64,000 nt of DNA from Amycolatopsis tolypomycina (GTDB lineage Bacteria; Actinomycetota; Actinomycetes; Mycobacteriales; Pseudonocardiaceae): contig NZ_FNSO01000004.1 in assembly GCF_900105945.1 (NCBI RefSeq), forward strand, positions 3,720,001 to 3,784,000. Reading direction: 5' to 3'. The notes under the pieces were generated by a model. The model was not told where the DNA came from and searched no databases. It saw only the letters and a list, made by a program, of their open reading frames with translations. Within the stretch, counting starts at the first letter, position 1. Every line of letters begins with the position of its first letter. The position numbers and the translations under genes were made by a program. Positions 1 through 64,000 of this stretch are shown in pieces.

Positions 1-127
1 GCGGTGATCCGGCGGTTCACAAACATTGTGGGTCCACTCCTGACGACTTCGGCCGAGTTGGACGGGGCGGCACTACTGCGCCCGGGTTGGCGAAGAGTCT
101 GCTCCCGGACAAATGCCGTGTCAATCG

Positions 128-156
128 TTGTCGATAACGTTTTCTATGGCTAGTCT
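128..156 (+). promoter_or_regulatory. Promoter with LacI-type operator for the repressor gene at 163
   Basis: A -35-like TTGTCG (128-133) and a -10-like TAGTCT (151-156) are 17 bp apart. The -10 ends 6 bp before the ATG at 163, and there is no Shine-Dalgarno sequence, so the transcript is probably leaderless. GATAACGTTTTC (133-144) lies between the boxes. It is an imperfect palindrome (5 of 6 pairs) with the central CG typical of LacI-family operators, so bound repressor would block its own promoter. Confidence 0.5.
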
Positions 157-162
157 GAGCCG

Positions 163-1173
163 ATGCAGCCCAGTTCCAGGGTGACCATCCGTGACGTCGC
201 CGCTCGGGCCGGCGTCTCGGTGGCCACGGTTTCGAAGGTGATCAACGAGCGCTACGGCGTCTCCGCCGCAACGCTCGCGCGGGTCCGCGCCGTGATCGAA
301 GAGCTCGGTTACGAGGCGAGCCTCGTGGCGCAGAGCCTGAGAAACCACCGGACGAACGTCATCGGCATCCTGGTCGCCGACCTCGAACCGTTCTCGACCG
401 AGCTGCTCAAGGGCGCCGCGGATGCCATCCGCGGCAGCGGTTTCGAACTCGTCGTCTACTCCGCGGGCGGGCGCACCGGCGACCCGGCGGGCTGGGAAAA
501 GCGTTACCTGTCCCGGTTGAGCGGCACCCTCGTCGACGGCGCCGTGCTGGTCACCCCCGCCGTCTCCCTGGAAGCCGTGCCGGGCACGCCGGTCGTCGCC
601 GTCGACCCGCACACCGGGCCGTCGCACCTGCCCACGATCGACTCCGACAACCTGCGCGGCGCGCAGCTGGCCACCGAACACCTCCTCGACCTGGGGCACC
701 GGCGGATCGCGTTCCTGACCGGCCGGCCCGACCTGCAGTCGGCCGAACTGCGGAAAACGGGGTACCTGCGGGCGTTGACCGCCGCGGGCATCACCCCGGA
801 CGACGCCCTGATCCGCAACGGCGCCTACGACCCGGAGGTCTCCGCGGCCTCGGCCCACGCCCTGCTGACCGGGCCGGACCGGCCGACGGCGGTGTTCGCC
901 GCCAACGACATCTCGGCCATCGCGACCGTGGCCGCGGCCCGCGAGCTCGGGCTGCGCGTGCCCGACGACCTTTCCGTGGTGGGCTTCGACAACGTGCCCG
1001 AGTCGGCGCTCTGCAGCCCGCCACTGACCACAGTGGACCAGCCGATCCGCGAGATGGGGCACCGGGCGATCCGGATGCTCATCGCGCTGATCAACGGCGA
1101 CGACGTCGAGCGGACGCACGTCACGCTCGACACCGGCCTGGTGGTGCGGCACTCCACCCGCGCCCTCCCCTGA
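163..1173 (+). CDS. LacI-family transcriptional repressor
   Basis: The 336-residue length is normal for the family. Residues about 8-28 (TIRDVAARAGVSVATVSKVI) form the LacI helix-turn-helix and hinge start. The rest is a periplasmic-binding-protein-like sugar sensor with the usual segment ending in VVGFDNVPES. It should be a cytoplasmic dimeric repressor released by a sugar or sugar phosphate. A GH3 glycosidase starts 49 bp downstream on the same strand, so the likely role is local control of glycoside use. The operator-like palindrome in its own promoter suggests autoregulation. The effector cannot be read from sequence. Confidence 0.92.
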   Translation: MQPSSRVTIRDVAARAGVSVATVSKVINERYGVSAATLARVRAVIEELGYEASLVAQSLRNHRTNVIGILVADLEPFSTELLKGAADAIRGSGFELVVYSAGGRTGDPAGWEKRYLSRLSGTLVDGAVLVTPAVSLEAVPGTPVVAVDPHTGPSHLPTIDSDNLRGAQLATEHLLDLGHRRIAFLTGRPDLQSAELRKTGYLRALTAAGITPDDALIRNGAYDPEVSAASAHALLTGPDRPTAVFAANDISAIATVAAARELGLRVPDDLSVVGFDNVPESALCSPPLTTVDQPIREMGHRAIRMLIALINGDDVERTHVTLDTGLVVRHSTRALP

Positions 1174-1222
1174 ACCGTTTCCTCCTCCTCACTCCTCCCC
1201 CCAGACGAAGGGCGGACCAGCC

Positions 1223-3520
1223 TTGACCACGCAGCCCACCACGGCCGGAGAGCCGTGGCGCGACCCGGCGGCCGACCCGGGCGAACGCGTCCGGGCCCTG
1301 ATGTCCCGGATGACCCTGCGCGAGAAGCTCGCCCAGCTCTACGGGGTCTGGGTCGGCATCGACTCCGGCGGCGAAATGGCGCCGCACCAGCACGACTTCG
1401 TCGACGCGGCGGTCGACTTCGACGACCTGGTCCGGCACGGCATCGGGCAGCTGACCCGCGCCTTCGGCACCCGGCCGGTCGACCCGGTGATCGGCGCGCA
1501 CAGCCTCGCGCGCACGCAGCGGCAGATCGTCACCAGCAGCCGGTTCGGCATCCCCGCCGTGGTGCACGAAGAATGCCTGACGGGGCTGGCCGCGTGGCAG
1601 GCGACGGTGTACCCGGCGCCGCTGTCGTGGGGCGCCACCTTCGACCCGGACCTGATCCGCCGGATGGCCGCGAAGATCGGGCGGACCATGCGCGAACTCG
1701 GGGTGCACCAGGGCCTCGCGCCCGTCCTCGACGTGGCCCGCGACCTGCGCTGGGGGCGGGTCGAGGAAACCATCGGCGAAGACCCCTACCTGGTCGGGAC
1801 GATCGGCAGCGCCTACGTCGCCGGCCTCGAGTCCTCGGGCGTGATCGCCACCCTGAAGCACTTCGTCGGGTACTCGGCTTCGCGCGCCGGGCGCAACCTG
1901 GCCCCGGTTTCAGCCGGGCCGCGCGAAATCGCCGACGTCCTGCTCCCGCCGTTCGAGCTGGCGCTGCGGGCCGGCGCGCGGTCGGTGATGAACACCTACA
2001 CCGACGTCGACGGCGTGCCCGGCGCGGCGGACCCGACGCTGCTGACCGACCTGCTGCGCGGCACCTACGGCTTCGACGGCACGGTGGTCGCCGACTACTT
2101 CTCCGTGGCCTTCCTGCACCGCCTGCACGGGGTCGCGGCCGACCGCGCCGACGCCGCCCGGCAGGCGATCACTGCCGGCATCGACGTCGAGCTGCCGACC
2201 ATGGACTGCTACGGCGAGCCGCTGCTCGCCGCGGTGGAAGAGGGCGCGGTCGATGTCGCCGCCGTCGACCGCGCCCTCGAACGCGTGCTGCGCCAGAAGT
2301 GCGAGCTGGGCCTGCTCGACGCCGGCTGGGCGCCGGAGTTCCCCGAGGAGATCGACCTCGACGACGCCGAGTCGCGGGCGCTGGCCCGTGAGGTGGCCGA
2401 GCGTTCGATCGTGCTGCTGCACAACGACGGCACGCTCCCCCTCTCCCCCGGAACCCGCGTCGCCGTCGTCGGGCCGCGCGCGGACACCCCGGGCGCGATG
2501 CTCGGCTGCTATTCGTTCCCGCTGCACGTTGGCGTCCACCACCCCGACGTCCCGTTCGGCGTCTCGGTGCCGACCGTGCTCGAAGCGCTGCGCGGCTCCT
2601 ACGACGTCGAATACGCCCTGGGTTGCCCGGTCACCGGCGGGGACGACGAAGGGATCGCGCAAGCCGTGGCGGCCTGCGCGGACGCGTCGGTCTGCGTGGC
2701 CGTGCTGGGCGACCGGGCCGGGCTGTTCGGCGGCGGCACGTCCGGCGAAGGCTGCGACGCGGCCGACCTGCGGCTGCCGGGCCGCCAGGAGGAACTCCTG
2801 GACGCCCTGCTCGACACGGGCAAGCCGGTGGTCCTCGTGCTGCTCTCGGGCCGGCCGTACGAGCTGTCCCGCCAGCTGCCCCGGCTGGCTGCCGTGGTCT
2901 GCGGGTTCTACCCCGGCGAAGAAGGCGCCGGCGCGCTGGCGGACGTCATCGCGGGCCGGCTCAACCCGGCCGGGCGGCTGCCGGTGAGCTTCCCGGCGGC
3001 CGGGGCGAGCCAGCCGTCGACGTACCTGGCCGCGCCGCTCGGCCGGCGCAGCGAGGTGTCCACAGTGGATCCTTCGCCGCTGTTCCCGTTCGGGCACGGG
3101 CTGTCCTACGCGCCGGTGACCTGGCTGGACGTCAGCGCGACCGGCTCGCTCTGGCCCACCGACGGCGTCTGCCGGGTGCGGGTGACGCTGCGCAACGACC
3201 ACCAGCGCGAGGCGTCCGAGGTCGTCCAGGTCTACCTGCACGACCCGGTGGCCGAGGTGGCGCGGCCGGAACGCCAGCTCATCGCGGCGCGCCGGGTTTC
3301 GCTGCCCGCGGGCGAGACCTGCGTGCTGGAGATCGCCCTGCACGCGGACCTGACCTCCTACACCGGCCGCGCCGGACACCGCCGGGTCGACCCCGGCGAC
3401 GTCGAGCTGCGCGTGGGGACCTCGAGTGAGCAGATCGTCACGACCCTGCACTGCACGCTGACCGGGCCGGGCCGCGTCGTCGGTTTCGACCGGGTCCTGA
3501 CCCCGGAGTTCTCCTTATGA
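1223..3520 (+). CDS. Glycoside hydrolase family 3 beta-glycosidase, cytoplasmic
   Basis: A 765-residue GH3 enzyme. The N-terminal barrel carries ETIGEDPYL and KHF motifs. The catalytic nucleophile is Asp291 in VVADYF, where the usual SDW/SDY is replaced by ADY. A GH3 C-terminal sandwich follows, then a fibronectin-III-like domain near 640-750. No signal peptide is seen, so it likely acts on imported oligosaccharides such as beta-glucosides or xylosides; substrate is not resolvable. The start is a TTG at 1223 with GAAGGGCGG upstream, because conserved sequence begins before any ATG. It follows the LacI gene and overlaps the next gene by 4 bp (ATGA), implying one operon. Confidence 0.9.
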   Translation: MTTQPTTAGEPWRDPAADPGERVRALMSRMTLREKLAQLYGVWVGIDSGGEMAPHQHDFVDAAVDFDDLVRHGIGQLTRAFGTRPVDPVIGAHSLARTQRQIVTSSRFGIPAVVHEECLTGLAAWQATVYPAPLSWGATFDPDLIRRMAAKIGRTMRELGVHQGLAPVLDVARDLRWGRVEETIGEDPYLVGTIGSAYVAGLESSGVIATLKHFVGYSASRAGRNLAPVSAGPREIADVLLPPFELALRAGARSVMNTYTDVDGVPGAADPTLLTDLLRGTYGFDGTVVADYFSVAFLHRLHGVAADRADAARQAITAGIDVELPTMDCYGEPLLAAVEEGAVDVAAVDRALERVLRQKCELGLLDAGWAPEFPEEIDLDDAESRALAREVAERSIVLLHNDGTLPLSPGTRVAVVGPRADTPGAMLGCYSFPLHVGVHHPDVPFGVSVPTVLEALRGSYDVEYALGCPVTGGDDEGIAQAVAACADASVCVAVLGDRAGLFGGGTSGEGCDAADLRLPGRQEELLDALLDTGKPVVLVLLSGRPYELSRQLPRLAAVVCGFYPGEEGAGALADVIAGRLNPAGRLPVSFPAAGASQPSTYLAAPLGRRSEVSTVDPSPLFPFGHGLSYAPVTWLDVSATGSLWPTDGVCRVRVTLRNDHQREASEVVQVYLHDPVAEVARPERQLIAARRVSLPAGETCVLEIALHADLTSYTGRAGHRRVDPGDVELRVGTSSEQIVTTLHCTLTGPGRVVGFDRVLTPEFSL

Positions 3521-4746
3521 GACGTCCTCTGGTGATCGTCGTCCTGGCCGTGCTGACCTTTCTCTTCGTGGGCGCGTCCGCCCGTCCCGCGCCGTCGCAC
3601 TGGGTGGCGACGTGGACGTCGATGCCCCAGCTGACCGAGCCGGGCAACATGCCGCCGGCGCCCTTCACCGGCGCCGACCGGGTGCTCGACAACGCAACGC
3701 TGCGCGAGACGGCGCAGGTGACCGTCGGCGGCCAGCGGATCCGGCTGCGGTTCTCCAACGCCTTCGGCGGCGCGCCGCTGCCGCTCACCGCGGTGTCGGT
3801 GGCCCGCCCGGTCTCCGGCGCGGCCGGCGTCTCCGGCGTCGTGCCGGGCAGCGTCGTCCCGGTGACCTTCCACGGCAAGCCGTCGACGACGGTGCCCCAG
3901 GGCGCGCAGGTGGTGTCGGACCCGCTGCCGTTCCCGGTGCGGTCCCTGGAGAACATCTCGGTGACGGCGTACCTGGCGAACGGCCAGGCCTCGACGTCGA
4001 TCACCTCGCACCCGGGCTCGCGCACGACGTCGTACCTGCTGGCCGGCAACCACGTGTCCGACCTCGAGCTGCCGGGCGCGACCCCGGTCGACCACTGGTA
4101 CTTCCTCAGCGGCATCGAGGTGCTGTCCCCGGCGAACGCGGTGGCGGTGATCGGCGACTCCATCTCCGACGGCCGCGGTTCGACGACCAACGGCAACGAC
4201 CGCTGGCCGAACGTGCTGGCGTCGCGCCTGCACGGCGTGTCCGTGGTGAACCAGGCGGCGGGCGGCAACCGGGTGCTGCAGGACGGCCTCGGCCCGAACG
4301 TGCTGGCCCGCCTCGACCGCGATCTGCTGGCCACGAGCGGGGTTTCGTGGGCGATCGTGTTCGAGGGCGTCAACGACATCGGCACGGCGGCCCCGGCCGA
4401 CGCGGCGGGCGTGGCCGACCAGCTGATCGACGCGTACGACCAGATCCTGGTGCGCGCCCACGCGCAGGACATCCGCGTGTACGGTGCGACGATCACGCCG
4501 TTCGGCGGGAACACCGGATACGACAACCCGTTGCGGGAAGAGGCGCGGCAGAAGGTCAACGCGTGGATCCGCCAGCCGGGCCACTTCGACGCCCTGCTGG
4601 ACTTCGACAAGGTGGTCCGCGACCCGGCGGCGCCGTCGAAGCTGCTGCCCGCCTACGACGTGGGCGACCACCTCCACCTCAACCCGGCGGGATATCAGGC
4701 GATCGGCTCGAGCGTTCCGCCGTGGCTTTTCCGGAACGACGGATAG
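3517..4746 (+). CDS. Secreted SGNH/GDSL-family hydrolase
   Basis: A 409-residue esterase of the SGNH type. The N-terminus is two Arg followed by a hydrophobic stretch (residues 4-21), a signal peptide. The GDS block has Ser215 (IGDSIS), GVND supplies the block-III residues, and DHLH gives Asp384 and His387. An N-terminal beta domain of about 150 residues precedes the hydrolase fold. Members deacylate polysaccharides or lipids outside the cell. Its ATG overlaps the GH3 stop, so the two are translationally coupled; an exported deacetylase paired with a cytoplasmic glycosidase suggests use of an acylated glycan. The exact substrate is inferred only as a carbohydrate ester. Confidence 0.85.
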   Translation: MRRPLVIVVLAVLTFLFVGASARPAPSHWVATWTSMPQLTEPGNMPPAPFTGADRVLDNATLRETAQVTVGGQRIRLRFSNAFGGAPLPLTAVSVARPVSGAAGVSGVVPGSVVPVTFHGKPSTTVPQGAQVVSDPLPFPVRSLENISVTAYLANGQASTSITSHPGSRTTSYLLAGNHVSDLELPGATPVDHWYFLSGIEVLSPANAVAVIGDSISDGRGSTTNGNDRWPNVLASRLHGVSVVNQAAGGNRVLQDGLGPNVLARLDRDLLATSGVSWAIVFEGVNDIGTAAPADAAGVADQLIDAYDQILVRAHAQDIRVYGATITPFGGNTGYDNPLREEARQKVNAWIRQPGHFDALLDFDKVVRDPAAPSKLLPAYDVGDHLHLNPAGYQAIGSSVPPWLFRNDG

Positions 4747-4785
4747 GAATCGTCAAGCGACGAAAAGAAGACAATTACCGGACGC

Positions 4786-4824
4786 GATCACCGACCGCCG
4801 CATGCGGCCTGACGGACGGTGATC
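4786..4824 (+). terminator. Candidate hairpin terminator after the SGNH gene
   Basis: GATCACCG (4786-4793) pairs with CGGTGATC (4817-4824), and an inner palindrome CCGCATGCGG lies at 4798-4807. It sits 40 bp after the SGNH stop. There is no clear U-run, as is usual in high-GC actinomycetes. Confidence 0.4.
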
Positions 4825-4866
4825 AGCCGGATATCTGTTGGGACACAAGCGAGTCTCGAAGGCGGG

Positions 4867-4890
4867 GGCCCGTGACGCGGATCACGGGCC
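4867..4890. promoter_or_regulatory. 9-bp-arm dyad upstream of the Gls24-family gene
   Basis: GGCCCGTGA and TCACGGGCC form a perfect inverted repeat around a 6-base spacer, 63 bp before the ATG at 4954. It may be an operator or part of a terminator; the sequence does not decide. Confidence 0.35.
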
Positions 4891-4953
4891 GTCCCCTAGC
4901 ATGTCGCCGTCTGCTGTCCCCACAGGTAGTCGTCGCGCCCGGAAAGGGAAACC

Positions 4954-5667
4954 ATGTCCGACGTCATGAACAGCATCTTCGGCCGCCCCAAGAACGAAAA
5001 CCCCGACGCGGGCGGGTACGCCTACGGCTCGGTCGAACCCGAGCCCGCGGTCGCCGAGGAATCCGCACCGGAGGCGGAGACCACGACGGAAACCGCCGAG
5101 GACGAGACCGCGGACGCCGTGGAAGACACGGCTGACTCGGAAGCCGCCGAACACTCCGAAGAGGATGTCGCCGAGACCGAAGAGGACGACACGGACTCGA
5201 ACGCGGCCGAGGACGAGGACGAGGGAGAAGCGGCCGAGGAGGCCGTCGCCGAGACCGAAGAGCCCGCGGAAGCAGTCGCCGAAGCCGAACCGGCCGCGGT
5301 CGCCGAACCCGCCGCCGAGGCCGAGCCGGTCGCGGTCGCCGAGGCCGAGCCGGCCGCCGCCCGCCCCGCGGCGGGTTCCCGCGGCAGCACCACGATCGCC
5401 GACGGCGTGGTCGGCAAGATCGTCCTGCGGATCGCCGGCCGGACCGAGGGCGTGCACAGCGTCGCCGAGGACGGCGTCAAGGTCGAGCTCGCCGACGACG
5501 TCGCCTGGGTGACCATCCCGGTCGTGATCGAGTTCGGCCACGCGGTCAAGGCGCTGGGCGAGCAGCTGCGCGTCGCGGTGATCGACGCCGTCGAGCAGTA
5601 CCTGGGTCTCGACGTCGAGGTCGTGGACGTGCACGTCACCGACATCCACTTCCCCGAAGCGGACTGA
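4954..5667 (+). CDS. Asp23/Gls24-family envelope stress protein with long acidic N-terminal region
   Basis: A 237-residue protein. Residues about 25-125 are almost only Glu, Asp, Ala, Val and Thr, a disordered acidic low-complexity arm. Residues about 135-237 form an Asp23/Gls24 (AMAF) domain, containing the run ADGVVGKIVLRIAG and ending VVDVHVTDIHFPEAD. Gls24/Asp23 proteins are cell-envelope stress proteins in Firmicutes; actinobacteria carry several paralogues whose role is unclear. A strong RBS (GGAAAGGGAAACC) precedes the ATG. A strong hairpin follows at 5674, so it is probably monocistronic. The acidic arm is unusual and may bind basic partners or cell-wall material; this is inference. 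Confidence 0.82.
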   Translation: MSDVMNSIFGRPKNENPDAGGYAYGSVEPEPAVAEESAPEAETTTETAEDETADAVEDTADSEAAEHSEEDVAETEEDDTDSNAAEDEDEGEAAEEAVAETEEPAEAVAEAEPAAVAEPAAEAEPVAVAEAEPAAARPAAGSRGSTTIADGVVGKIVLRIAGRTEGVHSVAEDGVKVELADDVAWVTIPVVIEFGHAVKALGEQLRVAVIDAVEQYLGLDVEVVDVHVTDIHFPEAD

Positions 5668-5673
5668 CCGCCC

Positions 5674-5702
5674 GGGTGCCCGGTCCGCGGGACCGGGCAC
5701 CC
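5674..5702 (+). terminator. Intrinsic terminator hairpin after the Gls24-family gene
   Basis: A perfect 13-bp stem, GGGTGCCCGGTCC with GGACCGGGCACCC, closes a GCG loop and begins 7 bases after the stop codon. Confidence 0.8.
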
Positions 5703-6028
5703 CGCGGATCAGCTTTCGCCCGCCGGGGTGAAGCTGCTCCCCCGGCGCCACCCGTGGCCCTCCCGGCGGCCGCTGCGTTCCGAGATCGTCCGGCACCCCT
5801 TCGAGTGGATCACCGCGGCCGATCTCCACCACGACCGGGCCGACGTCACCCGATGTTGCTCTTCCCACCGCGGGTAATGGTTTACCCGGCCGGGCCGCCG
5901 TCATCGGTCCGGTACTCCCGTGCCCTGTTACCTTTCCGCCGCCCTGGTCCGGACCGCACACTCCGGCCGGGGCCTTCTCGCGGGCGGCTTCCCGTTGCCG
6001 TCCGGCACTTCCGGAGAAAAGGCGACAC
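5703..6028. other. Non-coding gap before the GNAT-ThiF gene
   Basis: About 326 bases with no convincing gene. A short dyad, GGGTAA (5872-5877) with TTACCC (5882-5887), lies about 150 bp before the next start and could be an operator. No clear sigma-factor boxes were found. Confidence 0.4.
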
Positions 6029-7861
6029 TTGACACCCCTGAACCACCCCGGCGCGCCCGCGCCGGAAACCCCGGACTGGCACGTCACCGCGTTCCGCGGT
6101 CCGGGCCCCGGCGAGGACGGCGGCCCCCTGCTCGACGCCGTCCGGGCCCTGCGCGCCCGCATCCTGTTCGACCACGGCCGCCGTCCGGCGTTCCGCCGCG
6201 CGGACGGCACCCATGCCGACGACCAGGACCTCGACTTCGGGGCCTGGCACTTCATCGCGCGGCGCAGCCCCGGCGGGCCGCCGCTGGGGTACATCCGGCT
6301 GTCCACACCGGACACGGGCGCGCTGTTCCAGTCCCGCGACTTCCTCGGCGACGAGCACTACGAGGAACTCCTGGCCGCCGAAGGCTTCGGCGCCGCGGAC
6401 GTGTTCGAGCACAGCAGGCTCGTCGTCGAGCACCGGGCCCGGAAGCTCGGGCTCGGCCTGCACCTGAACGCGCTGGCGATCGGCGCGGCCCACCACCTCG
6501 GCGCGCGGGCGATGATCGGCACGTCCGGCACGAAGGACGGCCAGGACCGCTTCCACGAGCGCTTCGGCTTCCGGCCGGTGCGCGGCACCCGCCGGTACGT
6601 CCCGCAGTACACCGAAGACGTCGTCATCATGCTGCACCGCGTCGCCGACGGCGGCGGGCGGCACCACGACCTCATCACGCGGCTGCGGGACGAATTCCCC
6701 GTCATCGCGGCCGCCGGCAGCGCGCCGCTGCTGCCCGTTCCGCCGGTGCGCCGGGCCGCGCCGGTCACCCTGACCGGCGCCGCGGCCCCGGACCGGGAAA
6801 CCTGGCGGCCGGTGCTGCACAGCGCGTCCGACGTCGGCGCGCTGCTCGCCTCCGGGAACGTCCGCGAGGTGCACGACACGATCGACGACCAGCTCACCGA
6901 ACTGGTCCGCAGCCGCGAGCCGGCGTGCCGGGACGCGCACGAAATCGAGCGCAGGAAGCGGGAGCAGCTGGCCGGCGCCGAGCCGTGGGAGTACGGCACG
7001 TGGGCGTGGTACCCGTGGTCGGGACGGCTGGTGCACGTCCTGCCGCGCGAGGAGTTCCGGCTCGTCCGCACCGACCGCAACCGCGGCCGCATCGAGCGGC
7101 CCGACCAGCGGCGGCTGTTCGGCAAGCGGATCGGCGTGATCGGCCTTTCGGTCGGCAACAGCGCGGCGCTGACGTTCGCACTCGAAGGCATCGGCGGCGC
7201 GTTCAAGCTGGCCGACTTCGACGGTTTCGGGCTGTCCAACCTCAACCGGCTGCGCGGCGGGCTGCACGACCTCGGCGTCAACAAGGCGGTGCTGTCGGCG
7301 CGGCAGATGTACGAGATCGATCCGTACCTCGACATCGAAATCGAGCGGGCCGGGCTGACGCCGGAGACCATCGAGCGGTTCTTCGCGGGTGGTCTCGACC
7401 TGCTCGTCGAGGAGTGCGACACGCCGTGGGTGAAGATCGCGGCCCGCGAGTACGCCCGCGACCTCGGCATCCCGGTGGTGATGGACTGCAACGACCGCGG
7501 CATGCTCGACGTCGAGCGCTTCGACCGCGAACCCGACCGGCCGCTGCTGCACGGGCTGCTCGGCGACGTGAAGTCGATCGACCTCCTGGAGCTGAACTCC
7601 CAGGCCCGGACCGAGCTGATCCTCGCCATGGTGGACGCGGGCCGGATCAGCCCGGAGCTGGCGGCGTCGTTCGGCGAGCTGGGCCGCACGCTGAGCAGCT
7701 GGCCGCAGCTGGCGTCCGGCGTGGCCCTCGGCGGCGCGTTGTGCGGGGAAGCGGCCCGCCGCATCCTGCTCGGCAGGCCGTGCGAGTCCGGCCGTTTCTA
7801 CACCGACCTCGAGCAGCAGCTGCACCCGTCGCGCAACGTCTACGCCGGCGGCGCGGAGTGA
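6029..7861 (+). CDS. GNAT-like domain fused to a ThiF/E1-type adenylating domain
   Basis: A 610-residue fusion. Residues about 30-210 look like a GNAT/autoinducer-synthase-like acyltransferase fold, with LGYIRLS and a conserved segment ending FGFRPV. Residues about 365-520 are an E1/ThiF Rossmann domain: GVIGLSVGNSAALTF for nucleotide binding, then SNLNRLR with the Arg that contacts ATP, then MDCNDRGMLDVERFD. No CxxC zinc pairs and no obvious conjugating Cys are seen. E1-like domains adenylate carboxylates. The organisation recalls the mycobacterial MoeY (Rv1355c) group, whose role is unsettled. Start is a TTG at 6029 with AAAAGG 7 bases upstream. It overlaps the KAS III gene by 4 bp (GTGA), so the two act together; product unknown. 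Confidence 0.75.
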   Translation: MTPLNHPGAPAPETPDWHVTAFRGPGPGEDGGPLLDAVRALRARILFDHGRRPAFRRADGTHADDQDLDFGAWHFIARRSPGGPPLGYIRLSTPDTGALFQSRDFLGDEHYEELLAAEGFGAADVFEHSRLVVEHRARKLGLGLHLNALAIGAAHHLGARAMIGTSGTKDGQDRFHERFGFRPVRGTRRYVPQYTEDVVIMLHRVADGGGRHHDLITRLRDEFPVIAAAGSAPLLPVPPVRRAAPVTLTGAAAPDRETWRPVLHSASDVGALLASGNVREVHDTIDDQLTELVRSREPACRDAHEIERRKREQLAGAEPWEYGTWAWYPWSGRLVHVLPREEFRLVRTDRNRGRIERPDQRRLFGKRIGVIGLSVGNSAALTFALEGIGGAFKLADFDGFGLSNLNRLRGGLHDLGVNKAVLSARQMYEIDPYLDIEIERAGLTPETIERFFAGGLDLLVEECDTPWVKIAAREYARDLGIPVVMDCNDRGMLDVERFDREPDRPLLHGLLGDVKSIDLLELNSQARTELILAMVDAGRISPELAASFGELGRTLSSWPQLASGVALGGALCGEAARRILLGRPCESGRFYTDLEQQLHPSRNVYAGGAE

Positions 7862-8808
7862 GCGCGCTTTCCGTACCCGTGGCGATCACGGGCACCGGCG
7901 TGCACCTGCCGCCGGAGGTCGTCACCAACGCCGAACTGGCGTCGACGCTGGACACGTCGGACGAGTGGATCGTCAGCCGCACCGGCATCCGGACGCGCCG
8001 CCGCCTGGCGCCCGAGCGCGCGACCTCGGACATGTGCGCGGCGGCCGCCCGCCCCGCACTGGCCGCGGCGGGGGTGACCCCCCGCGACGTCGACGCGATC
8101 ATCGTCGGCACGTACACCGCCGACCAGCCGTTGCCGTCGACGGCGCTGATCGTCAAGGAGCTGCTCGGCGCCGACCGCGCCCTGACCCTCGACGTCACGC
8201 AGGCCGCGTGCGCCAACGGCGTCCAGGCGCTGTTCCTGGCGGCGCACCTGCTGCAGACACCGGCGGCCCGCACGGTCCTGGTGGTGGCGGCGGACTGCGC
8301 GTCCCGCGTGACGGACCCGGCGGACCGCACCACGAGGGTGTTCTTCGGCGACGCGGCGGGAGCGGCGGTCCTCACCCGGGCCGCGCCGGGCGCCGGCCTG
8401 CTGGGCTGGGACTTCGGCGCGGAACTGTCGTACGAGGTGGAGATCCCGGCCCCGGGCGCCTACCTCAAGATGAATGGCCGCGCGGTGTGGGACACGGCGA
8501 CGCGCTGCCTGCCCGACAGCGTCCTGCGCGCGACGGACGACGCGGAGGTGCGGGTGGCGGACGTCGCGCACTTCTTCCTGCACCAGGCGAACCTGAACAT
8601 CCTCACCGCGGCGCTGGAGAAGCTGGGCGTGCCGGCCGATCGGGCGCCGATCACGGTGGACAGCCTGGGCAACACGGGATCCGCGGGCGTGTTCACGGCA
8701 CTGCACTCGCGGTTCGGCGCGGGCGCGGTGCGTCCGGGCGACACGTACGTGGTGTCGTCGATCGGCGCGGGTTTCCAGTGGGGCACCTTGTGTTTCCGCC
8801 ACGGCTGA
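7858..8808 (+). CDS. 3-oxoacyl-ACP synthase III (KAS III) family condensing enzyme
   Basis: A 316-residue thiolase-fold enzyme with the complete KAS III triad: Cys118 (AACANG), His242 (HQAN) and Asn272 (GNTGSA). The early DEWIVSRTGI motif is also typical of FabH. Housekeeping FabH usually sits with fabD/acpM/fabF, which are absent here, so this paralogue more likely belongs to a special acyl pathway with the E1-GNAT protein. The GTG start at 7858 overlaps the upstream stop by 4 bp. The gene ends 37 bp from the convergent reductase gene. Confidence 0.88.
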   Translation: MSALSVPVAITGTGVHLPPEVVTNAELASTLDTSDEWIVSRTGIRTRRRLAPERATSDMCAAAARPALAAAGVTPRDVDAIIVGTYTADQPLPSTALIVKELLGADRALTLDVTQAACANGVQALFLAAHLLQTPAARTVLVVAADCASRVTDPADRTTRVFFGDAAGAAVLTRAAPGAGLLGWDFGAELSYEVEIPAPGAYLKMNGRAVWDTATRCLPDSVLRATDDAEVRVADVAHFFLHQANLNILTAALEKLGVPADRAPITVDSLGNTGSAGVFTALHSRFGAGAVRPGDTYVVSSIGAGFQWGTLCFRHG

Positions 8809-8845
8809 GCTGAAGGGGTGGCTCCGGCGTCCCGCGCGCCGGAGC

Positions 8846-9394
8846 TCACCGCACCCGGTAACGCAGGTGGAGGACGTCGCGGTCGTCGAGGCGCCGGACG
8901 AGTTCGAGTTCGGCCTTGGTGCCGTCGAACAACCGCCGTCCTTCGCCGAGGAGCACCGGGACGACGTGGAGTTCCAGTTCGTCCAGCAGGCCGGCGGCCA
9001 GCAGCGCCTGCGCGGCGCCGGCGCCGTGCACCATGACCCCGCGCTCGCCGGCCGCGGCGCGGGCTTCCTCCGCGGCAGCGGTGACATCGGTGAAGAACCG
9101 CGCGCTCCCGGGCGGGGTGTCGGCGGGATCGACGTGGTGGGTGAGCACGTGGATCGGCACGCCGTCGTGGTGGTCGCCACCCCAGCGGCCCGCGAGTTCG
9201 AAGGTCCGGCGGCCCGAGATGAGCGCCCCCGTCGCCGTCGCCTCGCGGTACACCTGCGCGCTGGGGCCGTCACCGTGCCGGTCGTCCAGCCAGTCGAACA
9301 GCCGGAAGCCGCCGCGGCCCAGCTCCTGGCCGGGGCGGTCGTCCGGGCCCGCGATGAAGCCGTCGAGCGACATGGACATGTACAGGCGGATCAT
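8846..9394 (-). CDS. RibD C-terminal/dihydrofolate-reductase-fold family protein
   Basis: A 182-residue protein opening MIRLYMSMSLDGFIAGPDD, the hallmark of the RibD_C/DHFR-like family of NADPH-binding proteins, with GVMVHGAG in the middle and DELELHVVPVLLGEG near the C-terminus. Most such stand-alone proteins have no assigned substrate; some reduce pteridines or similar rings. The ATG at 9394 is chosen because GGAGGAG lies about 6 bases upstream and the conserved region begins there; an ATG 10 codons upstream lacks support. It is convergent with the KAS III gene. Confidence 0.85.
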   Translation of the reverse strand: MIRLYMSMSLDGFIAGPDDRPGQELGRGGFRLFDWLDDRHGDGPSAQVYREATATGALISGRRTFELAGRWGGDHHDGVPIHVLTHHVDPADTPPGSARFFTDVTAAAEEARAAAGERGVMVHGAGAAQALLAAGLLDELELHVVPVLLGEGRRLFDGTKAELELVRRLDDRDVLHLRYRVR

Positions 9395-9460
9395 GGCGGG
9401 CTCCTCCGGTCGGGGTGGCTTCACCCACGCGTCGAACGAGCCCCGCCCGGATCGACCGGC

Positions 9461-12400
9461 TCAGTTCTGTTTGGCCCGCGCGATCACCTCTTCCAGGCGC
9501 AGCGGGCTGGCCGGGTGGTGCGACAGGCACAGCGGTGTCGCCACCTGGCGGAACCCGAACGCCTCCCCCGCAACGTAGAACTGCGCCCGTTCCAGGCGCG
9601 AGATGTCCGCGACCGGGCTGCCCTTCGCGCGCGCCAGTTCGTTGGCCGCGGCGATCTGGGCCGGGCTGTTGAGGCGGCCGAAGAACTGCGTCATCGCGTT
9701 GCCGACGACCTGGTTGTGCAGGCCCTTGGGCGCCTGCGTGGCGAACAGCAGGCCGAGCCCGTACTTGCGGGCCTGGGAGGCGAGCACGATGGTGCTGCGG
9801 GTGCTCGCGGTGAGGCTGCCCGAGGCGGCGAGCGTCTGGGCTTCGTCCATGACGAACAGGGCACCGAGCGGCCGGTCGCCCGCCGGGTGGCGTTTGATCC
9901 AGGCGAACAGTTCCATCTGCAGCTGGTTGACGAAGTTCTGCCGCTGTTCCTCGGCGGGCAGGCCGACGAAGCTGATCACGGAGACCCGCGCCCGCCTCCC
10001 GCCGGCCGGGGTGAGCAGGGCGCCGGGATCGACGGGTTCGCCCCCACCGGCGAAGAGCGGATCGTTGACCATGGCGGCCTTGAGAACCTCGGCGAGATCG
10101 GCGGCGATGCGCTTGGCGTCGTTGAGGTTGCTGACATCGTCGGGCAGGTCGGACATGAGTTCGACGAGCTCGGGCAGGCTGCGCGACCCGGTCCGCGCAT
10201 GGTGGACGACGGCCTGCCGCAGCACGGCGAGCCCGATGTTGGCTTTCGCGGTGGTCCCGGTGAGCCGAACCTGAGGCGCAAGCGTGGCCACGGCCACCTC
10301 GACGGCGGCGGTGAATTCATCGGTGTCGTCGAGCACCCCGGCAAAGTCGGGCAAGGGCCGGAAGGCAAGCGGCCGCCCGGTGGCCCGCCCAGGCGTCCAG
10401 ACGACGACATCGGTGTCGGCGAGGTACTGCTTGGCGAGCGCGGCGTCACCGCTGGCCCAGCCGTCCGGCGGGTCGGGCCAGGGGTCACCGAGCCGCGCGA
10501 GGTCGTTGTTGGGATCCAGCACGATGGCGGAGACGCCCTGGAGGGCACATTCCTCGACGATCCGCCGGAGCAGGACGGTCTTCCCGGAACCAGACCCGGC
10601 AAAGACGGCGGCGTGCTTGCGCAGGGCGGAGAGTTCGATCCGCACGGGCTCACCGGAGCCGACGACGGAGCCGAGGGTGATTTCACCCTCGGCCGGCGGT
10701 GGGTGCGTCGCTTCGGTGGGCCGCCGCTCGGCTGCCTGCTCGACACCCGCCCCGGCGGGCTTCTCCGGCAGAACAGCGGACAGCAGATCGGACCGGCTGG
10801 CGGGCCGGCGGTCGATCAGCCACTCGTGCAGCTCGCGGCCGCCGTTGGCGAGCATCCGGTCGAGCGCCCAGAAAGTACGCACGTCCCGGTCGGACAGCGG
10901 GATCCGCTGCCCGCCCGCCATCCGGAACTCCTTCACCTCGAGCTGGGTCTGCGTCCCCTTCGACCAGTCCGGCTTGCGGATGATGACGAGATGCCGGTTG
11001 TCGACGCCCGGTCGCTGTCCGACCGCCGACCGGGCCTTGCGGAACCGGCTCAACGCAGCGCGGGGATGCTGCGCCGCGATCGCCCGGAACGCCCAGTGCT
11101 CCTGGAGATCGGCGTCCTCGTCGAGGGTACGGGTGAGCCAGGCGTGCACGTCGCTCCGGCCGTTCTGGTGCTCGCACGACCACTCCAGGTCGTCGTCTCC
11201 CACCTCGGCGATCCAGCAGCGCAGGGCGGCCGACAGGAGCCCGGGCATCACCTTGTCCTCGGTCTTCTCGGTGAGCAGCCGCCCAGGTTCGATTTCGGCT
11301 TCGAGCCGGGCGAACTGGGTGTCGAGCTCGGCGAACCGGTCGTCCTCCACGGCGGTGCGCACGGGGGCGACCGGCACCTCGACCTGTTCGTCGAAGGAAG
11401 TGAGCTCCCGAACCTGCCTGCTGCGCAGGCAGAGGTCGATGTGCGCCCCAATGCGCTTCAGCAGTTCGCGCGGGGTCCACTGCTGCCAGGTTCCTTCGAA
11501 GGCCGATGGCGCGACGGGCCAGGTCGGGTGCGCCGGTTCGAAGCCCATCTGCTCGTAGGCCACGCCGAGCCGTTTCTCGACCAGGGCCCGGCCGAGCGCG
11601 GCGTCGGTGATCCGGCCGAGTGTCACCGACTCCCGGAAGCGGTCGGGCACGGTACCCGCCGCCTTCGTCTTGATCTGCTCCCAGGTACTGGGCAGGCAGG
11701 CCAGCACGGTCAACGTCTTGTGGGTGACCTCGCGCAGGTTCATGAGCCCGTCGGCGATCTGCGCCACGAGGAGGTCTTCCTCGAGGCTGCTCCCGATCTC
11801 GTGGGTGCGCTTGGTCGACCGCGCGACCAGGGTGTCGAGCTGGTCCACGGCGATCACGACCGGCCCGGTGAGAGCTAACAGGCGGGTGATCTCCTCGACG
11901 AGGACACGGGCCGGCTTCGGCCGCGAATAGATGTTCCACTTCCGGGCGTCGGACGTGAGCTCCGTGTCCCCGTCCAAGTAGTCCTCGCCGACATATTTGG
12001 CAGCCCGGTCCCGGCAGGCGATGAGCACGAGGGCCCGCGCAGTGTCCTCGCAGTGGTCGGCGACCATCTCGTCCAAGCGGCGCACCCCGTCGATGAAGGC
12101 CTCGACGTCGTCCACAGTCAGCCCGCGGCCCCGGCGAATGGTGGCCGTGACCTCGGCGCTGACCTGGGCTCGCAGGCACACACGCAGGAGGAAGCTCTTC
12201 AGCTGTGACTCGTTCGAATCGTCGAGCCTGGACATCCCGCGCCGCAGGGCCTCGGCCGTGTTCTCCCAGAACGCCTCGGCCGCGGTGACGTCGGCGAGGA
12301 AGAAGTACCCCCGCGCGCGGTGCACCTGGCGCCGGACGAGCCCGAGGAGGTGCGTCTTGCCAACCCCTTTCGTCCCGCGCAGGACGAGCCCGATCGGGCT

Positions 12401-12562
12401 CGGTCCATCGCTGGCGACAGCGTCGCGGATGCCCGTGTCGAGAGCGGCGAGCGCGTCGTCGTGCAGCCCGTCGACATGGTAGGGCGAGTCCCGCCAGACG
12501 TGGTCCGGCGTGTCCGCCCAGTCGAACCGCAAGGTGGTCAACGCCGTCAGTTCGTCCATCAC
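9461..12562 (-). CDS. Large two-ATPase protein: N-terminal AAA/STAND-like plus C-terminal HerA/VirD4-like
   Basis: A 1033-residue protein with two P-loop units. The first has Walker A GTKGVGKT (63-70) and Walker B VVIAVD (Asp240), as in AAA/STAND ATPases. The second has Walker A GSGSGKT (Lys661) and Walker B FVMDEAQ (Asp906, Glu907), typical of HerA/FtsK-type DNA translocases (DUF87-like). The middle region (about 350-600) has no recognised fold. HerA-like motors appear in several antiphage systems, often with a nuclease partner; none is visible here. Its ATG overlaps the upstream gene by 4 bp. It is last in a four-gene operon with TIR and ParA-like genes. A role as sensor or DNA-translocating partner is inferred. 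Confidence 0.75.
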   Translation of the reverse strand: MMDELTALTTLRFDWADTPDHVWRDSPYHVDGLHDDALAALDTGIRDAVASDGPSPIGLVLRGTKGVGKTHLLGLVRRQVHRARGYFFLADVTAAEAFWENTAEALRRGMSRLDDSNESQLKSFLLRVCLRAQVSAEVTATIRRGRGLTVDDVEAFIDGVRRLDEMVADHCEDTARALVLIACRDRAAKYVGEDYLDGDTELTSDARKWNIYSRPKPARVLVEEITRLLALTGPVVIAVDQLDTLVARSTKRTHEIGSSLEEDLLVAQIADGLMNLREVTHKTLTVLACLPSTWEQIKTKAAGTVPDRFRESVTLGRITDAALGRALVEKRLGVAYEQMGFEPAHPTWPVAPSAFEGTWQQWTPRELLKRIGAHIDLCLRSRQVRELTSFDEQVEVPVAPVRTAVEDDRFAELDTQFARLEAEIEPGRLLTEKTEDKVMPGLLSAALRCWIAEVGDDDLEWSCEHQNGRSDVHAWLTRTLDEDADLQEHWAFRAIAAQHPRAALSRFRKARSAVGQRPGVDNRHLVIIRKPDWSKGTQTQLEVKEFRMAGGQRIPLSDRDVRTFWALDRMLANGGRELHEWLIDRRPASRSDLLSAVLPEKPAGAGVEQAAERRPTEATHPPPAEGEITLGSVVGSGEPVRIELSALRKHAAVFAGSGSGKTVLLRRIVEECALQGVSAIVLDPNNDLARLGDPWPDPPDGWASGDAALAKQYLADTDVVVWTPGRATGRPLAFRPLPDFAGVLDDTDEFTAAVEVAVATLAPQVRLTGTTAKANIGLAVLRQAVVHHARTGSRSLPELVELMSDLPDDVSNLNDAKRIAADLAEVLKAAMVNDPLFAGGGEPVDPGALLTPAGGRRARVSVISFVGLPAEEQRQNFVNQLQMELFAWIKRHPAGDRPLGALFVMDEAQTLAASGSLTASTRSTIVLASQARKYGLGLLFATQAPKGLHNQVVGNAMTQFFGRLNSPAQIAAANELARAKGSPVADISRLERAQFYVAGEAFGFRQVATPLCLSHHPASPLRLEEVIARAKQN

Positions 12563-13188
12563 GACGCCTCGATCGAGATCAGGTGGTTGTCCTCACCGCC
12601 GATGCGGATCGCCGCTTCGCGATCGGCCGCGGTGAGGGCCTTGCGGTTCTCCTCCGGCACCAGGTGCGCCTCGCCGGTGCTGCTCAGTTCCAACAGAGCA
12701 GCGTTGACTTCCGCCGCGGCGGCGCCGCCGAGCTTCGACCGCAGCTGGCCCAATCCGACCCAGCCCCGGGGTTCCTTCACGAGCTCGCGATACGCGACGC
12801 GGATGCGATCGGCGAGCGGTGTGGAGTCGGCCGGGGTGAAGACATCGACCAGCCGGAGGTTCTCGCGGTCCAGGTACTCCCCCAGACCGCCGAGGACGAC
12901 GTAGAGGGCCGTCGCCAGCGGGCTCTGGCCCCGTTGCGGCGGCGGGCCACCCGCCGCGAGTTCCTTTTCGCACCATGCCCAGCCGCTTTCGCTCAGCAGG
13001 TGGACGAAACTCCGCTTCGGCCCGGTCCGGTCGCTGTCCACGTAGCCGAGCTTGTTCAGGCCGGTGCGTTCGGTACCCGTCAGGGTGAAGCCGACCACCT
13101 CCGCCAGCTCCTGGTTGGTCACCTCCCGGCCCAGCACCATCAGCGTGAACATCGCCGCGGTCTGTTTCTGTCCCAAGCGGTCGGTCAT
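12559..13188 (-). CDS. Winged-helix-like protein of the TIR-HerA operon
   Basis: A 209-residue protein of unknown function. Residues about 20-80 look like a winged helix: VTNQELAEVVGFTLTG as helix-turn-helix, then LGYV and a beta wing ending FVHLLSESG. A tryptophan-rich WAWCEKEL follows, and the C-terminal half is mostly helical. It may be an adaptor or DNA-binding subunit joining the ATPases; that is inference. The ATG at 13188 overlaps the upstream ATPase stop by 4 bp, and its stop overlaps the next start by 4 bp, so it is translationally coupled on both sides. Confidence 0.65.
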   Translation of the reverse strand: MTDRLGQKQTAAMFTLMVLGREVTNQELAEVVGFTLTGTERTGLNKLGYVDSDRTGPKRSFVHLLSESGWAWCEKELAAGGPPPQRGQSPLATALYVVLGGLGEYLDRENLRLVDVFTPADSTPLADRIRVAYRELVKEPRGWVGLGQLRSKLGGAAAAEVNAALLELSSTGEAHLVPEENRKALTAADREAAIRIGGEDNHLISIEAS

Positions 13189-14801
13189 TCGGAATCCTTC
13201 CGGTGCTGCATCGTGGTTTTCGCGCGCGTGTCGAGCAGGCGCAGGAGCCAGTCGATCGACCGGCGGGTTGCCGGGGGCACGGTGTCGCGGGGCGCGCCGT
13301 TCGGGGGGCGGGCTCGGGTTGCCACCGCGAGGTCCGTCGCGAGGTCGTTCGTGCGGAGGTCGTCGCCCGCGCCGATGGCCGCGCGCAGCCCTTCGACGAG
13401 CTCGTCGACCAGGTCCCACCGCGAAGGGCGCAACCGTGCCCCGCGGGCCTGGTGCAGCACTTCGGCGACGTCGACCGCGTCGACCAGGGGCGACTGGCCC
13501 CGCAGCTGGGCGACCAGGTCGCGGGCCACGCCGGCCGGGCCGCGGGCGCCCAGGCGCAGGTACCGGAGGTTGCCCACGTACCCCGGCAGCCCGGCCGCCT
13601 CCGTGCCCTGGGTCAGGATCGGGATCACGCGGCGGTCCTGGCCCAGCGTGCGGTGCAGGAACAGCTCCACCTCCGCCGACTGCCAGCGGCTCACCTTGCC
13701 GTCGACGATCAGGCACAGGTGCCGTGCGTCGTCCTCGGCCCTGGCCAGCAGGGATCGGTCGCCGGAGAGGGATTTCACCACCCGGACGTCCAGCTTCTTC
13801 AGTTCCTCGACCAGGTCGCCGGCCGGGCCGAACGCCGCTCTCGGGATGCTGACGCGCAGTTCGTGCTTGAACTCCTGGCGGCTCGCGCGCACCGCTGCCA
13901 CGTACGCGTCGCGGTTCTCTGCCAGCAGGTCCGTGCGGTCGAGGCGGCAGGCGATCACCGCCGCGACCGTTTCGAGGGCGAAGCCGATCTGGTCGGCGCT
14001 CGGCGTCTGTTCCGACAGCACCGGCAGTTGCTCGCCGAAACTCCAGTACGACACGTACGGCAACGTGAGGTGGCGGGCCATCGTCGCCGGCTCCACCGTC
14101 TGGTCGACCCACGTGCGGTACAGCTCGGCCGTCTCGTCGACGACGATCCGGCGCCACGCCTCCGACCGGTCGTACTCCTCCCGGTTGTCGAACCTCGACA
14201 GCACCGGCAGGACGGTCAGCCGCGCGCGGTCGAAGGGCAGGAGGTTGCGGGCCGCGTCGGCGCGCCGGGCCGCCTCCAGTGCGCCGAGGATGCTCTGCCG
14301 GTTGGCGGTGAACAGCAGGACGAGGTGGTCCGGGAGGTGCGCCGTGCAGATCCCGCCGATGTCGGAGATCCCGGTGCGGCTGTCGATGAGGACGAAGTCG
14401 TAGTGCGCGGCCCACTGCTCGCGGCACTGCTCGAGGTATTCGCCGAACCCGTCGTCGTACAGCTCGTCCCAGTCGATCTCCTGCACCTGCCCGACGTAGC
14501 CGCCGTCTTCGCGGCCGGAGGCGATGAAGTCCAGCACGCCGACGTCGGTCAGCCGCTGGACGTGGGCTTCCGGAGCGAACCGGCCGTGCCGGAAGTCGTC
14601 GACGATGTCGACCACGCCGCCGCTCGGCCGCGCGGGCAGCCGTGGCCGGAAGTAGTCGGCGAGGCCCGGGGCCTCGAGGTCCCAGTCCAGGCAGAGCACG
14701 CGGTGACCCCACCGGGCGAGCAGCACGGCGATGTTGGCCAGCGTGAAGCTGCGGCCGACGCCGCCCTTGTAGGAGTAGAAGGTGAACACCGACCCCGGCA
14801 T
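13185..14801 (-). CDS. KGGVGR-type ParA-like ATPase with C-terminal TIR-like region
   Basis: A 538-residue protein. Its N-terminus has a deviant Walker A, KGGVGRS (Lys12-Ser18), where the second P-loop Lys of ParA/MinD enzymes is Arg17. Then come DWDLEAPGL and YDFVLIDSRTG, the usual A' and Walker B blocks. Residues about 340-440 (LVEELKKLDVRVV to RRVIPILTQG) resemble a TIR-like alpha/beta domain. The Arg variant is a recognised actinobacterial ATPase group seen beside TIR-like proteins, for example in FxSxx-COOH loci. It starts 3 bp after the TIR gene and overlaps the next gene by 4 bp. It probably couples nucleotide state to the TIR effector (inference). Confidence 0.75.
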   Translation of the reverse strand: MPGSVFTFYSYKGGVGRSFTLANIAVLLARWGHRVLCLDWDLEAPGLADYFRPRLPARPSGGVVDIVDDFRHGRFAPEAHVQRLTDVGVLDFIASGREDGGYVGQVQEIDWDELYDDGFGEYLEQCREQWAAHYDFVLIDSRTGISDIGGICTAHLPDHLVLLFTANRQSILGALEAARRADAARNLLPFDRARLTVLPVLSRFDNREEYDRSEAWRRIVVDETAELYRTWVDQTVEPATMARHLTLPYVSYWSFGEQLPVLSEQTPSADQIGFALETVAAVIACRLDRTDLLAENRDAYVAAVRASRQEFKHELRVSIPRAAFGPAGDLVEELKKLDVRVVKSLSGDRSLLARAEDDARHLCLIVDGKVSRWQSAEVELFLHRTLGQDRRVIPILTQGTEAAGLPGYVGNLRYLRLGARGPAGVARDLVAQLRGQSPLVDAVDVAEVLHQARGARLRPSRWDLVDELVEGLRAAIGAGDDLRTNDLATDLAVATRARPPNGAPRDTVPPATRRSIDWLLRLLDTRAKTTMQHRKDSE

Positions 14802-14804
14802 CCG

Positions 14805-15374
14805 TCAGAACCTCGGCTTCTGCGCCCGCTTCGGCGGCTCGGGAGCCGGCGTGCGCACCGGCCAGTCCGCCCGCCACTCCGGCGCTCGTTCGATGAGCTC
14901 TTCGAGCTCCGCGGCGATCTGCTTGATCTGCTGGTGGAAGTCGAGATACGCCGGCGCGGTCTGGAAGTGCTCGAAGGGGAGGTTCCACTGCTGCAGATCC
15001 CGCAAGCGCCGTTCGTGGGCCCACGCCGGAAAGGTCCGGGAGTCGCAGAAGATCACCGGGTAGATCAACGGCTGCGCGCGGGCGGTCAGGGCTTCCCGTT
15101 CGGCCATGGAATGCCACTCCGCCAGGCACCATTCGTCCCGGAAGTACTTCGGCGAGCACACCGGGACCAGCACCCGGGTGCGCAGCAGCGCCGTGCGCAC
15201 CTCCCCCGCCCAGCTCGCTCCGGTGCGGACCTGGTCGTCGCAGAAAATACGGACGTCGCGGTAGAAGTTGTTGTCGAGAACTTCGGCCAGCCGGGGGCGG
15301 AAATGGTTCTTCACCCATGCCGAAATGTCGCGGCCGGCGCGTTGGTAGCTGATGAACACGTCGTACTCGTACAC
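14805..15374 (-). CDS. TIR-domain protein, likely NADase-type effector
   Basis: A 189-residue TIR protein. YDVFISYQRAGRD opens the fold, RIFCDDQVRTGASW is the box-2 region, and WCLAEW places Glu86 where the catalytic glutamate of NAD-cleaving TIR domains lies. The start is a GTG at 15374, with GGAG and GAAGG upstream and the TIR core starting at codon 2. A longer reading from 15506 would add a nonhomologous tail. Bacterial TIR proteins often kill or arrest infected cells by destroying NAD. It is first in the four-gene operon, and a -10-like TAGGAT lies at 15423-15418 on the minus strand. NADase activity is inferred from the retained Glu. Confidence 0.82.
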   Translation of the reverse strand: MYEYDVFISYQRAGRDISAWVKNHFRPRLAEVLDNNFYRDVRIFCDDQVRTGASWAGEVRTALLRTRVLVPVCSPKYFRDEWCLAEWHSMAEREALTARAQPLIYPVIFCDSRTFPAWAHERRLRDLQQWNLPFEHFQTAPAYLDFHQQIKQIAAELEELIERAPEWRADWPVRTPAPEPPKRAQKPRF

Positions 15375-15519
15375 GCGTGCCTTCGCTCCTTCGCCGCTCC
15401 CCGCCAGGCAACGGCCCATCCTAGGCCGGGTTTGCGCGACGAAGAAAGGCGGGAAACTGGACAGAACCATGCCAATACCTGGCCATCGGTGACCAATTCG
15501 ACTCACTCGTCCGAAAAGC

Positions 15520-15548
15520 TTGACAAACGCAGACCCCGCGGATAGATG
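15520..15548 (+). promoter_or_regulatory. Near-consensus housekeeping promoter for the SEFIR gene
   Basis: TTGACA (15520-15525), a 17-bp spacer and TAGATG (15543-15548) match the vegetative sigma consensus very well. Transcription would begin near 15555, giving a leader of about 60 bases before the ATG at 15618. It faces away from the TIR operon in the 243-bp divergent gap. Confidence 0.65.
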
Positions 15549-15617
15549 ACAGGGCAGCTTTGCGAATGGCCGATCAGCGGAATCGGTTATTCACCGACTC
15601 GATGCGAAGGGGCGTCC

Positions 15618-16592
15618 ATGCCCGACCGTGCCGCGCCCCGGGTGTTCGTCACCTACTCCCACGACACCCCGGCACACAAGGACCTCGTGCACCGCTTCGC
15701 CGCTTTCCTCCGCGTCGAGATCGGGTTGGACGTCCACCTCGATGCCTGGTACGACAACACGCGCCGGGACTGGTCGCTGTGGGCGACCGAGAACCTGGAG
15801 CGGGCGGACTTCATCATCGTCATCGCCTCCCCGGACTACAAACGCCGTGCCGACGGCACCGCGCTGCCCCACGAGGGGCGGGGCGCCCAGTTCGAGGCAG
15901 CGATCATCCGGAACAACCTCACCCGGGACCTGCGCCGCGAAACCGAACGGGTGCTGCCGGTCGTCCTGCCCGGCCGGTCGGTCGACGAAATCCCCGCCTT
16001 CCTCAACGCGCACTCGACGACCAGGTACCACGTCGACGAGTTCACCCCGGCCGGTGTGGCCGACCTGCTCGCCGCGATCACCGGGCAAGGCCAGTACCCG
16101 ATGCCCCGGCGCGGGAAATGGCTCGGCGGTGCCCGTCAGGAGCAGCGGGTGCCCGCGGGTGAACTGCCGTGGCTGTGCGCCAGCCAGGGCGTGAAACGCG
16201 GCGCCGCGGACATCGACGGTGTCCGCTACGAGCAGAGCATCGTCCTGCGGCCGGCTTCGCCGACGGCCGCCGGACCGGGGTTCGTCGAACTGGATCTCGG
16301 TGGCAACTACCGGCGGTTCACCACCGTCGCCGGGGTGCTCGACGATGCCACCGACCCGTTCCAGGTCGGCCGGGTGCGGGTGGTGCTCGATGGCGCCCCG
16401 CGGTCCGAACACGACGTGGCGGCCGGGAAACCGGCCGCCATCGACCTCGACGTGACGGGTGCCCGTCTGCTGCGCCTGGAGCTGTCGCGGCCGGGGGCAC
16501 CGGCGTCGCCGCTCGGGTCCGGGGCGCTCGTCGTCACCCGGCGGGGCGGGCGGCCGCCCGAACTCGGGCTAGGCGATCCGACCATGACCTGA
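15618..16592 (+). CDS. SEFIR-domain protein with C-terminal NPCBM-like carbohydrate-binding module
   Basis: A 324-residue protein. Residues about 8-150 are a SEFIR domain, the TIR relative found in IL-17 receptors and bacteria: VFVTYSHDTPAHKDLV, then WYDNTRRDW, then ADFIIVIASPDY. Residues about 195-310 resemble the NPCBM beta-sandwich: WLCASQGVKRG, a beta run FVELDLGGNYRRF and RLLRLELSR. No signal peptide is present, so a carbohydrate-binding-like module in the cytoplasm is notable and could sense a nucleotide-sugar, glycan or modified DNA (speculation). ATG at 15618 is chosen for AAGGGG 6 bases upstream. Its 3' end overlaps the convergent ptsP gene by 24 bp. It diverges from the TIR operon. 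Confidence 0.78.
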   Translation: MPDRAAPRVFVTYSHDTPAHKDLVHRFAAFLRVEIGLDVHLDAWYDNTRRDWSLWATENLERADFIIVIASPDYKRRADGTALPHEGRGAQFEAAIIRNNLTRDLRRETERVLPVVLPGRSVDEIPAFLNAHSTTRYHVDEFTPAGVADLLAAITGQGQYPMPRRGKWLGGARQEQRVPAGELPWLCASQGVKRGAADIDGVRYEQSIVLRPASPTAAGPGFVELDLGGNYRRFTTVAGVLDDATDPFQVGRVRVVLDGAPRSEHDVAAGKPAAIDLDVTGARLLRLELSRPGAPASPLGSGALVVTRRGGRPPELGLGDPTMT

Positions 16593-18146
16593 CGCTCGGC
16601 ACGCCGCCAGATCCACCGCGCGCAGTGCCGCGCCCACACCGGCCAGTGCCACCGCGTTCATCGACAACGACGTCACACCCAGGCCCACCAAAGCCGGTGC
16701 CAGGGCAGGATCTGCCGCCGCTTCGCCGCAGACGCCCACCGGCTTGCCCGCTGCGGCACCGGCCGCTGCCACCATGCCCACCAACCGCAGCAGGGCCGGC
16801 TGGTCCGGGGCGTTCAGTGCCGCCACCGCGCCCAGCTGGCGGTCGGCCGCGAACACGTACTGGGCCAGGTCGTTCGTCCCCAGCGACACGAAGTCGACCT
16901 CGGCGAGAATTTCCGCAGCGCACAACGCCGCCGCCGGGATCTCGATCATCACGCCCACCCGGTCGGCGCCCGCCGCGCGGGCTCGGGCCGTGAACCAGGC
17001 CGCTTCCGCCGCCGTGGCCACCATCGGGGCCATCACCGACAGCTCCACGCCCGTGTCGGCGGCCGCCGCCACGATGGCGGCCAGCTGGCGGTCCAGCAGT
17101 TCCGGGCGGTTGAACGCCACGCGCAGGCCGCGGACGCCCAGTGCCGGGTTGGGTTCCTCGCCCATCGGCAGGAACTCGAGGGGCTTGTCCGAGCCCGCGT
17201 CCAGGGTCCGGACGACGACCGGCTTGCCCGCGAACGGGGCCAGCACCGCCGCGTACGCCGCCCGCTGCTCCGCCTCCGTCGGCTCGGAAGACGCTGACAG
17301 GTAACAGAATTCCGTGCGGAACAGCCCGATTCCCTCGGCGCCTGCCGCGGCCGCCGCCGTGGCGTCCGCGGCGGAGCCCACATTGGCCAGGAGCTTCACG
17401 CGGTGGCCGTCGGCGAGGCGGCCGACGCCGTCCCACGTCGGGCGGGACGTGCGGGCCGGTGCCCGGACCGTGCCGTCCGAGGGGGTCACCGTGCCCGCGG
17501 AGCCGTCGACCGCGAGTCCCGGGCTGTCCAGGTCCAGCACGCCGGCGCAGGCCACGACCGCGGGGATGCCCAGTGCCCGCGCCAGGATCGCGGTGTGGCT
17601 CGTCGGGCCGCCTTCGGCCGTCACCAATGCCAGGACCAGGTCGGGGTCGAGCCCGGCGGTGTCGGCCGGGGCGAGGTCGCGGGCCACCAGCACGCTCGGT
17701 GACGTCAGGTCCGGCACGCCCGGCGGGGCCACGCCCAGCAACGCCGCGACGATCCGGTCCCGGACGTCGGCGACGTCCCGGGCGCGCTCGGCCATGTAGC
17801 CGCCCGCGGCCTGCAGCGCCGTCATGAACTCCCCCGCCGCCTCCCACACCGCGCGCGGGGCGGGCAGCGCACGGTCCAGGACGAGCTTCTCCGCGGACGC
17901 CGTCAACGCCGGGTCGGCCGCCATCGCGGCCGTGGTCTCCAGCACCGACCGGGCATCTCCGGACACGGAACGGGCACGATCGGACAACGCGGCCGCCACC
18001 GAAGCCGCCGCCTGCCCGATCTTGCCCGCTTCGGCCGCGAGGTCCGCGGGAGGGGGCGAGGCGGCAGGTTCCGGCAGGTCAGCGGCCACGAGGACGCGGG
18101 GGCCAGCGGTGCGGCCAGGGCTGACTCCGACTCCGGACAACGGCAT
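16569..18146 (-). CDS. ptsI: Phosphoenolpyruvate-protein phosphotransferase (PTS enzyme I)
   Basis: A 525-residue EI; EI proteins are usually 550-575. It autophosphorylates from PEP and passes phosphate to HPr in the cytoplasm. The phospho-accepting His184 lies in GGPTSHTAILA. The C-terminal PEP-binding barrel shows IGLFRTEFCYL, EPNPALGVRGLR, SLGTNDLAQY and GVCGEAAADP with the conserved Cys. The ATG at 18146 has GGAGG about 6 bases upstream. It diverges from the fructose operon beginning at 18250, so one 103-bp region can control EI together with FruK, EII and HPr. Confidence 0.93.
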   Translation of the reverse strand: MPLSGVGVSPGRTAGPRVLVAADLPEPAASPPPADLAAEAGKIGQAAASVAAALSDRARSVSGDARSVLETTAAMAADPALTASAEKLVLDRALPAPRAVWEAAGEFMTALQAAGGYMAERARDVADVRDRIVAALLGVAPPGVPDLTSPSVLVARDLAPADTAGLDPDLVLALVTAEGGPTSHTAILARALGIPAVVACAGVLDLDSPGLAVDGSAGTVTPSDGTVRAPARTSRPTWDGVGRLADGHRVKLLANVGSAADATAAAAAGAEGIGLFRTEFCYLSASSEPTEAEQRAAYAAVLAPFAGKPVVVRTLDAGSDKPLEFLPMGEEPNPALGVRGLRVAFNRPELLDRQLAAIVAAAADTGVELSVMAPMVATAAEAAWFTARARAAGADRVGVMIEIPAAALCAAEILAEVDFVSLGTNDLAQYVFAADRQLGAVAALNAPDQPALLRLVGMVAAAGAAAGKPVGVCGEAAADPALAPALVGLGVTSLSMNAVALAGVGAALRAVDLAACRASGHGRIA

Positions 18147-18185
18147 TGCAGGACCTCCGAGCGCCAAGGATCTCGTAACTGGGGA

Positions 18186-18250
18186 TTGACAGTACGGTAA
18201 CAACGGGCACAATCAAACGGCAACGGGCAAACATCGGAGAGGAACGGGCA
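18186..18250 (+). promoter_or_regulatory. Fructose operon control region with three AACGGGCA direct repeats
   Basis: A -35 TTGACA at 18186-18191 is followed by AACGGGCA at 18202, 18222 and 18243, spaced 20 and 21 bp, the last ending at the ATG. Direct repeats spaced about two helical turns suit a DeoR-family operator, so autorepression by the adjacent regulator is likely. A convincing -10 was not identified. Confidence 0.45.
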
Positions 18251-19011
18251 TGTACGCCGCCGAACGGCATCAGCTCCTGGCGCAACGCGCACGACGTGAC
18301 GGCCGCGTCGACGTCGGCGACGTCGCCGCCGAACTCGGTGTCGCCCCCGAGACCATCCGCCGCGACCTCGGCGTCCTCGAACGCCAGGGCATCGTCCGCC
18401 GCGTCTACGGCGGTGCGGTCGCGGTCGAGCGGCTCGACTTCGAACCCGAAGTCGCGCAACGGGACCACACCAACGCCGCCGAGAAGGACGCGATCGCCCG
18501 GGCCGCGCTGGACCTGGTCCCCGACCGCGGCTCGATCCTGCTCGACGCGGGCACCACGACCAGCAGGCTCGCGACGCTGCTGCCCGCCGACCGCGAACTG
18601 ACGGTGATCACCAACTCGATCCCGGTCGCCTCGATCCTCGCCACCCGCCCGGGCATCACGCTGCACATCCTCGGCGGCCGCGTCCGCGGGACGACGCTCG
18701 CCGCGGTCGAGGCCTGGACGCTGCACGCGCTCGACGGCCTGCTCGTCGACGTCGCCTTCCTCGGCGCCAACGGCTTTTCCGCCGAGCACGGCTGCACGAC
18801 GCCGGACATGGCGGAGTCCGCCGTGAAGGCCGCCGTGGTCGCCGCCGCGCGCAAGCGGGTGCTGCTGGCCGACCACAGCAAGTACGGCACCGACCAGCTC
18901 AGCCGGTTCGCGCGGCTGAGCGAGATCGACGTCCTGGTCACCGACAGCGGCATCGACGCCGGCGTGGTGGCCGAACTCGAAGAAGCGGGCCCGGAGGTGG
19001 TGCTGGCGTGA
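18250..19011 (+). CDS. DeoR-family repressor of the fructose PTS operon
   Basis: A 253-residue DeoR-family regulator. VDVGDVAAELGVAPETIRRD is the N-terminal helix-turn-helix, and VRRVYGGAV is the wing typical of the family. The C-terminal ISOCOT sensor contains the segment starting LLDAGTTTS, and the short run FLGANGFS. Such proteins respond to phosphosugars, here most likely fructose 1-phosphate made by the product of the next gene. The stop overlaps fruK by 4 bp. Equivalent genes in other actinobacteria are called fruR. Confidence 0.88.
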   Translation: MYAAERHQLLAQRARRDGRVDVGDVAAELGVAPETIRRDLGVLERQGIVRRVYGGAVAVERLDFEPEVAQRDHTNAAEKDAIARAALDLVPDRGSILLDAGTTTSRLATLLPADRELTVITNSIPVASILATRPGITLHILGGRVRGTTLAAVEAWTLHALDGLLVDVAFLGANGFSAEHGCTTPDMAESAVKAAVVAAARKRVLLADHSKYGTDQLSRFARLSEIDVLVTDSGIDAGVVAELEEAGPEVVLA

Positions 19012-19952
19012 TCGTCACCGTGACCCCCAACCCGAGCCTCGACCGGACACTGCGGCTGGCCGACCTGCACCGCGGCGAAGTCAACCGCGCGGAAGCCGTC
19101 CGGCTCGACCCGGGCGGCAAGGGCGTGAACGTCGCCCGCGCGCTGGCCGCCGCCGGGACCCCGACCGTCGCGCTGCTGCCCGCCGGCGGCCCGGTCGGCG
19201 AGCGGCTGGCCGACCTGCTCGCGCCCGAAGGCGTCCCGGTCGTCGCGGTGCCGATCACCGGGTCGACCCGCAGCAACATCACGCTCGTCGAAGCCGACGG
19301 GACCACGACGAAGATCAACGAGCCGGGCCCGCGGATCTCCCCCGCCGAGCTCGCCACCCTCGAAGGCCGGGCCGTCGAGCTGGCCGCGCGCGGCGAGTGG
19401 CTGGTGTGCTGCGGCAGTCTCCCGGCCGGCGTGCCCGACGACTTCTACGCACGCCTGACGAAGCTGGCCCGCGAAGCCGGGGCGAAGGTCGCCGTCGACT
19501 CCTCCGGCGCACCGCTCGCCGCCGCCTGCGCCGGCGGCCCGGACCTGCTCAAACCGAACCTCGACGAGCTGATCGAGCTCGCCGGGCGCCCGCTGCCCCT
19601 GCTCGGCGACGTCGTCGCGTTCTGCCGGGAGCTGATCTCCGGCGGCGTCGGCCGCGTGCTGGTCAGCCTGGGCGCGCGCGGCGCGGTGCTCGTCGAGGAG
19701 ACCGAGACCCATCACGCGCTCGGCCCGCTCGTGGCCGTGCGCAGCACCGTCGGCGCCGGAGACGCCGCACTCGCCGGGTTCCTCCACGCGGGAGGAACCG
19801 GCCCCCGAGCCCTGCGGACCGCAGTCGCCTACGGCACCGCCGCGGTCACGCAGGAGGGCAGCCGCATGCCCACGCCCGAGGACGTGCACCCCGAGCAGGT
19901 GCACGTGCTCGAAGCCGACCCCACCTTCACCCTCAGCGGAGCCGCCGCATGA
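19008..19952 (+). CDS. fruK: 1-phosphofructokinase
   Basis: A 314-residue PfkB-family sugar kinase. It phosphorylates fructose 1-phosphate to fructose 1,6-bisphosphate with ATP. PGGKGVNVARAL is the first PfkB signature and STVGAGDAALAGF the second, with the catalytic Asp in GAGD; DLLKPNLDEL lies between. It overlaps the regulator upstream and the EIIA gene downstream by 4 bp each, so its stoichiometry is tied to the transporter. Confidence 0.92.
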   Translation: MIVTVTPNPSLDRTLRLADLHRGEVNRAEAVRLDPGGKGVNVARALAAAGTPTVALLPAGGPVGERLADLLAPEGVPVVAVPITGSTRSNITLVEADGTTTKINEPGPRISPAELATLEGRAVELAARGEWLVCCGSLPAGVPDDFYARLTKLAREAGAKVAVDSSGAPLAAACAGGPDLLKPNLDELIELAGRPLPLLGDVVAFCRELISGGVGRVLVSLGARGAVLVEETETHHALGPLVAVRSTVGAGDAALAGFLHAGGTGPRALRTAVAYGTAAVTQEGSRMPTPEDVHPEQVHVLEADPTFTLSGAAA

Positions 19953-20401
19953 CCACCCCAGACCTGATCACCGCCGACCTGGTCGACCTCGGCCTGGACG
20001 CGACCGACAAGCACGGTGCCACCCGGGCGCTGGCCGAGCGGCTCGTCTCCGCCGGGCGGGTGACCGACCTCGACCTCTTCCTCAAGGACGTCGCCGCCCG
20101 CGAAGAGCAGATGGCCACCGGCCTCGAAGGCGGCATCGGCATCCCCCACTGCCGCTCGGCCGCGGTCACCGCACCGACGCTGGCGTTCGGCCGCAGCGAC
20201 GCGGGCGTCGACTTCGGCGCGCCGGACGGCCCGGCGAAGCTGATCTTCCTCATCGCCGCGCCGGAAGGCGGCGGCAGCGAGCACCTGAAGGTGCTGGCCG
20301 CCCTCGCCCGGCGGCTGGTCCGGGCCGAGTTCAAGCAGAACCTGCTGGACGCCACCGACGCCGCGGCCGTCGCCGGCTACATCCGCCAGGAGGTGGCCTG
20401 A
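19949..20401 (+). CDS. PTS fructose-type EIIA component
   Basis: A 150-residue cytoplasmic EIIA of the fructose/mannitol family. His67 in GIGIPHCRS is the phosphorylation site; EQMATGLEGG precedes it as in FruA/MtlA EIIA domains. It receives phosphate from HPr and donates it to EIIB. The ATG overlaps the fruK stop by 4 bp, and the EIIBC gene starts 2 bp after its stop. Confidence 0.9.
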   Translation: MTTPDLITADLVDLGLDATDKHGATRALAERLVSAGRVTDLDLFLKDVAAREEQMATGLEGGIGIPHCRSAAVTAPTLAFGRSDAGVDFGAPDGPAKLIFLIAAPEGGGSEHLKVLAALARRLVRAEFKQNLLDATDAAAVAGYIRQEVA

Positions 20402-20403
20402 CC

Positions 20404-21858
20404 ATGAAGTTCGTCGCCATCACCGCCTGCCCCACCGGCATCGCCCACACCTACATGGCGGCCGAGTCGCTGGAGCAGACCGCCAAGGCCAACGGCGACG
20501 AGATCGTCGTCGAGACGCAGGGTTCGGCCGGGTCCGAGCCGCTGTCGGCCGAGGACATCGCGAGCGCGGACGCCGTCATCTTCGCCGCGGACCTCGCGGT
20601 GCAGGGCCGGGAGCGCTTCGCCGGCAAGCCGATCGTCGAGGCGCCGGTCAAGGCCGCGATCAACGACGCGGCCGGGTTGTTCGAGCGCGCGAAGGCCGCG
20701 GCCAGGGAGCCCGCCCCCGCCACGCCGGCCGCCGCCCCGGAGCTGACCTCGAAGGTCGGGGCGAACGACAAGGCGGGCACCAAGGTCCGCCAGTGGCTGA
20801 TGACCGGCGTCAGCTACCTCATCCCGTTCGTCGCCGCGGGCGGCCTGCTCATCGCGTTGAGCTTCGCCTTGGGTGGCTATCAGATCGTCGACGCGCCGAA
20901 GGTCACCGAACACTTCGACGCGGGTTCGGTCGCCGGCTGGGCCGCGCTGATGTTCCAGATCGGCAGTGCCGCCTTCGACTTCCTGGTGCCGGTGCTGGCC
21001 GGGTTCATCGCGTTCGCGATGGCCGACCGCCCGGCGATCGCCCCCGGTTTCGTGGGTGGCGCGATCGCCGTCACGGTCGGGGCGGGCTTCCTCGGCGGCC
21101 TCGTCGCCGGGCTCCTGGCCGGTGGCGTCGTGCTGGCGCTGAAGAAGATCCAGGTGCCGAAGGCGATGCGCGGGATCATGCCGGTGGTGGTCTACCCGCT
21201 GCTCGGGTCCATTGTGGTCGGTGTACTGATGTACGTGGTGGTCGGCAAGCCGATCGCGGCGGCGACGTCGGGGCTGACCGGCTGGCTCAACAGCCTCAGC
21301 GGCGCCAGCGCGCTGCTGCTGGGCGCGCTGCTCGGCCTGATGATGGCCTTCGACATGGGCGGCCCGGTCAACAAGGCGGCGTACGCCTTCGCGGTCGGCG
21401 GCCTGACGACCGGCGCGACGGCGTCGCTGCAGATCATGGCCGCGGTGATGGCGGCGGGCATGGTGCCGCCGCTGGCGCTCGCGCTGGCGTCGACGGTCCG
21501 CAAGAAGCTGTTCACCGAGGCGGAGCGTGAAAACGGCCGCGCGGCCTGGCTGCTCGGCGCGTCGTTCATCACCGAGGGCGCGATCCCGTTCGCCGCGGCG
21601 GACCCGTTCCGCGTGATCCCGTCGATCATGCTCGGCTCGGCGGTCACCGGCTCGCTGTCGATGGCGTTCGGCGCCACGCTGCGCGCCCCGCACGGCGGGA
21701 TCTTCGTGCTCCCGCTGATCGGCAGCCCGCTGATGTTCCTGGTGGCGCTGATCGCCGGGACGCTGGTCGCCGCCGGGTCGGTGATCGCGCTCAAGCAGGT
21801 GCGCTTCCGGGCGGCCGAACGCTCGGCCGCCGTGTCCGGTCAGCCCGTCAACGCGTGA
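20404..21858 (+). CDS. fruA: PTS fructose-specific EIIBC permease
   Basis: A 484-residue EIIBC. Residues 1-100 form EIIB: Cys9 in ITACPTGIAHTYMAAE is the phosphocysteine. After an Ala/Pro-rich linker (about 100-125), residues 130-480 form the EIIC membrane domain with about nine to ten hydrophobic helices and the family motif ASFITEGAIPFAAADP. It imports fructose as fructose 1-phosphate. EIIA is a separate gene here rather than fused, a common actinobacterial variation. Confidence 0.92.
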   Translation: MKFVAITACPTGIAHTYMAAESLEQTAKANGDEIVVETQGSAGSEPLSAEDIASADAVIFAADLAVQGRERFAGKPIVEAPVKAAINDAAGLFERAKAAAREPAPATPAAAPELTSKVGANDKAGTKVRQWLMTGVSYLIPFVAAGGLLIALSFALGGYQIVDAPKVTEHFDAGSVAGWAALMFQIGSAAFDFLVPVLAGFIAFAMADRPAIAPGFVGGAIAVTVGAGFLGGLVAGLLAGGVVLALKKIQVPKAMRGIMPVVVYPLLGSIVVGVLMYVVVGKPIAAATSGLTGWLNSLSGASALLLGALLGLMMAFDMGGPVNKAAYAFAVGGLTTGATASLQIMAAVMAAGMVPPLALALASTVRKKLFTEAERENGRAAWLLGASFITEGAIPFAAADPFRVIPSIMLGSAVTGSLSMAFGATLRAPHGGIFVLPLIGSPLMFLVALIAGTLVAAGSVIALKQVRFRAAERSAAVSGQPVNA

Positions 21859-21869
21859 AGGAGTCCACT

Positions 21870-22148
21870 GTGTACCAACGCCGTACGCTCGTCGCCAGCA
21901 GTGTGGGGCTGCACGCCCGCCCGGCGGGCCTGGTCGCGAAGTCCGCGGCCGGCCAGCCCGCGAAGGTTCGCATCGCGAAGATCACCGAAGGCGTCGCGGG
22001 CGACCCGGTCGACGCGGCCAGCGTCCTGGGCCTCATGACCCTGGGCGCGGGGTTCGGGGACGAGGTGGAGCTGTCCGCCGAGGGTGACCACGCCCAGGCG
22101 TCGGTCGACGCGCTGGCGGACCTGATCGCGCAGGACCTGGACGCGTAA
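21870..22148 (+). CDS. ptsH: Phosphocarrier protein HPr
   Basis: A 92-residue HPr that carries phosphate from EI to EIIA. The GTG at 21870, with AAGGAG 7 bases upstream, is chosen because it puts the active His at the canonical position 15 (SVGLHARPAG). An earlier in-frame ATG at 21855 lies before the RBS. AASVLGLM corresponds to the regulatory serine region of Firmicute HPr, although HPr kinase is generally absent from actinobacteria. A strong terminator follows. Confidence 0.9.
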   Translation: MYQRRTLVASSVGLHARPAGLVAKSAAGQPAKVRIAKITEGVAGDPVDAASVLGLMTLGAGFGDEVELSAEGDHAQASVDALADLIAQDLDA

Positions 22149-22162
22149 CGCAAGCAGGTCAG

Positions 22163-22191
22163 GCCCCGGTGGCGCGGGTCGCCACCGGGGC
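22163..22191 (+). terminator. Intrinsic terminator closing the fructose PTS operon
   Basis: GCCCCGGTGGCG and CGCCACCGGGGC form a perfect 12-bp stem with a CGGGT loop, 14 bases after the HPr stop. It argues against any start of the next gene inside this hairpin. Confidence 0.8.
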
Positions 22192-22264
22192 AGCTTCCCC
22201 CGATCGGCAGAAGCGCCTGCCATGCCGCGTGGTGTCCACTACGCCGGTGAACGCGTCCCGGGAA

Positions 22265-25200
22265 ATGGTCACCTCGCTGCGCCGTGCCTGCCGCTACGCC
22301 GAAGCGGAAATGACCATCGAAAAACTGCTCGACGGAGCCGCCGCGCACATCGAACTGGGCCGGCTCGCGTTCGAGCGGGGACGTGCGGAAATCGCGCTCG
22401 GGCACTTCGGCCGCGCGACGGAACTGGCCCCGCTCGACGAAGAAGCGCAGGCGTGGCGAGTGGCGGCGCTGAGCAGATTGCGGCGGTACGCCGACGCCCG
22501 GGCCGCCGCGGACGCCGTCCTCGGGGAAAATCCGCAGGCGCACCTGGTGCGGATCGCACGGGCCCGGGTGACCAGCGACGAAACCGACCATGAGCAGCAC
22601 CTGCTCGATGAGTGCGAGACGGTCCTCCGGCACGACCCCGGTCACCTGGAGGCGCTGGAAAGCCGCATCAAGGCCCTCGGGTGGCTGGGCCGCGCCGAGC
22701 AGGCGACCGCCGCGGCCGAGGAAGCGGTGCGGCACCATCCCGAAGCTGCGGAACTGTTCGTGGCGTGGGGATTCGGCCTCGCCAAGGCGGGCCGGTTCAC
22801 GGCGGCGGTCGAAAAATACGACCGTGCGACGGATCTGCGGCCCGAGTACGTCGAAGCGCACTACCTGAAGATCGAGGCCCTGACCGACGCATACTGTCTC
22901 GACGAAGCGATCGGCCACGCCGAAATGGCGGTGCGGAAGCTGCCCGAGGCAAGCCGCCTCTACCGCGCTTGGGGAATCGCGCTCCAGGACTGCCAGGACC
23001 TCACCGGCGCGCTGGAGAAGTTCGATCAGGCCATTTCCCTCGACCAGCACCTCGCCATCAACTACCAGTGGCGAGCGGACACCTTGGCGAGGCTCGACCG
23101 GAACGCCGACGCGCACGCGACCCTGCGGACCGCGCTCGACGTCTGCTCCGACACCGTCGCCCTGCTGATCGAACAGGTGTGGCGCTACCGCGATTCCGGC
23201 GAGATCGACACTGCGATCGCCGTGGCCGAGAAAGTCGCTGCGCTCGCTCCGGCGCAGCCTTCCGCTCTGCGCTGCCTCGTCTGGTCCTTCAGAGAGGCCC
23301 GCCGGTTCTCCGCTGCGGAATCCGCTGCCCGCGCCGCGCTGCTCGTGTGCCCCGATGACGCCGACCTCCACCGCGAACTCGGCTGGGTGTTCGCGGATCA
23401 GGATCGCGACGAGGAGGCACTGGCCTCGTTCCGCCGGGCGGCCGAACTGGCTCCCGGGGAGGCTCTGCACACGGCGAACGTCAGCCGGGCCCTGCGCTGG
23501 CTCTACCGCCATGACGAAGCCGAGGGTCTGCTCGCGGAAGCCCGCGCGAGGCTTCCCGAAAGTCCGCGCGTCGTCGAACAGCAGGCCCTGCTGAGCGAAG
23601 ATGTCGGCGCCATCGAAGCAGGGCTGGAGCTCTACGTGGCGATCAACCGCCGCTGGCCGCGGTTCACCGGCGCGTGGATCGGGCGCGTCCGGTTGCTCGC
23701 CCGGCGCAACCGCCACGCGGAAGCCGGCGAGGTCGCCAGGGCGGCGGTGCGGCTCAACCCGTTCACCGTCGAACTTCGCCCCCGCATGGCCGCGCTCCAC
23801 CTGGAAACGGGCGACGAAACCGCCGCCGTCGCCGTCCTCCGGGAAGCCTGCGCAGCCGTGCCCGCGCGGCGAAAGCTCGCGCTGGACCTGACCTGGTACC
23901 TCCGGCACGCCGGCCAGTACGAACAGGCCCGCGAGATCCTCTGGGACCTGCCCGACGAACCCGATGTCCTCAAACGCCGCATCGGCTTGCTCCGCGACAC
24001 CCGGGAACACCAGCGGGCCATCGCCATCGCGCTGAACGCCGCCGAACGCTTCCCGGACGACCTCCCGTTCCGGCGCGCGGTCGCCGACATCCGTGTCCAG
24101 CTCGGTGACCGCGAACAGGCACTGGCGGACTACGACGCGGTCCTGGCGCAGCACCCGACCGACAGTGCCGCGCTGCGCGGAAAGGTGGGCTGCCTGCGGG
24201 TTCTGCGCCGGTACGACGAGGCGGTGCGCATCCTCGTCGAGGAGATCGCGCGCCGCCCGAACTACCCGGAGTTCCACGTCGAGCTGGCCTGGACGTACGC
24301 CTGGATGGAACGCCGCGCCGACGGTATCGCCGTCTACGAGAAGGCCATCGAACTCGATCCGCAGAACGGCTGGGTGCGGGCGAACCACGCCAACGCGCTG
24401 TGGCGGTCCGGGCGGCACGAAGACGCGGAAGCCGCGCTGGTCACCGCGCTCGACCTCCTGCCCGACCACGCCGGGCTGATGCTGGAGATGGGCCGCCTCT
24501 GCGACGTGCGGAACCGGCACGAAGAAGCCCTCACCTGGTTCGACCGGACCCTGGCCCGGCTTCCCCGGTCGAACTTGGCGCTGATCGCGAAGTCCGCGGC
24601 TCTGCGTTCACTGGGCAGGTTCGGCGATGCCGAGCGCCTTCTCTCCTCGCGGCTGGAACGCCCGGACGTCACCGCCGGTGTCATGATCGAGTGGGGCTGG
24701 GTGCTCCGCGACCGGGGCGAGCTCGCCCGGGCTCGGCAGGCGTTCGAGCGTGCCCTCACCCTGGCCGTGGGCAAGGACGGCCGCGCCGACGCCCTGCACT
24801 GCCTGGGCTGGACCGCCTACAGCGGGGGCGACTTCGAACAGGCCGAAAGCCGGTTCCGGGCGGCGATCGCCGAGGACCACCGATCGAACGAAGCCATGGT
24901 CGGGCTGGCCTGGACGCTCGTCCACGACGGCGAACCGAACGACGAGGAGGAAGCGGAACGGCTCTGCCTCGACGTGCTCGAGGACGACCCGCGCCGCCAC
25001 CTCGCGCACACCTGCCTCGGCGTGCTCTACGCCCGGCAGGGCAACCTGCCCCAGGCCGAGTACCACCTCCGCCGGTCCATCGAGATCGACCCGTACGGCG
25101 GCAGCTACGTCGACCTGGGCGCGCTCTTCGCACAGATGGGCCGCTTCGAAGAAGCCGAGGCCCTGCTGCTCAAGGCCTTGGAGCGCAACTGGTACGACAG

Positions 25201-26101
25201 CCAGGCGCACATCGAGCTCGGCGCCCTGCACCTGCAGCGTGACCTCGACGGCACCGACGACCCGGCCGAAGCCCGCCGGGCCGCGCGGCACTTCCGGCAG
25301 GCGCTGGTCATCGAACCGACCCGGGGTGCCGCCGCCATCGGGTTGTCGCTGGCCCTGATCAAGTCCCCCGGTGACCTGCTCGCGGCGGAACGCGTGCTGC
25401 GGGAGGCACTCCGGCGCCAGGACTGCGACCAGCCGCGCTGGCAGCTGCTGGTCGCCCTCGCGCGGCTGCTCATCGGGCGCGGCGACGAGACCCAGCGTCG
25501 TGACCTGCACCTCGAAGCGCTGAGCACCGCCCGCCAGGCGATCGAGCTGGCCGCCAACCAGCCGGATCCCCACTACGTGGCCGGCGTCGCGGCGTACAAG
25601 GCAGGCGAAAGCGGCCCGCAGGCCCAGGCCCGGCCGTTCTACCGGCGGCGGGCACTGCACCACTTCCGCCGCTGCCTGCACCACGATCCCGAGCACATCG
25701 AGGCCCGGCGTGTGATGGCGCTCGCCGAGGAAAGTCTCGCGATCACCAGGAACAGCCTCGCCGGGAGCGCGACGATGATCGTGGTGGCCGGCGCCCTCCT
25801 CGTCACGCTCTGGCTGGGCTTCTTCCTCACCGACAAGGTCACGACCGTCGTGATCAGCACTCTGACCCCGATCCTGGTGGGCCTGGTGGCACTCGGCTTC
25901 GTCCTGCCGTTCCTGGTCCGGCTCAAACTGCCGGGCGGGGTAGAGGCCGACCTGTCGGCCAGCCTGAACCAGGTTTCCTCGGGTCCGACCGGCGAGGTGA
26001 GCATCGGGCCCGGGCGTCTGGTCGGCAGCAGCTCCGAGAGCTCGGCGATGTGGTCTCCGCTCGGCACCGGCCCACGAGGCGAACTTCCTCGCCTGGGCTA
26101 G
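22265..26101 (+). CDS. Giant tetratricopeptide-repeat protein with C-terminal membrane segments
   Basis: About 1278 residues, nearly all TPR-like helical repeats with recurrent A..Y/F..A and ELAP/ELDP turns (for example RATELAPLDEEA, AIELDPQNGW, RSIEIDPYGG). Near the C-terminus two hydrophobic segments (about 1150-1210; MIVVAGALLVTLWLGFFL, then ILVGLVALGFVLPFL) anchor it, leaving a short Ser/Gly-rich tail. The start is uncertain: GTG 22232, ATG 22265 and ATG 22310 are all in frame without a good RBS; GTG 22169 lies inside the terminator stem and is rejected. It is probably a membrane-tethered scaffold. Partner and function are unknown. Confidence 0.75.
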   Translation: MVTSLRRACRYAEAEMTIEKLLDGAAAHIELGRLAFERGRAEIALGHFGRATELAPLDEEAQAWRVAALSRLRRYADARAAADAVLGENPQAHLVRIARARVTSDETDHEQHLLDECETVLRHDPGHLEALESRIKALGWLGRAEQATAAAEEAVRHHPEAAELFVAWGFGLAKAGRFTAAVEKYDRATDLRPEYVEAHYLKIEALTDAYCLDEAIGHAEMAVRKLPEASRLYRAWGIALQDCQDLTGALEKFDQAISLDQHLAINYQWRADTLARLDRNADAHATLRTALDVCSDTVALLIEQVWRYRDSGEIDTAIAVAEKVAALAPAQPSALRCLVWSFREARRFSAAESAARAALLVCPDDADLHRELGWVFADQDRDEEALASFRRAAELAPGEALHTANVSRALRWLYRHDEAEGLLAEARARLPESPRVVEQQALLSEDVGAIEAGLELYVAINRRWPRFTGAWIGRVRLLARRNRHAEAGEVARAAVRLNPFTVELRPRMAALHLETGDETAAVAVLREACAAVPARRKLALDLTWYLRHAGQYEQAREILWDLPDEPDVLKRRIGLLRDTREHQRAIAIALNAAERFPDDLPFRRAVADIRVQLGDREQALADYDAVLAQHPTDSAALRGKVGCLRVLRRYDEAVRILVEEIARRPNYPEFHVELAWTYAWMERRADGIAVYEKAIELDPQNGWVRANHANALWRSGRHEDAEAALVTALDLLPDHAGLMLEMGRLCDVRNRHEEALTWFDRTLARLPRSNLALIAKSAALRSLGRFGDAERLLSSRLERPDVTAGVMIEWGWVLRDRGELARARQAFERALTLAVGKDGRADALHCLGWTAYSGGDFEQAESRFRAAIAEDHRSNEAMVGLAWTLVHDGEPNDEEEAERLCLDVLEDDPRRHLAHTCLGVLYARQGNLPQAEYHLRRSIEIDPYGGSYVDLGALFAQMGRFEEAEALLLKALERNWYDSQAHIELGALHLQRDLDGTDDPAEARRAARHFRQALVIEPTRGAAAIGLSLALIKSPGDLLAAERVLREALRRQDCDQPRWQLLVALARLLIGRGDETQRRDLHLEALSTARQAIELAANQPDPHYVAGVAAYKAGESGPQAQARPFYRRRALHHFRRCLHHDPEHIEARRVMALAEESLAITRNSLAGSATMIVVAGALLVTLWLGFFLTDKVTTVVISTLTPILVGLVALGFVLPFLVRLKLPGGVEADLSASLNQVSSGPTGEVSIGPGRLVGSSSESSAMWSPLGTGPRGELPRLG

Positions 26102-26105
26102 GGAT

Positions 26106-26693
26106 TCAGGCCGGGCCGAGCAGGGCGATCGACGCGCGCACCGCGACCTCGGTGACGTCCCCGGCCCGGCCGCCGTCCTCGACGGTTGTCGCGATCAGCT
26201 CGCGCAGCCCGCCCAGCAACATGATCGACAGCTGGCGGGACGGCGGGGTGATGCCCGCCGCGCGCATCTCCGGGGTGTCCGTCAGGCGCTGCGTCATCGC
26301 GATGAAGCCCTCCATCGCGTCGCGCTGCAGGTCGCGCGCCGGGACGCCCAGGGCCGGGGCGTCGCGGATCCAGCTCAGCGTGATCGCGGGCTCGGATTCC
26401 GCGCAGGCGATCCAGGCCTCGATCGCCTGGCGGACCTGGACCGACCACGGCGCCTTGGGGTCGACCGCGTCGGAGATCTGCTGGATCATCGACCGGTTCG
26501 CCTCGGCCAGGAGCGCGATCAGGCACTCCTCGCGGCTGGAGAAGTGCTCGTAGAACGTCCGGCGGGACGTGCGGGCGCGGCGGACGATCTCGGCCACCGT
26601 CGTGTCGCGGAAGCCGACGGAGGTGATGGACTCGGCCAGCCCGTCCAGGAGGCGCTGCCGGTGCCGGCGGGTGTCGACGTCCACGGAAGTCAC
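26106..26693 (-). CDS. TetR-family repressor
   Basis: A 195-residue TetR. TTVAEIVRRARTSRRTFYEH is the helix-turn-helix, ending in the family motif TFYEHF. The C-terminal ligand-binding domain starts near 70. The GTG at 26693 is chosen for the RBS GAGGAGGGG 7 bases upstream. It diverges from the P450 operon with an 85-bp gap filled with GTAC palindromes, so it most likely represses that operon and itself. Confidence 0.88.
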   Translation of the reverse strand: MTSVDVDTRRHRQRLLDGLAESITSVGFRDTTVAEIVRRARTSRRTFYEHFSSREECLIALLAEANRSMIQQISDAVDPKAPWSVQVRQAIEAWIACAESEPAITLSWIRDAPALGVPARDLQRDAMEGFIAMTQRLTDTPEMRAAGITPPSRQLSIMLLGGLRELIATTVEDGGRAGDVTEVAVRASIALLGPA

Positions 26694-26720
26694 GCTATAC
26701 CCCTCCTCTTGAAACCAGAT

Positions 26721-26760
26721 GGTACACCGGCGTACCGTACCGACGGTACGTTCGCGTACC
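26721..26760. promoter_or_regulatory. Cluster of GGTAC/GTACC palindromes: TetR operator
   Basis: Three overlapping dyads lie in 40 bp: GGTAC..GTACC (26721-26736), a perfect 15-bp CGTACCGACGGTACG (26736-26750) and GGTACG TTCG CGTACC (26745-26760). They occupy the gap between the divergent TetR and P450 starts. A weak plus-strand promoter (TTGAAA 26709-26714, TACCGT 26733-26738) would be covered. Confidence 0.6.
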
Positions 26761-26778
26761 ACCTTTCGGGAGGGGTCG

Positions 26779-28074
26779 ATGACGACCATGACAAGCCCCG
26801 CGACGCTGCCACCGGGGCCCACCGCGCCACGCGCCGTCCAGGGCGTCTACGCGCTGACCCAGCCGCTGCGCGGCATGCGGCGGCTCAAAGAGCGCTACGG
26901 CGACGCCTTCACCGTCAACGTGCCGATCTTCGGCAACGCCGTGGTGATCAGCGACCCCGCCGAGATCAAGCAGCTGTTCACCTCCGGGCCCGACCTCGTC
27001 GACAACCTCGAGGTCAACCTCGGGCGCGTGCTCGGGTCCCGGTCGATGTTCGCGCTCTCCGGTGACGAGCACAAACGGCAGCGCAAGCTGCTCGTCCCGC
27101 CCTTCCACGGCCGCCGGCTGGCCACCTACGAGCGGATCGTCGAAGAGGAAACCGTCCGCGAACTGGCGAGCTGGCCCGAAGACAAGGCCTTCGCCACGCT
27201 GCCGTCGATGATGCGGATCACCCTCAACGCCATCCTCCGCGCGGTGTTCGGCGCCGAAGGGGCCGAGTTCGCCGAACTGCGCGCGCTGCTGCCGCCGTTC
27301 GTCACCCTCGGCTCGCGGCTGGCCGTCGCGCCGATCTCCAAGAAGGGCCGCTTCAACCCGTGGCGCCGCTTCGAACGCCTGCGCCGCGAGTACGACGCCA
27401 TCGTCGACCGGCTCATCGCCAAGGCCCGCGCCGAACCCAAGGACGACGTCCTGTCGATGATGCTGCAGACCCGCTACGACGACGGGTCCGGGCTCAGCCG
27501 CGAAGACATCTCCGACCAGCTCCTCACCCTGCTCACCGCCGGGCACGAGACCACGGCGACCACGCTGGCCTGGGCCGTCGAACGCCTTCGCCGGCACCCG
27601 GAACTGCTGGCGGAACTCCGCACAGACGACAAGCTCCTCGACGCCACCATCCTCGAGGTCCAGCGCACCCGCCCGGTCATCGACCTGACCGCGCGGCAGG
27701 TCAAGCAGGACGGCTTCCGGCTCGGCCGGTGGACGCTGCCGAAGGGGTACGCGGTGCTCGTCAGCATCGCGCTGATCCACGACGACGACGCCGTCTTCCC
27801 GCACGCGGCCACCTTCGACCCGCACCGCTTCGCCGGCGCGCGACCCGATCTCTACCAGTGGATCCCGTTCGGCGGCGGCACCCGCCGCTGCCTCGGCGCC
27901 GCCTTCGCGACCATGGAGATGACCGTCGTGCTGCGGACCCTGCTGCGGGACTTCACGCTGGTACCGACGTCCGCGCCCGGCGAACGCTGGCACTCGCGGG
28001 GCGTCGCCTACGCCCCCGCCAAGGGCGGCCGCGCGGTCGTGCGCCGCCGCAGCACCACCGGAGGAGAGCAGTGA
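26779..28074 (+). CDS. Cytochrome P450
   Basis: A 431-residue P450. The heme-binding loop FGGGTRRCLG contains axial Cys371, AGHETTATTLAWA is the I-helix oxygen-binding region, and EVQR fits the ExxR motif. It is soluble, with no N-terminal anchor, and would need a separate ferredoxin and reductase, neither of which is adjacent. The ATG at 26779 has GGGAGGGG upstream. It heads a four-gene operon with hydrolase, SDR and Baeyer-Villiger monooxygenase, suggesting successive oxidation of a lipophilic or steroid-like substrate. Confidence 0.9.
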   Translation: MTTMTSPATLPPGPTAPRAVQGVYALTQPLRGMRRLKERYGDAFTVNVPIFGNAVVISDPAEIKQLFTSGPDLVDNLEVNLGRVLGSRSMFALSGDEHKRQRKLLVPPFHGRRLATYERIVEEETVRELASWPEDKAFATLPSMMRITLNAILRAVFGAEGAEFAELRALLPPFVTLGSRLAVAPISKKGRFNPWRRFERLRREYDAIVDRLIAKARAEPKDDVLSMMLQTRYDDGSGLSREDISDQLLTLLTAGHETTATTLAWAVERLRRHPELLAELRTDDKLLDATILEVQRTRPVIDLTARQVKQDGFRLGRWTLPKGYAVLVSIALIHDDDAVFPHAATFDPHRFAGARPDLYQWIPFGGGTRRCLGAAFATMEMTVVLRTLLRDFTLVPTSAPGERWHSRGVAYAPAKGGRAVVRRRSTTGGEQ

Positions 28075-28961
28075 CCGAACAGATCGCCGACGTCGGCCGC
28101 GGGATTTCCCTGGCCTACGAACGGATCGGGGACGCCGGCGCCGAGCCGCTGGTGCTCGTCGCCGGGCTCGGCCAGCAGCTGCACAGCTGGCCGGACGCCT
28201 TCTGCGCGGAGCTGGCCGGACGCGGGTACGAGGTCATCCGGTTCGACAACCGCGACGCCGGGCGCTCGACGCACCCGCGCTTCCGGCCGCCGAGCCTGCC
28301 GGGCATGCTCGCGGGCCGGTTCCCCGCGCAGCAGTACGACCTCACGGACATGGCCGCCGACACCGCCGGCCTGTTCGACGCCCTCGACCTGGAGACCGCG
28401 CACATCGCGGGCGTCTCCATGGGCGGCATGATCTCCCAGACCACCGCGGCGCTGTACCCGGCGCGGATCCGGACCCTGACGTCGATCATGTCGACGACCG
28501 GGTCGCGCCTGCTCGGCCGGCCCGCGCTCTCGACGTTGCGGATGATGGGCGCGAAGCCGCCGAAGTCCCGCGACGAGGCCGTCGAGAACGCCGTGCGGAT
28601 GTTCCGCCACATCGGCTCGCACGGCTTCCCGTTCGACGAGGCCGGGGTGCGCGAGCGAGCCGGGACGGGCTGGGACCGCGACCCGACGTCCGGCGGCGTG
28701 GGCCGTCAGCTCGCCGCGATCATGAAGTCCGGCAACCGGACGCCGCTGCTGCGGAAGATCACCGCGCCGACGCTGGTGATCCACGGCGACCGCGACCGGA
28801 TGGTGCACCCGACCGGCGGCGCCGCGACGGCGCGGGCCATCCGCGGCGCCCGCCTCGAGACCGTCCGCGGCATGGGTCACGACCTGCCCGAAGGCGCGTG
28901 GCCGACGATCCTCGACCTGATCGACCGGCACGCGAGGAGCAGCGATGTCCCGGCCTCGTAG
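28071..28961 (+). CDS. Alpha/beta-hydrolase
   Basis: A 296-residue alpha/beta-hydrolase. GVSMGGM is the nucleophile elbow with catalytic Ser. PTLVIHGDRDRMV supplies the Asp region and GMGHDLP the catalytic His. GLGQQLHSW forms the oxyanion-hole segment. In this operon it may hydrolyse the ester or lactone made by the Baeyer-Villiger enzyme. The GTG at 28071, with GGAGGAGAGCA just upstream, overlaps the P450 stop by 4 bp. Confidence 0.87.
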   Translation: MTEQIADVGRGISLAYERIGDAGAEPLVLVAGLGQQLHSWPDAFCAELAGRGYEVIRFDNRDAGRSTHPRFRPPSLPGMLAGRFPAQQYDLTDMAADTAGLFDALDLETAHIAGVSMGGMISQTTAALYPARIRTLTSIMSTTGSRLLGRPALSTLRMMGAKPPKSRDEAVENAVRMFRHIGSHGFPFDEAGVRERAGTGWDRDPTSGGVGRQLAAIMKSGNRTPLLRKITAPTLVIHGDRDRMVHPTGGAATARAIRGARLETVRGMGHDLPEGAWPTILDLIDRHARSSDVPAS

Positions 28962-29787
28962 CCTCGGCGGCCGCCCGGTGGTGATCACCGGCGCGGCGTC
29001 CGGCATCGGCCGCGCGCTGGCCACCCGGCTGTCCCGGCTCGGTTCGCCGGTCGCCCTCGCCGATGTCGACGAAGACGGCCTCAAGGCCACCGCGGCGGCG
29101 CTCCACGGCCGCGTCTTCACCCGCGTCCTCGACGTCCGCGACGCCGAAGACCAGCTGCGGTTCGCCGCGGAGGTGAAGGACTGGCTCCCCGCGCCGCTGG
29201 CGGCGGTGTTCAACAACGCCGGCGTCGCGGTGACGTCCAGCGTGCTCGACGCGGTGCCCGAGGACGACGACTGGCTGCACGACATCAACTTCCGCGGCGT
29301 CGTGCACGGGACGCGCGCGTTCCTGCCGATCCTCGTCGAGCAGGGCGAAGGCGCGATCGTGAACACCTCCAGCGTGTACGGCCTGCTCGGGGTGCCGTAC
29401 CAGAGCGCCTACTGCGCGGCGAAGTTCGCCGTCCGCGGCTTCACCGAGTCGCTGCGGCAGGAGCTGCACGGCACCGCCGTCCGCGCGATCACCGTGCACC
29501 CGGGTGGCATCACGACGAACATCGCGCGCAACGCCCGGGTGCGCCGCGACCCCCAAGGGCTCGGCCGGACCAAGGAACAGATGGCCGCCCAGTTCGAGGC
29601 GATGACGATGACGTCGCCGGACAAGGCGGCGGCGATCATCCACACCGGTGTCGACCGCGGGAAGGCCCGCATCCTGGTCGGCCCGGACGCCTACGTGTTC
29701 GACGCGCTCACCCGGATCACCCCCACCCACTACAACGCCGTGCTGACACGCGTGCTGCAGCGCACCCGGCGGACGAAGGCGGTTTGA
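28945..29787 (+). CDS. Short-chain dehydrogenase/reductase
   Basis: A 280-residue classical SDR. Its Rossmann motif is TGAASGIG, NNAG follows, and the catalytic Ser-Tyr-Lys appear in NTSSVYG and YCAAK (YxxxK). It uses NAD(P)(H) to interconvert alcohols and ketones. A ketone product would be the natural substrate of the following Baeyer-Villiger enzyme. The gene starts inside the last 17 bp of the hydrolase gene. Confidence 0.9.
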   Translation: MSRPRSLGGRPVVITGAASGIGRALATRLSRLGSPVALADVDEDGLKATAAALHGRVFTRVLDVRDAEDQLRFAAEVKDWLPAPLAAVFNNAGVAVTSSVLDAVPEDDDWLHDINFRGVVHGTRAFLPILVEQGEGAIVNTSSVYGLLGVPYQSAYCAAKFAVRGFTESLRQELHGTAVRAITVHPGGITTNIARNARVRRDPQGLGRTKEQMAAQFEAMTMTSPDKAAAIIHTGVDRGKARILVGPDAYVFDALTRITPTHYNAVLTRVLQRTRRTKAV

Positions 29788-29788
29788 G

Positions 29789-31267
29789 ATGACCGAACAC
29801 CTCGACGTGCTGATCGTCGGCGCCGGGCTGTCCGGCGTCGGCGCCGCCCACCACCTGCGCACGGCGTTCCCGCGCAAGAACTACGCGATCCTCGAAGCCC
29901 GCGACTCGATCGGCGGCACCTGGGACCTGTTCCGCTACCCCGGCGTCCGGTCGGACTCGGACATGCAGACGCTCGGCTACCGGTTCCGGCCGTGGACCGA
30001 CGCGAAGGCCATCGCGGACGGGCCGTCGATCCTCGGATACGTCCGCGACACCGCCGCCGAAGCCGGGATCGACCGGCACATCCGGTTCGGGCACCAGGTG
30101 GTCCGGGCCGCCTGGTCCACACAGGACGCCCGGTGGACGGTCGAGGCCGAGCACGACGGGCAGCCGGTGACCTTCACCGCGAAGTTCCTGTACCTGTGCA
30201 GCGGCTACTACGACTACGCGGCCGGGCACACGCCGGAGTTCCCCGGTCTGGAGGACTTCGGCGGCACGGTCGTCCACCCGCAGCACTGGCCCGAGGACCT
30301 CGACTACACCGGCAAGAAGGTCGTCGTCATCGGCAGCGGCGCGACGGCGGTGACGCTCGTGCCGGCGATGACCGACCGCGCCGCGCACGTGACGATGCTG
30401 CAGCGCTCCCCCACCTACATCCTGTCGCTGCCGTCGGAGGACGCGCTGGCCAACCGGCTGCGCGGGCTGCTCGGCGCGCGGCTGGCGTACCCGATCGCGC
30501 GCTGGAAGAACGTCGCGGTGAGCACGCTGATCTACCAGCTGAGCCGGCGCCGCCCGGGCCTGGTGAAGGCGATGATCCGGCGCGCCACCGTGAAGCAGCT
30601 GCCGGCCGGGTACGCCGTCGACACCCACTTCAAGCCGCGCTACCAGCCCTGGGACCAGCGGCTGTGCCTGGTCCCGGACGGTGACCTGTTCCGGTCCCTC
30701 AAGCGCGGCGACGCCTCGATCGTCACCGACCGGATCGCCGCCTTCACGAAAACCGGCATCCGGCTCGAATCGGGCGACGAGCTCGAGGCGGACGTCGTCG
30801 TCACCGCGACCGGGTTGCGGCTGCTGGCCTTCGGCGGCATCGAGCTGGCCGTCGACGGCAACCCGGTGAAACTGCCGGAAACCATGGCCTACAAGGGCAT
30901 GATGCTCAGCGGCGTGCCGAACTTCGCCTTCACGATCGGCTACACGAACGCGTCGTGGACGCTCAAGGCCGACCTGGTCGGCGAGTACGTCGTCCGGTTG
31001 CTCCGCCACCTCGACCGGCACGGCTTCGACCAGTGCGTGCCGGTCAACGACGACCCGGCGGTCACCGAGCGGCCGCTGCTGGACTTCGACGCCGGGTACG
31101 TCCAGCGGTCGATCGACGAGTTCCCCAAGGCGGGTTCACGGCCGCCGTGGCAGCTGGGCATGAGCTACGCGCACGACGTCGTCAAGCTCCGGCACGGCAA
31201 GCTCGACGACAGCGCCCTGCGGTTCTCGCGGCGGCCCGGGACGGGAGCGGGCAGACTGAGCGCATGA
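29789..31267 (+). CDS. FAD-dependent Baeyer-Villiger-type monooxygenase
   Basis: A 492-residue flavoprotein. GAGLSGVGAAHHL binds FAD, FGGTVVHPQHWP matches the Baeyer-Villiger fingerprint FxGxxxHxxxWP, and VIGSGATAVTL binds NADPH. These enzymes insert oxygen beside a ketone. The operon resembles the mycobacterial mymA locus (BVMO, hydrolase, SDR), which acts on envelope lipids or xenobiotics, but here a P450 is added and control is by TetR. It starts 1 bp after the SDR stop. Confidence 0.9.
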   Translation: MTEHLDVLIVGAGLSGVGAAHHLRTAFPRKNYAILEARDSIGGTWDLFRYPGVRSDSDMQTLGYRFRPWTDAKAIADGPSILGYVRDTAAEAGIDRHIRFGHQVVRAAWSTQDARWTVEAEHDGQPVTFTAKFLYLCSGYYDYAAGHTPEFPGLEDFGGTVVHPQHWPEDLDYTGKKVVVIGSGATAVTLVPAMTDRAAHVTMLQRSPTYILSLPSEDALANRLRGLLGARLAYPIARWKNVAVSTLIYQLSRRRPGLVKAMIRRATVKQLPAGYAVDTHFKPRYQPWDQRLCLVPDGDLFRSLKRGDASIVTDRIAAFTKTGIRLESGDELEADVVVTATGLRLLAFGGIELAVDGNPVKLPETMAYKGMMLSGVPNFAFTIGYTNASWTLKADLVGEYVVRLLRHLDRHGFDQCVPVNDDPAVTERPLLDFDAGYVQRSIDEFPKAGSRPPWQLGMSYAHDVVKLRHGKLDDSALRFSRRPGTGAGRLSA

Positions 31268-31297
31268 CGCTCTCTTCCCCCGCCCGGGACCGCTGAC

Positions 31298-32164
31298 GTG
31301 CACGCCGCGGGCCTCGTGCTGCACCCCCGCCGCGACTCCGCGGCCGCCGTCGAAGCCGTGCTCGGCTGGGCGGGCAAGCGGAACATCGAGATCCTCGGGA
31401 TCACCGACGAGATCGTCCGGCTGGACTGCGCCGCGGTGGGGGTGCCGCCCGAGGAGCTGGGGCGGCGGGCCGACCTGCTGGTCAGCCTGGGCGGCGACGG
31501 CACGATGCTGCGGGCGATGCGGCTGGCCGACGGGCAGCGCGCGCCGGTGCTCGGGGTGAACCTCGGCAAGCTCGGCTTCCTGGCCGAGGTCGACGTCCCC
31601 GACCTGCCGGGCGCGCTCTCGGCCATCGACGACCACGAGTTCACGGTCGAGCCGCGGCTGGCCGTGGACGCGGTGCTGCAGGGACGGCGGATCACGGCGT
31701 TCAACGACATCGCGGTGGTGCGGGTGCCCGGCGAGGGCAGCGCGGTGGTCGCCGTGCGGGTGGGCGGCCAGCCGTTCGTGAGCTACTCGGCCGACGCGGT
31801 GGTGGTGGCGACGCCGACCGGCTCGACGGCGTACAGCTTCTCGGCGGGCGGCCCGATCACCAGCCCGTCGGTGGAGGCCCTGCTGGTGACGCCGGCGGCG
31901 CCGCATTCGGCGTACAGCCGCGGCGTGGTGCTCTCGGTGCACGACGAGGTGACGCTGGAGCTGCTGCCGACCAGCGGCCGGCTCGCGGTGGAGGTGGACG
32001 GCCAGGTCGAGGGGTACGTCTCCCCCGGCGAGCGGCTCGACCTGCGCGCCCGCCCGAGCGCGGCGCGGGTGGTGCGGCTCGGGATGACGACGTTCTACCA
32101 GCGGGCGCGGCGCAAGCTCCGGCTCACCGACTCGGCCGAGATCCCGCAGGACGGCGACCACTGA
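31298..32164 (+). CDS. nadK: NAD kinase
   Basis: A 288-residue ATP/polyphosphate-NAD kinase that makes NADP. GGDGTML is the family signature, GVNLGKLGFLAEV the NAD-binding region, and TPTGSTAYSFSAGGPI the glycine-rich conserved block. FNDIAV stands where NE is usual, giving Asp for Glu. The start is a GTG at 31298. In many actinobacteria nadK lies with recN and a hemolysin-like gene; here it stands alone after the monooxygenase operon, so it may be a second paralogue. Confidence 0.9.
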   Translation: MHAAGLVLHPRRDSAAAVEAVLGWAGKRNIEILGITDEIVRLDCAAVGVPPEELGRRADLLVSLGGDGTMLRAMRLADGQRAPVLGVNLGKLGFLAEVDVPDLPGALSAIDDHEFTVEPRLAVDAVLQGRRITAFNDIAVVRVPGEGSAVVAVRVGGQPFVSYSADAVVVATPTGSTAYSFSAGGPITSPSVEALLVTPAAPHSAYSRGVVLSVHDEVTLELLPTSGRLAVEVDGQVEGYVSPGERLDLRARPSAARVVRLGMTTFYQRARRKLRLTDSAEIPQDGDH

Positions 32165-32262
32165 CCGTGTGCTGTGTCACAGCGGGAACGCGTCGGCCAT
32201 GGTCACGGAAAGGTCACGGGTAGCGTGCGCGGCTGCGCCTGAACCAGCCGAACCGCCCCGGA

Positions 32263-32970
32263 GTGTCTCCCTACATGCTGTGTCCCGCCCCCGTGCGTCC
32301 CCGCCTGCGTGCCCGCCTCCTCGTCCCGACCGCCCTGACCGCCTTTCTCGGCGCCGTCGTGCTCCTCGCCGTGCTGCACGTCGACCGGCGGCTCGCGCCC
32401 CTCGACCCGGTGAGCACGATGCTCAGCGACTACGCGCTGAGCCCGGGGCGGTGGTTGTGGGACAGCGCGCTGTTGCTCACGAGCACCGGGTCGGCGCTGC
32501 TGCTGGTGGCGCTGTACCGGCGTGGGTTGCTGGCCAACCCGGCGCTCGTCGCGGCGAAGGCGCTGTGGTGCGTGAGCCTGCTGGCCGTGGTGATCTTCGC
32601 GAAGGACCCCCAGGGCGGCGCGATCACCGCAACGGGCAAGATCCACCTGTACGCCTCGGCGGTGACGTGCCTGAGCCTGCCGGTGGTCGGCTGGGCGCTG
32701 GGCCGCCGCCACCGCGACGACCCGCGCTGGCGGCGCGTCGCGACGTGGTCCCGCCGGCTGGCACTGGCGGCGATCCCGTTCTACCTGCCGTTCATCGTCC
32801 CCTTCGCGGTGAACGTGGTGTTCGGCGGCCACCTGCCGACCGTGGCGACCGGGCTGGTCGAGCGGGTGATGATGGTCCTGGAGATCGCGCTGCTGGCCGT
32901 GCTCGGGTACTGGGCGCACCGCGCGATGCCGGCCGGGGTCCGCTTCCGGCCGGTGCGTCCCGCGGCCTGA
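32263..32970 (+). CDS. DUF998-family integral membrane protein
   Basis: A 235-residue protein with about six hydrophobic segments. LDPVSTMLSDYALSPG is a DUF998 hallmark, and the paired histidines and acidic residues near GKIHLYAS are conserved in that family. Function is unknown. GTG 32263 or the ATG at 32275 could be the start. The 21-bp repeat array follows its stop. Confidence 0.75.
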   Translation: MSPYMLCPAPVRPRLRARLLVPTALTAFLGAVVLLAVLHVDRRLAPLDPVSTMLSDYALSPGRWLWDSALLLTSTGSALLLVALYRRGLLANPALVAAKALWCVSLLAVVIFAKDPQGGAITATGKIHLYASAVTCLSLPVVGWALGRRHRDDPRWRRVATWSRRLALAAIPFYLPFIVPFAVNVVFGGHLPTVATGLVERVMMVLEIALLAVLGYWAHRAMPAGVRFRPVRPAA

Positions 32971-32975
32971 CCGGG

Positions 32976-33162
32976 TCACAACTCGCGTGATCCAGCCCGT
33001 CTTTCGCGTGATCCGGGCCGTCATCCGCGTGATTGGGGCCGTCATCCGCGTGATTGGGGCCGTAACTCGCGAGTTCCGGCTCCAATCACGCGAGTTCCGG
33101 CTCCAATCACGCGAGTTCCGGCTCTGATCACGCGAGTTCCGGCTTTGATCACGCGAGTTACG
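32976..33162. repeat. Phased 21-bp CGCG repeat array with inverted centre
   Basis: Nine CGCG cores start at 32984, 33005, 33026, 33047, 33068, 33089, 33110, 33131 and 33152, exactly 21 bp apart. The first four units read CGCGTGAT and the last four read ATCACGCGAGTT; the fifth, AACTCGCGAGTT (33064-33075), is a perfect palindrome at the centre. The whole is therefore a large imperfect inverted repeat that can cruciform or form a long hairpin. It lies between genes. Confidence 0.9.
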
Positions 33163-33300
33163 GGTAACGGGCTTGGTCGGCTGGCTGATCCCGGGTGCGG
33201 ATCAGCGCGTACCGCACCGCGCCCGTCGGTCACCTCCCGCACCTTGCCAGAGCCCGCCCGGCTAGGTTGGGGCCCGCAGGGGGATTCCAGGGAGGCTCGG
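33163..33300. other. Remaining non-coding part of the gap before the YdcF-like gene
   Basis: This stretch continues the 330-base gap that contains the 21-bp array. I see only the RBS GGGAGG for the gene at 33301 and no reliable promoter boxes. Confidence 0.35.
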
Positions 33301-34290
33301 GTGAACGTCGCCGGTGGGGTGCTGCCGGTCGCCGCCGGGGTGGCCCTTCTCGTGTTCGCCGTGCGGATGGCGCGTGAACCGCGGCGGCTGAGCAACGCCG
33401 TCTGGCTCGGGGTCGCGCTGCTGCTGACCGCGCTGTGGCTGCTGCGCACGGCATGGCACCTGGAGTGGCTGACCCCGGTGCTGCTGGGCCTGCTCGGCGT
33501 CGTGGCGGTGCTCGTCGCCCTGGTGCTGCCGGCCGCGCTGATCGCCAACGGCGTGCGGATGTGGCGGCGGGAAGGGCGCAGCGCCGGGAACCTGCTTTCG
33601 CTCGGGCTCGGCGCCGGGCTGGTCACGCTGGAAGCCCTCGCGTTCGCGCCGCTCGGCCGGTGGGGTTCGGCCGTCGTGGCCATCGCCGCCGTGCTGGCCG
33701 GCTACTTCGGGTTCCTGTTCCTGTCGCTGCTGGTCTACTCCGTGGTGTACAGCAGGCTGGGCCGCCGCGGCGGGTTCGACGCGATCATCGTGCTCGGCTG
33801 CGGCCTGGACGGCGACCGCGTACCGCCGCTGCTCGCCGGGCGGCTCGACCGCGCGATCCGGCTCCACACCCGGGAGGCGACGCCGCCGCTGCTGGTCGTG
33901 TCCGGTGGGCGCGGGCCCGGCGAGTCGGTCAGCGAAGCCGAGGCGATGCACGGCTACCTGCGCGAGCGCGGCGTGCCGGACGAGCTGATCCGGCGTGAGG
34001 ACCAGGCACGCACAACCGAGGAGAACCTCCGGTTCTCGGCCGGGCTCCTGCCCGCCGACGCGCGGCGCGTGGTCGCCGTGACCAGCAACTACCACGTGTT
34101 CCGGGCGGCGGTGGAGTGCCGGCGGCTGGGCCTGCCGTTCCACGCGACGGGCTCGCCGACGGCCAGCTACTTCCTGCCGAGCGCGTTGCTCCGCGAGTTC
34201 GCCGCCCTGATCCTGCACTACCGCCGGACGACGATCGCGGCGTGCGTCCTGATCATCGGCGCCGGCGTCGCGGTGACGATCTTCGCTTAG
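33301..34290 (+). CDS. YdcF/SanA-like DUF218 membrane protein
   Basis: A 329-residue protein. About four hydrophobic helices in the first 140 residues precede a DUF218 domain: DAIIVLGCGLDGDRVPPLLA, VVSGGRGPGE and SNYHVFRA. DUF218 proteins (SanA, ElyC, YdcF) act in envelope or cell-wall precursor metabolism, with substrate unknown. A final hydrophobic helix lies at the C-terminus. GTG 33301 with GGGAGG upstream is chosen. The stop overlaps the stop of the convergent glycosyltransferase by 4 bp. Confidence 0.83.
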   Translation: MNVAGGVLPVAAGVALLVFAVRMAREPRRLSNAVWLGVALLLTALWLLRTAWHLEWLTPVLLGLLGVVAVLVALVLPAALIANGVRMWRREGRSAGNLLSLGLGAGLVTLEALAFAPLGRWGSAVVAIAAVLAGYFGFLFLSLLVYSVVYSRLGRRGGFDAIIVLGCGLDGDRVPPLLAGRLDRAIRLHTREATPPLLVVSGGRGPGESVSEAEAMHGYLRERGVPDELIRREDQARTTEENLRFSAGLLPADARRVVAVTSNYHVFRAAVECRRLGLPFHATGSPTASYFLPSALLREFAALILHYRRTTIAACVLIIGAGVAVTIFA

Positions 34291-35504
34291 CCCCGGCGCA
34301 GCACCGAGCAGGCGTGGGCAACGCCGTCCTCGGCGCGCAGCCGGGCGCCCACGTACTGCGCGCCGCGTCGGAAGAGCGGGTTCTCCGTCAGCTCCCGCAG
34401 CCGCGCGGTGAGCGAGCCGGTGTCGAGGTGCGCGAGCGGCAGCGGTTTCGGGCCGGCGCTCAGCCGCGCCACGCGGGCGCCCCAGTATGGCTGGTCGGAG
34501 AAGACCGGGCAGACCAGCGTGGGCACGCCGGCCCGCAGCCCGGCCGCGGTGGTGCCGGCGCCGCCGTGGTGGACGACGGCGGCGGTGCGCGGGAACAGCC
34601 ACGCGTGCGGGACGTCGGCGACGGTCAGCAGGTCGTCGGTGTCCGGGCCGTCGGCGGCGAGCAGGCCCCGCAGCCCGGCGCGGCGCAGCGCGGCCCGGAC
34701 GACGGCGAAGGTCGCCTCCGCTTCGGCCGGGCGCATGCTGCCGAAGCCGACGTAGACGGGCGGCGGTCCCGCGGCGAGGAAGTCCCGCAGCCGCGGGTCC
34801 GGACGCCAGGGGCCGGGCTCGAGGAACCAGTACCCGGTGACGTGCGCGCGATCCGGCCAGTCGGGCGGCCGCGGCACGACGGATGTGGAGAAACCGCACA
34901 GCACGGTCGACCTTCGCCGAGGCCCGCGGCGGCCGGCTGCGGGCAGGCCGAGCGTCTCGGCGCGCCAGCGGTCGACGTCGGGGCGCAGGAGCTGCCAGGC
35001 GAGCGCGTCGACGGCGGTGAAGCTCAGCTGCCGCCCCCATGGGCCGAGCCGGGCGGCCGCGGGCAGCAGCGGGTGCGCGAAGGCCCGCGTCGGCAGGCTG
35101 GGCTGGTAGTGCAGTTCGACGTCGGGGACGCCGAGGTGGGCACCCAGGTGCGCGCCGAGGAAGCCGAGGGTCGGCGCGAGCACGAGATCGGCCCCGGCGG
35201 CACCGGCGTGGACGTCGGCGAGGAGCCGGTCGAGCACCGGGCGAAGGGCGGCCCGCAGCCCGGAGAGGAAGGTGCGCCGCCGCCCGGAGGTCCACGCCCG
35301 CCCGGCGGCCGACCCGAGGACGGCGGCGGGATCCGCGGAGAGGGGCGCGAAGGCGAGGCCGTGGGTTTCGACGAGGGCTCGGAAGGCGGGAGCGGCGAGG
35401 ACGCGGACACGATCACCATCGGCGGCGAGGCCACGCCCGAGGGCGACGCAGGGCTGGACGTCGCCACGCGAGCCGGGCGCGATGATGACCACCTGGCGGC
35501 TCAT
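34287..35504 (-). CDS. UGT/MGT-type (GT1) glycosyltransferase
   Basis: A 405-residue GT-B enzyme. The N-terminal APGSRGDVQP motif and C-terminal HHGGAGTTAAGLRAGVP donor-binding motif are typical of GT1 transferases of macrolide, flavonoid, sterol and lipid acceptors. Further on is FSDQPYWGARV. The ATG at 35504 is chosen because the conserved sequence begins there. It follows the SDR and Ag85-like genes on the same strand, after a 58-bp gap. The acceptor may be the lipid made by this island or a small molecule. Confidence 0.87.
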   Translation of the reverse strand: MSRQVVIIAPGSRGDVQPCVALGRGLAADGDRVRVLAAPAFRALVETHGLAFAPLSADPAAVLGSAAGRAWTSGRRRTFLSGLRAALRPVLDRLLADVHAGAAGADLVLAPTLGFLGAHLGAHLGVPDVELHYQPSLPTRAFAHPLLPAAARLGPWGRQLSFTAVDALAWQLLRPDVDRWRAETLGLPAAGRRGPRRRSTVLCGFSTSVVPRPPDWPDRAHVTGYWFLEPGPWRPDPRLRDFLAAGPPPVYVGFGSMRPAEAEATFAVVRAALRRAGLRGLLAADGPDTDDLLTVADVPHAWLFPRTAAVVHHGGAGTTAAGLRAGVPTLVCPVFSDQPYWGARVARLSAGPKPLPLAHLDTGSLTARLRELTENPLFRRGAQYVGARLRAEDGVAHACSVLRRG

Positions 35505-35562
35505 CGCGCCGACCTCGGCCGAGCGACACCCGGCGTCCGGCACTGCCCGGCGACCTGCCCGC

Positions 35563-36393
35563 TCACCGCTTTGCCGCCGTCAGGCGGTAGCGCAGCCGGA
35601 AGGGCAGGCTCGCCAGCAGCGCCGCCAGGCGGGCGTCCGGACCCACCAGGTACCTCGGTGCCGGGCGGCGGGCCGTCAGCGCGCGGACCACCGTCTCCGC
35701 CGCCTTTCGCGGTGGCACTCCCGTCCGGGCCGACCGGGCCGCGCTGTGCTCGGCCGCCGACAGTTGGGCTCCGTACCTCTCCAGGGCCGCCGGGGACAGG
35801 CTTGCGCGGACCTCCTCCGCCGCCGCCCGGGCTCGGGGCCAGATCGGGGTTGCCACCGCTCCCGGCTCGACCAGCACCACGCGGATTCCCTCCGGGGCCA
35901 GCTCCGCGCGCAGGCTGTCGGTCAACCCCACCAGCGCGAACTTCGACGTGTGGTACGGCCCGACCATCGGGCCCGCGATCCGGCCGCCGATCGAGCCGAT
36001 CGTCACCACCCGCGCGGATTCCGTGCGCCGCAGCGCCGGCAGCATCGCGCGCGTCACCGCCAGCTGACCCGTCACGTTCACCTCCAGCTGCTCCCGGAAC
36101 GCCTCCAGCGGCACGTGTTCGAGAGGCCCCGGGCGTGCGAGGCCCGCGTTGTTCACCAGGCCCCGCACCGGTCCCGCCGCCGCCACGCGCCGGCCGCACC
36201 GCTCGATCGACTCCGGGTCGCGCAGGTCCATCCGCAGCACCGTGACCGCCTCGCCGTACGCGCGCGAGAGTTCGGCTTCGTCGTCGTCCGTGCGGACGCT
36301 CGCCCACACGTGGGCGCCCCGGCGGACCAGCTCCGCCACGCAGGCGCGGCCGATGCCGCCCGCCGCGCCGGTGACCACATAGGACGGTGTCAC
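35563..36393 (-). CDS. Short-chain dehydrogenase/reductase, possible beta-keto lipid reductase
   Basis: A 276-residue SDR. VTGAAGGIG is the nucleotide motif, NNAG follows, and Ser-Tyr-Lys appear in GSIGG and YHTSK. The GTG at 36393 overlaps the stop of the Ag85-like gene by 4 bp. Beside a Pks13-like synthase, its simplest role would be to reduce the beta-keto product to a beta-hydroxy ester, as CmrA (Rv2509) does in mycolate synthesis; that is inference by context. SDR sequence alone does not fix the substrate. Confidence 0.87.
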   Translation of the reverse strand: MTPSYVVTGAAGGIGRACVAELVRRGAHVWASVRTDDDEAELSRAYGEAVTVLRMDLRDPESIERCGRRVAAAGPVRGLVNNAGLARPGPLEHVPLEAFREQLEVNVTGQLAVTRAMLPALRRTESARVVTIGSIGGRIAGPMVGPYHTSKFALVGLTDSLRAELAPEGIRVVLVEPGAVATPIWPRARAAAEEVRASLSPAALERYGAQLSAAEHSAARSARTGVPPRKAAETVVRALTARRPAPRYLVGPDARLAALLASLPFRLRYRLTAAKR

Positions 36394-37385
36394 GACGCCA
36401 GCACCTGCAGCATCCGGGGCCACGTCTTGTGCAGCTGCTCCTGCCAGTACGCCCACTGGTGCGTGCCCGGACCGTAGAGGTCCGCCGTCACCGGGACGCC
36501 GAGGTCGCGCAGCCGGCCGGCCATCGCGGCGGTCTGGGCACCGCACAGGAACTCCAGCAGCATCGCCCCGGGCAGGACGTCGATCGGGAGCCGGGCGTCC
36601 AGCGGGCCCGGCAGCCCGTTGCCCGCCGAGAGGTACAGCTCCGTGCCGCGCAGGCGATCGGCGTTCACCAGCGGGTCGTGCGCCTCCCAGCGCGCGGCTT
36701 CCCGGCGCCGGTCACCCCACAGGGCCTCCGGGTCGAGTCGGGCCGAGCCGACGATCGCGCTCGTCAGCAGTTCGCCGGTGGGGCCGGCCGGGTTGAGGTT
36801 GCCGCTGAAGGACGCGGCGTAGCGGAACACGCCCGGCTGCCGCGCGGCGAGCTCGAACGCGCCGTACCCGCCGAGGGACAGGCCGGCGACCGCGCGGCGG
36901 CCGTTCCCGCGGTAGCCGCGGTCGATCAGCTGCGGGAGCTCGACGGCGGTGAAGGTCTCCCACTGGTTGAGCGCGAGGTCCTTGCCGTAGTTCCACCAGT
37001 CGGTGAAGAAGCCCGCCGTTCCGGCGCCGGGCATCACGACCAGGACACCGGCGTCGTCGGCGAGCCGCCGGACGTCGGTGTTGGCGCTCCAGCCGCGGTA
37101 GTCCTGCAGCCGGGTTTCGCCGGCCAGCAGGTAGACCGCGGGCCAGCTCCGCTCGGCCCAGTTGCGCGGCAGGATCAGCCGGACCATCGCGTACGCCCCG
37201 ACGCCGGCCGAGCGCACGGTCAGGTCCAGCACCCGCGCGTCACCGTCCACAGTGGTCTGGGCGACGACGTGCGAGCCGTCGTCGGCCCGGGCGTCCGGGA
37301 CGGCGGTGGCGGCGAAAGCGGGCGTGCCGGGCAGCGCGCACACCGCGGCGGCCAGGGCCGCACACCACCTCACGAAAGGGCGCAT
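36390..37385 (-). CDS. Secreted antigen-85-like esterase/acyltransferase
   Basis: A 331-residue exported alpha/beta-hydrolase with a signal peptide ending AFAA near residue 26. It tracks antigen 85 mycolyltransferases block by block: DYRGWSANT, VVMPGAG, FTDWW, ETFTAVELPQ, GLSLGG with Ser170, FRYAASFSGNL, GNGLP, LLEFL with the likely Glu, and GTHQWAYWQEQL with the His. Ag85 moves mycolic acids onto trehalose or arabinogalactan; homologues in organisms without mycolates are esterases of unclear role. The ATG has AAAGGAA upstream. The gene is first in an operon with the SDR. Confidence 0.85.
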   Translation of the reverse strand: MRPFVRWCAALAAAVCALPGTPAFAATAVPDARADDGSHVVAQTTVDGDARVLDLTVRSAGVGAYAMVRLILPRNWAERSWPAVYLLAGETRLQDYRGWSANTDVRRLADDAGVLVVMPGAGTAGFFTDWWNYGKDLALNQWETFTAVELPQLIDRGYRGNGRRAVAGLSLGGYGAFELAARQPGVFRYAASFSGNLNPAGPTGELLTSAIVGSARLDPEALWGDRRREAARWEAHDPLVNADRLRGTELYLSAGNGLPGPLDARLPIDVLPGAMLLEFLCGAQTAAMAGRLRDLGVPVTADLYGPGTHQWAYWQEQLHKTWPRMLQVLAS

Positions 37386-37773
37386 GTGTTTCCTTTCCCG
37401 GTCGGTTCCAGGTGCGGCCACGCTAAAGGAAAACCGTCCGGGACAGCAATTGTCCTGTCCACGATGTGAGCAGACAATGTGAATGACAGGAAAACAAACT
37501 CCCCCACAAGGGTGAGGCTCTGGTCGCGCAGAGTGACTGGACTCGGACGCCCGTCCCACAACCCGGCACCGAACTCGCCAGTAACCTGCGATCCAGCAGC
37601 TCACACGCTGTACATGGGAATGTTTACGCCGTCTTGAGGTGCTTCCGGCAACCGATTTCCCGGCGTAGCCTTCGCCGTGCCGCCGGGTTCGGACGTCACT
37701 CGACTGTCCCCGGCGAAGGGTTCCAGCGCAGGGGCCGCACCTCCGTCGAGAAATGCTCCCGGAAGGGTTCTCC
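37386..37773. other. Divergent control region of the lipid island
   Basis: A 388-base gap between the Ag85-like gene (minus) and the secreted-protein/FAAL/PKS operon (plus). GGACA (37441-37445) and TGTCC (37451-37455) form a dyad 56 bp upstream of the Ag85-like start. No gene and no convincing consensus promoter were seen, although it must hold both promoters. Confidence 0.4.
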
Positions 37774-38445
37774 ATGGCCACCCGAATTCGTTTTCCCCCG
37801 CTCCTGCTGGTCGCCGCGGCCGCCGTGGCCGGCATTTCGCCCGCAAAACCGGCCGCGGCGCTCCCCGTGCCGAGCCCGCCCGCCGTGCCCCCGGCCGCCC
37901 TGCTGCCTGCCGAAGCGATCCCCGGCCCGCCCGCGGCCCGCGCCGGGTTCGACGTCGCCACGGCACTGTCCACATCGTCACCGTCCACATCGGATCGCAG
38001 CGACGCAGGAGAGTGCGCCGACGTCGTCCACGGCCGGCTGCTGCGCCCCGGCAACGCGACCGGCCAGGGCTTCCAGGCAGCCGTCCCGGGCGGGCAGCTG
38101 TCCGAGCTCGTCGCCCGCACCCCGCACCCGCCCGGCCTCACCGCCTGGGCCGCGCAGGCGCGCCGCTGTGCCCGCGTCACCGTCGACGACCAGGACATCC
38201 CGACGGTGTCGACCACCACCGTCGGCACCCCGCCCGCCGTTCCCGGCGCGGAAACCCTGTCGTATGAGCAGGTCCTGACCCTGCCCGGCCAGCCCGCCGG
38301 GCTGCCCGGCCTGCGCCTGCGCACCGTCGCCATCGCCGCCGGCGGCGTGCTGGTCCTGCTCCGCGACGCCGGAGCCACCGACCTCGACCTCGACGCCCTG
38401 GCCGTCGCCGCGTGGCAGCACGCGGCCCCGCGGCTGGGCCGCTAG
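37774..38445 (+). CDS. Secreted protein of unknown function, first gene of the FAAL-PKS operon
   Basis: A 223-residue protein. A signal peptide (MATRIRFPP, then LLLVAAAAVAGI) is followed by a Pro/Ala-rich stretch (about 25-65). The folded part starts near GECADVVHG and has two Cys (in GECAD and RRCARV) that could form a disulfide, ending LAVAAWQHAAPRLG. It faintly resembles PknH-type sensor domains, but I cannot assign a family. It ends 12 bp before the fatty acyl-AMP ligase, with GGAAGGG before its ATG. Extracytoplasmic binding of the lipid product would fit its position (inference). Confidence 0.7.
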   Translation: MATRIRFPPLLLVAAAAVAGISPAKPAAALPVPSPPAVPPAALLPAEAIPGPPAARAGFDVATALSTSSPSTSDRSDAGECADVVHGRLLRPGNATGQGFQAAVPGGQLSELVARTPHPPGLTAWAAQARRCARVTVDDQDIPTVSTTTVGTPPAVPGAETLSYEQVLTLPGQPAGLPGLRLRTVAIAAGGVLVLLRDAGATDLDLDALAVAAWQHAAPRLGR

Positions 38446-38457
38446 CAAGGAGAACCC

Positions 38458-40167
38458 ATGTCCCAGGAGAACTTCCCGGCGGTGGGCGGCGACACCCTGA
38501 CCGCGTGCCTGCGCCACTGGGCGGCGACCACCCCCGAGGCCCCCGCCCTCACCTTCGCCGACTTCGCCGCCGATCCCGCCGGGCGGCGGCGCACGCTCAC
38601 CTGGCGGCAGCTGGCCGAGCGCGTCGACGCCGCCGCGGGCGCGCTGGCCGTGTCGCCGGGCGACCGGGTCGCCGTGCTCTGCCCGCAGGGCCCGGACTAC
38701 GTCGTCGGGTTCCTGGCCGCGATCGCCGCGGGCGCGATCGCGGTGCCGCTGTTCGACCCCGGCCTGCCGGGGCACGCGGGACGGCTCGCCGCGGTCCTCG
38801 CCGACTGCACGCCGGCCGCCGTCGTCACCACCGCGGCGGCCGAGCGGGACGTCGAGGAGTTCGTCGGCCGGGACGTCGCCGTCGTCGCGGTGGACCGGCC
38901 GGAGCCGGCGCGGTCGTGGCCGGCGCCCGCCGCGGCCCCGGACGACGTCGCGTACCTGCAGTACACCTCCGGCTCCACCCGCAGCCCGGCCGGGGTGGTG
39001 CTGACCCACGCGAACGTGCTCGCCAACGTCACCCAGGCGGTGCGCGGCCTCGGCCTCGACCCGGCCGCGGCCACCACGGTCTCGTGGCTGCCCTTGTTCC
39101 ACGACATGGGGCTCGTCCTCGGCCTCGTCACGCCGCTGGCACTGGGCCTGCGGTCGGTCCTGATGGACCCGCTCGCGTTCGTCGAGCGGCCGGTCCGCTG
39201 GCTGGAACTGCTCGGCGACCACGCGGGCAGCTGGAGCGCGGCCCCCAACTTCGCCTTCCACTACTGCGCGAGCCGGATCCGCGAGGCCGACCGGGCCCGG
39301 CTGCGGCTCGGCCGCGTCGCCGCGATCGTCAACGGCGCCGAACCGATCAACCCGGACGTCCTCGACCGGTTCCACACGGCCTTCGCCGCGGCCGGCTACC
39401 GGCCGGAGCTGACGCGCCCGGCGTACGGCCTCGCCGAGGCCACCGTCTTCGTCACCACCGGCCCCGCCGCGGTCCCGCGCGTCACCACCTTCGACCGCGA
39501 CGCCCTCGCCACGGGCAAGGCGCGGCCGTCCGCCGACGGCGTCCGGCTGGTGGCGTGCGGTGCGCCGGCCGGGCAGCTCGTCGCGCTCGTCGACCCGGAC
39601 ACGGCGGCCGTGCTGCCCGACGGCTCGGTCGGCGAGATCTGGGTGCACGGGCCCAACGTCGGCGCCGGGTACTGGCGGAAACCCCTGGAGAGCACCGAAA
39701 CCTTCGGCGCCCGGCTGCTCGGCAGCCTGCCCGAAGGGCCGTGGCTGCGGACCGGCGACCTCGGCGTCCGCCACGACGGCGAGCTCTACATCGCGGGCCG
39801 GATCAAGGACCTGATCATCGTCGACGGGCGCAACCACTACCCGCAGGACGTCGAAGCGACCGCCGCGTCGGCCGATCCCGCGATCCGCCCCGGCAGCGTC
39901 GCCGCGTTCGCCGTCGCGGGCACCGACACCGAAGCCGTCGTCGTGGTCGCCGAGCACCGCGGCCACGCCGACCTGGCCGAACCCGCCGAACGCGCGCTCG
40001 CCGCGGCGATCCGGCGGCTGATCTCCGACGCGCACGGGCTCGCGCTGCGGGACGTGCTGCTCGTGCCGCCCGGGCGGGTGCCGCGGACGTCCAGCGGCAA
40101 GATCGCGCGCGGTGCCTGCCGCGACCGCTACCTCGCCGGCGACTACGGAAAGGCCCTCGCGCGATGA
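38458..40167 (+). CDS. Fatty acyl-AMP ligase (FAAL), FadD32-like
   Basis: A 569-residue adenylate-forming enzyme. QYTSGSTRSPAGV is the P-loop-like A3 motif, YGLAEATVFV is A5, RTGDLG is A7, and GRIKDLIIVDGRNHYPQDVE is the FAAL-type A8 region. FAALs activate a fatty acid as acyl-AMP and load it on an ACP, not CoA. The near-C-terminal SSGKIARG contains the catalytic Lys. It overlaps the PKS ATG by 4 bp, matching the fadD32-pks13 arrangement, so it should load the synthase's N-terminal ACP. Confidence 0.92.
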   Translation: MSQENFPAVGGDTLTACLRHWAATTPEAPALTFADFAADPAGRRRTLTWRQLAERVDAAAGALAVSPGDRVAVLCPQGPDYVVGFLAAIAAGAIAVPLFDPGLPGHAGRLAAVLADCTPAAVVTTAAAERDVEEFVGRDVAVVAVDRPEPARSWPAPAAAPDDVAYLQYTSGSTRSPAGVVLTHANVLANVTQAVRGLGLDPAAATTVSWLPLFHDMGLVLGLVTPLALGLRSVLMDPLAFVERPVRWLELLGDHAGSWSAAPNFAFHYCASRIREADRARLRLGRVAAIVNGAEPINPDVLDRFHTAFAAAGYRPELTRPAYGLAEATVFVTTGPAAVPRVTTFDRDALATGKARPSADGVRLVACGAPAGQLVALVDPDTAAVLPDGSVGEIWVHGPNVGAGYWRKPLESTETFGARLLGSLPEGPWLRTGDLGVRHDGELYIAGRIKDLIIVDGRNHYPQDVEATAASADPAIRPGSVAAFAVAGTDTEAVVVVAEHRGHADLAEPAERALAAAIRRLISDAHGLALRDVLLVPPGRVPRTSSGKIARGACRDRYLAGDYGKALAR

Positions 40168-43100
40168 CCGACACCCTGCGCCGCTGGCTCGTGGCCACCA
40201 TCGCCGAGCACACCGGCGTCACCCCCGAGCCAGACCACCCGCTCGGCGACTACGGCCTGTCCTCCCGCCAGGCCGTCGGCATCGCCGCCGACCTCGAAGA
40301 ACGGCTCGGCAGGCGGCTACCGCCGACGCTGCTGTGGGAGAGCCCGACCATCGACCACCTCGTCCGCAGCCTCACCGGCGCCGACGAGCCCGAGGTCCGG
40401 CCGGGCACCGACCGCCGCCGGACCGACCCGGTCGCCGTCGTCGGCCTCGGCTGCCGGTTCCCCGGCGCGGACGGGCCCGGCGAGTTCTGGGACCTGCTGC
40501 GGACCGGGCGGGACGCCGTCCGGACCGCGCCACCCGGCCGCTGGGACGCCGACGCGGCGCCGGTGCTCGGCGGGTTCCTCGACGACGTCGCCGGGTTCGA
40601 CGCCGAGCACTTCGGCATCACCCCGCGCGAAGCGGCGACGATGGACCCCCAGCAGCGGATGCTCCTGGAGGTGACGTGGGCGGCGCTGGAGCACGCCGGC
40701 GTCGCGCCGTCGTCGCTGCGCGGCAGCCGGACCGGCGTGTTCACCGGGATCGCGACCCACGACTACGGCCACCTCACGATGACCGGCGGCGCGCCGGACC
40801 TGTGGACGGCGACGGGCGCGGCGGGCAGCATCGCGGCCAACCGGCTGTCGTACGTCTACGACCTGCGCGGGCCGAGCGTGGCGGTGGACACGGCGTGCTC
40901 GTCTTCGCTGGTCGCGGTGCACCACGCGGTGCGCGCCCTGCGCGACGGCGACGCGGACCTGGCGCTGGCGGCCGGGGTGAACCTGATGCTGCTGCCGGGC
41001 CCGACGGCGGCGTTCGCGGCAGCGGGCCTGCTCGCCGCCGACGGCCGCTGCAAGACGTTCTCGGCGGCCGCGGACGGCATCGCGCGAGCCGAGGGCTGCG
41101 GCGTGGTGGTGCTGAAGCGGCTGGCGGACGCCGAGTGCGACGGCGACCGCGTGCTCGCGGTGATCCGGTCGTCGGCGGTCAACTCCGACGGGCGGTCGAA
41201 CGGCCTGGCCGCGCCCAACCCGCCGGCGCAGCGGGCGATGCTGCGGGACGCCTACCGCAGCCTTGATCCGTCCACTGTGGACTATGTGGAGGCTCACGGA
41301 ACGGGAACGCTGCTCGGCGACCCGATCGAGGCACGCGCACTCGGCGCGGTCCTGGGCACGGGCCGCCGGCCGAACGAGCCCCTGCTGATCGGCTCGGTGA
41401 AGACGAACATCGCCCACGCCGAGGCGGCGGCCGGGATAGCGGGGCTGATCAAGGTGGTGCTGTCGATGCAGCACGGCACGCTCCCGCCCCAGCTGCACTT
41501 CGCGGCCCCGAACCCGCACATCCCGTTCGGCGAGCTGGGGTTGCGGGTGGTCACGGAGCCGACGCCGTGGCCGCGCCGCAGCGGGCGCGCGGTCGCGGGG
41601 GTGTCGGCTTTCGGGTTCGGCGGGACGAACGCGCACGTGGTGCTGGAGGAGGCGGCGGCGCCGGGTGGGCGCTCGTTCAGCGGGGGCCGGGCGGGGACGC
41701 CGGGAGCGCGGGGCGGCGGGCTTCGGGCCGACCAGCCGGTGCGGTCGAGCGGGGCTCCGGGGCGGGCCGGCGGCTCGGAGCGCGCCGGTCACTCCGGCGA
41801 GGTCCGGACGGCGCGGCCGAGCGGCACTCCGGACCGCACCGAGCTCCGGACGGCTCTGCCAAGCGGCACGACTGACCGCACCGAGGTCCGGATCGGGCTT
41901 CTCTCCGCGCGCACCCACGACCGCCTCATCGAGCGGGCCGCGCAGCTCGCCGGTTGGCTCGATTCGCCCGCCGGGCGGCGCAGTTCGCCGGCCGATGTCA
42001 CCCACACCCTCTTCCGGCGCGACGAAGGCGGCCCGCACCGCGCCGCCGTCGTCGCCGGGGACCACCGGGAACTGGCCGCCTTGCTGCGGGCCGTCGCCCA
42101 GCAAGAAGATCCGTTGCCCGCCGGTGCGCTCACCGGCTCCGCCGTCGGTGGGGAGGGGCCCGTCTTCGTGTTCTCCGGGCACGGGTCCCAATGGGCTGGA
42201 ATGGGCCGACGGCTGCTCGCCTCCGAACCCGCCTTCGCCGCGCAGGTCGACAAGCTCGGCGACTCCTTCGCCGAACACGGCGGACGCTCGCTCCGCTCGC
42301 TGCTCACCGGCGCCGCTCCCCTCTCCCTCGCCGACACGCAACTGGCCATCTTCGGGACGCAGGTCGCGCTCGCCGCGCGGTGGGAGGCGCTCGGCGTCCG
42401 GCCCGCCGCCGTCCTCGGGCACTCGCTCGGCTCCGCGGCCGCCGCCGTCACCTGCGGGGCGCTGACCGCCGATGAGGCCGTCCACCTCGTCGCCACCCGT
42501 GCCCGGCTGCTCGGCGCACTCGGCCCCGGCGGTGCGATGGCCGCCGTCGAACTGGCCGCGGACGAACTCGACGGCCGGCCCGGCGTCGAACTCGCCGTCG
42601 ACTCCGCGCCCGGGCAGGTCACCGTCGCCGGGGATGCCGATGCGCTCGATCGGCTCGTCGCCGAACTGACCGCCGCCGGGCGGGGTGCGCGGCGGCTGCC
42701 GGTCGGGGTCGCCGGGCATTCGGCCGGCGTCGAACCTGTCCTCGGCCCCCTGCGGGACGCCCTCGCCGAACTGGGCGGACGGCGGCCGCTGGTGCCCTGG
42801 TACGACACCGTGCTGACCGACCCGCGCGAACTGCCGGACTTCGACGCCCGCTACTGGGCCGCGCACCTGCGCCGCCCGGTGCGGTTCCGGCAGGCCGTCG
42901 CCGCGGCGGCCGCGGACGGGCACCGCGTGTTCGTCGAGGTGTCGCCGCACCCGATCCTGCGGGGTTCGCTGGCCCGGACGCTCGAAGCCGCCGGGATCGC
43001 CGACGCCGTCGTGACCGGCACCCTGCGCCGCGGCCAGGACGAGGTCCGGGCCTTCGCCGCGGCCGCCGCCACCCTGTACTGCACCGGCACCCGCATCACC

Positions 43101-44516
43101 CTCGCCGCGCCGGACGACGACGCCCGCGTCACCGACGTGCCGCCGATGCCCTGGCGCCACGAACGGCACTGGTACACCGACACCGAACCGAGCACCCCCG
43201 AGCCCGCGCCGAGCCACGCCGACCAGCCCCGCACCGGGAGAACGCTCGCCGACATCGTCGCCGCGATCATGGGCCTCTCCCCCGACCGCCTCGACCCCGA
43301 CGTCCCGCTCGTCGAACTCGGGCTCGACTCCCTCATGGCCAACCGGATCCGCGACGCCGTCCGCCGGGAGCTCGGCACCGAACCCGACCCCGCCGCCGTC
43401 CTCCGCGGTGCCACCCTCGCCGACCTCAACCGCGATCTCGCCCCGCGCGGCGACGAACCGCCCGCCCGCGGCCGGGCCTGGGACGCCGCCGACCGGCTCG
43501 TCCTGCGGCTCTGGCGGCAGCACACCGGCACCGACGCGGGCCCGCACACCCGCCTCGGCGCCACCGGCGAACCCCACCACGTCGCGCGGCTGCTCGCCGC
43601 CGGGCTCACCGCCGAGCTCGACACCCCCGTCGATCCGGCCGACCTGCTCCGGCACGACTCCCTCGCCGCCGTCGCCGACGTCGCACGAGCCCTGCTCGAC
43701 ACCCGCGAAGAACGCGGGCCCGTGCACGTCCTCAAGCCGGGCGACGCCGGAACCGCGCCGCTGCTGCTGTTCCACCCCGGCGGCAGCACGTGCACCGTCT
43801 ACCGGCCGCTGCTGGACCGGCTGCCCGCCGGCGTGCCCTGCGCCGGCTTCGAACGCGTCCCCGGCGCCGGCCTCGAAGACCGCGTCGAACAGCTCCTGCC
43901 GCTGGTCCGCGCCCGGCAGCCGCACGGGCCCTACCGCCTGGCCGGCTGGTCCTTCGGCGGCGCCCTCGCCTACGGCGTCGCCACCCGGCTCGCCGACGGG
44001 GGCGAACCGGTCGAACTCGTCGCGCTGATCGACACCATGCTGCCGCTGCCCGAGCCGGACCTCGATCCCCGCGCGTCGTCGGCCCGCCGGTTCCTGCGCT
44101 TCACCGGCTACGTCGAAGGCACCTACGGCCGGACCGTCCGGCTCGGCCACGACGAACTCGCGCCCCTGCCCGAAGAAGAACAGATCGACCTCACCATGCG
44201 GCGGGTCGCCGAAGCGGGCTTGCTGAGCCCCGGCGTGCTGCGCCACCAGCGGGAGTCCTTTTTGGACACCCTGGCCGCGGAACGCGCGACGCCGCGGCCC
44301 TACGCCGGCCGCGTGGTGCTGTACCGGGCGACCGAGCCGTACGCCGCCGGGCTCGCGATGGAACCGCGCTATTCCCGCACCGACCTCGCGGCAGGCTGGG
44401 CCGAGCTGTGCCCGGCGCTGGAGATCGTCCCGGTGGCCGCGCACCACCTGTCGGTCGTCGACCCGCCGCACGTCGACGTCGTCGCGCGGCACCTCGCGGA
44501 CCTGCTGTGGCCGTGA
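40164..44516 (+). CDS. Pks13-architecture polyketide synthase (ACP-KS-AT-ACP-TE)
   Basis: A 1450-residue synthase. An N-terminal ACP (LGDYGLSSRQ, pantetheine Ser about 34), KS (Cys245 in DTACSSS; EAHGTGT; NIAHAEA), AT (Ser754 in GHSLGS), second ACP (Ser1056 in GLDSLMAN) and thioesterase (Ser1263 in GWSFGG) occur in the Pks13 order. No KR, DH or ER is present. It should condense a FAAL-loaded acyl chain with a carboxyacyl unit to an alpha-branched beta-keto ester, released or transferred by the TE. The AT shows VAGHS where HAFH or YASH is usual, so extender choice is unclear. A repetitive linker lies at 497-575. Pks13 itself is longer (about 1730). Confidence 0.9.
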   Translation: MTDTLRRWLVATIAEHTGVTPEPDHPLGDYGLSSRQAVGIAADLEERLGRRLPPTLLWESPTIDHLVRSLTGADEPEVRPGTDRRRTDPVAVVGLGCRFPGADGPGEFWDLLRTGRDAVRTAPPGRWDADAAPVLGGFLDDVAGFDAEHFGITPREAATMDPQQRMLLEVTWAALEHAGVAPSSLRGSRTGVFTGIATHDYGHLTMTGGAPDLWTATGAAGSIAANRLSYVYDLRGPSVAVDTACSSSLVAVHHAVRALRDGDADLALAAGVNLMLLPGPTAAFAAAGLLAADGRCKTFSAAADGIARAEGCGVVVLKRLADAECDGDRVLAVIRSSAVNSDGRSNGLAAPNPPAQRAMLRDAYRSLDPSTVDYVEAHGTGTLLGDPIEARALGAVLGTGRRPNEPLLIGSVKTNIAHAEAAAGIAGLIKVVLSMQHGTLPPQLHFAAPNPHIPFGELGLRVVTEPTPWPRRSGRAVAGVSAFGFGGTNAHVVLEEAAAPGGRSFSGGRAGTPGARGGGLRADQPVRSSGAPGRAGGSERAGHSGEVRTARPSGTPDRTELRTALPSGTTDRTEVRIGLLSARTHDRLIERAAQLAGWLDSPAGRRSSPADVTHTLFRRDEGGPHRAAVVAGDHRELAALLRAVAQQEDPLPAGALTGSAVGGEGPVFVFSGHGSQWAGMGRRLLASEPAFAAQVDKLGDSFAEHGGRSLRSLLTGAAPLSLADTQLAIFGTQVALAARWEALGVRPAAVLGHSLGSAAAAVTCGALTADEAVHLVATRARLLGALGPGGAMAAVELAADELDGRPGVELAVDSAPGQVTVAGDADALDRLVAELTAAGRGARRLPVGVAGHSAGVEPVLGPLRDALAELGGRRPLVPWYDTVLTDPRELPDFDARYWAAHLRRPVRFRQAVAAAAADGHRVFVEVSPHPILRGSLARTLEAAGIADAVVTGTLRRGQDEVRAFAAAAATLYCTGTRITLAAPDDDARVTDVPPMPWRHERHWYTDTEPSTPEPAPSHADQPRTGRTLADIVAAIMGLSPDRLDPDVPLVELGLDSLMANRIRDAVRRELGTEPDPAAVLRGATLADLNRDLAPRGDEPPARGRAWDAADRLVLRLWRQHTGTDAGPHTRLGATGEPHHVARLLAAGLTAELDTPVDPADLLRHDSLAAVADVARALLDTREERGPVHVLKPGDAGTAPLLLFHPGGSTCTVYRPLLDRLPAGVPCAGFERVPGAGLEDRVEQLLPLVRARQPHGPYRLAGWSFGGALAYGVATRLADGGEPVELVALIDTMLPLPEPDLDPRASSARRFLRFTGYVEGTYGRTVRLGHDELAPLPEEEQIDLTMRRVAEAGLLSPGVLRHQRESFLDTLAAERATPRPYAGRVVLYRATEPYAAGLAMEPRYSRTDLAAGWAELCPALEIVPVAAHHLSVVDPPHVDVVARHLADLLWP

Positions 44517-45970
44517 CGCGGGCGGGCGTCCGGGCGTGGCCGCCGCTGGCCGTGCTCGGCGCCGGCCTCCTCCTGGTCGCCGTGGACGCGACCGTGCTGC
44601 ACGTGGCCCTGCCCGACCTCGTCCGGCAGCTGCGCCCCGGCGCGGCCGCCCAGGTGTGGATCGTGGCGATCTACCCGCTCACCGCGGCGCCGCTGCTCCT
44701 GCCGTGCGGCACGCTCGGCGACCGCTTCGGACGGCGGCGGGTGCTCGTCACCGGCTACGCGGTGTTCGGCGTCGCGTCGCTGGGCTGCGCGCTCGCCCCC
44801 GGCGTCCCGGCCCTGCTCGCCGCCCGCGCGGCACTCGGCGTCGGCGGCGCGCTGATCATGCCCGTGACGATGGCGCTGCTGCGGGACCTGTTCCCGGACC
44901 GGCACCGGCGGCGCACGGCGATCGCGGTCTGCAGCGGCATCGCCGGGGCCGGTTCGGTGTTCGGGCCGGTCCTCGGCGGGCTGCTGGTGGAGGCGTGGGG
45001 CTGGCGGGCGACGTTCCTGGTCAACCCGCCGGTGATCCTGGCCGCCGTGGGGGCGGCGCTGAGGTGGCTGCCGCGGAGCCTGCCCGGCCGGGAACCGTGG
45101 GACGCGCTCGGCGCCGCGCTCGCGGCGGGCGGCGTGCTCGGGATCGCCCTCGCCGCCGGGCCGTCGGGGGGCGGCTTCGGGGCGGGGGCGGCCGGGTGCG
45201 TCCTGCTCGCGCTGTTCGTCCGCCGCCAGCGCCGGGCGCGCACTCCCCTGCTGGACCTCACGTTGTTCCGGCGGCCGGGCGTGCCGGGCGCGGTCGGCGG
45301 GGTGCTGCTGGTGATGAGCACGCTGGTCGGGCTCGGCCTGCTGCTCGCCCAGTACCTCCAGGTGGTGCTCGGCCTCTCCCCGACCGCCGCGGCGGCGCGG
45401 CTGCTGCTCGTGCTCGGCGCCTCGGCGGCGGGCAGCGTGGGGGCCCCGGCGCTGCTGGAGCGTTTCGGCAACGCCCGGGTCCGCACGGCCGGGTTCGCCC
45501 TGGCGGCGGCCGCACTGGCCATCCCGGCGGCCGGCGGGCTGGCGTCGCCGTGGTGGCTGGGTGCCGCACTGGCCGGCTCGGGCCTGGGCATGGCTCTCGC
45601 CCTGACGTCGAGCACGGACACGCTCCTGTCGGCCGCCCCGGCCGACCGGGCGGGCGGTGCGGCCGCGGTCGAGAAGACCGGGTACGAGCTGGGCGCGGGC
45701 CTGGGCACGACGGCGTTCGGTTCGCTGGCCGCCACGGTCTACGCGGCGCACCTGGTGCTCCCGCCCGGCATCCCGGAGGCGGCGGCCCGGCTGGCGTCGG
45801 CCGGGCCGGCGCAGGCGGAAGCGGCGGCGCACGGCCTGGCGGCGGCCCCCGAGCTGCTCGCGGCGGCCCGGGCGGCCTGCACCACAAGCGTGCAGGCCGC
45901 CATGGCGGTCGCTGCCGGGCTTTTCGTCGTTGCGGCGCTGGCGGTTGTTCGTCGTCGCCCGGCCGTATAG
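44513..45970 (+). CDS. MFS drug/lipid exporter (DHA2-like, 14-TM type)
   Basis: A 485-residue major facilitator with about 12-14 hydrophobic helices. GDRFGRRRVL is the signature A loop between helices 2 and 3, and GPVLGGLLVE is the antiporter motif C. It starts at GTG 44513, overlapping the PKS stop by 4 bp (GTG 44507 is the alternative). It is the natural exporter candidate for the PKS product, replacing the RND transporter MmpL3 of mycolate systems. Ends 12 bp from the convergent photolyase; a small CGTATA/TATACG dyad lies at 45964-45981. Confidence 0.88.
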   Translation: MTRAGVRAWPPLAVLGAGLLLVAVDATVLHVALPDLVRQLRPGAAAQVWIVAIYPLTAAPLLLPCGTLGDRFGRRRVLVTGYAVFGVASLGCALAPGVPALLAARAALGVGGALIMPVTMALLRDLFPDRHRRRTAIAVCSGIAGAGSVFGPVLGGLLVEAWGWRATFLVNPPVILAAVGAALRWLPRSLPGREPWDALGAALAAGGVLGIALAAGPSGGGFGAGAAGCVLLALFVRRQRRARTPLLDLTLFRRPGVPGAVGGVLLVMSTLVGLGLLLAQYLQVVLGLSPTAAAARLLLVLGASAAGSVGAPALLERFGNARVRTAGFALAAAALAIPAAGGLASPWWLGAALAGSGLGMALALTSSTDTLLSAAPADRAGGAAAVEKTGYELGAGLGTTAFGSLAATVYAAHLVLPPGIPEAAARLASAGPAQAEAAAHGLAAAPELLAAARAACTTSVQAAMAVAAGLFVVAALAVVRRRPAV

Positions 45971-45982
45971 GTCGTTATACGA

Positions 45983-47479
45983 TCAGAAGTGCCGGCGGCC
46001 GGCTTCCCGGGCCACGACCTCGGCGCGGTCGGCGAGCCGGTCCAGCCCGCTCAACGGCCGGCGCATCCGGTGGTTGCCGCGGAGCCGTTCGGCGTTGCGG
46101 TGCAGGAAAGCCCAGTACCCCGCGGTGAACGGGCAGGCGTCCGGCCCCGTTCGCTTCTTCGGGTCGAAGACGCAGCCGGGGCAGTGGTCGCTCATCCGGT
46201 CGATATAGGCGCCGCCGGCCGCGTAGGGCTTGGTCGCGACCACCCCGCCGTCGGCGTACTGGCTCATGCCGATCACGTTCGCCGGCATCACCCAGGCGAA
46301 CCCGTCGACGAACGCCGTGGCGAACCAGCGGGTCAGCGCGGCCGGGTCGTAGCCGCGCTGGAGGCCGTGGTTGCCGAGCACCATGAGGCGTTCGATGTGG
46401 TGGGCGTAGCCGCGGTCGCGGACGCCGGCCAGCGCGGTGCGCAGGCACGCCGCCTCGACCGCGTCGGCGTCCAGCCTCCGCCACCATTCCGGCAGCTCGT
46501 GGTGCGCCCGCAACGCGTTGCGGCGGAGGTAGTCCGGCCCCTGGTGCCAGTACAGGTGCCACACCCATTCCCGCCAGCCGAGCACCTGCCGGACGAACCC
46601 CTCGACGCTGCTCAGGGGCGCCTCCCCCGCCCGGTACCGCTCTTCGGCCCGCCGCACGACGTCGCGGGGGTCGAGCAGGCCGAGGTTCAGCGGGACCGAA
46701 AGCAGCGCGTGCGCCATCGCCCAGTCGTGGGTCAGCATGGCGTCCTGGTGCGGGCCGAACACGGGCAGCCGGTGGTCGAGGAACCGGCACAGGGCTTCCT
46801 CGGCTTCGTCGTGCCCGACAGCGAACTGCCGTGGCCCGTCCACCCCGACCGGGTGGATCTTCCCGGCGCGCTCGGCCGCGTCCAGTTCCGCGCGGACCCG
46901 GTCGTCGATCGCGTCCTCGCGCGGGTGCCAGGGCGCGGGGACGCCGAGCCGGGTGGTCTTCGGGGGCGGCTGCCGGTTGTCGTGGTCGTGGCTCCACCGC
47001 CCGCCCTCGGGTTCGCCGTCCGGCTCCAGCAGCACGCCGAACTTCCGCCGCTGGTCGCGGTAGAAGTCCGCCATGACGAACCGCGTGCGCCCGGCGGCCC
47101 AGCCGGCGAAGTCCGCTTTGGACAGCACGAAGCCGGGGGTGGGCAGGATTTCCGTGACGACGCCTTCGTCGCGCAACTGCCGGACGAAGGCGTCGGCGGC
47201 GTGCGACGTCGGCTCGTGCACCACGACCGGCCGCCCGAACCGGCGGAGCCCGGTGCGGTAGTCGGGCGCGTCGATCAGGGTGACGCGGTCGCCGAGGTCG
47301 GCGGCCAGGCGGTACAGCGCCGCCTGGACGAGGTGCAGCTTCTGCCGGTGGAACGGCTTCCCGGCGAAGGCGGCCGCCGACCGGATCAGCAGCACGTCGC
47401 GGCCGCGGTGGCCGGCCGTGCCGTGGAAGTGGGGCCCGAGCTGGTCGGCGAACAGCCACAGCGCGGGCTCGTCTCGCAT
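45983..47479 (-). CDS. Fe-S bacterial cryptochrome/photolyase (FeS-BCP, PhrB-like)
   Basis: A 498-residue member of the cryptochrome/photolyase family that carries a [4Fe-4S] cluster. Cys345, Cys433, Cys436 and Cys449 match the four ligand positions (AACLR, HCPGC, ACPF). These enzymes repair (6-4) photoproducts with light and FAD, and often bind a lumazine antenna. The N-terminus ALWLFADQLG is typical. The ATG at 47479 lacks a strong RBS. It sits between the MFS exporter and the MarR gene on its own strand. Confidence 0.92.
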   Translation of the reverse strand: MRDEPALWLFADQLGPHFHGTAGHRGRDVLLIRSAAAFAGKPFHRQKLHLVQAALYRLAADLGDRVTLIDAPDYRTGLRRFGRPVVVHEPTSHAADAFVRQLRDEGVVTEILPTPGFVLSKADFAGWAAGRTRFVMADFYRDQRRKFGVLLEPDGEPEGGRWSHDHDNRQPPPKTTRLGVPAPWHPREDAIDDRVRAELDAAERAGKIHPVGVDGPRQFAVGHDEAEEALCRFLDHRLPVFGPHQDAMLTHDWAMAHALLSVPLNLGLLDPRDVVRRAEERYRAGEAPLSSVEGFVRQVLGWREWVWHLYWHQGPDYLRRNALRAHHELPEWWRRLDADAVEAACLRTALAGVRDRGYAHHIERLMVLGNHGLQRGYDPAALTRWFATAFVDGFAWVMPANVIGMSQYADGGVVATKPYAAGGAYIDRMSDHCPGCVFDPKKRTGPDACPFTAGYWAFLHRNAERLRGNHRMRRPLSGLDRLADRAEVVAREAGRRHF

Positions 47480-47489
47480 GCGCGGAACG

Positions 47490-47957
47490 CTAACCCGCTT
47501 CCGGCGGCTCCGCAGCGTAAGCCCGCAGGATCTCCGTGGTGTCGCCGAGGAACCGGGCCACCACCTCCGCCTGCCCCGGCGCCAGGCCGTCCGTCAACCG
47601 GGTGATCGCGTCGACGAGCGGGGCGAGCGCGGCCCCGACCTCGGCGCGCGCCGCCTCGCTGACGACGAGGGTGACCCGCCGCCCGTCACGCGGGTGCGGG
47701 TCGCGGCGGACGTGCCCGGCGGCTGCCAGGCGGTCGACCAGCACCGTGGCGGAGGCGGACCGGATCTTGAGGGCGTGCGCGAGGTCGACGGTGCCCATCG
47801 GCGCGCCGCCCGCCAGGTGCTGCAGCGCCTGCACGTCGGTGGCGCCCAGGCCGAGGCGCCGGGCCAGGGCGACCTGGACGTCGTGGGCGAGGGCGAGCAG
47901 CTCGCGCAGGGCCAGGTTCACCCGGAGCGCGACGGGACTGTCTTCCACGCCTGGCAT
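47490..47957 (-). CDS. MarR-family regulator
   Basis: A 155-residue winged-helix repressor. MGTVDLAHALKIRSASATVL is the recognition helix region and RDPHPRDGRRVTLVV the wing. It is released by lipophilic or oxidising ligands in many relatives. It diverges from an F420-type reductase and flavin monooxygenase pair. A perfect 8-bp inverted repeat lies in the 37-bp gap, so it most likely represses both sides. Confidence 0.88.
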   Translation of the reverse strand: MPGVEDSPVALRVNLALRELLALAHDVQVALARRLGLGATDVQALQHLAGGAPMGTVDLAHALKIRSASATVLVDRLAAAGHVRRDPHPRDGRRVTLVVSEAARAEVGAALAPLVDAITRLTDGLAPGQAEVVARFLGDTTEILRAYAAEPPEAG

Positions 47958-47964
47958 TCTAAGT

Positions 47965-47983
47965 TAGCTAGACAATCTAGCTA
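47965..47983. promoter_or_regulatory. MarR operator in the divergent gap
   Basis: TAGCTAGA (47965-47972) and TCTAGCTA (47976-47983) form a perfect 8-bp inverted repeat with a CAA spacer. It is 7 bp upstream of the MarR start and 11 bp upstream of the GTG at 47995. It is an AT-rich island in a GC-rich region. Confidence 0.75.
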
Positions 47984-47994
47984 GTTTTGCTACC

Positions 47995-48447
47995 GTGGGT
48001 GCCGTGGACGTCCGAGCGATGAACGCCGAAATGACCGCGAAGCTGATCGACGCGCCTGCCGAGCCGGCCCCGGAAGGCGGGTACGCCCTGCGTGTCGTCG
48101 AGACGCGCGGCCGCCGCACCGGCACCCCGCGGCGCGTGCCACTGGCCGTGATCGCGCGGCACACGCGGCACTACCTCGTCTCCCCCGTCCGCGACCGCGA
48201 CTGGGTGGCGAACCTCCTGGCGACGCCGGAATGCGCGCTGCTGTCCGCCGGCCGTCGCGACCCCCGCCGCGCCGAGCCCACCGTCGGCGAGGAAGCGGCC
48301 GCCGTCGTCGCCGCCTACCTGGCCGCGATGCGGGTGCCGTGGGCGATCCGGGCGTTCCCGGTCCCGCAGGACGCGACGCCGGCGCAGATCCTGGCGCACC
48401 TGCCCGGAATGGCGGTCTTCCGCCTGTCCACAGTGGACGAGACGTGA
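47995..48447 (+). CDS. DDN-like (deazaflavin F420-dependent) nitroreductase-family protein
   Basis: A 150-residue protein related to DUF385/Ddn split-beta-barrel F420-binding enzymes: VVETRGRRTGTPRRVPL matches the usual core, and VRDRDWVANLLATPECAL is characteristic. Members use reduced deazaflavin to reduce quinones or nitro compounds, some acting as antioxidants. GTG 47995 is taken as the start; GTG 48004 or ATG 48019 are possible. Its stop overlaps the monooxygenase GTG by 4 bp. MarR control suggests a redox or xenobiotic response. Confidence 0.75.
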   Translation: MGAVDVRAMNAEMTAKLIDAPAEPAPEGGYALRVVETRGRRTGTPRRVPLAVIARHTRHYLVSPVRDRDWVANLLATPECALLSAGRRDPRRAEPTVGEEAAAVVAAYLAAMRVPWAIRAFPVPQDATPAQILAHLPGMAVFRLSTVDET

Positions 48448-49640
48448 GCGTCGCGATCGCCGGCGGCGGCCCCGGCGGGCTGCTGCTCGGCTACCTGCTC
48501 GCCCGGGCCGGCATCGAGGTCACCGTGCTGGAGGCGCGCTCGGACTTCGACCGCGACTTCCGCGGCGACTCGCTGCACCCGTACACCCTCGAACTGCTCG
48601 ACCGCCTGGGCCTGGCCGACGACCTGCTCGCACTCGACCACTTCAAGGCGCGCTCGTTCCGCTTCCACACCCCGCACGGCGTCTACCGCGCCGCCGACTA
48701 CGACCGCCTCCGGACGCCGTTCGGCTACGTCGCGCTCATGCCCCAGGTGCGGTTCCTCGACTTCCTCGCCGAGCGGGCGAGCGCGTTCCCGTCGTTCACG
48801 CTGCGGACCAACGCCAAGGTCACCGGGCTCATCGAAGACGACGGCACGGTGACCGGCGTCCGCCACCGCGGCGGCGAGCTGGCCGCCTCCGTCGTGATCG
48901 GCGCCGACGGCCGGTTCTCCACGGTGCGGCGCCTGGCCGGCCTCGAAGCCCGGTCCCTCGGGGCGACCACCGACCTGCTGTGGTTCCGGCTGCCGCGGTC
49001 GGCCGCCGACCCGCCGGACGCGGACCTCGACCTCTACTTCGGGCGGGACTCCTACGTCGGCGTGCTCGGCGGCGTCCGGGACTGGCAGGTCGGCTACAGC
49101 ATCGAGAAGGGGGCATACCCGGCCGTGCGCGAACGCGGCGTCGAGCCGATCCGCGCGTTCCTCCGCGAGCGCGTGCCGTGGCTGGCCGACCGGGCCCACC
49201 TGCTGGCGGACTTCTCGCAGACGACGCTGCTGTCGGTGGACATCTCCCGGGTGGCCGACTGGCACCGCCCGGGCCTGCTGCTGCTCGGCGACGCCGCGCA
49301 CGTGATCTCCCCGGTCGGCGGCAACGGCATCCTGATGGCGGTCCAGGACGCCGTCGCCGCGGCGAACCGGCTGGTCCCGGCCTTCCGCCGGGGCGGCGTC
49401 ACGCCCGCGGACCTCGCGGGCGTGCAGGCGGACCGGATCCGCGCGATCGAGCGCGTTCAGGCCGACCAGGTGCGCGTCGAGCGGCGGGCGGCCGCCGCCC
49501 GGGCCCGCGGCCGCGGCACCGCGCCACCCAAACTGCTCAAGTACGTGTTCGCCGTCCCGGCCGTGCGCACCCGCGGGGCGCGCGGCAACGCCTACGGGCC
49601 CTTCCCGCCTCAGCTCGACGAATCCCTCTTCGCGTCGTAG
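48444..49640 (+). CDS. FAD-dependent aromatic-type monooxygenase
   Basis: A 398-residue p-hydroxybenzoate-hydroxylase-fold enzyme. AGGGPGGLLLGYLLARAG binds FAD, VVIGADGRFSTVRRLAG is the DG motif, and LLLGDAAHVISPVGGNG is the GD motif. It hydroxylates aromatic or conjugated substrates with NAD(P)H and oxygen. GTG 48444 overlaps the Ddn-like stop. Its 3' end overlaps the convergent SRPBCC gene by 31 bp. Together with the MarR regulator it likely serves detoxification. Confidence 0.9.
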   Translation: MSVAIAGGGPGGLLLGYLLARAGIEVTVLEARSDFDRDFRGDSLHPYTLELLDRLGLADDLLALDHFKARSFRFHTPHGVYRAADYDRLRTPFGYVALMPQVRFLDFLAERASAFPSFTLRTNAKVTGLIEDDGTVTGVRHRGGELAASVVIGADGRFSTVRRLAGLEARSLGATTDLLWFRLPRSAADPPDADLDLYFGRDSYVGVLGGVRDWQVGYSIEKGAYPAVRERGVEPIRAFLRERVPWLADRAHLLADFSQTTLLSVDISRVADWHRPGLLLLGDAAHVISPVGGNGILMAVQDAVAAANRLVPAFRRGGVTPADLAGVQADRIRAIERVQADQVRVERRAAAARARGRGTAPPKLLKYVFAVPAVRTRGARGNAYGPFPPQLDESLFAS

Positions 49641-50071
49641 GACGTCCAGCCGCCCTGGCCTTCGGCCGCCTCGACGTCGGCGTCGGCGGACGCGGCGTGC
49701 GTCATGGCGGCGACCGTGCGCTCGAGGCCCTGCTGGACCTCGTTGCCGTCGGCTTCGCGGACGCTGTGCAGCGTCACGGTGATCTGCGAGGACGCCGGGC
49801 CGTCGTCGGCGATGCGCAGCTCGCCGTGGTAGTCGTCGGGGCCCTCCGCACCCCACTTCAGCGACCGCGTCGCCGGGTCGGTGTGCAGCCACGCCTCCCC
49901 CGCGACGCGCTCGCCGTGCACCTCGGCCTCGACGTGGACGCTGTCCCCGCCCTTCGGCTCGGCGACCTTCATCTCCGGGAAGTAGCGCGGCAGGTTCTCG
50001 GGGTGGCTCAGGAACGCGAACAGCTCGTCCGCGGGGATGTCGGCGGTCGCGCTGTGGCGGTACTCGGTCAT
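49610..50071 (-). CDS. SRPBCC-family (START/Bet v1-like) protein
   Basis: A 153-residue SRPBCC protein. ATADIPADELFAFLSHPENL opens the ligand-binding fold as in polyketide-cyclase-like or lipid-binding members, and PRYFPEMKVAE follows. These bind hydrophobic ligands in the cytoplasm. The C-terminal tail is acidic and Ala-rich. The ATG at 50071 has GGAG upstream. It is convergent with the monooxygenase, sharing 31 bp. Confidence 0.82.
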   Translation of the reverse strand: MTEYRHSATADIPADELFAFLSHPENLPRYFPEMKVAEPKGGDSVHVEAEVHGERVAGEAWLHTDPATRSLKWGAEGPDDYHGELRIADDGPASSQITVTLHSVREADGNEVQQGLERTVAAMTHAASADADVEAAEGQGGWTSYDAKRDSSS

Positions 50072-50159
50072 TGCTGCACTCCTCGTCGCCGGTCCGGATC
50101 GTGCCCGGATACCCGGGATGCCGTGCATTAAAAGGGTTCGGGCGGGGAACCCCGCAGGC

Positions 50160-50594
50160 ATGACGGCCAGCGAACCCGAGACCAGGGCGCCCCGGCGGGG
50201 CCCCGCCCCCGTGCAGGGCATGGGCATGCTGATCGGCCTGCTCTTCCTCGTGCTGGCCGCACTGGAGCTGATGGCCGGGGTGCCGGACGGCGGTGGCCCG
50301 CGGGTGCTGTTCGGCGTGCTCGCCGTGTCCGGGGTGTGGACGCTGGTGCACCTGCTGACCGGCGCCGCCGCGGTGTTCTGCACCCGGTCCTCGTGCTGGG
50401 CCGCCCGGTTCCTGGTCGTGGCCGGCGCCTGCTACGCCGTGGTGGGCCTGGCCGGGCTGCTCCCGCTGCCGCACGCCATCACCGACACGCTGCCGCTGAA
50501 CACCGCGGGCGTCTGCCTCGACCTGGCCCTCGGCACCGGGATGCTCATCCTCGGCGCGGGCTGGCTGCGGCGCCGGCCGGAACAGCCCCGCTGA
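50160..50594 (+). CDS. DUF4383-like small membrane protein
   Basis: About 144 residues with four hydrophobic segments (GMLIGLLFLVLAALELM; a second ending LLTGAAAVFC; FLVVAGACYAVVGLAGLL; LDLALGTGMLILGAGWL). It resembles the DUF4383 family of unknown function, which is common in actinobacteria. The ATG at 50160 is the likely start, since no conserved sequence precedes it. The 3' end overlaps the convergent glycosyltransferase by 50 bp. Confidence 0.68.
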   Translation: MTASEPETRAPRRGPAPVQGMGMLIGLLFLVLAALELMAGVPDGGGPRVLFGVLAVSGVWTLVHLLTGAAAVFCTRSSCWAARFLVVAGACYAVVGLAGLLPLPHAITDTLPLNTAGVCLDLALGTGMLILGAGWLRRRPEQPR

Positions 50595-51804
50595 GCGGCT
50601 CGCCCTCCGGCCGCGGGAACCGCACCAGCACCGCGGTGACGAGCAGCGCGAGCGCGAACAGGACGTAGCCGTTTCCGGTGAGCTGCTGCAGGACCGACCA
50701 GTGCCGTTCCACCTCCCCGCCGCGAGGCCACCACCACTGCGGCCCGGCGACGAACAGCACCGCGCCCGTCCCGGCCAGGACCGCCACCCCGCGGCGGCGC
50801 GTGCGGCGGGCCAGCTCGGCCCAGCCGAGCAGGACGACCACCGCCCAGACCCAGTGGTGGGTCCAGGAGATCGGCGAGACCAGCAGCCCGCCGAGCGCGT
50901 TCAGGCCCAGCGCGATGGTCCGCTCCCCCGCGGCCAGCGCCCGCCGCACGCCCAGCACCGTCAGCACCAGGACCACCGCGACGAGCGGCAGCCACCACGC
51001 CGTCCGGGCCTCCGGCGGCACCCCGGCCTTGGCCGGCAGCCCGAGCAGCGACTGGTTGCCGGCGTAGGTCGGCTCGCCGACGCGGCCGGTGTCCCACAGG
51101 GCGCCCGTCCAGTACCGGACCGAGTCCGCGCCGGCGAGCAGGAAGCCCAGCGCCGTCGCGGCCAGGAACGTCACCCCCGCCGTGACCGCGGCCCGGGTGT
51201 CCCGGCGGAGCAGGAAGTACAGCAGGAACACCGCCGGCGTCAGCTTGATCGCGGCGGCGAGGCCGATCAGCAGGCCCCGCGGCCACCGCGGGGTGTCCAC
51301 CAGGACGTCCAGCACGACGAGCGCCAGCAGCAGCAGGTCGATCTGGCCGGCGTACAGCGTGCGCAGCACCGGCTCCAGCAGCTCGGCCGCGAGCAGCAGC
51401 ACCGCCACCCGCCGCCAGTCGCAGCGCGCGCCGAGCGCCCGCAGCACGGTCACCACGACCGCGGCCAGCGCGCCGAGGGTGAGCAGGGTGAGCGCGAGGC
51501 ACGCGGCCCAGTACGGCAGCACCGCCAGCGGGGCCAGCACGATCGCCGCGAACGGCGGGTAGGTGAAGAGCAGGAACTGGCCGTCGCCGGTCGGCGGCAG
51601 CGTGCCGTACAGGGCCTGGCCGTGCAGCAGCGCGCCCGAGCCGAGCCGGTAGACGTCGAGGTCGACGCGGTAGGCCGGGAACCGCCACCGGCCGCCGTTG
51701 TACGACACGAGCACCGCGGCCGGCACCAGCAACTGCGCCCCGAGCAGGACGTATCGGTTCCCCAGCCTGGCCCGCACGGCCGCTCCCCCTGTCATCCCAC
51801 GCAT
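50545..51804 (-). CDS. GT87-like polytopic (GT-C) mannosyltransferase-type enzyme
   Basis: A 419-residue membrane protein with about ten hydrophobic segments. The first luminal loop has the DLDVYRLGS acidic motif used by polyprenyl-phosphate-mannose-dependent GT-C enzymes, and FTYPPFAA is typical of GT87/DUF2029 enzymes (PimE/alpha-1,2-mannosyltransferase group). NQSLLGL and PISWTHHWVW occur later. The likely role is adding mannose or arabinose to lipomannan-type glycolipids. ATG 51804 is used; ATG 51795 is a close alternative. Confidence 0.8.
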   Translation of the reverse strand: MRGMTGGAAVRARLGNRYVLLGAQLLVPAAVLVSYNGGRWRFPAYRVDLDVYRLGSGALLHGQALYGTLPPTGDGQFLLFTYPPFAAIVLAPLAVLPYWAACLALTLLTLGALAAVVVTVLRALGARCDWRRVAVLLLAAELLEPVLRTLYAGQIDLLLLALVVLDVLVDTPRWPRGLLIGLAAAIKLTPAVFLLYFLLRRDTRAAVTAGVTFLAATALGFLLAGADSVRYWTGALWDTGRVGEPTYAGNQSLLGLPAKAGVPPEARTAWWLPLVAVVLVLTVLGVRRALAAGERTIALGLNALGGLLVSPISWTHHWVWAVVVLLGWAELARRTRRRGVAVLAGTGAVLFVAGPQWWWPRGGEVERHWSVLQQLTGNGYVLFALALLVTAVLVRFPRPEGEPLSGAVPAGAAASPRRG

Positions 51805-51891
51805 TCTGTCGGGTCCCGGCCGGGGCGCCATCCGGGAAACCCCCGAAGCACCCCGGGGAAACCGGTTGCCGCCCGTGCCACCCTGGGGCGC

Positions 51892-52116
51892 ATGGGGACA
51901 CCGGAGGGCTTCGCCTACCGCGACGAGCGCGGCACCGTGACGATCACCCACCACGGGCGGCCCGCCGGCACGCTGCGCGGGGCCGCCGCCGCGCGGTTCC
52001 TGGCCGCGGTGGCGCGGGGTGACGACCAGCAGCTGCTGATGGCCCGGGTGACCGGCAACTACAAGCACGGCAACGAACGCCGGGTGCGGGAGCACCCCCG
52101 CAACCGCGGACGCTGA
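51892..52116 (+). CDS. Small conserved basic protein
   Basis: A 74-residue protein with a distinctive C-terminal stretch, LLMARVTGNYKHGNERRVREH. A short beta-rich N-terminus (GFAYRDERGTVTITHHGRPA) precedes an Ala-rich helix. I believe similar short proteins are widespread in actinobacteria, but I know no function. It is basic enough to bind nucleic acid (inference). It diverges from the glycosyltransferase and lies 55 bp before the acyltransferase. Confidence 0.6.
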   Translation: MGTPEGFAYRDERGTVTITHHGRPAGTLRGAAAARFLAAVARGDDQQLLMARVTGNYKHGNERRVREHPRNRGR

Positions 52117-52171
52117 CTTTCGGAGCCGTTCGGGTCAAGCGGCACAGCCGGATGGGCTAGCATCCCGATCC

Positions 52172-53305
52172 GTGCCGATCTCGTCGAAAATTCACGCCAA
52201 TCCCAACACCGGTTTCGCGTGGCTGCGGATGATCGGCGCGATCACGGTCATCGTCGACCACAGCATGCCGCTGCTGCACCCGCAGCGGCTGACGATCTTC
52301 CCCGCGTCCTGGCACATGTCACCCGGCTACATCGCGCTGATGGGCTTCTTCGCGATGAGCGGCTACCAGATCCAGGACAGCTGGGCGCGCGATCCGTCGT
52401 GGTGGCGCTTCGCCGCGCGGCGGCTGCTGCGGATCATGCCGCCGCTGGTCGTGGTGCTGCTGGTGACGGTGTTCGTGATCGGCCCGCTGGTGACGACCTG
52501 GCCGGCCCACGACTACTGGACGCACATCCAGACCTGGCGCTACCTCGTCGGCACGACCGTGCTGTTCTACCTGCAGCACGACCTGCCCGGGGTGTTCGCG
52601 AACAACCCGTACCCGTTCTCGGTGAACGGCGCGCTCTGGACGCTGCCGATGGAGCTGCTCGGCTACGGGCTGGTGCTGGTGGCCGGCGTGATCGTGCTGA
52701 TCGGCGTGCCGCGCTGGTTCCTGTTCCTCGTCCTCGGCGGCATGGTCTACACCGACAGCGTGCTGCGGGCGACGTTCGAGTACCACGGCGCGGGCGGTTC
52801 GCTGCTGACCGTCCCGGTCGGCTCGACGGTGTCGTTCCTGGTGCCCTTCGTCATCGGGGTGGTGCTGCACGCCTACCGTGACCGGATCCCGCTGAAGCCG
52901 TGGGTGGCGCTCGTCCTGTTCGGCGCCTACCTCGGGCTGAGCCAGACGCCGGCGAGCCGGTACGCGCTGGCGCTCAGCGCGGCGTACGGCGCCATCACGC
53001 TCGCGACGCACTGGCCGCGGAAGCTGGAGGTCGCCGCCCCGTACGTCTACGGCAGCTACGGCACCTACATCTGGGGCTTCCCGATCCAGCAGCTGCTCAT
53101 CCTCGCCGGGGTGCGGCACGTGTGGCTGCTGATCCTGCTCGCCGTCCCCCTCGCCTACGCCGTCGGGCAGCTGTCGTGGAACTACGTCGAGAAGCCGACG
53201 CAGCGGCTGCGCCGTCACCTCCGGCCGCCCGCGCCGGTCCGCCGCCCGGTGGCCGCGCCGCCGCAGCTGCCCGCCACGGCGGCCGCCCCGCTGCGGAGAT
53301 CTTGA
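52172..53305 (+). CDS. Acyltransferase 3 family membrane protein (OafA-type)
   Basis: A 377-residue protein with about ten membrane helices. FAWLRMIGAITVIVDHSMPL is the family start with the conserved His, and PLVVVLLVTVFVIGP, a helix ending WTLPMELLGYG, and YGTYIWGFPIQQL are typical. These enzymes O-acetylate or O-succinylate exported glycans or antibiotics. The start is a GTG at 52172. The C-terminal 35 residues are Pro/Arg-rich and cytoplasmic. No obvious operon partner. Confidence 0.88.
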   Translation: MPISSKIHANPNTGFAWLRMIGAITVIVDHSMPLLHPQRLTIFPASWHMSPGYIALMGFFAMSGYQIQDSWARDPSWWRFAARRLLRIMPPLVVVLLVTVFVIGPLVTTWPAHDYWTHIQTWRYLVGTTVLFYLQHDLPGVFANNPYPFSVNGALWTLPMELLGYGLVLVAGVIVLIGVPRWFLFLVLGGMVYTDSVLRATFEYHGAGGSLLTVPVGSTVSFLVPFVIGVVLHAYRDRIPLKPWVALVLFGAYLGLSQTPASRYALALSAAYGAITLATHWPRKLEVAAPYVYGSYGTYIWGFPIQQLLILAGVRHVWLLILLAVPLAYAVGQLSWNYVEKPTQRLRRHLRPPAPVRRPVAAPPQLPATAAAPLRRS

Positions 53306-53337
53306 GGCCGGGGCGCCGCGTTGGGCATGCTGGCGCC

Positions 53338-54537
53338 GTGACCTACGACGTTCAGCGCATCCGCGCGCACTTCCCCGCCCTCGACGGCGGCGCCGCCCAC
53401 TTCGACGGACCGGGCGGCTCGCAGGTCCCCGACGTGGTCGGGCAGGCGGTGGCCGAGACGCTCTGCGCGGCGATCGCCAACCGCGGCGTCGTCACGGCGG
53501 CCGAGCGGCGGGCGAGCACGGTCGTCGCCGAGGCGCGCGCGGCCGCCGCCGACCTGCTGGCCGCCGACCCGGCCGGCGTCGTCTTCGGCCGCAGCATGAC
53601 CCAGCTGACCTACGACTTCTCCCGCACGCTGGCCCAGAAGTGGGGCCCGGGCGACGAAGTCGTGGTGACCCGCCTCGACCACGACGCGAACATCCGCCCG
53701 TGGGTCCAGGCCGCCGCGGCGGCCGGCGCCACGGTCCGCTGGGCCGACTTCGACCCGGCGACGGGCGAGCTCGCGCCGCTCGGCGGGCTGCTGTCGGACC
53801 GCACGCGGCTGGTCGCGGTGACGGCGGCGTCGAACCTGCTGGGCACCCGCCCGGACATCCCGGCGATCGCGGCGGAGGTCCACGCCGCGGGCGCGCTGCT
53901 GTACGTCGACGGCGTCCACCTGACCCCGCACGCGGCGGTCGACGTCCCGGCGCTCGGAGCCGACTTCTTCGCGTGCTCGCCGTACAAGTTCCTGGGCCCG
54001 CACCTCGGGCTGCTGGCGGCGGCCCCGGCGTTGCTGGAGTCGTTGCACCCGGACAAGCTGCTGCCGTCGACCAACGCGGTCCCGGAGCGCTTCGAGCTGG
54101 GCACGCTGCCGTACGAGCTGCTGGCAGGCACGACCGCGGCGATCGACTTCCTCGCCGGGCTGGTGCCGGGCACGGGTTCGCGGCGGTCGCGGCTGCTGGC
54201 GTCGATGGCGGGGTTGGAGGAGCACGAGAACGCCCTTCTGGCCCGGCTCGACGCGGGTCTGGCGTCGCTGCCGGGGGTCACGCGGTACGGGGCGCCGGAG
54301 CGGCATCGGACGCCGACGGTGCTGTTTTCGGTGGAAGGGGTGCCATCGCGGGCGGTGTACGAACACCTCGGGGCGCAGGGGGTGAACGCGCCGGCGGGGA
54401 GTTTCTACGCACTCGAGTGCTCACGGCGGCTGGGGCTGGGTGACGCCGGGGCGGTGCGGGCGGGGATCGCGCCGTACACGACGGAGGACGATGTCGACCG
54501 GCTCCTGGCCGGGGCCGAGTCGCTTGACCGCGGCTGA
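53338..54537 (+). CDS. Cysteine-desulfurase-like class V aminotransferase
   Basis: A 399-residue PLP enzyme. GGSQVP near residue 21, VDGVHLTPHA for cofactor contact and CSPYKFLGP with Lys217 (Schiff base) identify the family. The active-site cysteine loop of IscS/SufS is not evident, so desulfurase or selenocysteine lyase activity is uncertain. The GTG is at 53338, 32 bp after the acyltransferase. A 21-bp repeat patch follows its stop. Confidence 0.82.
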   Translation: MTYDVQRIRAHFPALDGGAAHFDGPGGSQVPDVVGQAVAETLCAAIANRGVVTAAERRASTVVAEARAAAADLLAADPAGVVFGRSMTQLTYDFSRTLAQKWGPGDEVVVTRLDHDANIRPWVQAAAAAGATVRWADFDPATGELAPLGGLLSDRTRLVAVTAASNLLGTRPDIPAIAAEVHAAGALLYVDGVHLTPHAAVDVPALGADFFACSPYKFLGPHLGLLAAAPALLESLHPDKLLPSTNAVPERFELGTLPYELLAGTTAAIDFLAGLVPGTGSRRSRLLASMAGLEEHENALLARLDAGLASLPGVTRYGAPERHRTPTVLFSVEGVPSRAVYEHLGAQGVNAPAGSFYALECSRRLGLGDAGAVRAGIAPYTTEDDVDRLLAGAESLDRG

Positions 54538-54559
54538 AGGCGAGCCGGGAGCTCGAACC

Positions 54560-54627
54560 TCCGTGACGGAAGGGTCGACACGCGTGATCGGAGGGTCGAC
54601 ACGCGTGATCAGGAGGTCGACACGCCG
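54560..54627. repeat. Second patch of 21-bp CGCGTGATC repeats
   Basis: CGCGTGATC at 54581 and at 54602 are 21 bp apart, flanked in register by degenerate units at 54560 and 54623. The unit is GGGTCGACACGCGTGATCGGA-like, different outside the core from the array at 33 kb. It lies between the convergent ends of the class V aminotransferase and EF-G-like genes. Confidence 0.8.
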
Positions 54628-54687
54628 GGCGATCCCGCGGGTTCGGGTGGCGAGCCGGGTCTCCCTCCCGGCCCGCCACCCCTCACC

Positions 54688-56622
54688 TCACGGCACCGGC
54701 GCGAACCCCGCCGGGCGGGCGGTGAACGTGCCGCGGCCCTGGGTGCGGCTCCGCAGCCGGCTTGCGTAGCCGAACAGCTCCGCCACCGGGACCGTCGCCG
54801 TCACCTCCGCCGCGGGTGGCCGCACCGATGAGCCGGCCACGCGCCCCCGGCGGGCCGCCAGGTCGCCGAGCACTCCGCCGACCGCGTCGGACGGGACCGT
54901 CACCACCACCTCGGCCACCGGCTCGAGCAGGCGAAGCACGCACTCGCGCAGCGCCTGCCGCAGGCCGAGCAGGCCTGCCGTGCGGAACGCCAGGTCCGAC
55001 GAGTCCTTCGGGTGCGTTGCCCCGTCGGTCAGCGTCACGCGCAGGCCCGTCACCGGGTGGCCGCCCAGCGGTCCGGCGGCCAGCGCGTCCCGGCAGCCGG
55101 CCTCGACCGCGCGGACGTACTCGCGCGGTACCCGGCCGCCGACGATCGCCGAGGTGAACTCGAAGCCCTCGGCCGCCGGGGTGACGTCGAGGACCACGTG
55201 GGCGAACTGGCCCGCGCCGCCGTCCTGCTTGACGTGGCGGTAGACCAGCCCGGTCACCCCGCCGACCACCGTTTCGCGGTACGCCACCGACGGGCGGCCC
55301 ACCACGACTTCGAGGCCGCGGTCCCGCCGCAGCTTCTCCACCGCCACCTCCAGGTGCAGCTCGCCCAGCCCGGACAGCACCGTCTGCCCGGTCTCCGGGT
55401 CGACCCGCACGACCAGCGACGGGTCCTCCTCGGCCAGCCGCGCCAGTGCCACCGCGAGCCGGTCGGCGTCGCGCCGGGCCTCGACCGCCACCGAGACCAC
55501 CGGGTCCGCCGTCACCGGCGGCTCCAGCAGCACCGGGTCGCCCGGCGCGCAGAGCGTGGCGCCGACGCGCGCCGCCTTCGGCCCGGCCACCGCGACGATG
55601 TCGCCGGCCACCGCACTGTCCACTTCGGAACAGCGGTCGGCCTGGACGCGCAGCACACGGGCGATGCGCTCGGGGCGTCCCGCGTCGCTCACCTGGTCTC
55701 CCTTCCGCAGCGTTCCCGAGTACACCCGCAGGTACGTCAGCCGTCCCGTGGCCGTCGTGGCGACCTTGAACACCAGCGCGGCCGGCGGCGCCGCCGGGTC
55801 GGCGGGCCGGTCGGGCCGCACCGGCGGGACGTCGGCCGGCGACGGCAGGTACGCGACGACGGCGTCGAGCAGCGGCTCGATCCCGCGGTCGCGGTAGGCC
55901 GCCCCGCACAGCACGACGAGCCCGGCGCCGCTGAGCGTCAGCTCCCGCAGCGCCTTCTCCAGCGTCTCCGCCGAAACCGTGCCGGTGGCGCAGAACTCGT
56001 CGAGCGCCACCGGGTGCAGCTCGGCGACGGCCTCCGCCAGCACGCGACGCCGCCGCCGAGCCTCCGCCGAGGCGTCCACCGGCAGGTGCACCAGGTCGAC
56101 GACGCCGGTGAAGCCGTCCTCGCGCCCGATCGGCAGCTGCACGACCAGCGGGGCCGGGTGCAGCCGCGCCCGGATCGAGGCGACGGCGGCGTCGAGGTCG
56201 GCGCCCGCGCGGTCGAGCTTGTTGACGAACGCGATGCGCGGCACGCCGTGCCGGTCGGCCTGCCGCCACACGGTTTCGCTCTGCGGCTCGACCCCGGCGA
56301 CGGCGTCGAACACCGCGACGGCGCCGTCGAGCACCCGCAGCGACCGCTCGACCTCGGCGGTGAAGTCGACGTGGCCGGGCGTGTCGATGAGGGTGAGCCG
56401 GTGGCCGGCCCACTCGCAGCTGACGGCCGCGGCGAAGATGGTGATGCCGCGGTCGCGTTCCTGCGGGTCGAAGTCGGTGACGGTCGTGCCGTCGTGCACC
56501 TCGCCGGTCTTGTGGGTGGCGCCGGTGCGGTGCAGGATCCGTTCGGTGACGGTGGTCTTGCCCGCGTCGACGTGGGCGAGGATGCCCAGGTTGCGGACGG
56601 TGGTCAGGGGTCGGGTGCGCAC
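54688..56622 (-). CDS. EF-G-like translational GTPase paralogue
   Basis: A 644-residue GTPase with AHVDAGKTT (G1), a DTPGHVDF G3 and NKLD (G4), plus QERDRGITI (switch I). Domains II-V follow, ending [18 protein letters not shown] as in EF-G, not TetM-like. It is shorter than housekeeping EF-G (about 700), and str-operon neighbours are absent, so it is a paralogue. Possible roles are ribosome recycling, rescue or protection from a drug. GTG 56622 is chosen for AAGGAC about 8 bases upstream. A leader ORF with a hairpin lies upstream, suggesting translation-coupled control. Confidence 0.85.
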
Positions 56623-56664
56623 AGCCTTGTCCTTTGTGGACGAAGTGGTCAGGACGGCGCGATT

Positions 56665-56694
56665 CCCCGTGACAGCGGGATGGGCGTCACGGGG
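56665..56694 (-). promoter_or_regulatory. Hairpin overlapping the leader-peptide stop codon
   Basis: Reading the minus strand, CCCCGTGA (56694-56687), which holds the leader's last codon and its TGA stop, pairs perfectly with TCACGGGG (56672-56665) around a 14-base loop. A ribosome at the stop would melt it. It lies 43 bases upstream of the EF-G-like start. Confidence 0.5.
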
Positions 56695-56788
56695 TCCGGT
56701 GCGAGCCGCGCGGCAGGCACCGGACACCCGGGGACACCAGGATCACCTCGGACCGCGACCGGGGAGCGACGGCGACGCGGTGACGCAT
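56687..56788 (-). CDS. Candidate 33-residue leader peptide upstream of the EF-G-like gene
   Basis: A short ORF with its own RBS (GGGAG about 6 bases before ATG 56788), followed by a TGA at 56689-56687. The product begins [15 protein letters not shown] and ends RGSHRTP; it is Arg-rich with no family resemblance. It lies about 36 nucleotides after the predicted transcription start and 65 bases before the EF-G-like gene. Leader peptides that sense ribosome stalling are known for ribosomal-resistance genes such as tet(M) and erm. Whether this is translated is not shown by sequence. Confidence 0.4.
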
Positions 56789-56830
56789 GGCCGGCTCCCT
56801 TCGATCGGCGCGGTGGACAGGTTCCGGCGA

Positions 56831-56859
56831 AGACTAGCGGCGGCCGGTCCCCCGGCCAA
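56831..56859 (-). promoter_or_regulatory. Promoter for the leader and EF-G-like gene
   Basis: On the minus strand TTGGCC (56859-56854), a 17-bp spacer and TAGTCT (56836-56831) resemble a housekeeping promoter. Its -10 equals that of the LacI gene promoter at 151. Confidence 0.5.
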
Positions 56860-56882
56860 CGCGGTTTTCGGCCGGACGCGGG

Positions 56883-59800
56883 CTACGACGTGAGCTTCGC
56901 AGCCACGTTGTACGCCTCCACCAGCAGTTTCGCGTTCGGCACCCGGCGCCGCGGCTCGACGCGGACCGTGCGGGTCTCCCCCGGCAGCAACCAGAAGTAG
57001 TTGTCGCCGTAGCGGGTGGGCAACACGCGGTCGGTGCCGTTGCGCTCCCGCAGCGACAGCCGGATCATCGCCGCGACCGTCCTCCCGTCGTTGCGGACAG
57101 TCGCGGTGTAGGCGTCGCCGTCCGGGCGCCACGTCGTGGTCAGCCGGGCCCCGGGGAGCTGGTTGAGCGCGCGCATCGCGGTGTCCGTGCGGTAGCGCCA
57201 GTACGTGTTCTCCGACAGCACCGCGCCGCCCTCGCCGGTCAGGGTCAGCCGGAGCAGGTGCAGGTCGGGCAGGCCGGCGTCGAACGGGACGGCGAACGCG
57301 GCCGCCGCCGACACCGGGGCCACGTCGAGCTGCTGCTGCCGGGCCGGGCCGAGCGCCGCCCCGTCCAGGCCGTGCAGCCGGGCGGTGACGGTCACGCCGG
57401 TCAGCGCGCCCGGCGTGTGGTTGACCACCCGCACCTGCCACGTCGTCAGGTCGGCCTGGACGTGCCGGGCTTCGCAGCCCTTGCGCGCGCCGTAGTAGCT
57501 GCCGTTGACGTCGAGGTCGTAGTCGTAGGTCTGCCAGACCGTGCTGTGCCAGGCAGGGTGCGACATCCACAGCAGCACGCCGGTGGCGTCGTTCCCCAGT
57601 TTCGCGTTCCACGCCTCGAAGATCGCGCGCATGCTCTCGTAGTTGACGAACTGTGCCTTGCGGCAGAACTCGGCCAGGCTGGTCGACGGCGCGAGCCGGG
57701 CGTCGATCGCGGCCAGGTAGCCCTGCGGGGACTGGTTGCCGTTGGTGGACCAGTCGTGCAGGAACCACGGCGCGCCGATCGGCCAGCCCGGGTCGCCGGC
57801 CCCGACCAGGTTGCGCATGCTCTCGACCACGGACACCGTCGGCAGGCCGATCTCGCTCCAGAACCCGTACTTGCCGCCCGTCGCCTCCCCGGTGAAGTAC
57901 TGCTTCGGGTCCAGCCAGCGGTAGGGGCCGTCGCCGGTGATCACGCCGCCGGCCGAATTGCCCTGGTAGAGCAGGTCGGTGCAGGTGTGGACGAGGTCGC
58001 GCAGGGCGTTGTCGAGCACCGCGGGCGGCGTGCCCTCGTTGCAGCCGAACCAGACGGCCGCGCACGCGTGGTGGCGGTAGCGCAGCACGGTGTCCTCGGC
58101 CTGGGCCAGGAAGATGTCGTGGTTGGCCGGGTCGGTCGACCAGCCGTCCCAGAACTCGTTCCACAGCAGGATGCCGTACTTGTCGCAGGCGTCGAACAGC
58201 TCCGGCCGGTAGGACGACCCGACCCAGTTGCGGATCATGGTGAAGTTCATGTCGCGGTGCATCGCGACGACGGCGTCGGCCCGCTCGGCGGGCATCCGGC
58301 GCAGCAGCTCGTCCCAGCCCCAGCTGCCGCCGCGGGCGAAGACCTTGACGCCGTTGACGAGGAACGTCAGCGGCTTCGGGCTGTTGTCGACCGACGCGAC
58401 GTCGGTCCAGGTGCCGCCGTCCTGCGACACCTGGATCTTGAAGGTCGCCGCGTAGGCGGTCTCCCAGGTCAGCACCACGCGGTCGAACGCCGTCGCGGCG
58501 CCGAGGTCGACCTGCAGCCACTGGTTGTCGCTGTATTCGGACGTCCAGCGGGTGTTCGGGTCGCCGTCGAAGGCGCGTTCCGGCGGGTTGCCGTCGGCCA
58601 CCGACTGCGCCGCCGACGGCTTGCCCTGTGCCAGGTCGGGACCCGAGCCGTTCAGCACGGACATCGTCCAGAGCGAGAAGCCCCAGCCGGTGGCGCGCTT
58701 CAGGCCCTGCATGCGGACGAACCGGGCGTTCTGCGGTGCGAGCTCGACGGTCTGCGTGGCGCGGCCGTCGGCGATGACGATCGGCAGGTCGTAGCGGTAG
58801 CCGATCTCGCGCAGGCCGATCTTGACCGTCCGCCGGTCGCTCGTGGCGGCGCCGATCGCCGCGGTCAGTGTCAGGTCGTGGAGGTTCGGGTCGCCGTAGC
58901 CGTTGGGCCACCAGAGCTTCGCGTTCTCGACCCGCTGCTTCGGGAACACGACGTCGGTGGTCTGCCCGGCCGGGACCGTCACGGTGGCCGTCAGGTTCAG
59001 CGAGCCGAACGCGGCGGTGACCCGGACGCGCTGGGCCGTCGCGGCGGCGTTGCGCACCGGCACGGTCAGGGTGACTTCGGCCGTCTTGCCGTCGGGCACC
59101 TTCGTGTCGACGCGGACGTCGCCGAGCACCGCGGCGCCGGTGGAGCGCAGGCGGACGTGGTCCCAGAGGCCGGACGCGCGGTCGCGGACCGCGGGCATCC
59201 AGTCCCAGCCGGACACGGCGAGGTAGGTCGGCGAGTTGTCGAACATCGTGCCGCCCGCGTCGACCCAGGAGCTGCCGTCGGCGCCCTTGTCGCCGGGGCT
59301 GCCGGGCCGCGGCATCGGCGAGATCTTCACCGCGAGGGCCTGCTCGCCGGTGCGGCGGAGCGCGGCGGTCACGTCGTGCGCGCCGCGGCCGAACGGGTGG
59401 CTCTGGGTGCCGATCCGCGTGCCGTTGAGCCAGATCTCGGCCTCGTGGTTGACCCCGTCGAACTCGAGCCAGACGTGCCGGCCCGGGGACGTGTCGAGGC
59501 CGCGCGGGAGGGCGAAGCGGCGGCGGTACCACCACGCGTGGCGCGAGAGGGCTTCCGGGACGTGCAGGTTGTTCATCCCGGAGACCGGATCGGGCAGCTG
59601 CCCCTGTGCCACGAGCGAGGCCAGCACGGTGCCGGGCACGGTCGCCGTCAGCCAGCCACGAGTGTCCACACCGGACGCCGAGAGTGCCTTGCCGTCGCCG
59701 GCGGGCGCCCAGTCGTCCATGGTGAGGACCCAGCCGGAGTCCAGCGGCACGGTCCCGTCGGCCGCCACGGCGAGGGCGGGCGGGGTGTCGTCCGGGCGCA

Positions 59801-60470
59801 CCGGGAAGCTCGTCCAGCCGCGGACGGCGGGCCGGGCTTCGCGGCTCGTGCCGAACACCTGGAAGCCGTTGAGGCCCAAGGGGTTGGTCGTCGAGCGGCG
59901 GCCGGCGGTGAACCGCACCCAGCGCGCGGTGACCGAGAGCGGGATGGTGACGACGCCGCCGGTGCCCTCGTCGGTGTGGAAGACGGTGCGCCAGGCCTTG
60001 CCGTCGCCGGAGACGTCGAGGTCGAACGCCGTCGCGTAGCTGGACTGGATCTCGAAACCGCTGGTCCGGGAGCGGGAGGCGGTGTCGTCGAAGGCCGGGT
60101 CGCCGGGCTGGGCCTCGAAGGTGAGCACCACCGACTCGAGGGCGCAGGCCGCCTGCAGGTCGACGACGATCCACTGGCCGTCGCCCTGGCCGGCGCGCCA
60201 GCCGGAGCCGCGGACGCCGGTGCGGGCGAGGCCGTCGACGGCGAACTCGGCCGGGGTGGCGGCGTAGTCCGTCGAGGACACCTGCACCGGCCGGAACAGC
60301 GCGAGGTCGGTCTTCCGGCTCTCGGGCGCGGTCGGTGCGGCCGGCGCGGCCGACGCGGCCGACGCCGTTCCGGGCAGGACGGCCGCGAGGCCGAACCCCG
60401 CCAGCAGCCCGGTGCCGGCCGCCAGGACGTGCCGTCGTGACACCGCGGCCACCTCGTTCTCCTCCGCCAT
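56883..60470 (-). CDS. Exported GH2 exo-glycosidase (exo-beta-D-glucosaminidase/mannosidase type) with two discoidin domains
   Basis: A 1195-residue protein. A Tat-type signal (SRRHVLAAG, then a hydrophobic run) starts it, followed by an F5/8-type discoidin domain (about 60-205). GH2 sandwich domains start near 225. A second discoidin-like insertion (about 590-690) interrupts before the barrel. The acid/base is Glu812 in FGCNEG, and the probable nucleophile is Glu873 in FWSEIGL. It resembles CsxA-type exo-beta-glucosaminidases, which trim chitosan from the non-reducing end, but beta-mannosidase is possible. The ATG at 60470 has GGAG upstream. LacI-type sites lie in its leader. Confidence 0.85.
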   Translation of the reverse strand: MAEENEVAAVSRRHVLAAGTGLLAGFGLAAVLPGTASAASAAPAAPTAPESRKTDLALFRPVQVSSTDYAATPAEFAVDGLARTGVRGSGWRAGQGDGQWIVVDLQAACALESVVLTFEAQPGDPAFDDTASRSRTSGFEIQSSYATAFDLDVSGDGKAWRTVFHTDEGTGGVVTIPLSVTARWVRFTAGRRSTTNPLGLNGFQVFGTSREARPAVRGWTSFPVRPDDTPPALAVAADGTVPLDSGWVLTMDDWAPAGDGKALSASGVDTRGWLTATVPGTVLASLVAQGQLPDPVSGMNNLHVPEALSRHAWWYRRRFALPRGLDTSPGRHVWLEFDGVNHEAEIWLNGTRIGTQSHPFGRGAHDVTAALRRTGEQALAVKISPMPRPGSPGDKGADGSSWVDAGGTMFDNSPTYLAVSGWDWMPAVRDRASGLWDHVRLRSTGAAVLGDVRVDTKVPDGKTAEVTLTVPVRNAAATAQRVRVTAAFGSLNLTATVTVPAGQTTDVVFPKQRVENAKLWWPNGYGDPNLHDLTLTAAIGAATSDRRTVKIGLREIGYRYDLPIVIADGRATQTVELAPQNARFVRMQGLKRATGWGFSLWTMSVLNGSGPDLAQGKPSAAQSVADGNPPERAFDGDPNTRWTSEYSDNQWLQVDLGAATAFDRVVLTWETAYAATFKIQVSQDGGTWTDVASVDNSPKPLTFLVNGVKVFARGGSWGWDELLRRMPAERADAVVAMHRDMNFTMIRNWVGSSYRPELFDACDKYGILLWNEFWDGWSTDPANHDIFLAQAEDTVLRYRHHACAAVWFGCNEGTPPAVLDNALRDLVHTCTDLLYQGNSAGGVITGDGPYRWLDPKQYFTGEATGGKYGFWSEIGLPTVSVVESMRNLVGAGDPGWPIGAPWFLHDWSTNGNQSPQGYLAAIDARLAPSTSLAEFCRKAQFVNYESMRAIFEAWNAKLGNDATGVLLWMSHPAWHSTVWQTYDYDLDVNGSYYGARKGCEARHVQADLTTWQVRVVNHTPGALTGVTVTARLHGLDGAALGPARQQQLDVAPVSAAAAFAVPFDAGLPDLHLLRLTLTGEGGAVLSENTYWRYRTDTAMRALNQLPGARLTTTWRPDGDAYTATVRNDGRTVAAMIRLSLRERNGTDRVLPTRYGDNYFWLLPGETRTVRVEPRRRVPNAKLLVEAYNVAAKLTS

Positions 60471-60539
60471 GCGAACTCCGTTCTCGAAGCGGCAGCCCGG
60501 GATCCGGCGCAGGACCTGGCGGGGTGTCGCGCGGCGGGC

Positions 60540-60553
60540 TGACAACGTTGCCA
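60540..60553. promoter_or_regulatory. LacI-type operator-like site in the GH2 leader
   Basis: TGACAACGTTGCCA is a palindrome at 6 of 7 pairs with a central CG, close to the AACGTT-centred operators of actinobacterial LacI regulators, 70 bp upstream of the GH2 start. Confidence 0.45.
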
Positions 60554-60617
60554 GGAAGCTTCCGCCGCGGTCCTCGACACCGTCAAGAAGACAAGGAGGA
60601 CAAGAATTCGGATTATT

Positions 60618-60629
60618 GACATCGATGTC
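60618..60629. promoter_or_regulatory. Perfect GACATCGATGTC palindrome upstream of GH2
   Basis: A 12-bp perfect palindrome with a central CG, 148 bp upstream of the GH2 start; TTGACATCGATGTCGG around it keeps most symmetry. It suits a LacI-family operator, though its TTGACA half could also be part of a plus-strand promoter. Confidence 0.5.
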
Positions 60630-60714
60630 GGCACCCGGCCCGGAGTGTGTCCCGCTGAGCGAGGCAAAACGGGCTTGCAACGACTCGGCAGCGATCGGCA
60701 CCGGCGAGCGGCGG

Positions 60715-61587
60715 TCAGGCCCCGGCGTGCTCCACGGCGAGCTCCACCGCCGAGGCGATGTCGTTCACCCAGCGGAAGCCGCGGTCACCGAGGTGGGCCC
60801 AGCCCGGTCCGGCCGTCCCCACCGCGCAGCCCAGCCCGCCGAGGCGCGCCGCCAGCAGGTCGTCGGCGGTCGCCGGCGCGGTGGCCCACAGCACCACCAG
60901 GACCGGGTCGAGGCGGGCCGCCAGGTCCGCCACCGTTTCCGCGGGCACGAGCTGGCCGAGGTAGGCCACCGGGACCGCCGCCTCGGCGAGCGTCGCCCGC
61001 AGCGCCTCGATCGGCAGGGAATGCCGTTCGGCCGGGCAGCAGGCCAGCAGCACCGGGCGGCCCGGCACCGCCGCCGGGAACCGGCGGCTGAACCGTTCGA
61101 ACGCCAGCGAGATCTCCGACGTCAACGCCCATTCCGACGCGAAGCAGACGTCGCCGCGCTGCCAGCGGTCGCCGAGGCCGCGCAGCACCGGCGCCAGGAC
61201 GTCGGTCCAGGCGGCGGCCGGGCCCAGCGTGCCCAGCGTCTCGTCCAGCAGCCCGGCCACCGAGGCGTACCTGAGCTCCTCCGCGGCGTCCTCGAGCTCG
61301 CGCGCGCGGCGCGCCGCCGGCACCTCGAGCCCGGCGGGCGCGTGGCCGAACGCCGCCTCGGCCGCCTCCCGCACCGGCATCCCCCGCGCGACCAGCCGCT
61401 GCATGTGCTGCAGGCGGCGGACGTCCCCGTCGGAGTAGCGGCGGTGCCGTCCGGCCGCGGCGGGCGGGCCGATCCCGTAGCGCGCGCTCCAGCTGCGCAG
61501 CGTCACCGGCGACACCCCGAGCAGCTCCGCCACCTTTCCGGGCGCCCATGCCCCGGCGCCGGGCGGCGCGTCGTTGTCCGGTTCCAC
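60715..61587 (-). CDS. MerR-family regulator with cobalamin-binding domain (CarH/LitR-like)
   Basis: A 290-residue protein. The MerR winged helix has VAELLGVSPVTLRSWSARYG and GRHRRYSDGDVRRL. A B12-binding region follows: GDRWQRGDVCFASEW and CPAERHSLPIEAL, whose ExH histidine is the likely cobalt ligand. In CarH the first motif ends in EH; here it ends EW. CarH/LitR repressors release DNA when light breaks adenosylcobalamin. The GTG at 61587 has AAGGGG upstream. It diverges from the STAS gene; no carotenoid genes are visible nearby. Confidence 0.83.
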   Translation of the reverse strand: MEPDNDAPPGAGAWAPGKVAELLGVSPVTLRSWSARYGIGPPAAAGRHRRYSDGDVRRLQHMQRLVARGMPVREAAEAAFGHAPAGLEVPAARRARELEDAAEELRYASVAGLLDETLGTLGPAAAWTDVLAPVLRGLGDRWQRGDVCFASEWALTSEISLAFERFSRRFPAAVPGRPVLLACCPAERHSLPIEALRATLAEAAVPVAYLGQLVPAETVADLAARLDPVLVVLWATAPATADDLLAARLGGLGCAVGTAGPGWAHLGDRGFRWVNDIASAVELAVEHAGA

Positions 61588-61931
61588 CGTGCCCCTTCGC
61601 CTCGCCGACCGCGAACTGCCGAAGTTTAGCGAGGCACCGGCCTGCCGACCGGCGAAGGCACGCGGGCGGTGCGCGGGGACGCGGCGGCGGGGCGACGGCC
61701 TGCCGCGTCCCCTCCGGCGCCGCCCGGCGCCGGTGATCCGGCCCGCGCGGCCGGAACGCACCGGCCGCGCGGTGTGGCAGCCACGGCGGCCGGGAACCTC
61801 CACGCTATACCGCCTCGCAGCGCTTGTGCATCGGCTTCCCTCGGATGCCGCAGCGGCAGCACCGCGCCCGGAGGCGTGAACCCCCGCCGCGGTGGGTATT
61901 CCCCGTCGAGGCGCCGAGAAGGGGGAGGACG
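61588..61931. other. Divergent gap between the MerR and STAS genes
   Basis: A 344-base gap without a convincing gene. GGGTAT (61894-61899) is a SigB/SigF-type -10 motif, with a GTGA-like -35 (61876) 17-18 bp upstream, pointing to stress control of the STAS gene. Nothing firm was found for the MerR side. Confidence 0.35.
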
Positions 61932-62285
61932 ATGACCGACCACACCGCGCCCGACATCGCCACCACGACCGACGACGGCATCGTGATCGTCCGCTGCGCG
62001 GGCGAGCTCGACCTGGACGGCGCGCCCCGCCTGCGGGACGCGCTGCTGGATCCGATCCGGGACGGCGCGCGGGGAGTCGTCGTGGACCTCACCCAGACGA
62101 CCTTCTGCGACTCGACCGTCTTCAGCGTGCTGGTCGAGGTGTCCCGCGCCGCCTCCGCGCGCAACGTGCCGTACGCCATCGCCGCGGGCGAGACCGCGGT
62201 CACCCGGCCGCTGCAGATCCTCGGCCTGGACCGGGTGCTGCCGCTGCACGCGGGGCTCGACGCCGCGCAGGCGGCCGTCGGCTGA
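61932..62285 (+). CDS. STAS-domain anti-sigma-factor antagonist
   Basis: A 117-residue STAS protein. IVIVRCAGELDLDGAPRLRD is the usual start, and TFCDSTVFSVL puts Ser61 at the phosphorylation site (DSSG in most). Such proteins release a sigma factor by binding its anti-sigma kinase. The ATG at 61932 has GGGGGAGGA just upstream. No anti-sigma or sigma gene is adjacent. A SigB-like promoter upstream suggests autoregulation within the general stress response. Confidence 0.87.
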   Translation: MTDHTAPDIATTTDDGIVIVRCAGELDLDGAPRLRDALLDPIRDGARGVVVDLTQTTFCDSTVFSVLVEVSRAASARNVPYAIAAGETAVTRPLQILGLDRVLPLHAGLDAAQAAVG

Positions 62286-62349
62286 AGCCCGGCCGGGCCG
62301 CGCCTGATCACCCCGTCGGCCCCGGTCCGGCGGTGTCCCGTTCGCTAGC

Positions 62350-63420
62350 TTGACGGTGATCGCAGTTCAGCTGCGCCGGCACCGGGCGGCGCCGCCCGGT
62401 GCCGACACGCCGTCGCTGATCATCACCGCCTCCGTCGACGCCGGTCCCCAGCTGGTCGGCAGGCCCTTCCCGATCACGCTGACCCTCACCACCCCGACCG
62501 GCCGGCCGATGCCGAAGGTCACGGTCGCAGCCCGTCGGCCGGCGTGGCCCTCGACCCGGGCGCCACCCGGACGTTCACGATCACCGCCGTGGTCTGGACC
62601 TGGAACTCCGGCGTCCCGCACGAGCGCTTCCGCGCCCGACCTGCCGGCCCAGCGCTACGGGATCGCCACCCGGAACCTGCCGGACGGCTGGGTGTACGGG
62701 TCCGCCGCCGAGCAGCGCGGCGACGGCAGCGACCCCGGGCCGTCGGTGCCGCTGCGCGCGGTCCGGCCGCTCTCCGAAAAGCTGCACGTGACCGGCTCGT
62801 TCGACCGCGGCACCTACCAGGTGGGCGACCCCGTCCAGGTCACCTTCACGCTGGCCAACGTCAGCGGCGGAGACCTGCACGGGGTCACCGCGGGCTGTGA
62901 CCGCTTCGGGGGCGAGGACCACCTCCTCGGGTGGCCGGACTGGGCCGTCGCGACCCCGGCCACGATCGACCTGGCGGCGGGTGAGTCGCGGACGTTCACC
63001 GAGACCGGGACGGTGCCCTCGGCCGCCCCCGCCTACGGCGGCTTCTACGCGGCCTGCGACTTCGGGATCGACCCCGGCCCGGCGGACGGGCGGCCCGAGC
63101 TGAACCTCTTCGGCCACGTCCCGGCCCCGCCCGGCCCCACCGGCGGGGTGATCTACCACGACGGCAACAACAACTACACCGTCGACGCGGGCGAGGCGAT
63201 CACCGGGACGGCGGTCGAGCTGCTCGACCGCGTGGACGGCTCGGTCACCGCGACCGCCGTGTCGGACGCGCAGGGGCACGTGGCGTTCGGGACCGTCCCG
63301 GCCGGCCCGTCCAGCGTGCGCGTCGACGGCTGGCGCCCGGTCGACGGGGACGGCGGCACGCTCCTCGTCGGCAGCTGCTGGAACTGCGGGGAGGAGTGGG
63401 CGCTGCGGTACCAGCGCTGA
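62350..63420 (+). pseudogene. Broken Ig/CnaB-like surface-protein gene with two compensating frameshifts
   Basis: The reading frame from TTG 62350 gives about 356 residues, but residues about 58-95 are Arg/Ser/Pro-rich noise. Another frame there (about 62526-62630) reads GVALDPGATRTFTITAVVWT, which suits the protein. It then returns to the first frame at DLPAQRYGIA. So an indel near 62525 and a second near 62630 are likely, in nature or in the assembly. The rest has beta-sandwich traits: GDPVQVTFTLANVSGG, then a CnaB/SdrD-like GGVIYHDGNNNYTVDAGEA and GHVAFGTVPAGP. No signal peptide or RBS is seen, so the N-terminus may also be lost. Confidence 0.5.
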
Positions 63421-63558
63421 TCGGGGTGCCCGTGACCCGGCCGCGCCGGGTCACGGGACGCCGGGCGCGGCGATCACCCGGGCAGTGACGGAAAACTCGC
63501 GGAATTCCCCTGTCCGCCAGACTGCGCCGCGGGCCACCGAGGCCATAGGGTTCGCATC

Positions 63559-64000
63559 ATGAAGGTCGGCCTGCTCACCCGCGAATACCCGCCGGAGGTC
63601 TACGGCGGTGCCGGGGTCCACGTGGAGTTCCTCGCCCGGGAGTTGCGACCGCTGGTCGATCTCGACGTGCACTGCTGGGGCGCCGACCGCGCCGACGCCA
63701 CCGGGCACACCGATCCGCACGGCTACCGGCAGCCCGCGTTCACGACCATGGACATCGCCGTGTCCATGGCCAACGCCCTCGAAGGCCACGACCTCGCGCA
63801 CAGCCACACCTGGTACGCGAACCTCGCCGGGCACCTGGCCAAGCTGACGCACGGCATCCCGCACGTCGTCACCGCGCACTCGCTGGAGCCGCTGCGGCCG
63901 TGGAAGGCCGAGCAGCTCGGCGGCGGCTACCGCGTCTCGTCGTGGATCGAGCGCGAAGCCTACGAAGCCGCGGACGCGATCGTCGCGGTCAGCGGCGGGA
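63559..64000 (+). CDS. glgA: Glycogen synthase, actinobacterial GT4 type (partial, runs off the window)
   Basis: The first 147 residues of a GT4 synthase, cut by the window end. MKVGLLTREYPPEVYGGAGV has the glycine-rich donor loop, and HSHTWYANLAGHLAKL is typical of the corynebacterial/mycobacterial GlgA family, whose better-studied member GlgM makes alpha-maltose 1-phosphate from ADP-glucose. It belongs to glycogen or methylglucose-polysaccharide synthesis. The start ATG at 63559 lacks a strong RBS, so the transcript may be leaderless. glgC is usually divergent in this group, but is not seen on the left. Confidence 0.85.
   Translation, partial: MKVGLLTREYPPEVYGGAGVHVEFLARELRPLVDLDVHCWGADRADATGHTDPHGYRQPAFTTMDIAVSMANALEGHDLAHSHTWYANLAGHLAKLTHGIPHVVTAHSLEPLRPWKAEQLGGGYRVSSWIEREAYEAADAIVAVSGG

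Follow-up and report, generated by a model that had tools for sequence, protein, structure and literature searches.

A seven-gene island of Pks13, FadD32 and Ag85/PS1 relatives in Amycolatopsis tolypomycina, a candidate lipid condensation and export line

The analysed window, a stretch of 64,000 nucleotides from Amycolatopsis tolypomycina (contig NZ_FNSO01000004.1), harbors a seven-gene island that consists of two divergent runs with three genes on the minus and four on the plus strand (Table 1). All genes named in the original prediction are present within the bounds listed here, and a carrier-like segment without serine ahead of the thioesterase (TE) has been added to its domain list. In each of the neighboring pairs FAAL/PKS, PKS/MFS and esterase/SDR the two genes share a few bases, a pattern as in co-transcribed runs. 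A sigma-70-like promoter was not found in the divergent region.

Table 1. Genes, domains and sites of the island (positions in the window).
Feature	Position	Strand	Basis and remarks
Seven-gene island	34287..45970		two divergent runs
Glycosyltransferase (GT)	34287..35504	-	GT1/GT28-type, EryCIII-like C-terminal domain; Pfam PF06722, PF03033; ATG start
Short-chain dehydrogenase (SDR)	35563..36393	-	PF00106, 1.5e-44; GTG start overlapping esterase stop
Ag85/PS1-type acyltransferase-esterase, predicted secreted, 331 aa	36390..37385	-	PF00756
Divergent intergenic region	37386..37773	.	388 bases separating both runs
Secreted protein, PknH-extracellular/TiME/Rv0999 fold	37774..38445	+	
Fatty acyl-AMP ligase (FAAL), FadD32 relative	38458..40167	+	AMP-binding domain
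Pks13-like condensase, ACP-KS-AT-ACP-(dead carrier)-TE	40164..44516	+	domain matches, nearest solved chains, KS and AT trees
Phosphopantetheine serine, N-terminal ACP	40263..40265	+	second Ser of GLSSR, aligned with Pks13 GLSSR
KS domain	40419..41663	+	Cys 40896-40898; both catalytic His present
AT domain	42156..43025	+	active site GHSLG; motif VAGH at 42708
Phosphopantetheine serine, second ACP	43329..43331	+	LGLDSL
Degenerate carrier-like segment ahead of TE	43473..43718	+	without serine; PF00550 13.3 bits, cut-off 20.8
Thioesterase (TE)	43758..44516	+	PF00975; Ser 43950-43952, Asp and His kept
MFS exporter, DHA2/EmrB-like, predicted	44513..45970	+	PF07690; SmvA/LfrA families below cut-off

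Of 20 orthologue loci in Amycolatopsis, 18 (L004-L019, L021, L022) show all seven genes in the same order and orientation, and the bounds of the island are thus natural. The remaining two loci (L003, L020) are short contigs that start at the FAAL gene and retain FAAL-PKS-MFS. A further copy with all seven genes was found at L068, and a distant Amycolatopsis locus (L023) matches the island only in FAAL, PKS, esterase and MFS, weakly and in a different order. In the DNA available around ten loci (L009-L016, L019, L021; L009 with little right-hand DNA), none of the three flanking genes (DUF218, DPRP, MarR) was detected. The island esterase occurs in 30 of the 60 genomes sampled from the genus.

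The alignments show the catalytic residues of the ACPs, KS, AT, TE and esterase to be present. The GLSSR motif of the first ACP corresponds to the phosphopantetheine site of Pks13, described as Ser55 in an excerpt of PMC11649247. The dead carrier ahead of the TE gave a profile match of 97.4% to the pre-TE segments of its relatives and of 90.4% to that of Pks13, and the TE aligns with the Pks13 TE at 173 bits, its triad being kept against four Pks13 rows (L025, L054-L056). The AT motif reads VAGH in 72 and VPGH in two of 74 orthologue rows, which comprise the 20 loci and 54 proteins, some of them from one strain. It is GASH (26) or GAGH (8) in 34 Pks13 loci and HAFH in five of nine modular control proteins, the others having VASH, YASH, GPGH and YAYH. 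The modular Streptomyces PKS L024 carries LAGH, so that the motif is not proof. An xAGH motif is linked to ethylmalonyl, too. The review PMC6164871 does not contain this motif.

The assignment of the synthase as true Pks13 (NCBIfam NF040607) was rejected, the whole protein scoring 1229.6 bits against a curated cut-off of 2100. Its nearest solved chains are those of Pks13 (852-855 bits), followed by DEBS (627). In the KS tree 50 of 60 rows form one clade (100/99) that is separate from the 10 modular KS and includes 11 Pks13 rows (100/100) and six island rows (100/100), the latter outside Pks13. The KS phylogeny proposed with the original prediction thereby bears out a Pks13 relative that is not true Pks13. 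The AT tree likewise unites 42 of 56 rows in one clade (100/99) with 12 Pks13 rows, again with the island rows outside Pks13. Synthases from non-mycolate actinobacteria also fall into the Pks13-type KS and AT clade. The sister position of the island KS to Pks13 is weakly supported (84/71), and the two trees conflict over P0064/P0065.

The top NCBIfam families of the FAAL are all FAALs (581, 557 and 534 bits, each below its cut-off), and CoA-ligase families reach at most 320 bits. True FadD32 (NF038339) was not reached, with 534 bits against a cut-off of 975. The nearest solved chains are 5d6j, named acyl-CoA synthase and presumably FadD32 of M. smegmatis, and the FadD32 chains 5ey9 and 5hm3. 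For the esterase PS1 is nearest (6sx4, 155 bits), followed by Ag85A/C (about 102) and tributyrin esterase (63). Its Ser170, Glu278 and His309 are invariant in seven aligned sequences, including a paralogue from the second locus described below, and column-matched with PS1. These nearest chains and the triad kept in the PS1 alignment place it among the Ag85/PS1 enzymes; in the alignment with Ag85A the Glu columns do not coincide, given the Glu that we take to be catalytic there. The SDR matches generic subfamilies, none above its own cut-off among the 25 matches listed of 210 (KdsR 124 bits vs 400), and is a candidate beta-keto lipid reductase in the role of CmrA. The glycosyltransferase, present in 18 of the 20 orthologue loci and lost from view in the two cut contigs, is nearest to sterol 3-beta-glucosyltransferase (5xvm/5gl5, 176 bits) and then to GtfA/B/D.

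A second locus about 460 kb away in the same genome comprises a FAAL, a Pks13-like synthase with dehydratase and ketoreductase domains (DH-KR; 1243 bits vs the Pks13 cut-off of 2100), a carboxylase, an Ag85-like esterase, a cutinase, a lipase and an MMPL protein. Gly155 and Ala417 of its carboxylase align with Gly161 and Ala423, the pocket sites of the hexanoyl-CoA carboxylase MccB in the available part of PMC5187497, and it accordingly has the AccD4/MccB-type pocket with Gly (not Phe) and Ala (not Asp). Six carboxyltransferases were found in the genome, and among the five aligned this pair is found in the locus-2 protein only and is absent from the other four. In carboxylases adjoining Pks13 (34 loci) the first site is Gly in 32 and Ala in two, and the second is always Ala. 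The locus-2 carboxylase is 64% alike to the genome's own PccB-like protein, 61% to L058 and 50-52% to AccD4. Carboxylases of its type occur in 29 of 30 genomes with the island esterase vs 10 of 30 without it, kinship being ignored in this count. One genome, G300, which is 100% complete on one contig, carries the whole seven-gene island and a single Ag85-like match at 1e-40, that of the island itself, and the Gly/Ala pair is absent from the six aligned of its seven carboxyltransferases. The absence of accD4 and MmpL3 claimed originally thus holds for the island itself and is not supported for the pathway: the genome-wide check retrieved an AccD4-pocket carboxylase and an MMPL protein at locus 2, and the best MmpL3 match of 165 bits lies below a cut-off of 1400 that the C. 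glutamicum control did not reach either.

We lean towards reading the island as a Pks13-type line for lipid condensation, finishing and export. The FAAL would form an acyl-AMP and load the N-terminal ACP, and the AT is predicted to place onto the second ACP a 2-alkyl (carboxyacyl) unit, for which the long-chain acyl-CoA carboxylase at locus 2 would be the chief source. The KS would couple both chains by Claisen condensation and the TE may release or transfer an alpha-branched beta-keto product. The synthase has neither DH nor KR, and the reduction to a beta-hydroxy acyl must therefore come from a separate enzyme, putatively the SDR. The GT1 enzyme could then add a sugar, the MFS protein would carry the product out, and the secreted Ag85/PS1-type enzyme would pass the acyl group on to an external acceptor. 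We infer the substrates, the order of events from release onwards, the product and the acceptor. Of the lipid reading proposed originally, the relatives of Pks13, FadD32 and PS1/Ag85 and a glycosyltransferase near sterol glucosyltransferase are borne out, and the alpha-branched beta-hydroxy product stays a prediction. The Pks13-type KS and AT clades, the VAGH motif, the synteny, the nearest solved chains (PS1/Ag85, FadD32, Pks13) and the carboxylase co-occurrence speak for this condensation. Against it stand G300 without that carboxylase type, crotonyl-CoA carboxylase/reductase (CCR), the greater nearness of the locus-2 carboxylase to the genome's own PccB-like protein than to AccD4, the weak sister position of the island KS to Pks13 together with the conflict between the KS and AT trees, and the description of the genus as mycolate-free.

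It is rather unlikely, though worth weighing, that the island makes a polyketide glycolipid in one step, a single small unit (malonyl, methylmalonyl or ethylmalonyl) being added to the FAAL starter before the chain is released, reduced and glycosylated, with the MFS protein exporting a diffusible lipid and the Ag85-like enzyme acting as deacylase or resistance factor. The island has no carboxylase and carries an MFS instead of an MMPL protein, G300 combines it with no long-chain-type carboxylase among those aligned, and CCR was present in seven of seven genomes tested, so that ethylmalonyl-CoA would be available. However, the AT lies in the Pks13-type clade (100/99) and shows neither HAFH nor YASH, and all 18 complete orthologue loci retain the secreted enzyme of PS1/Ag85 type. 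True mycolic acids, made by both loci together in a full pathway missed by chemotaxonomy, are improbable: the genome does hold FAAL, condensase, AccD4-pocket carboxylase, Ag85-like enzymes, cutinase and MMPL, but no single gene attains the Pks13 cut-off (1230 and 1243 of 2100), which is reached in 39 of 249 genomes of the order, all from one family (f8) and none from that of the window (f1). An MmpL3-level match is likewise missing (as in the control), and Amycolatopsis is described as devoid of mycolic acids in the accessible text of a review (PMC8532670), in agreement with the original view of the host. A silent or degraded remnant without present function is very improbable, since open frames, catalytic residues and synteny between distant species groups outweigh the occurrence of the marker esterase in 30 of 60 genus genomes and the lack of a product in the literature searched.

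Ag85 genes are described as restricted to mycolate-positive species in an excerpt of PMC6194230, and here enzymes of the Ag85/PS1 type adjoin Pks13-like condensases in a genus that is said to lack mycolates, through which the origin of the mycomembrane can be put to a direct test in soil strains. The relatives of the island suggest where Pks13 came from, as its pseudo-dehydratase and dead ACP match the DH and the pre-TE carrier of these relatives in profile comparisons. Tentatively, mycolate assembly may be a branch of an older and wide actinobacterial system that comprises FAAL-type condensases carrying DH and KR in cis, a long-chain acyl-CoA carboxylase, external transferases of the Ag85 type and export by MMPL/MFS proteins. 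Amycolatopsis would then run two such lines, whose alpha-branched, glycosylated wall- or sugar-bound lipids are missed by mycolate tests, and Pks13 would descend from a DH-KR ancestor with both pieces as scars. The observations on these relatives could also account for two parts of Pks13, a drug target in tuberculosis, that have so far lacked an explanation.

Among the known systems, MccB (PDB 5INF), the carboxylase for the stambomycin extender unit, is the nearest solved chain to the locus-2 carboxylase (839 bits; PccB 747) and shares its Gly and Ala pocket residues, but the gene of the latter adjoins a Pks13-like condensase and that of MccB a macrolide PKS. The DH-KR condensases of locus 2, Saccharopolyspora, Kutzneria, Actinokineospora and Streptomyces have the ACP-KS-AT...ACP-TE order and KS clade of the island synthase, and that of locus 2 also its adjoining FAAL and Ag85-like enzyme; they differ by their DH and KR. 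The Pks13 system shares with the island the FAAL, the condensase and the Ag85-type enzyme, including the order ACP-KS-AT-ACP-dead ACP-TE that the excerpt of PMC11649247 gives for Pks13. In contrast to Pks13, the island synthase has no pseudo-dehydratase between AT and ACP: in a profile of the linker from 21 orthologues, DH* matched at 6.6% over 18 columns, and the DH match of 54% spans nine columns only and represents the AT-end motif. The AT-to-ACP spacing is 203 in the island, lies within 202-288 across 20 orthologues and reaches 295 in L068, the linkers that were read being filled with low-complexity sequence; in the 11 Pks13 loci listed it is 326-368. In place of the carboxylase and MMPL protein of the Pks13 system the island has SDR, GT and MFS, and locus 2 contains an MMPL protein as well as a carboxylase bearing the AccD4 pocket residues.

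The seven-gene island is part of a 10.36-Mb genome of four contigs (G000; window at C4:3720001-3784000), and stop/start overlaps link FAAL with PKS, PKS with MFS, and esterase with SDR. When named genomes were scanned with the C-terminal part of the island PKS, 22 loci were retrieved, namely, 20 Amycolatopsis orthologues with a best-segment identity of 80-93% to the window PKS, a distant Amycolatopsis locus (L023) and one from Streptomyces (L024); island synthase orthologues that carry names are from Amycolatopsis. Order and orientation of the whole set are kept in 18 of the 20 orthologue loci, and the remaining two (L003, L020) are short contigs starting at FAAL. Ten loci of the orientalis/azurea group yielded none of the three genes flanking the island; this, together with the kept order, indicates that the bounds of the original prediction delimit a conserved unit; all seven genes that it listed are present. 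Of 60 Amycolatopsis genomes sampled, 30 carry the island as judged by its esterase (at least 79% identity). Searches of an open-licence library listed no description of it.

Positions of the island, of other genes in the window and of related loci
Feature	Position	Strand	Remark
Esterase, SDR, glycosyltransferase	window, within 34287-45970	-	one of two divergent runs
Secreted protein, FAAL, PKS, MFS	window, within 34287-45970	+	other divergent run
HerA/AAA-type ATPase and CATASP (CATRA-associated) protein with ParA-like domain	window 9461-12562 and 13185-14801	-	possibly a conflict or defence pair
EF-G-type translation GTPase	window 54688-56727	-	679 residues, stand-alone
Exo-beta-glucosaminidase-like glycoside hydrolase	window 56883-60701	-	large, with F5/8 type C domains
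Locus 2	G000:C4:4222800-4239400 (L001 8811-19950, L002 1-5366)		about 460 kb from island
Third Ag85-like secreted esterase	G000:C4:3055787-3056707 (L067 9207-10229)		apparently alone
Second FAAL-linked synthase of G183	L059 6517-9845		family f8
Another FAAL of G183	L059 822-2495		near this synthase

The KS tree comprises 60 rows (12 of the initial 72 were dropped), including 10 modular KS. Because most rows come from matches to the PKS of the window, of which 120 out of 7299 were listed, the width of the KS clade is a lower bound. Fifty rows form this clade (bootstrap 100, SH-aLRT 99), separate from the modular KS; it holds 11 Pks13 rows (100/100), six island rows (100/100), the synthase of a second locus in the same genome (locus 2) and non-mycolate condensases (relatives) from Saccharopolyspora, Kutzneria, Streptomyces, Actinospica and others. 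The island KS adjoins Pks13, a placement that is weakly supported (84/71). The same pattern emerges from the AT tree (56 rows), with 42 rows in one clade (100/99) that includes one modular row and L059, and with Pks13 at 100/100; the two trees differ in P0064 and P0065, which in the AT tree group with the island and not with Pks13. A gene above the Pks13 cut-off is present in 39 of 249 genomes of the order, all from family f8, which we take to be the mycolata, and none was found in the window's family (f1) among these 249. The second, FAAL-linked synthase of L059 occupies a basal position in this KS clade, and its genome also has a true Pks13.

The AT motif of the orthologues is VAGH in 72 of 74 rows and VPGH in two (20 loci and 54 proteins, some strains being in both). 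The 56 relatives show GAGH (34), VAAH (11), AAGH (6), VACH (3), VAGH (1) and YASH (1), the 34 Pks13 loci GASH (26) and GAGH (8), nine modular control proteins HAFH (5), VASH, YASH, GPGH and YAYH, and the modular L024 LAGH. An xAGH motif accompanies larger malonyl units; this link was not found in the review PMC6164871.

Locus 2 encodes a FAAL, a synthase, a carboxyltransferase, an Ag85-like esterase, a secretory lipase, a divergent cutinase, an MFS and an MMPL protein. Its synthase (2203 residues, ACP-KS-AT-DH-KR-ACP-TE) scores 1243 bits to Pks13. The solitary third esterase is 51% identical to the locus-2 esterase versus 43% to that of the window. The nearest match of the carboxyltransferase is MccB (839 bits; PccB 747). 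According to PMC5187497, MccB binds and carboxylates hexanoyl-CoA, has Gly161 in place of a Phe kept in enzymes known for acyl-CoAs of up to four carbons, and carries Ala where PccB has Asp. At these two pocket sites the locus-2 enzyme carries Gly155 and Ala417, and the carboxylases beside Pks13 (34 loci) have Gly (32) or Ala (2) at the first and Ala (34) at the second. The genome's other carboxyltransferases show Phe/Asp (PccB-like) and Phe/Ile; another two are remote, and a sixth (L066) gave no alignment. Thus one of five comparable enzymes has the AccD4/MccB pocket, and it lies beside a Pks13-like synthase. The interpretation as a mycolate-like locus was right in kind, its lipid product being a prediction; a pathway without accD4 does not hold at genome level. 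In overall identity the locus-2 carboxyltransferase is not closest to AccD4 (50-52%; own PccB-like 64%, L058 61%). L058, from a 9.2-Mb genome (G045) of f13, a different family in the order, unites a FAAL, a Pks13-like synthase, a Gly/Ala-pocket carboxylase and an Ag85-like esterase.

A locus-2-type carboxylase (at least 75% identity) is present in 39 of the same 60 genomes, namely, in 29 of 30 with the island esterase versus 10 of 30 without it (p = 2.3e-7 by Fisher's test, without correction for descent). One genome departs from this pattern: G300 has all seven island genes and seven carboxyltransferases, and the Gly/Ala pair is absent in the six aligned. Crotonyl-CoA carboxylase/reductase was found in seven of seven genomes searched, including G300. 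Taken together, this makes a supply of the extender in trans likely, though not obligatory, and the island synthase may use a smaller extender.

The proposed mechanism is modelled on Pks13 as described in PMC11649247, and the substrates of all island enzymes are those that we infer by analogy. As in Pks13, FAAL would load ACP-N, the AT would place a presumed alkylmalonyl unit on ACP-C, and the KS would condense the two; the TE would then hydrolyse or transfer the product. Reduction by the SDR, glycosylation by the glycosyltransferase, export by the MFS and transfer outside by the secreted Ag85-type enzyme may complete the pathway. A synthase without DH and KR and an SDR in the adjoining run fit together.

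In Pks13, according to a cryo-EM study (PMC11649247), the AT is followed by an inactive half-dehydratase (DH*) and the TE is preceded by an ACP that is non-functional. DH* (L025-L057 and L060, AT to ACP-C) matches the DH of the relatives, still at 95.8% with the first 12 residues cut. The pre-TE carrier matches that of the relatives at 90.4% for Pks13 and 97.4% for the island (controls at most 0.2%). The spacing between AT and ACP measures 326-368 in the 11 Pks13 loci listed. Five relatives that lack KR have 307-339, and P0063, whose Pfam list has DH and no KR, has 479; the three DH-KR synthases listed with both marks have 944-1064, whereas the window and its 21 orthologues have 202-295. Apart from the AT-end motif, DH* was not found in the AT-to-ACP linker of the orthologues. 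The simplest reading, with its direction taken from outgroup rooting, is a putative DH-KR ancestor, with a relic left in Pks13 and full loss in the island's branch.
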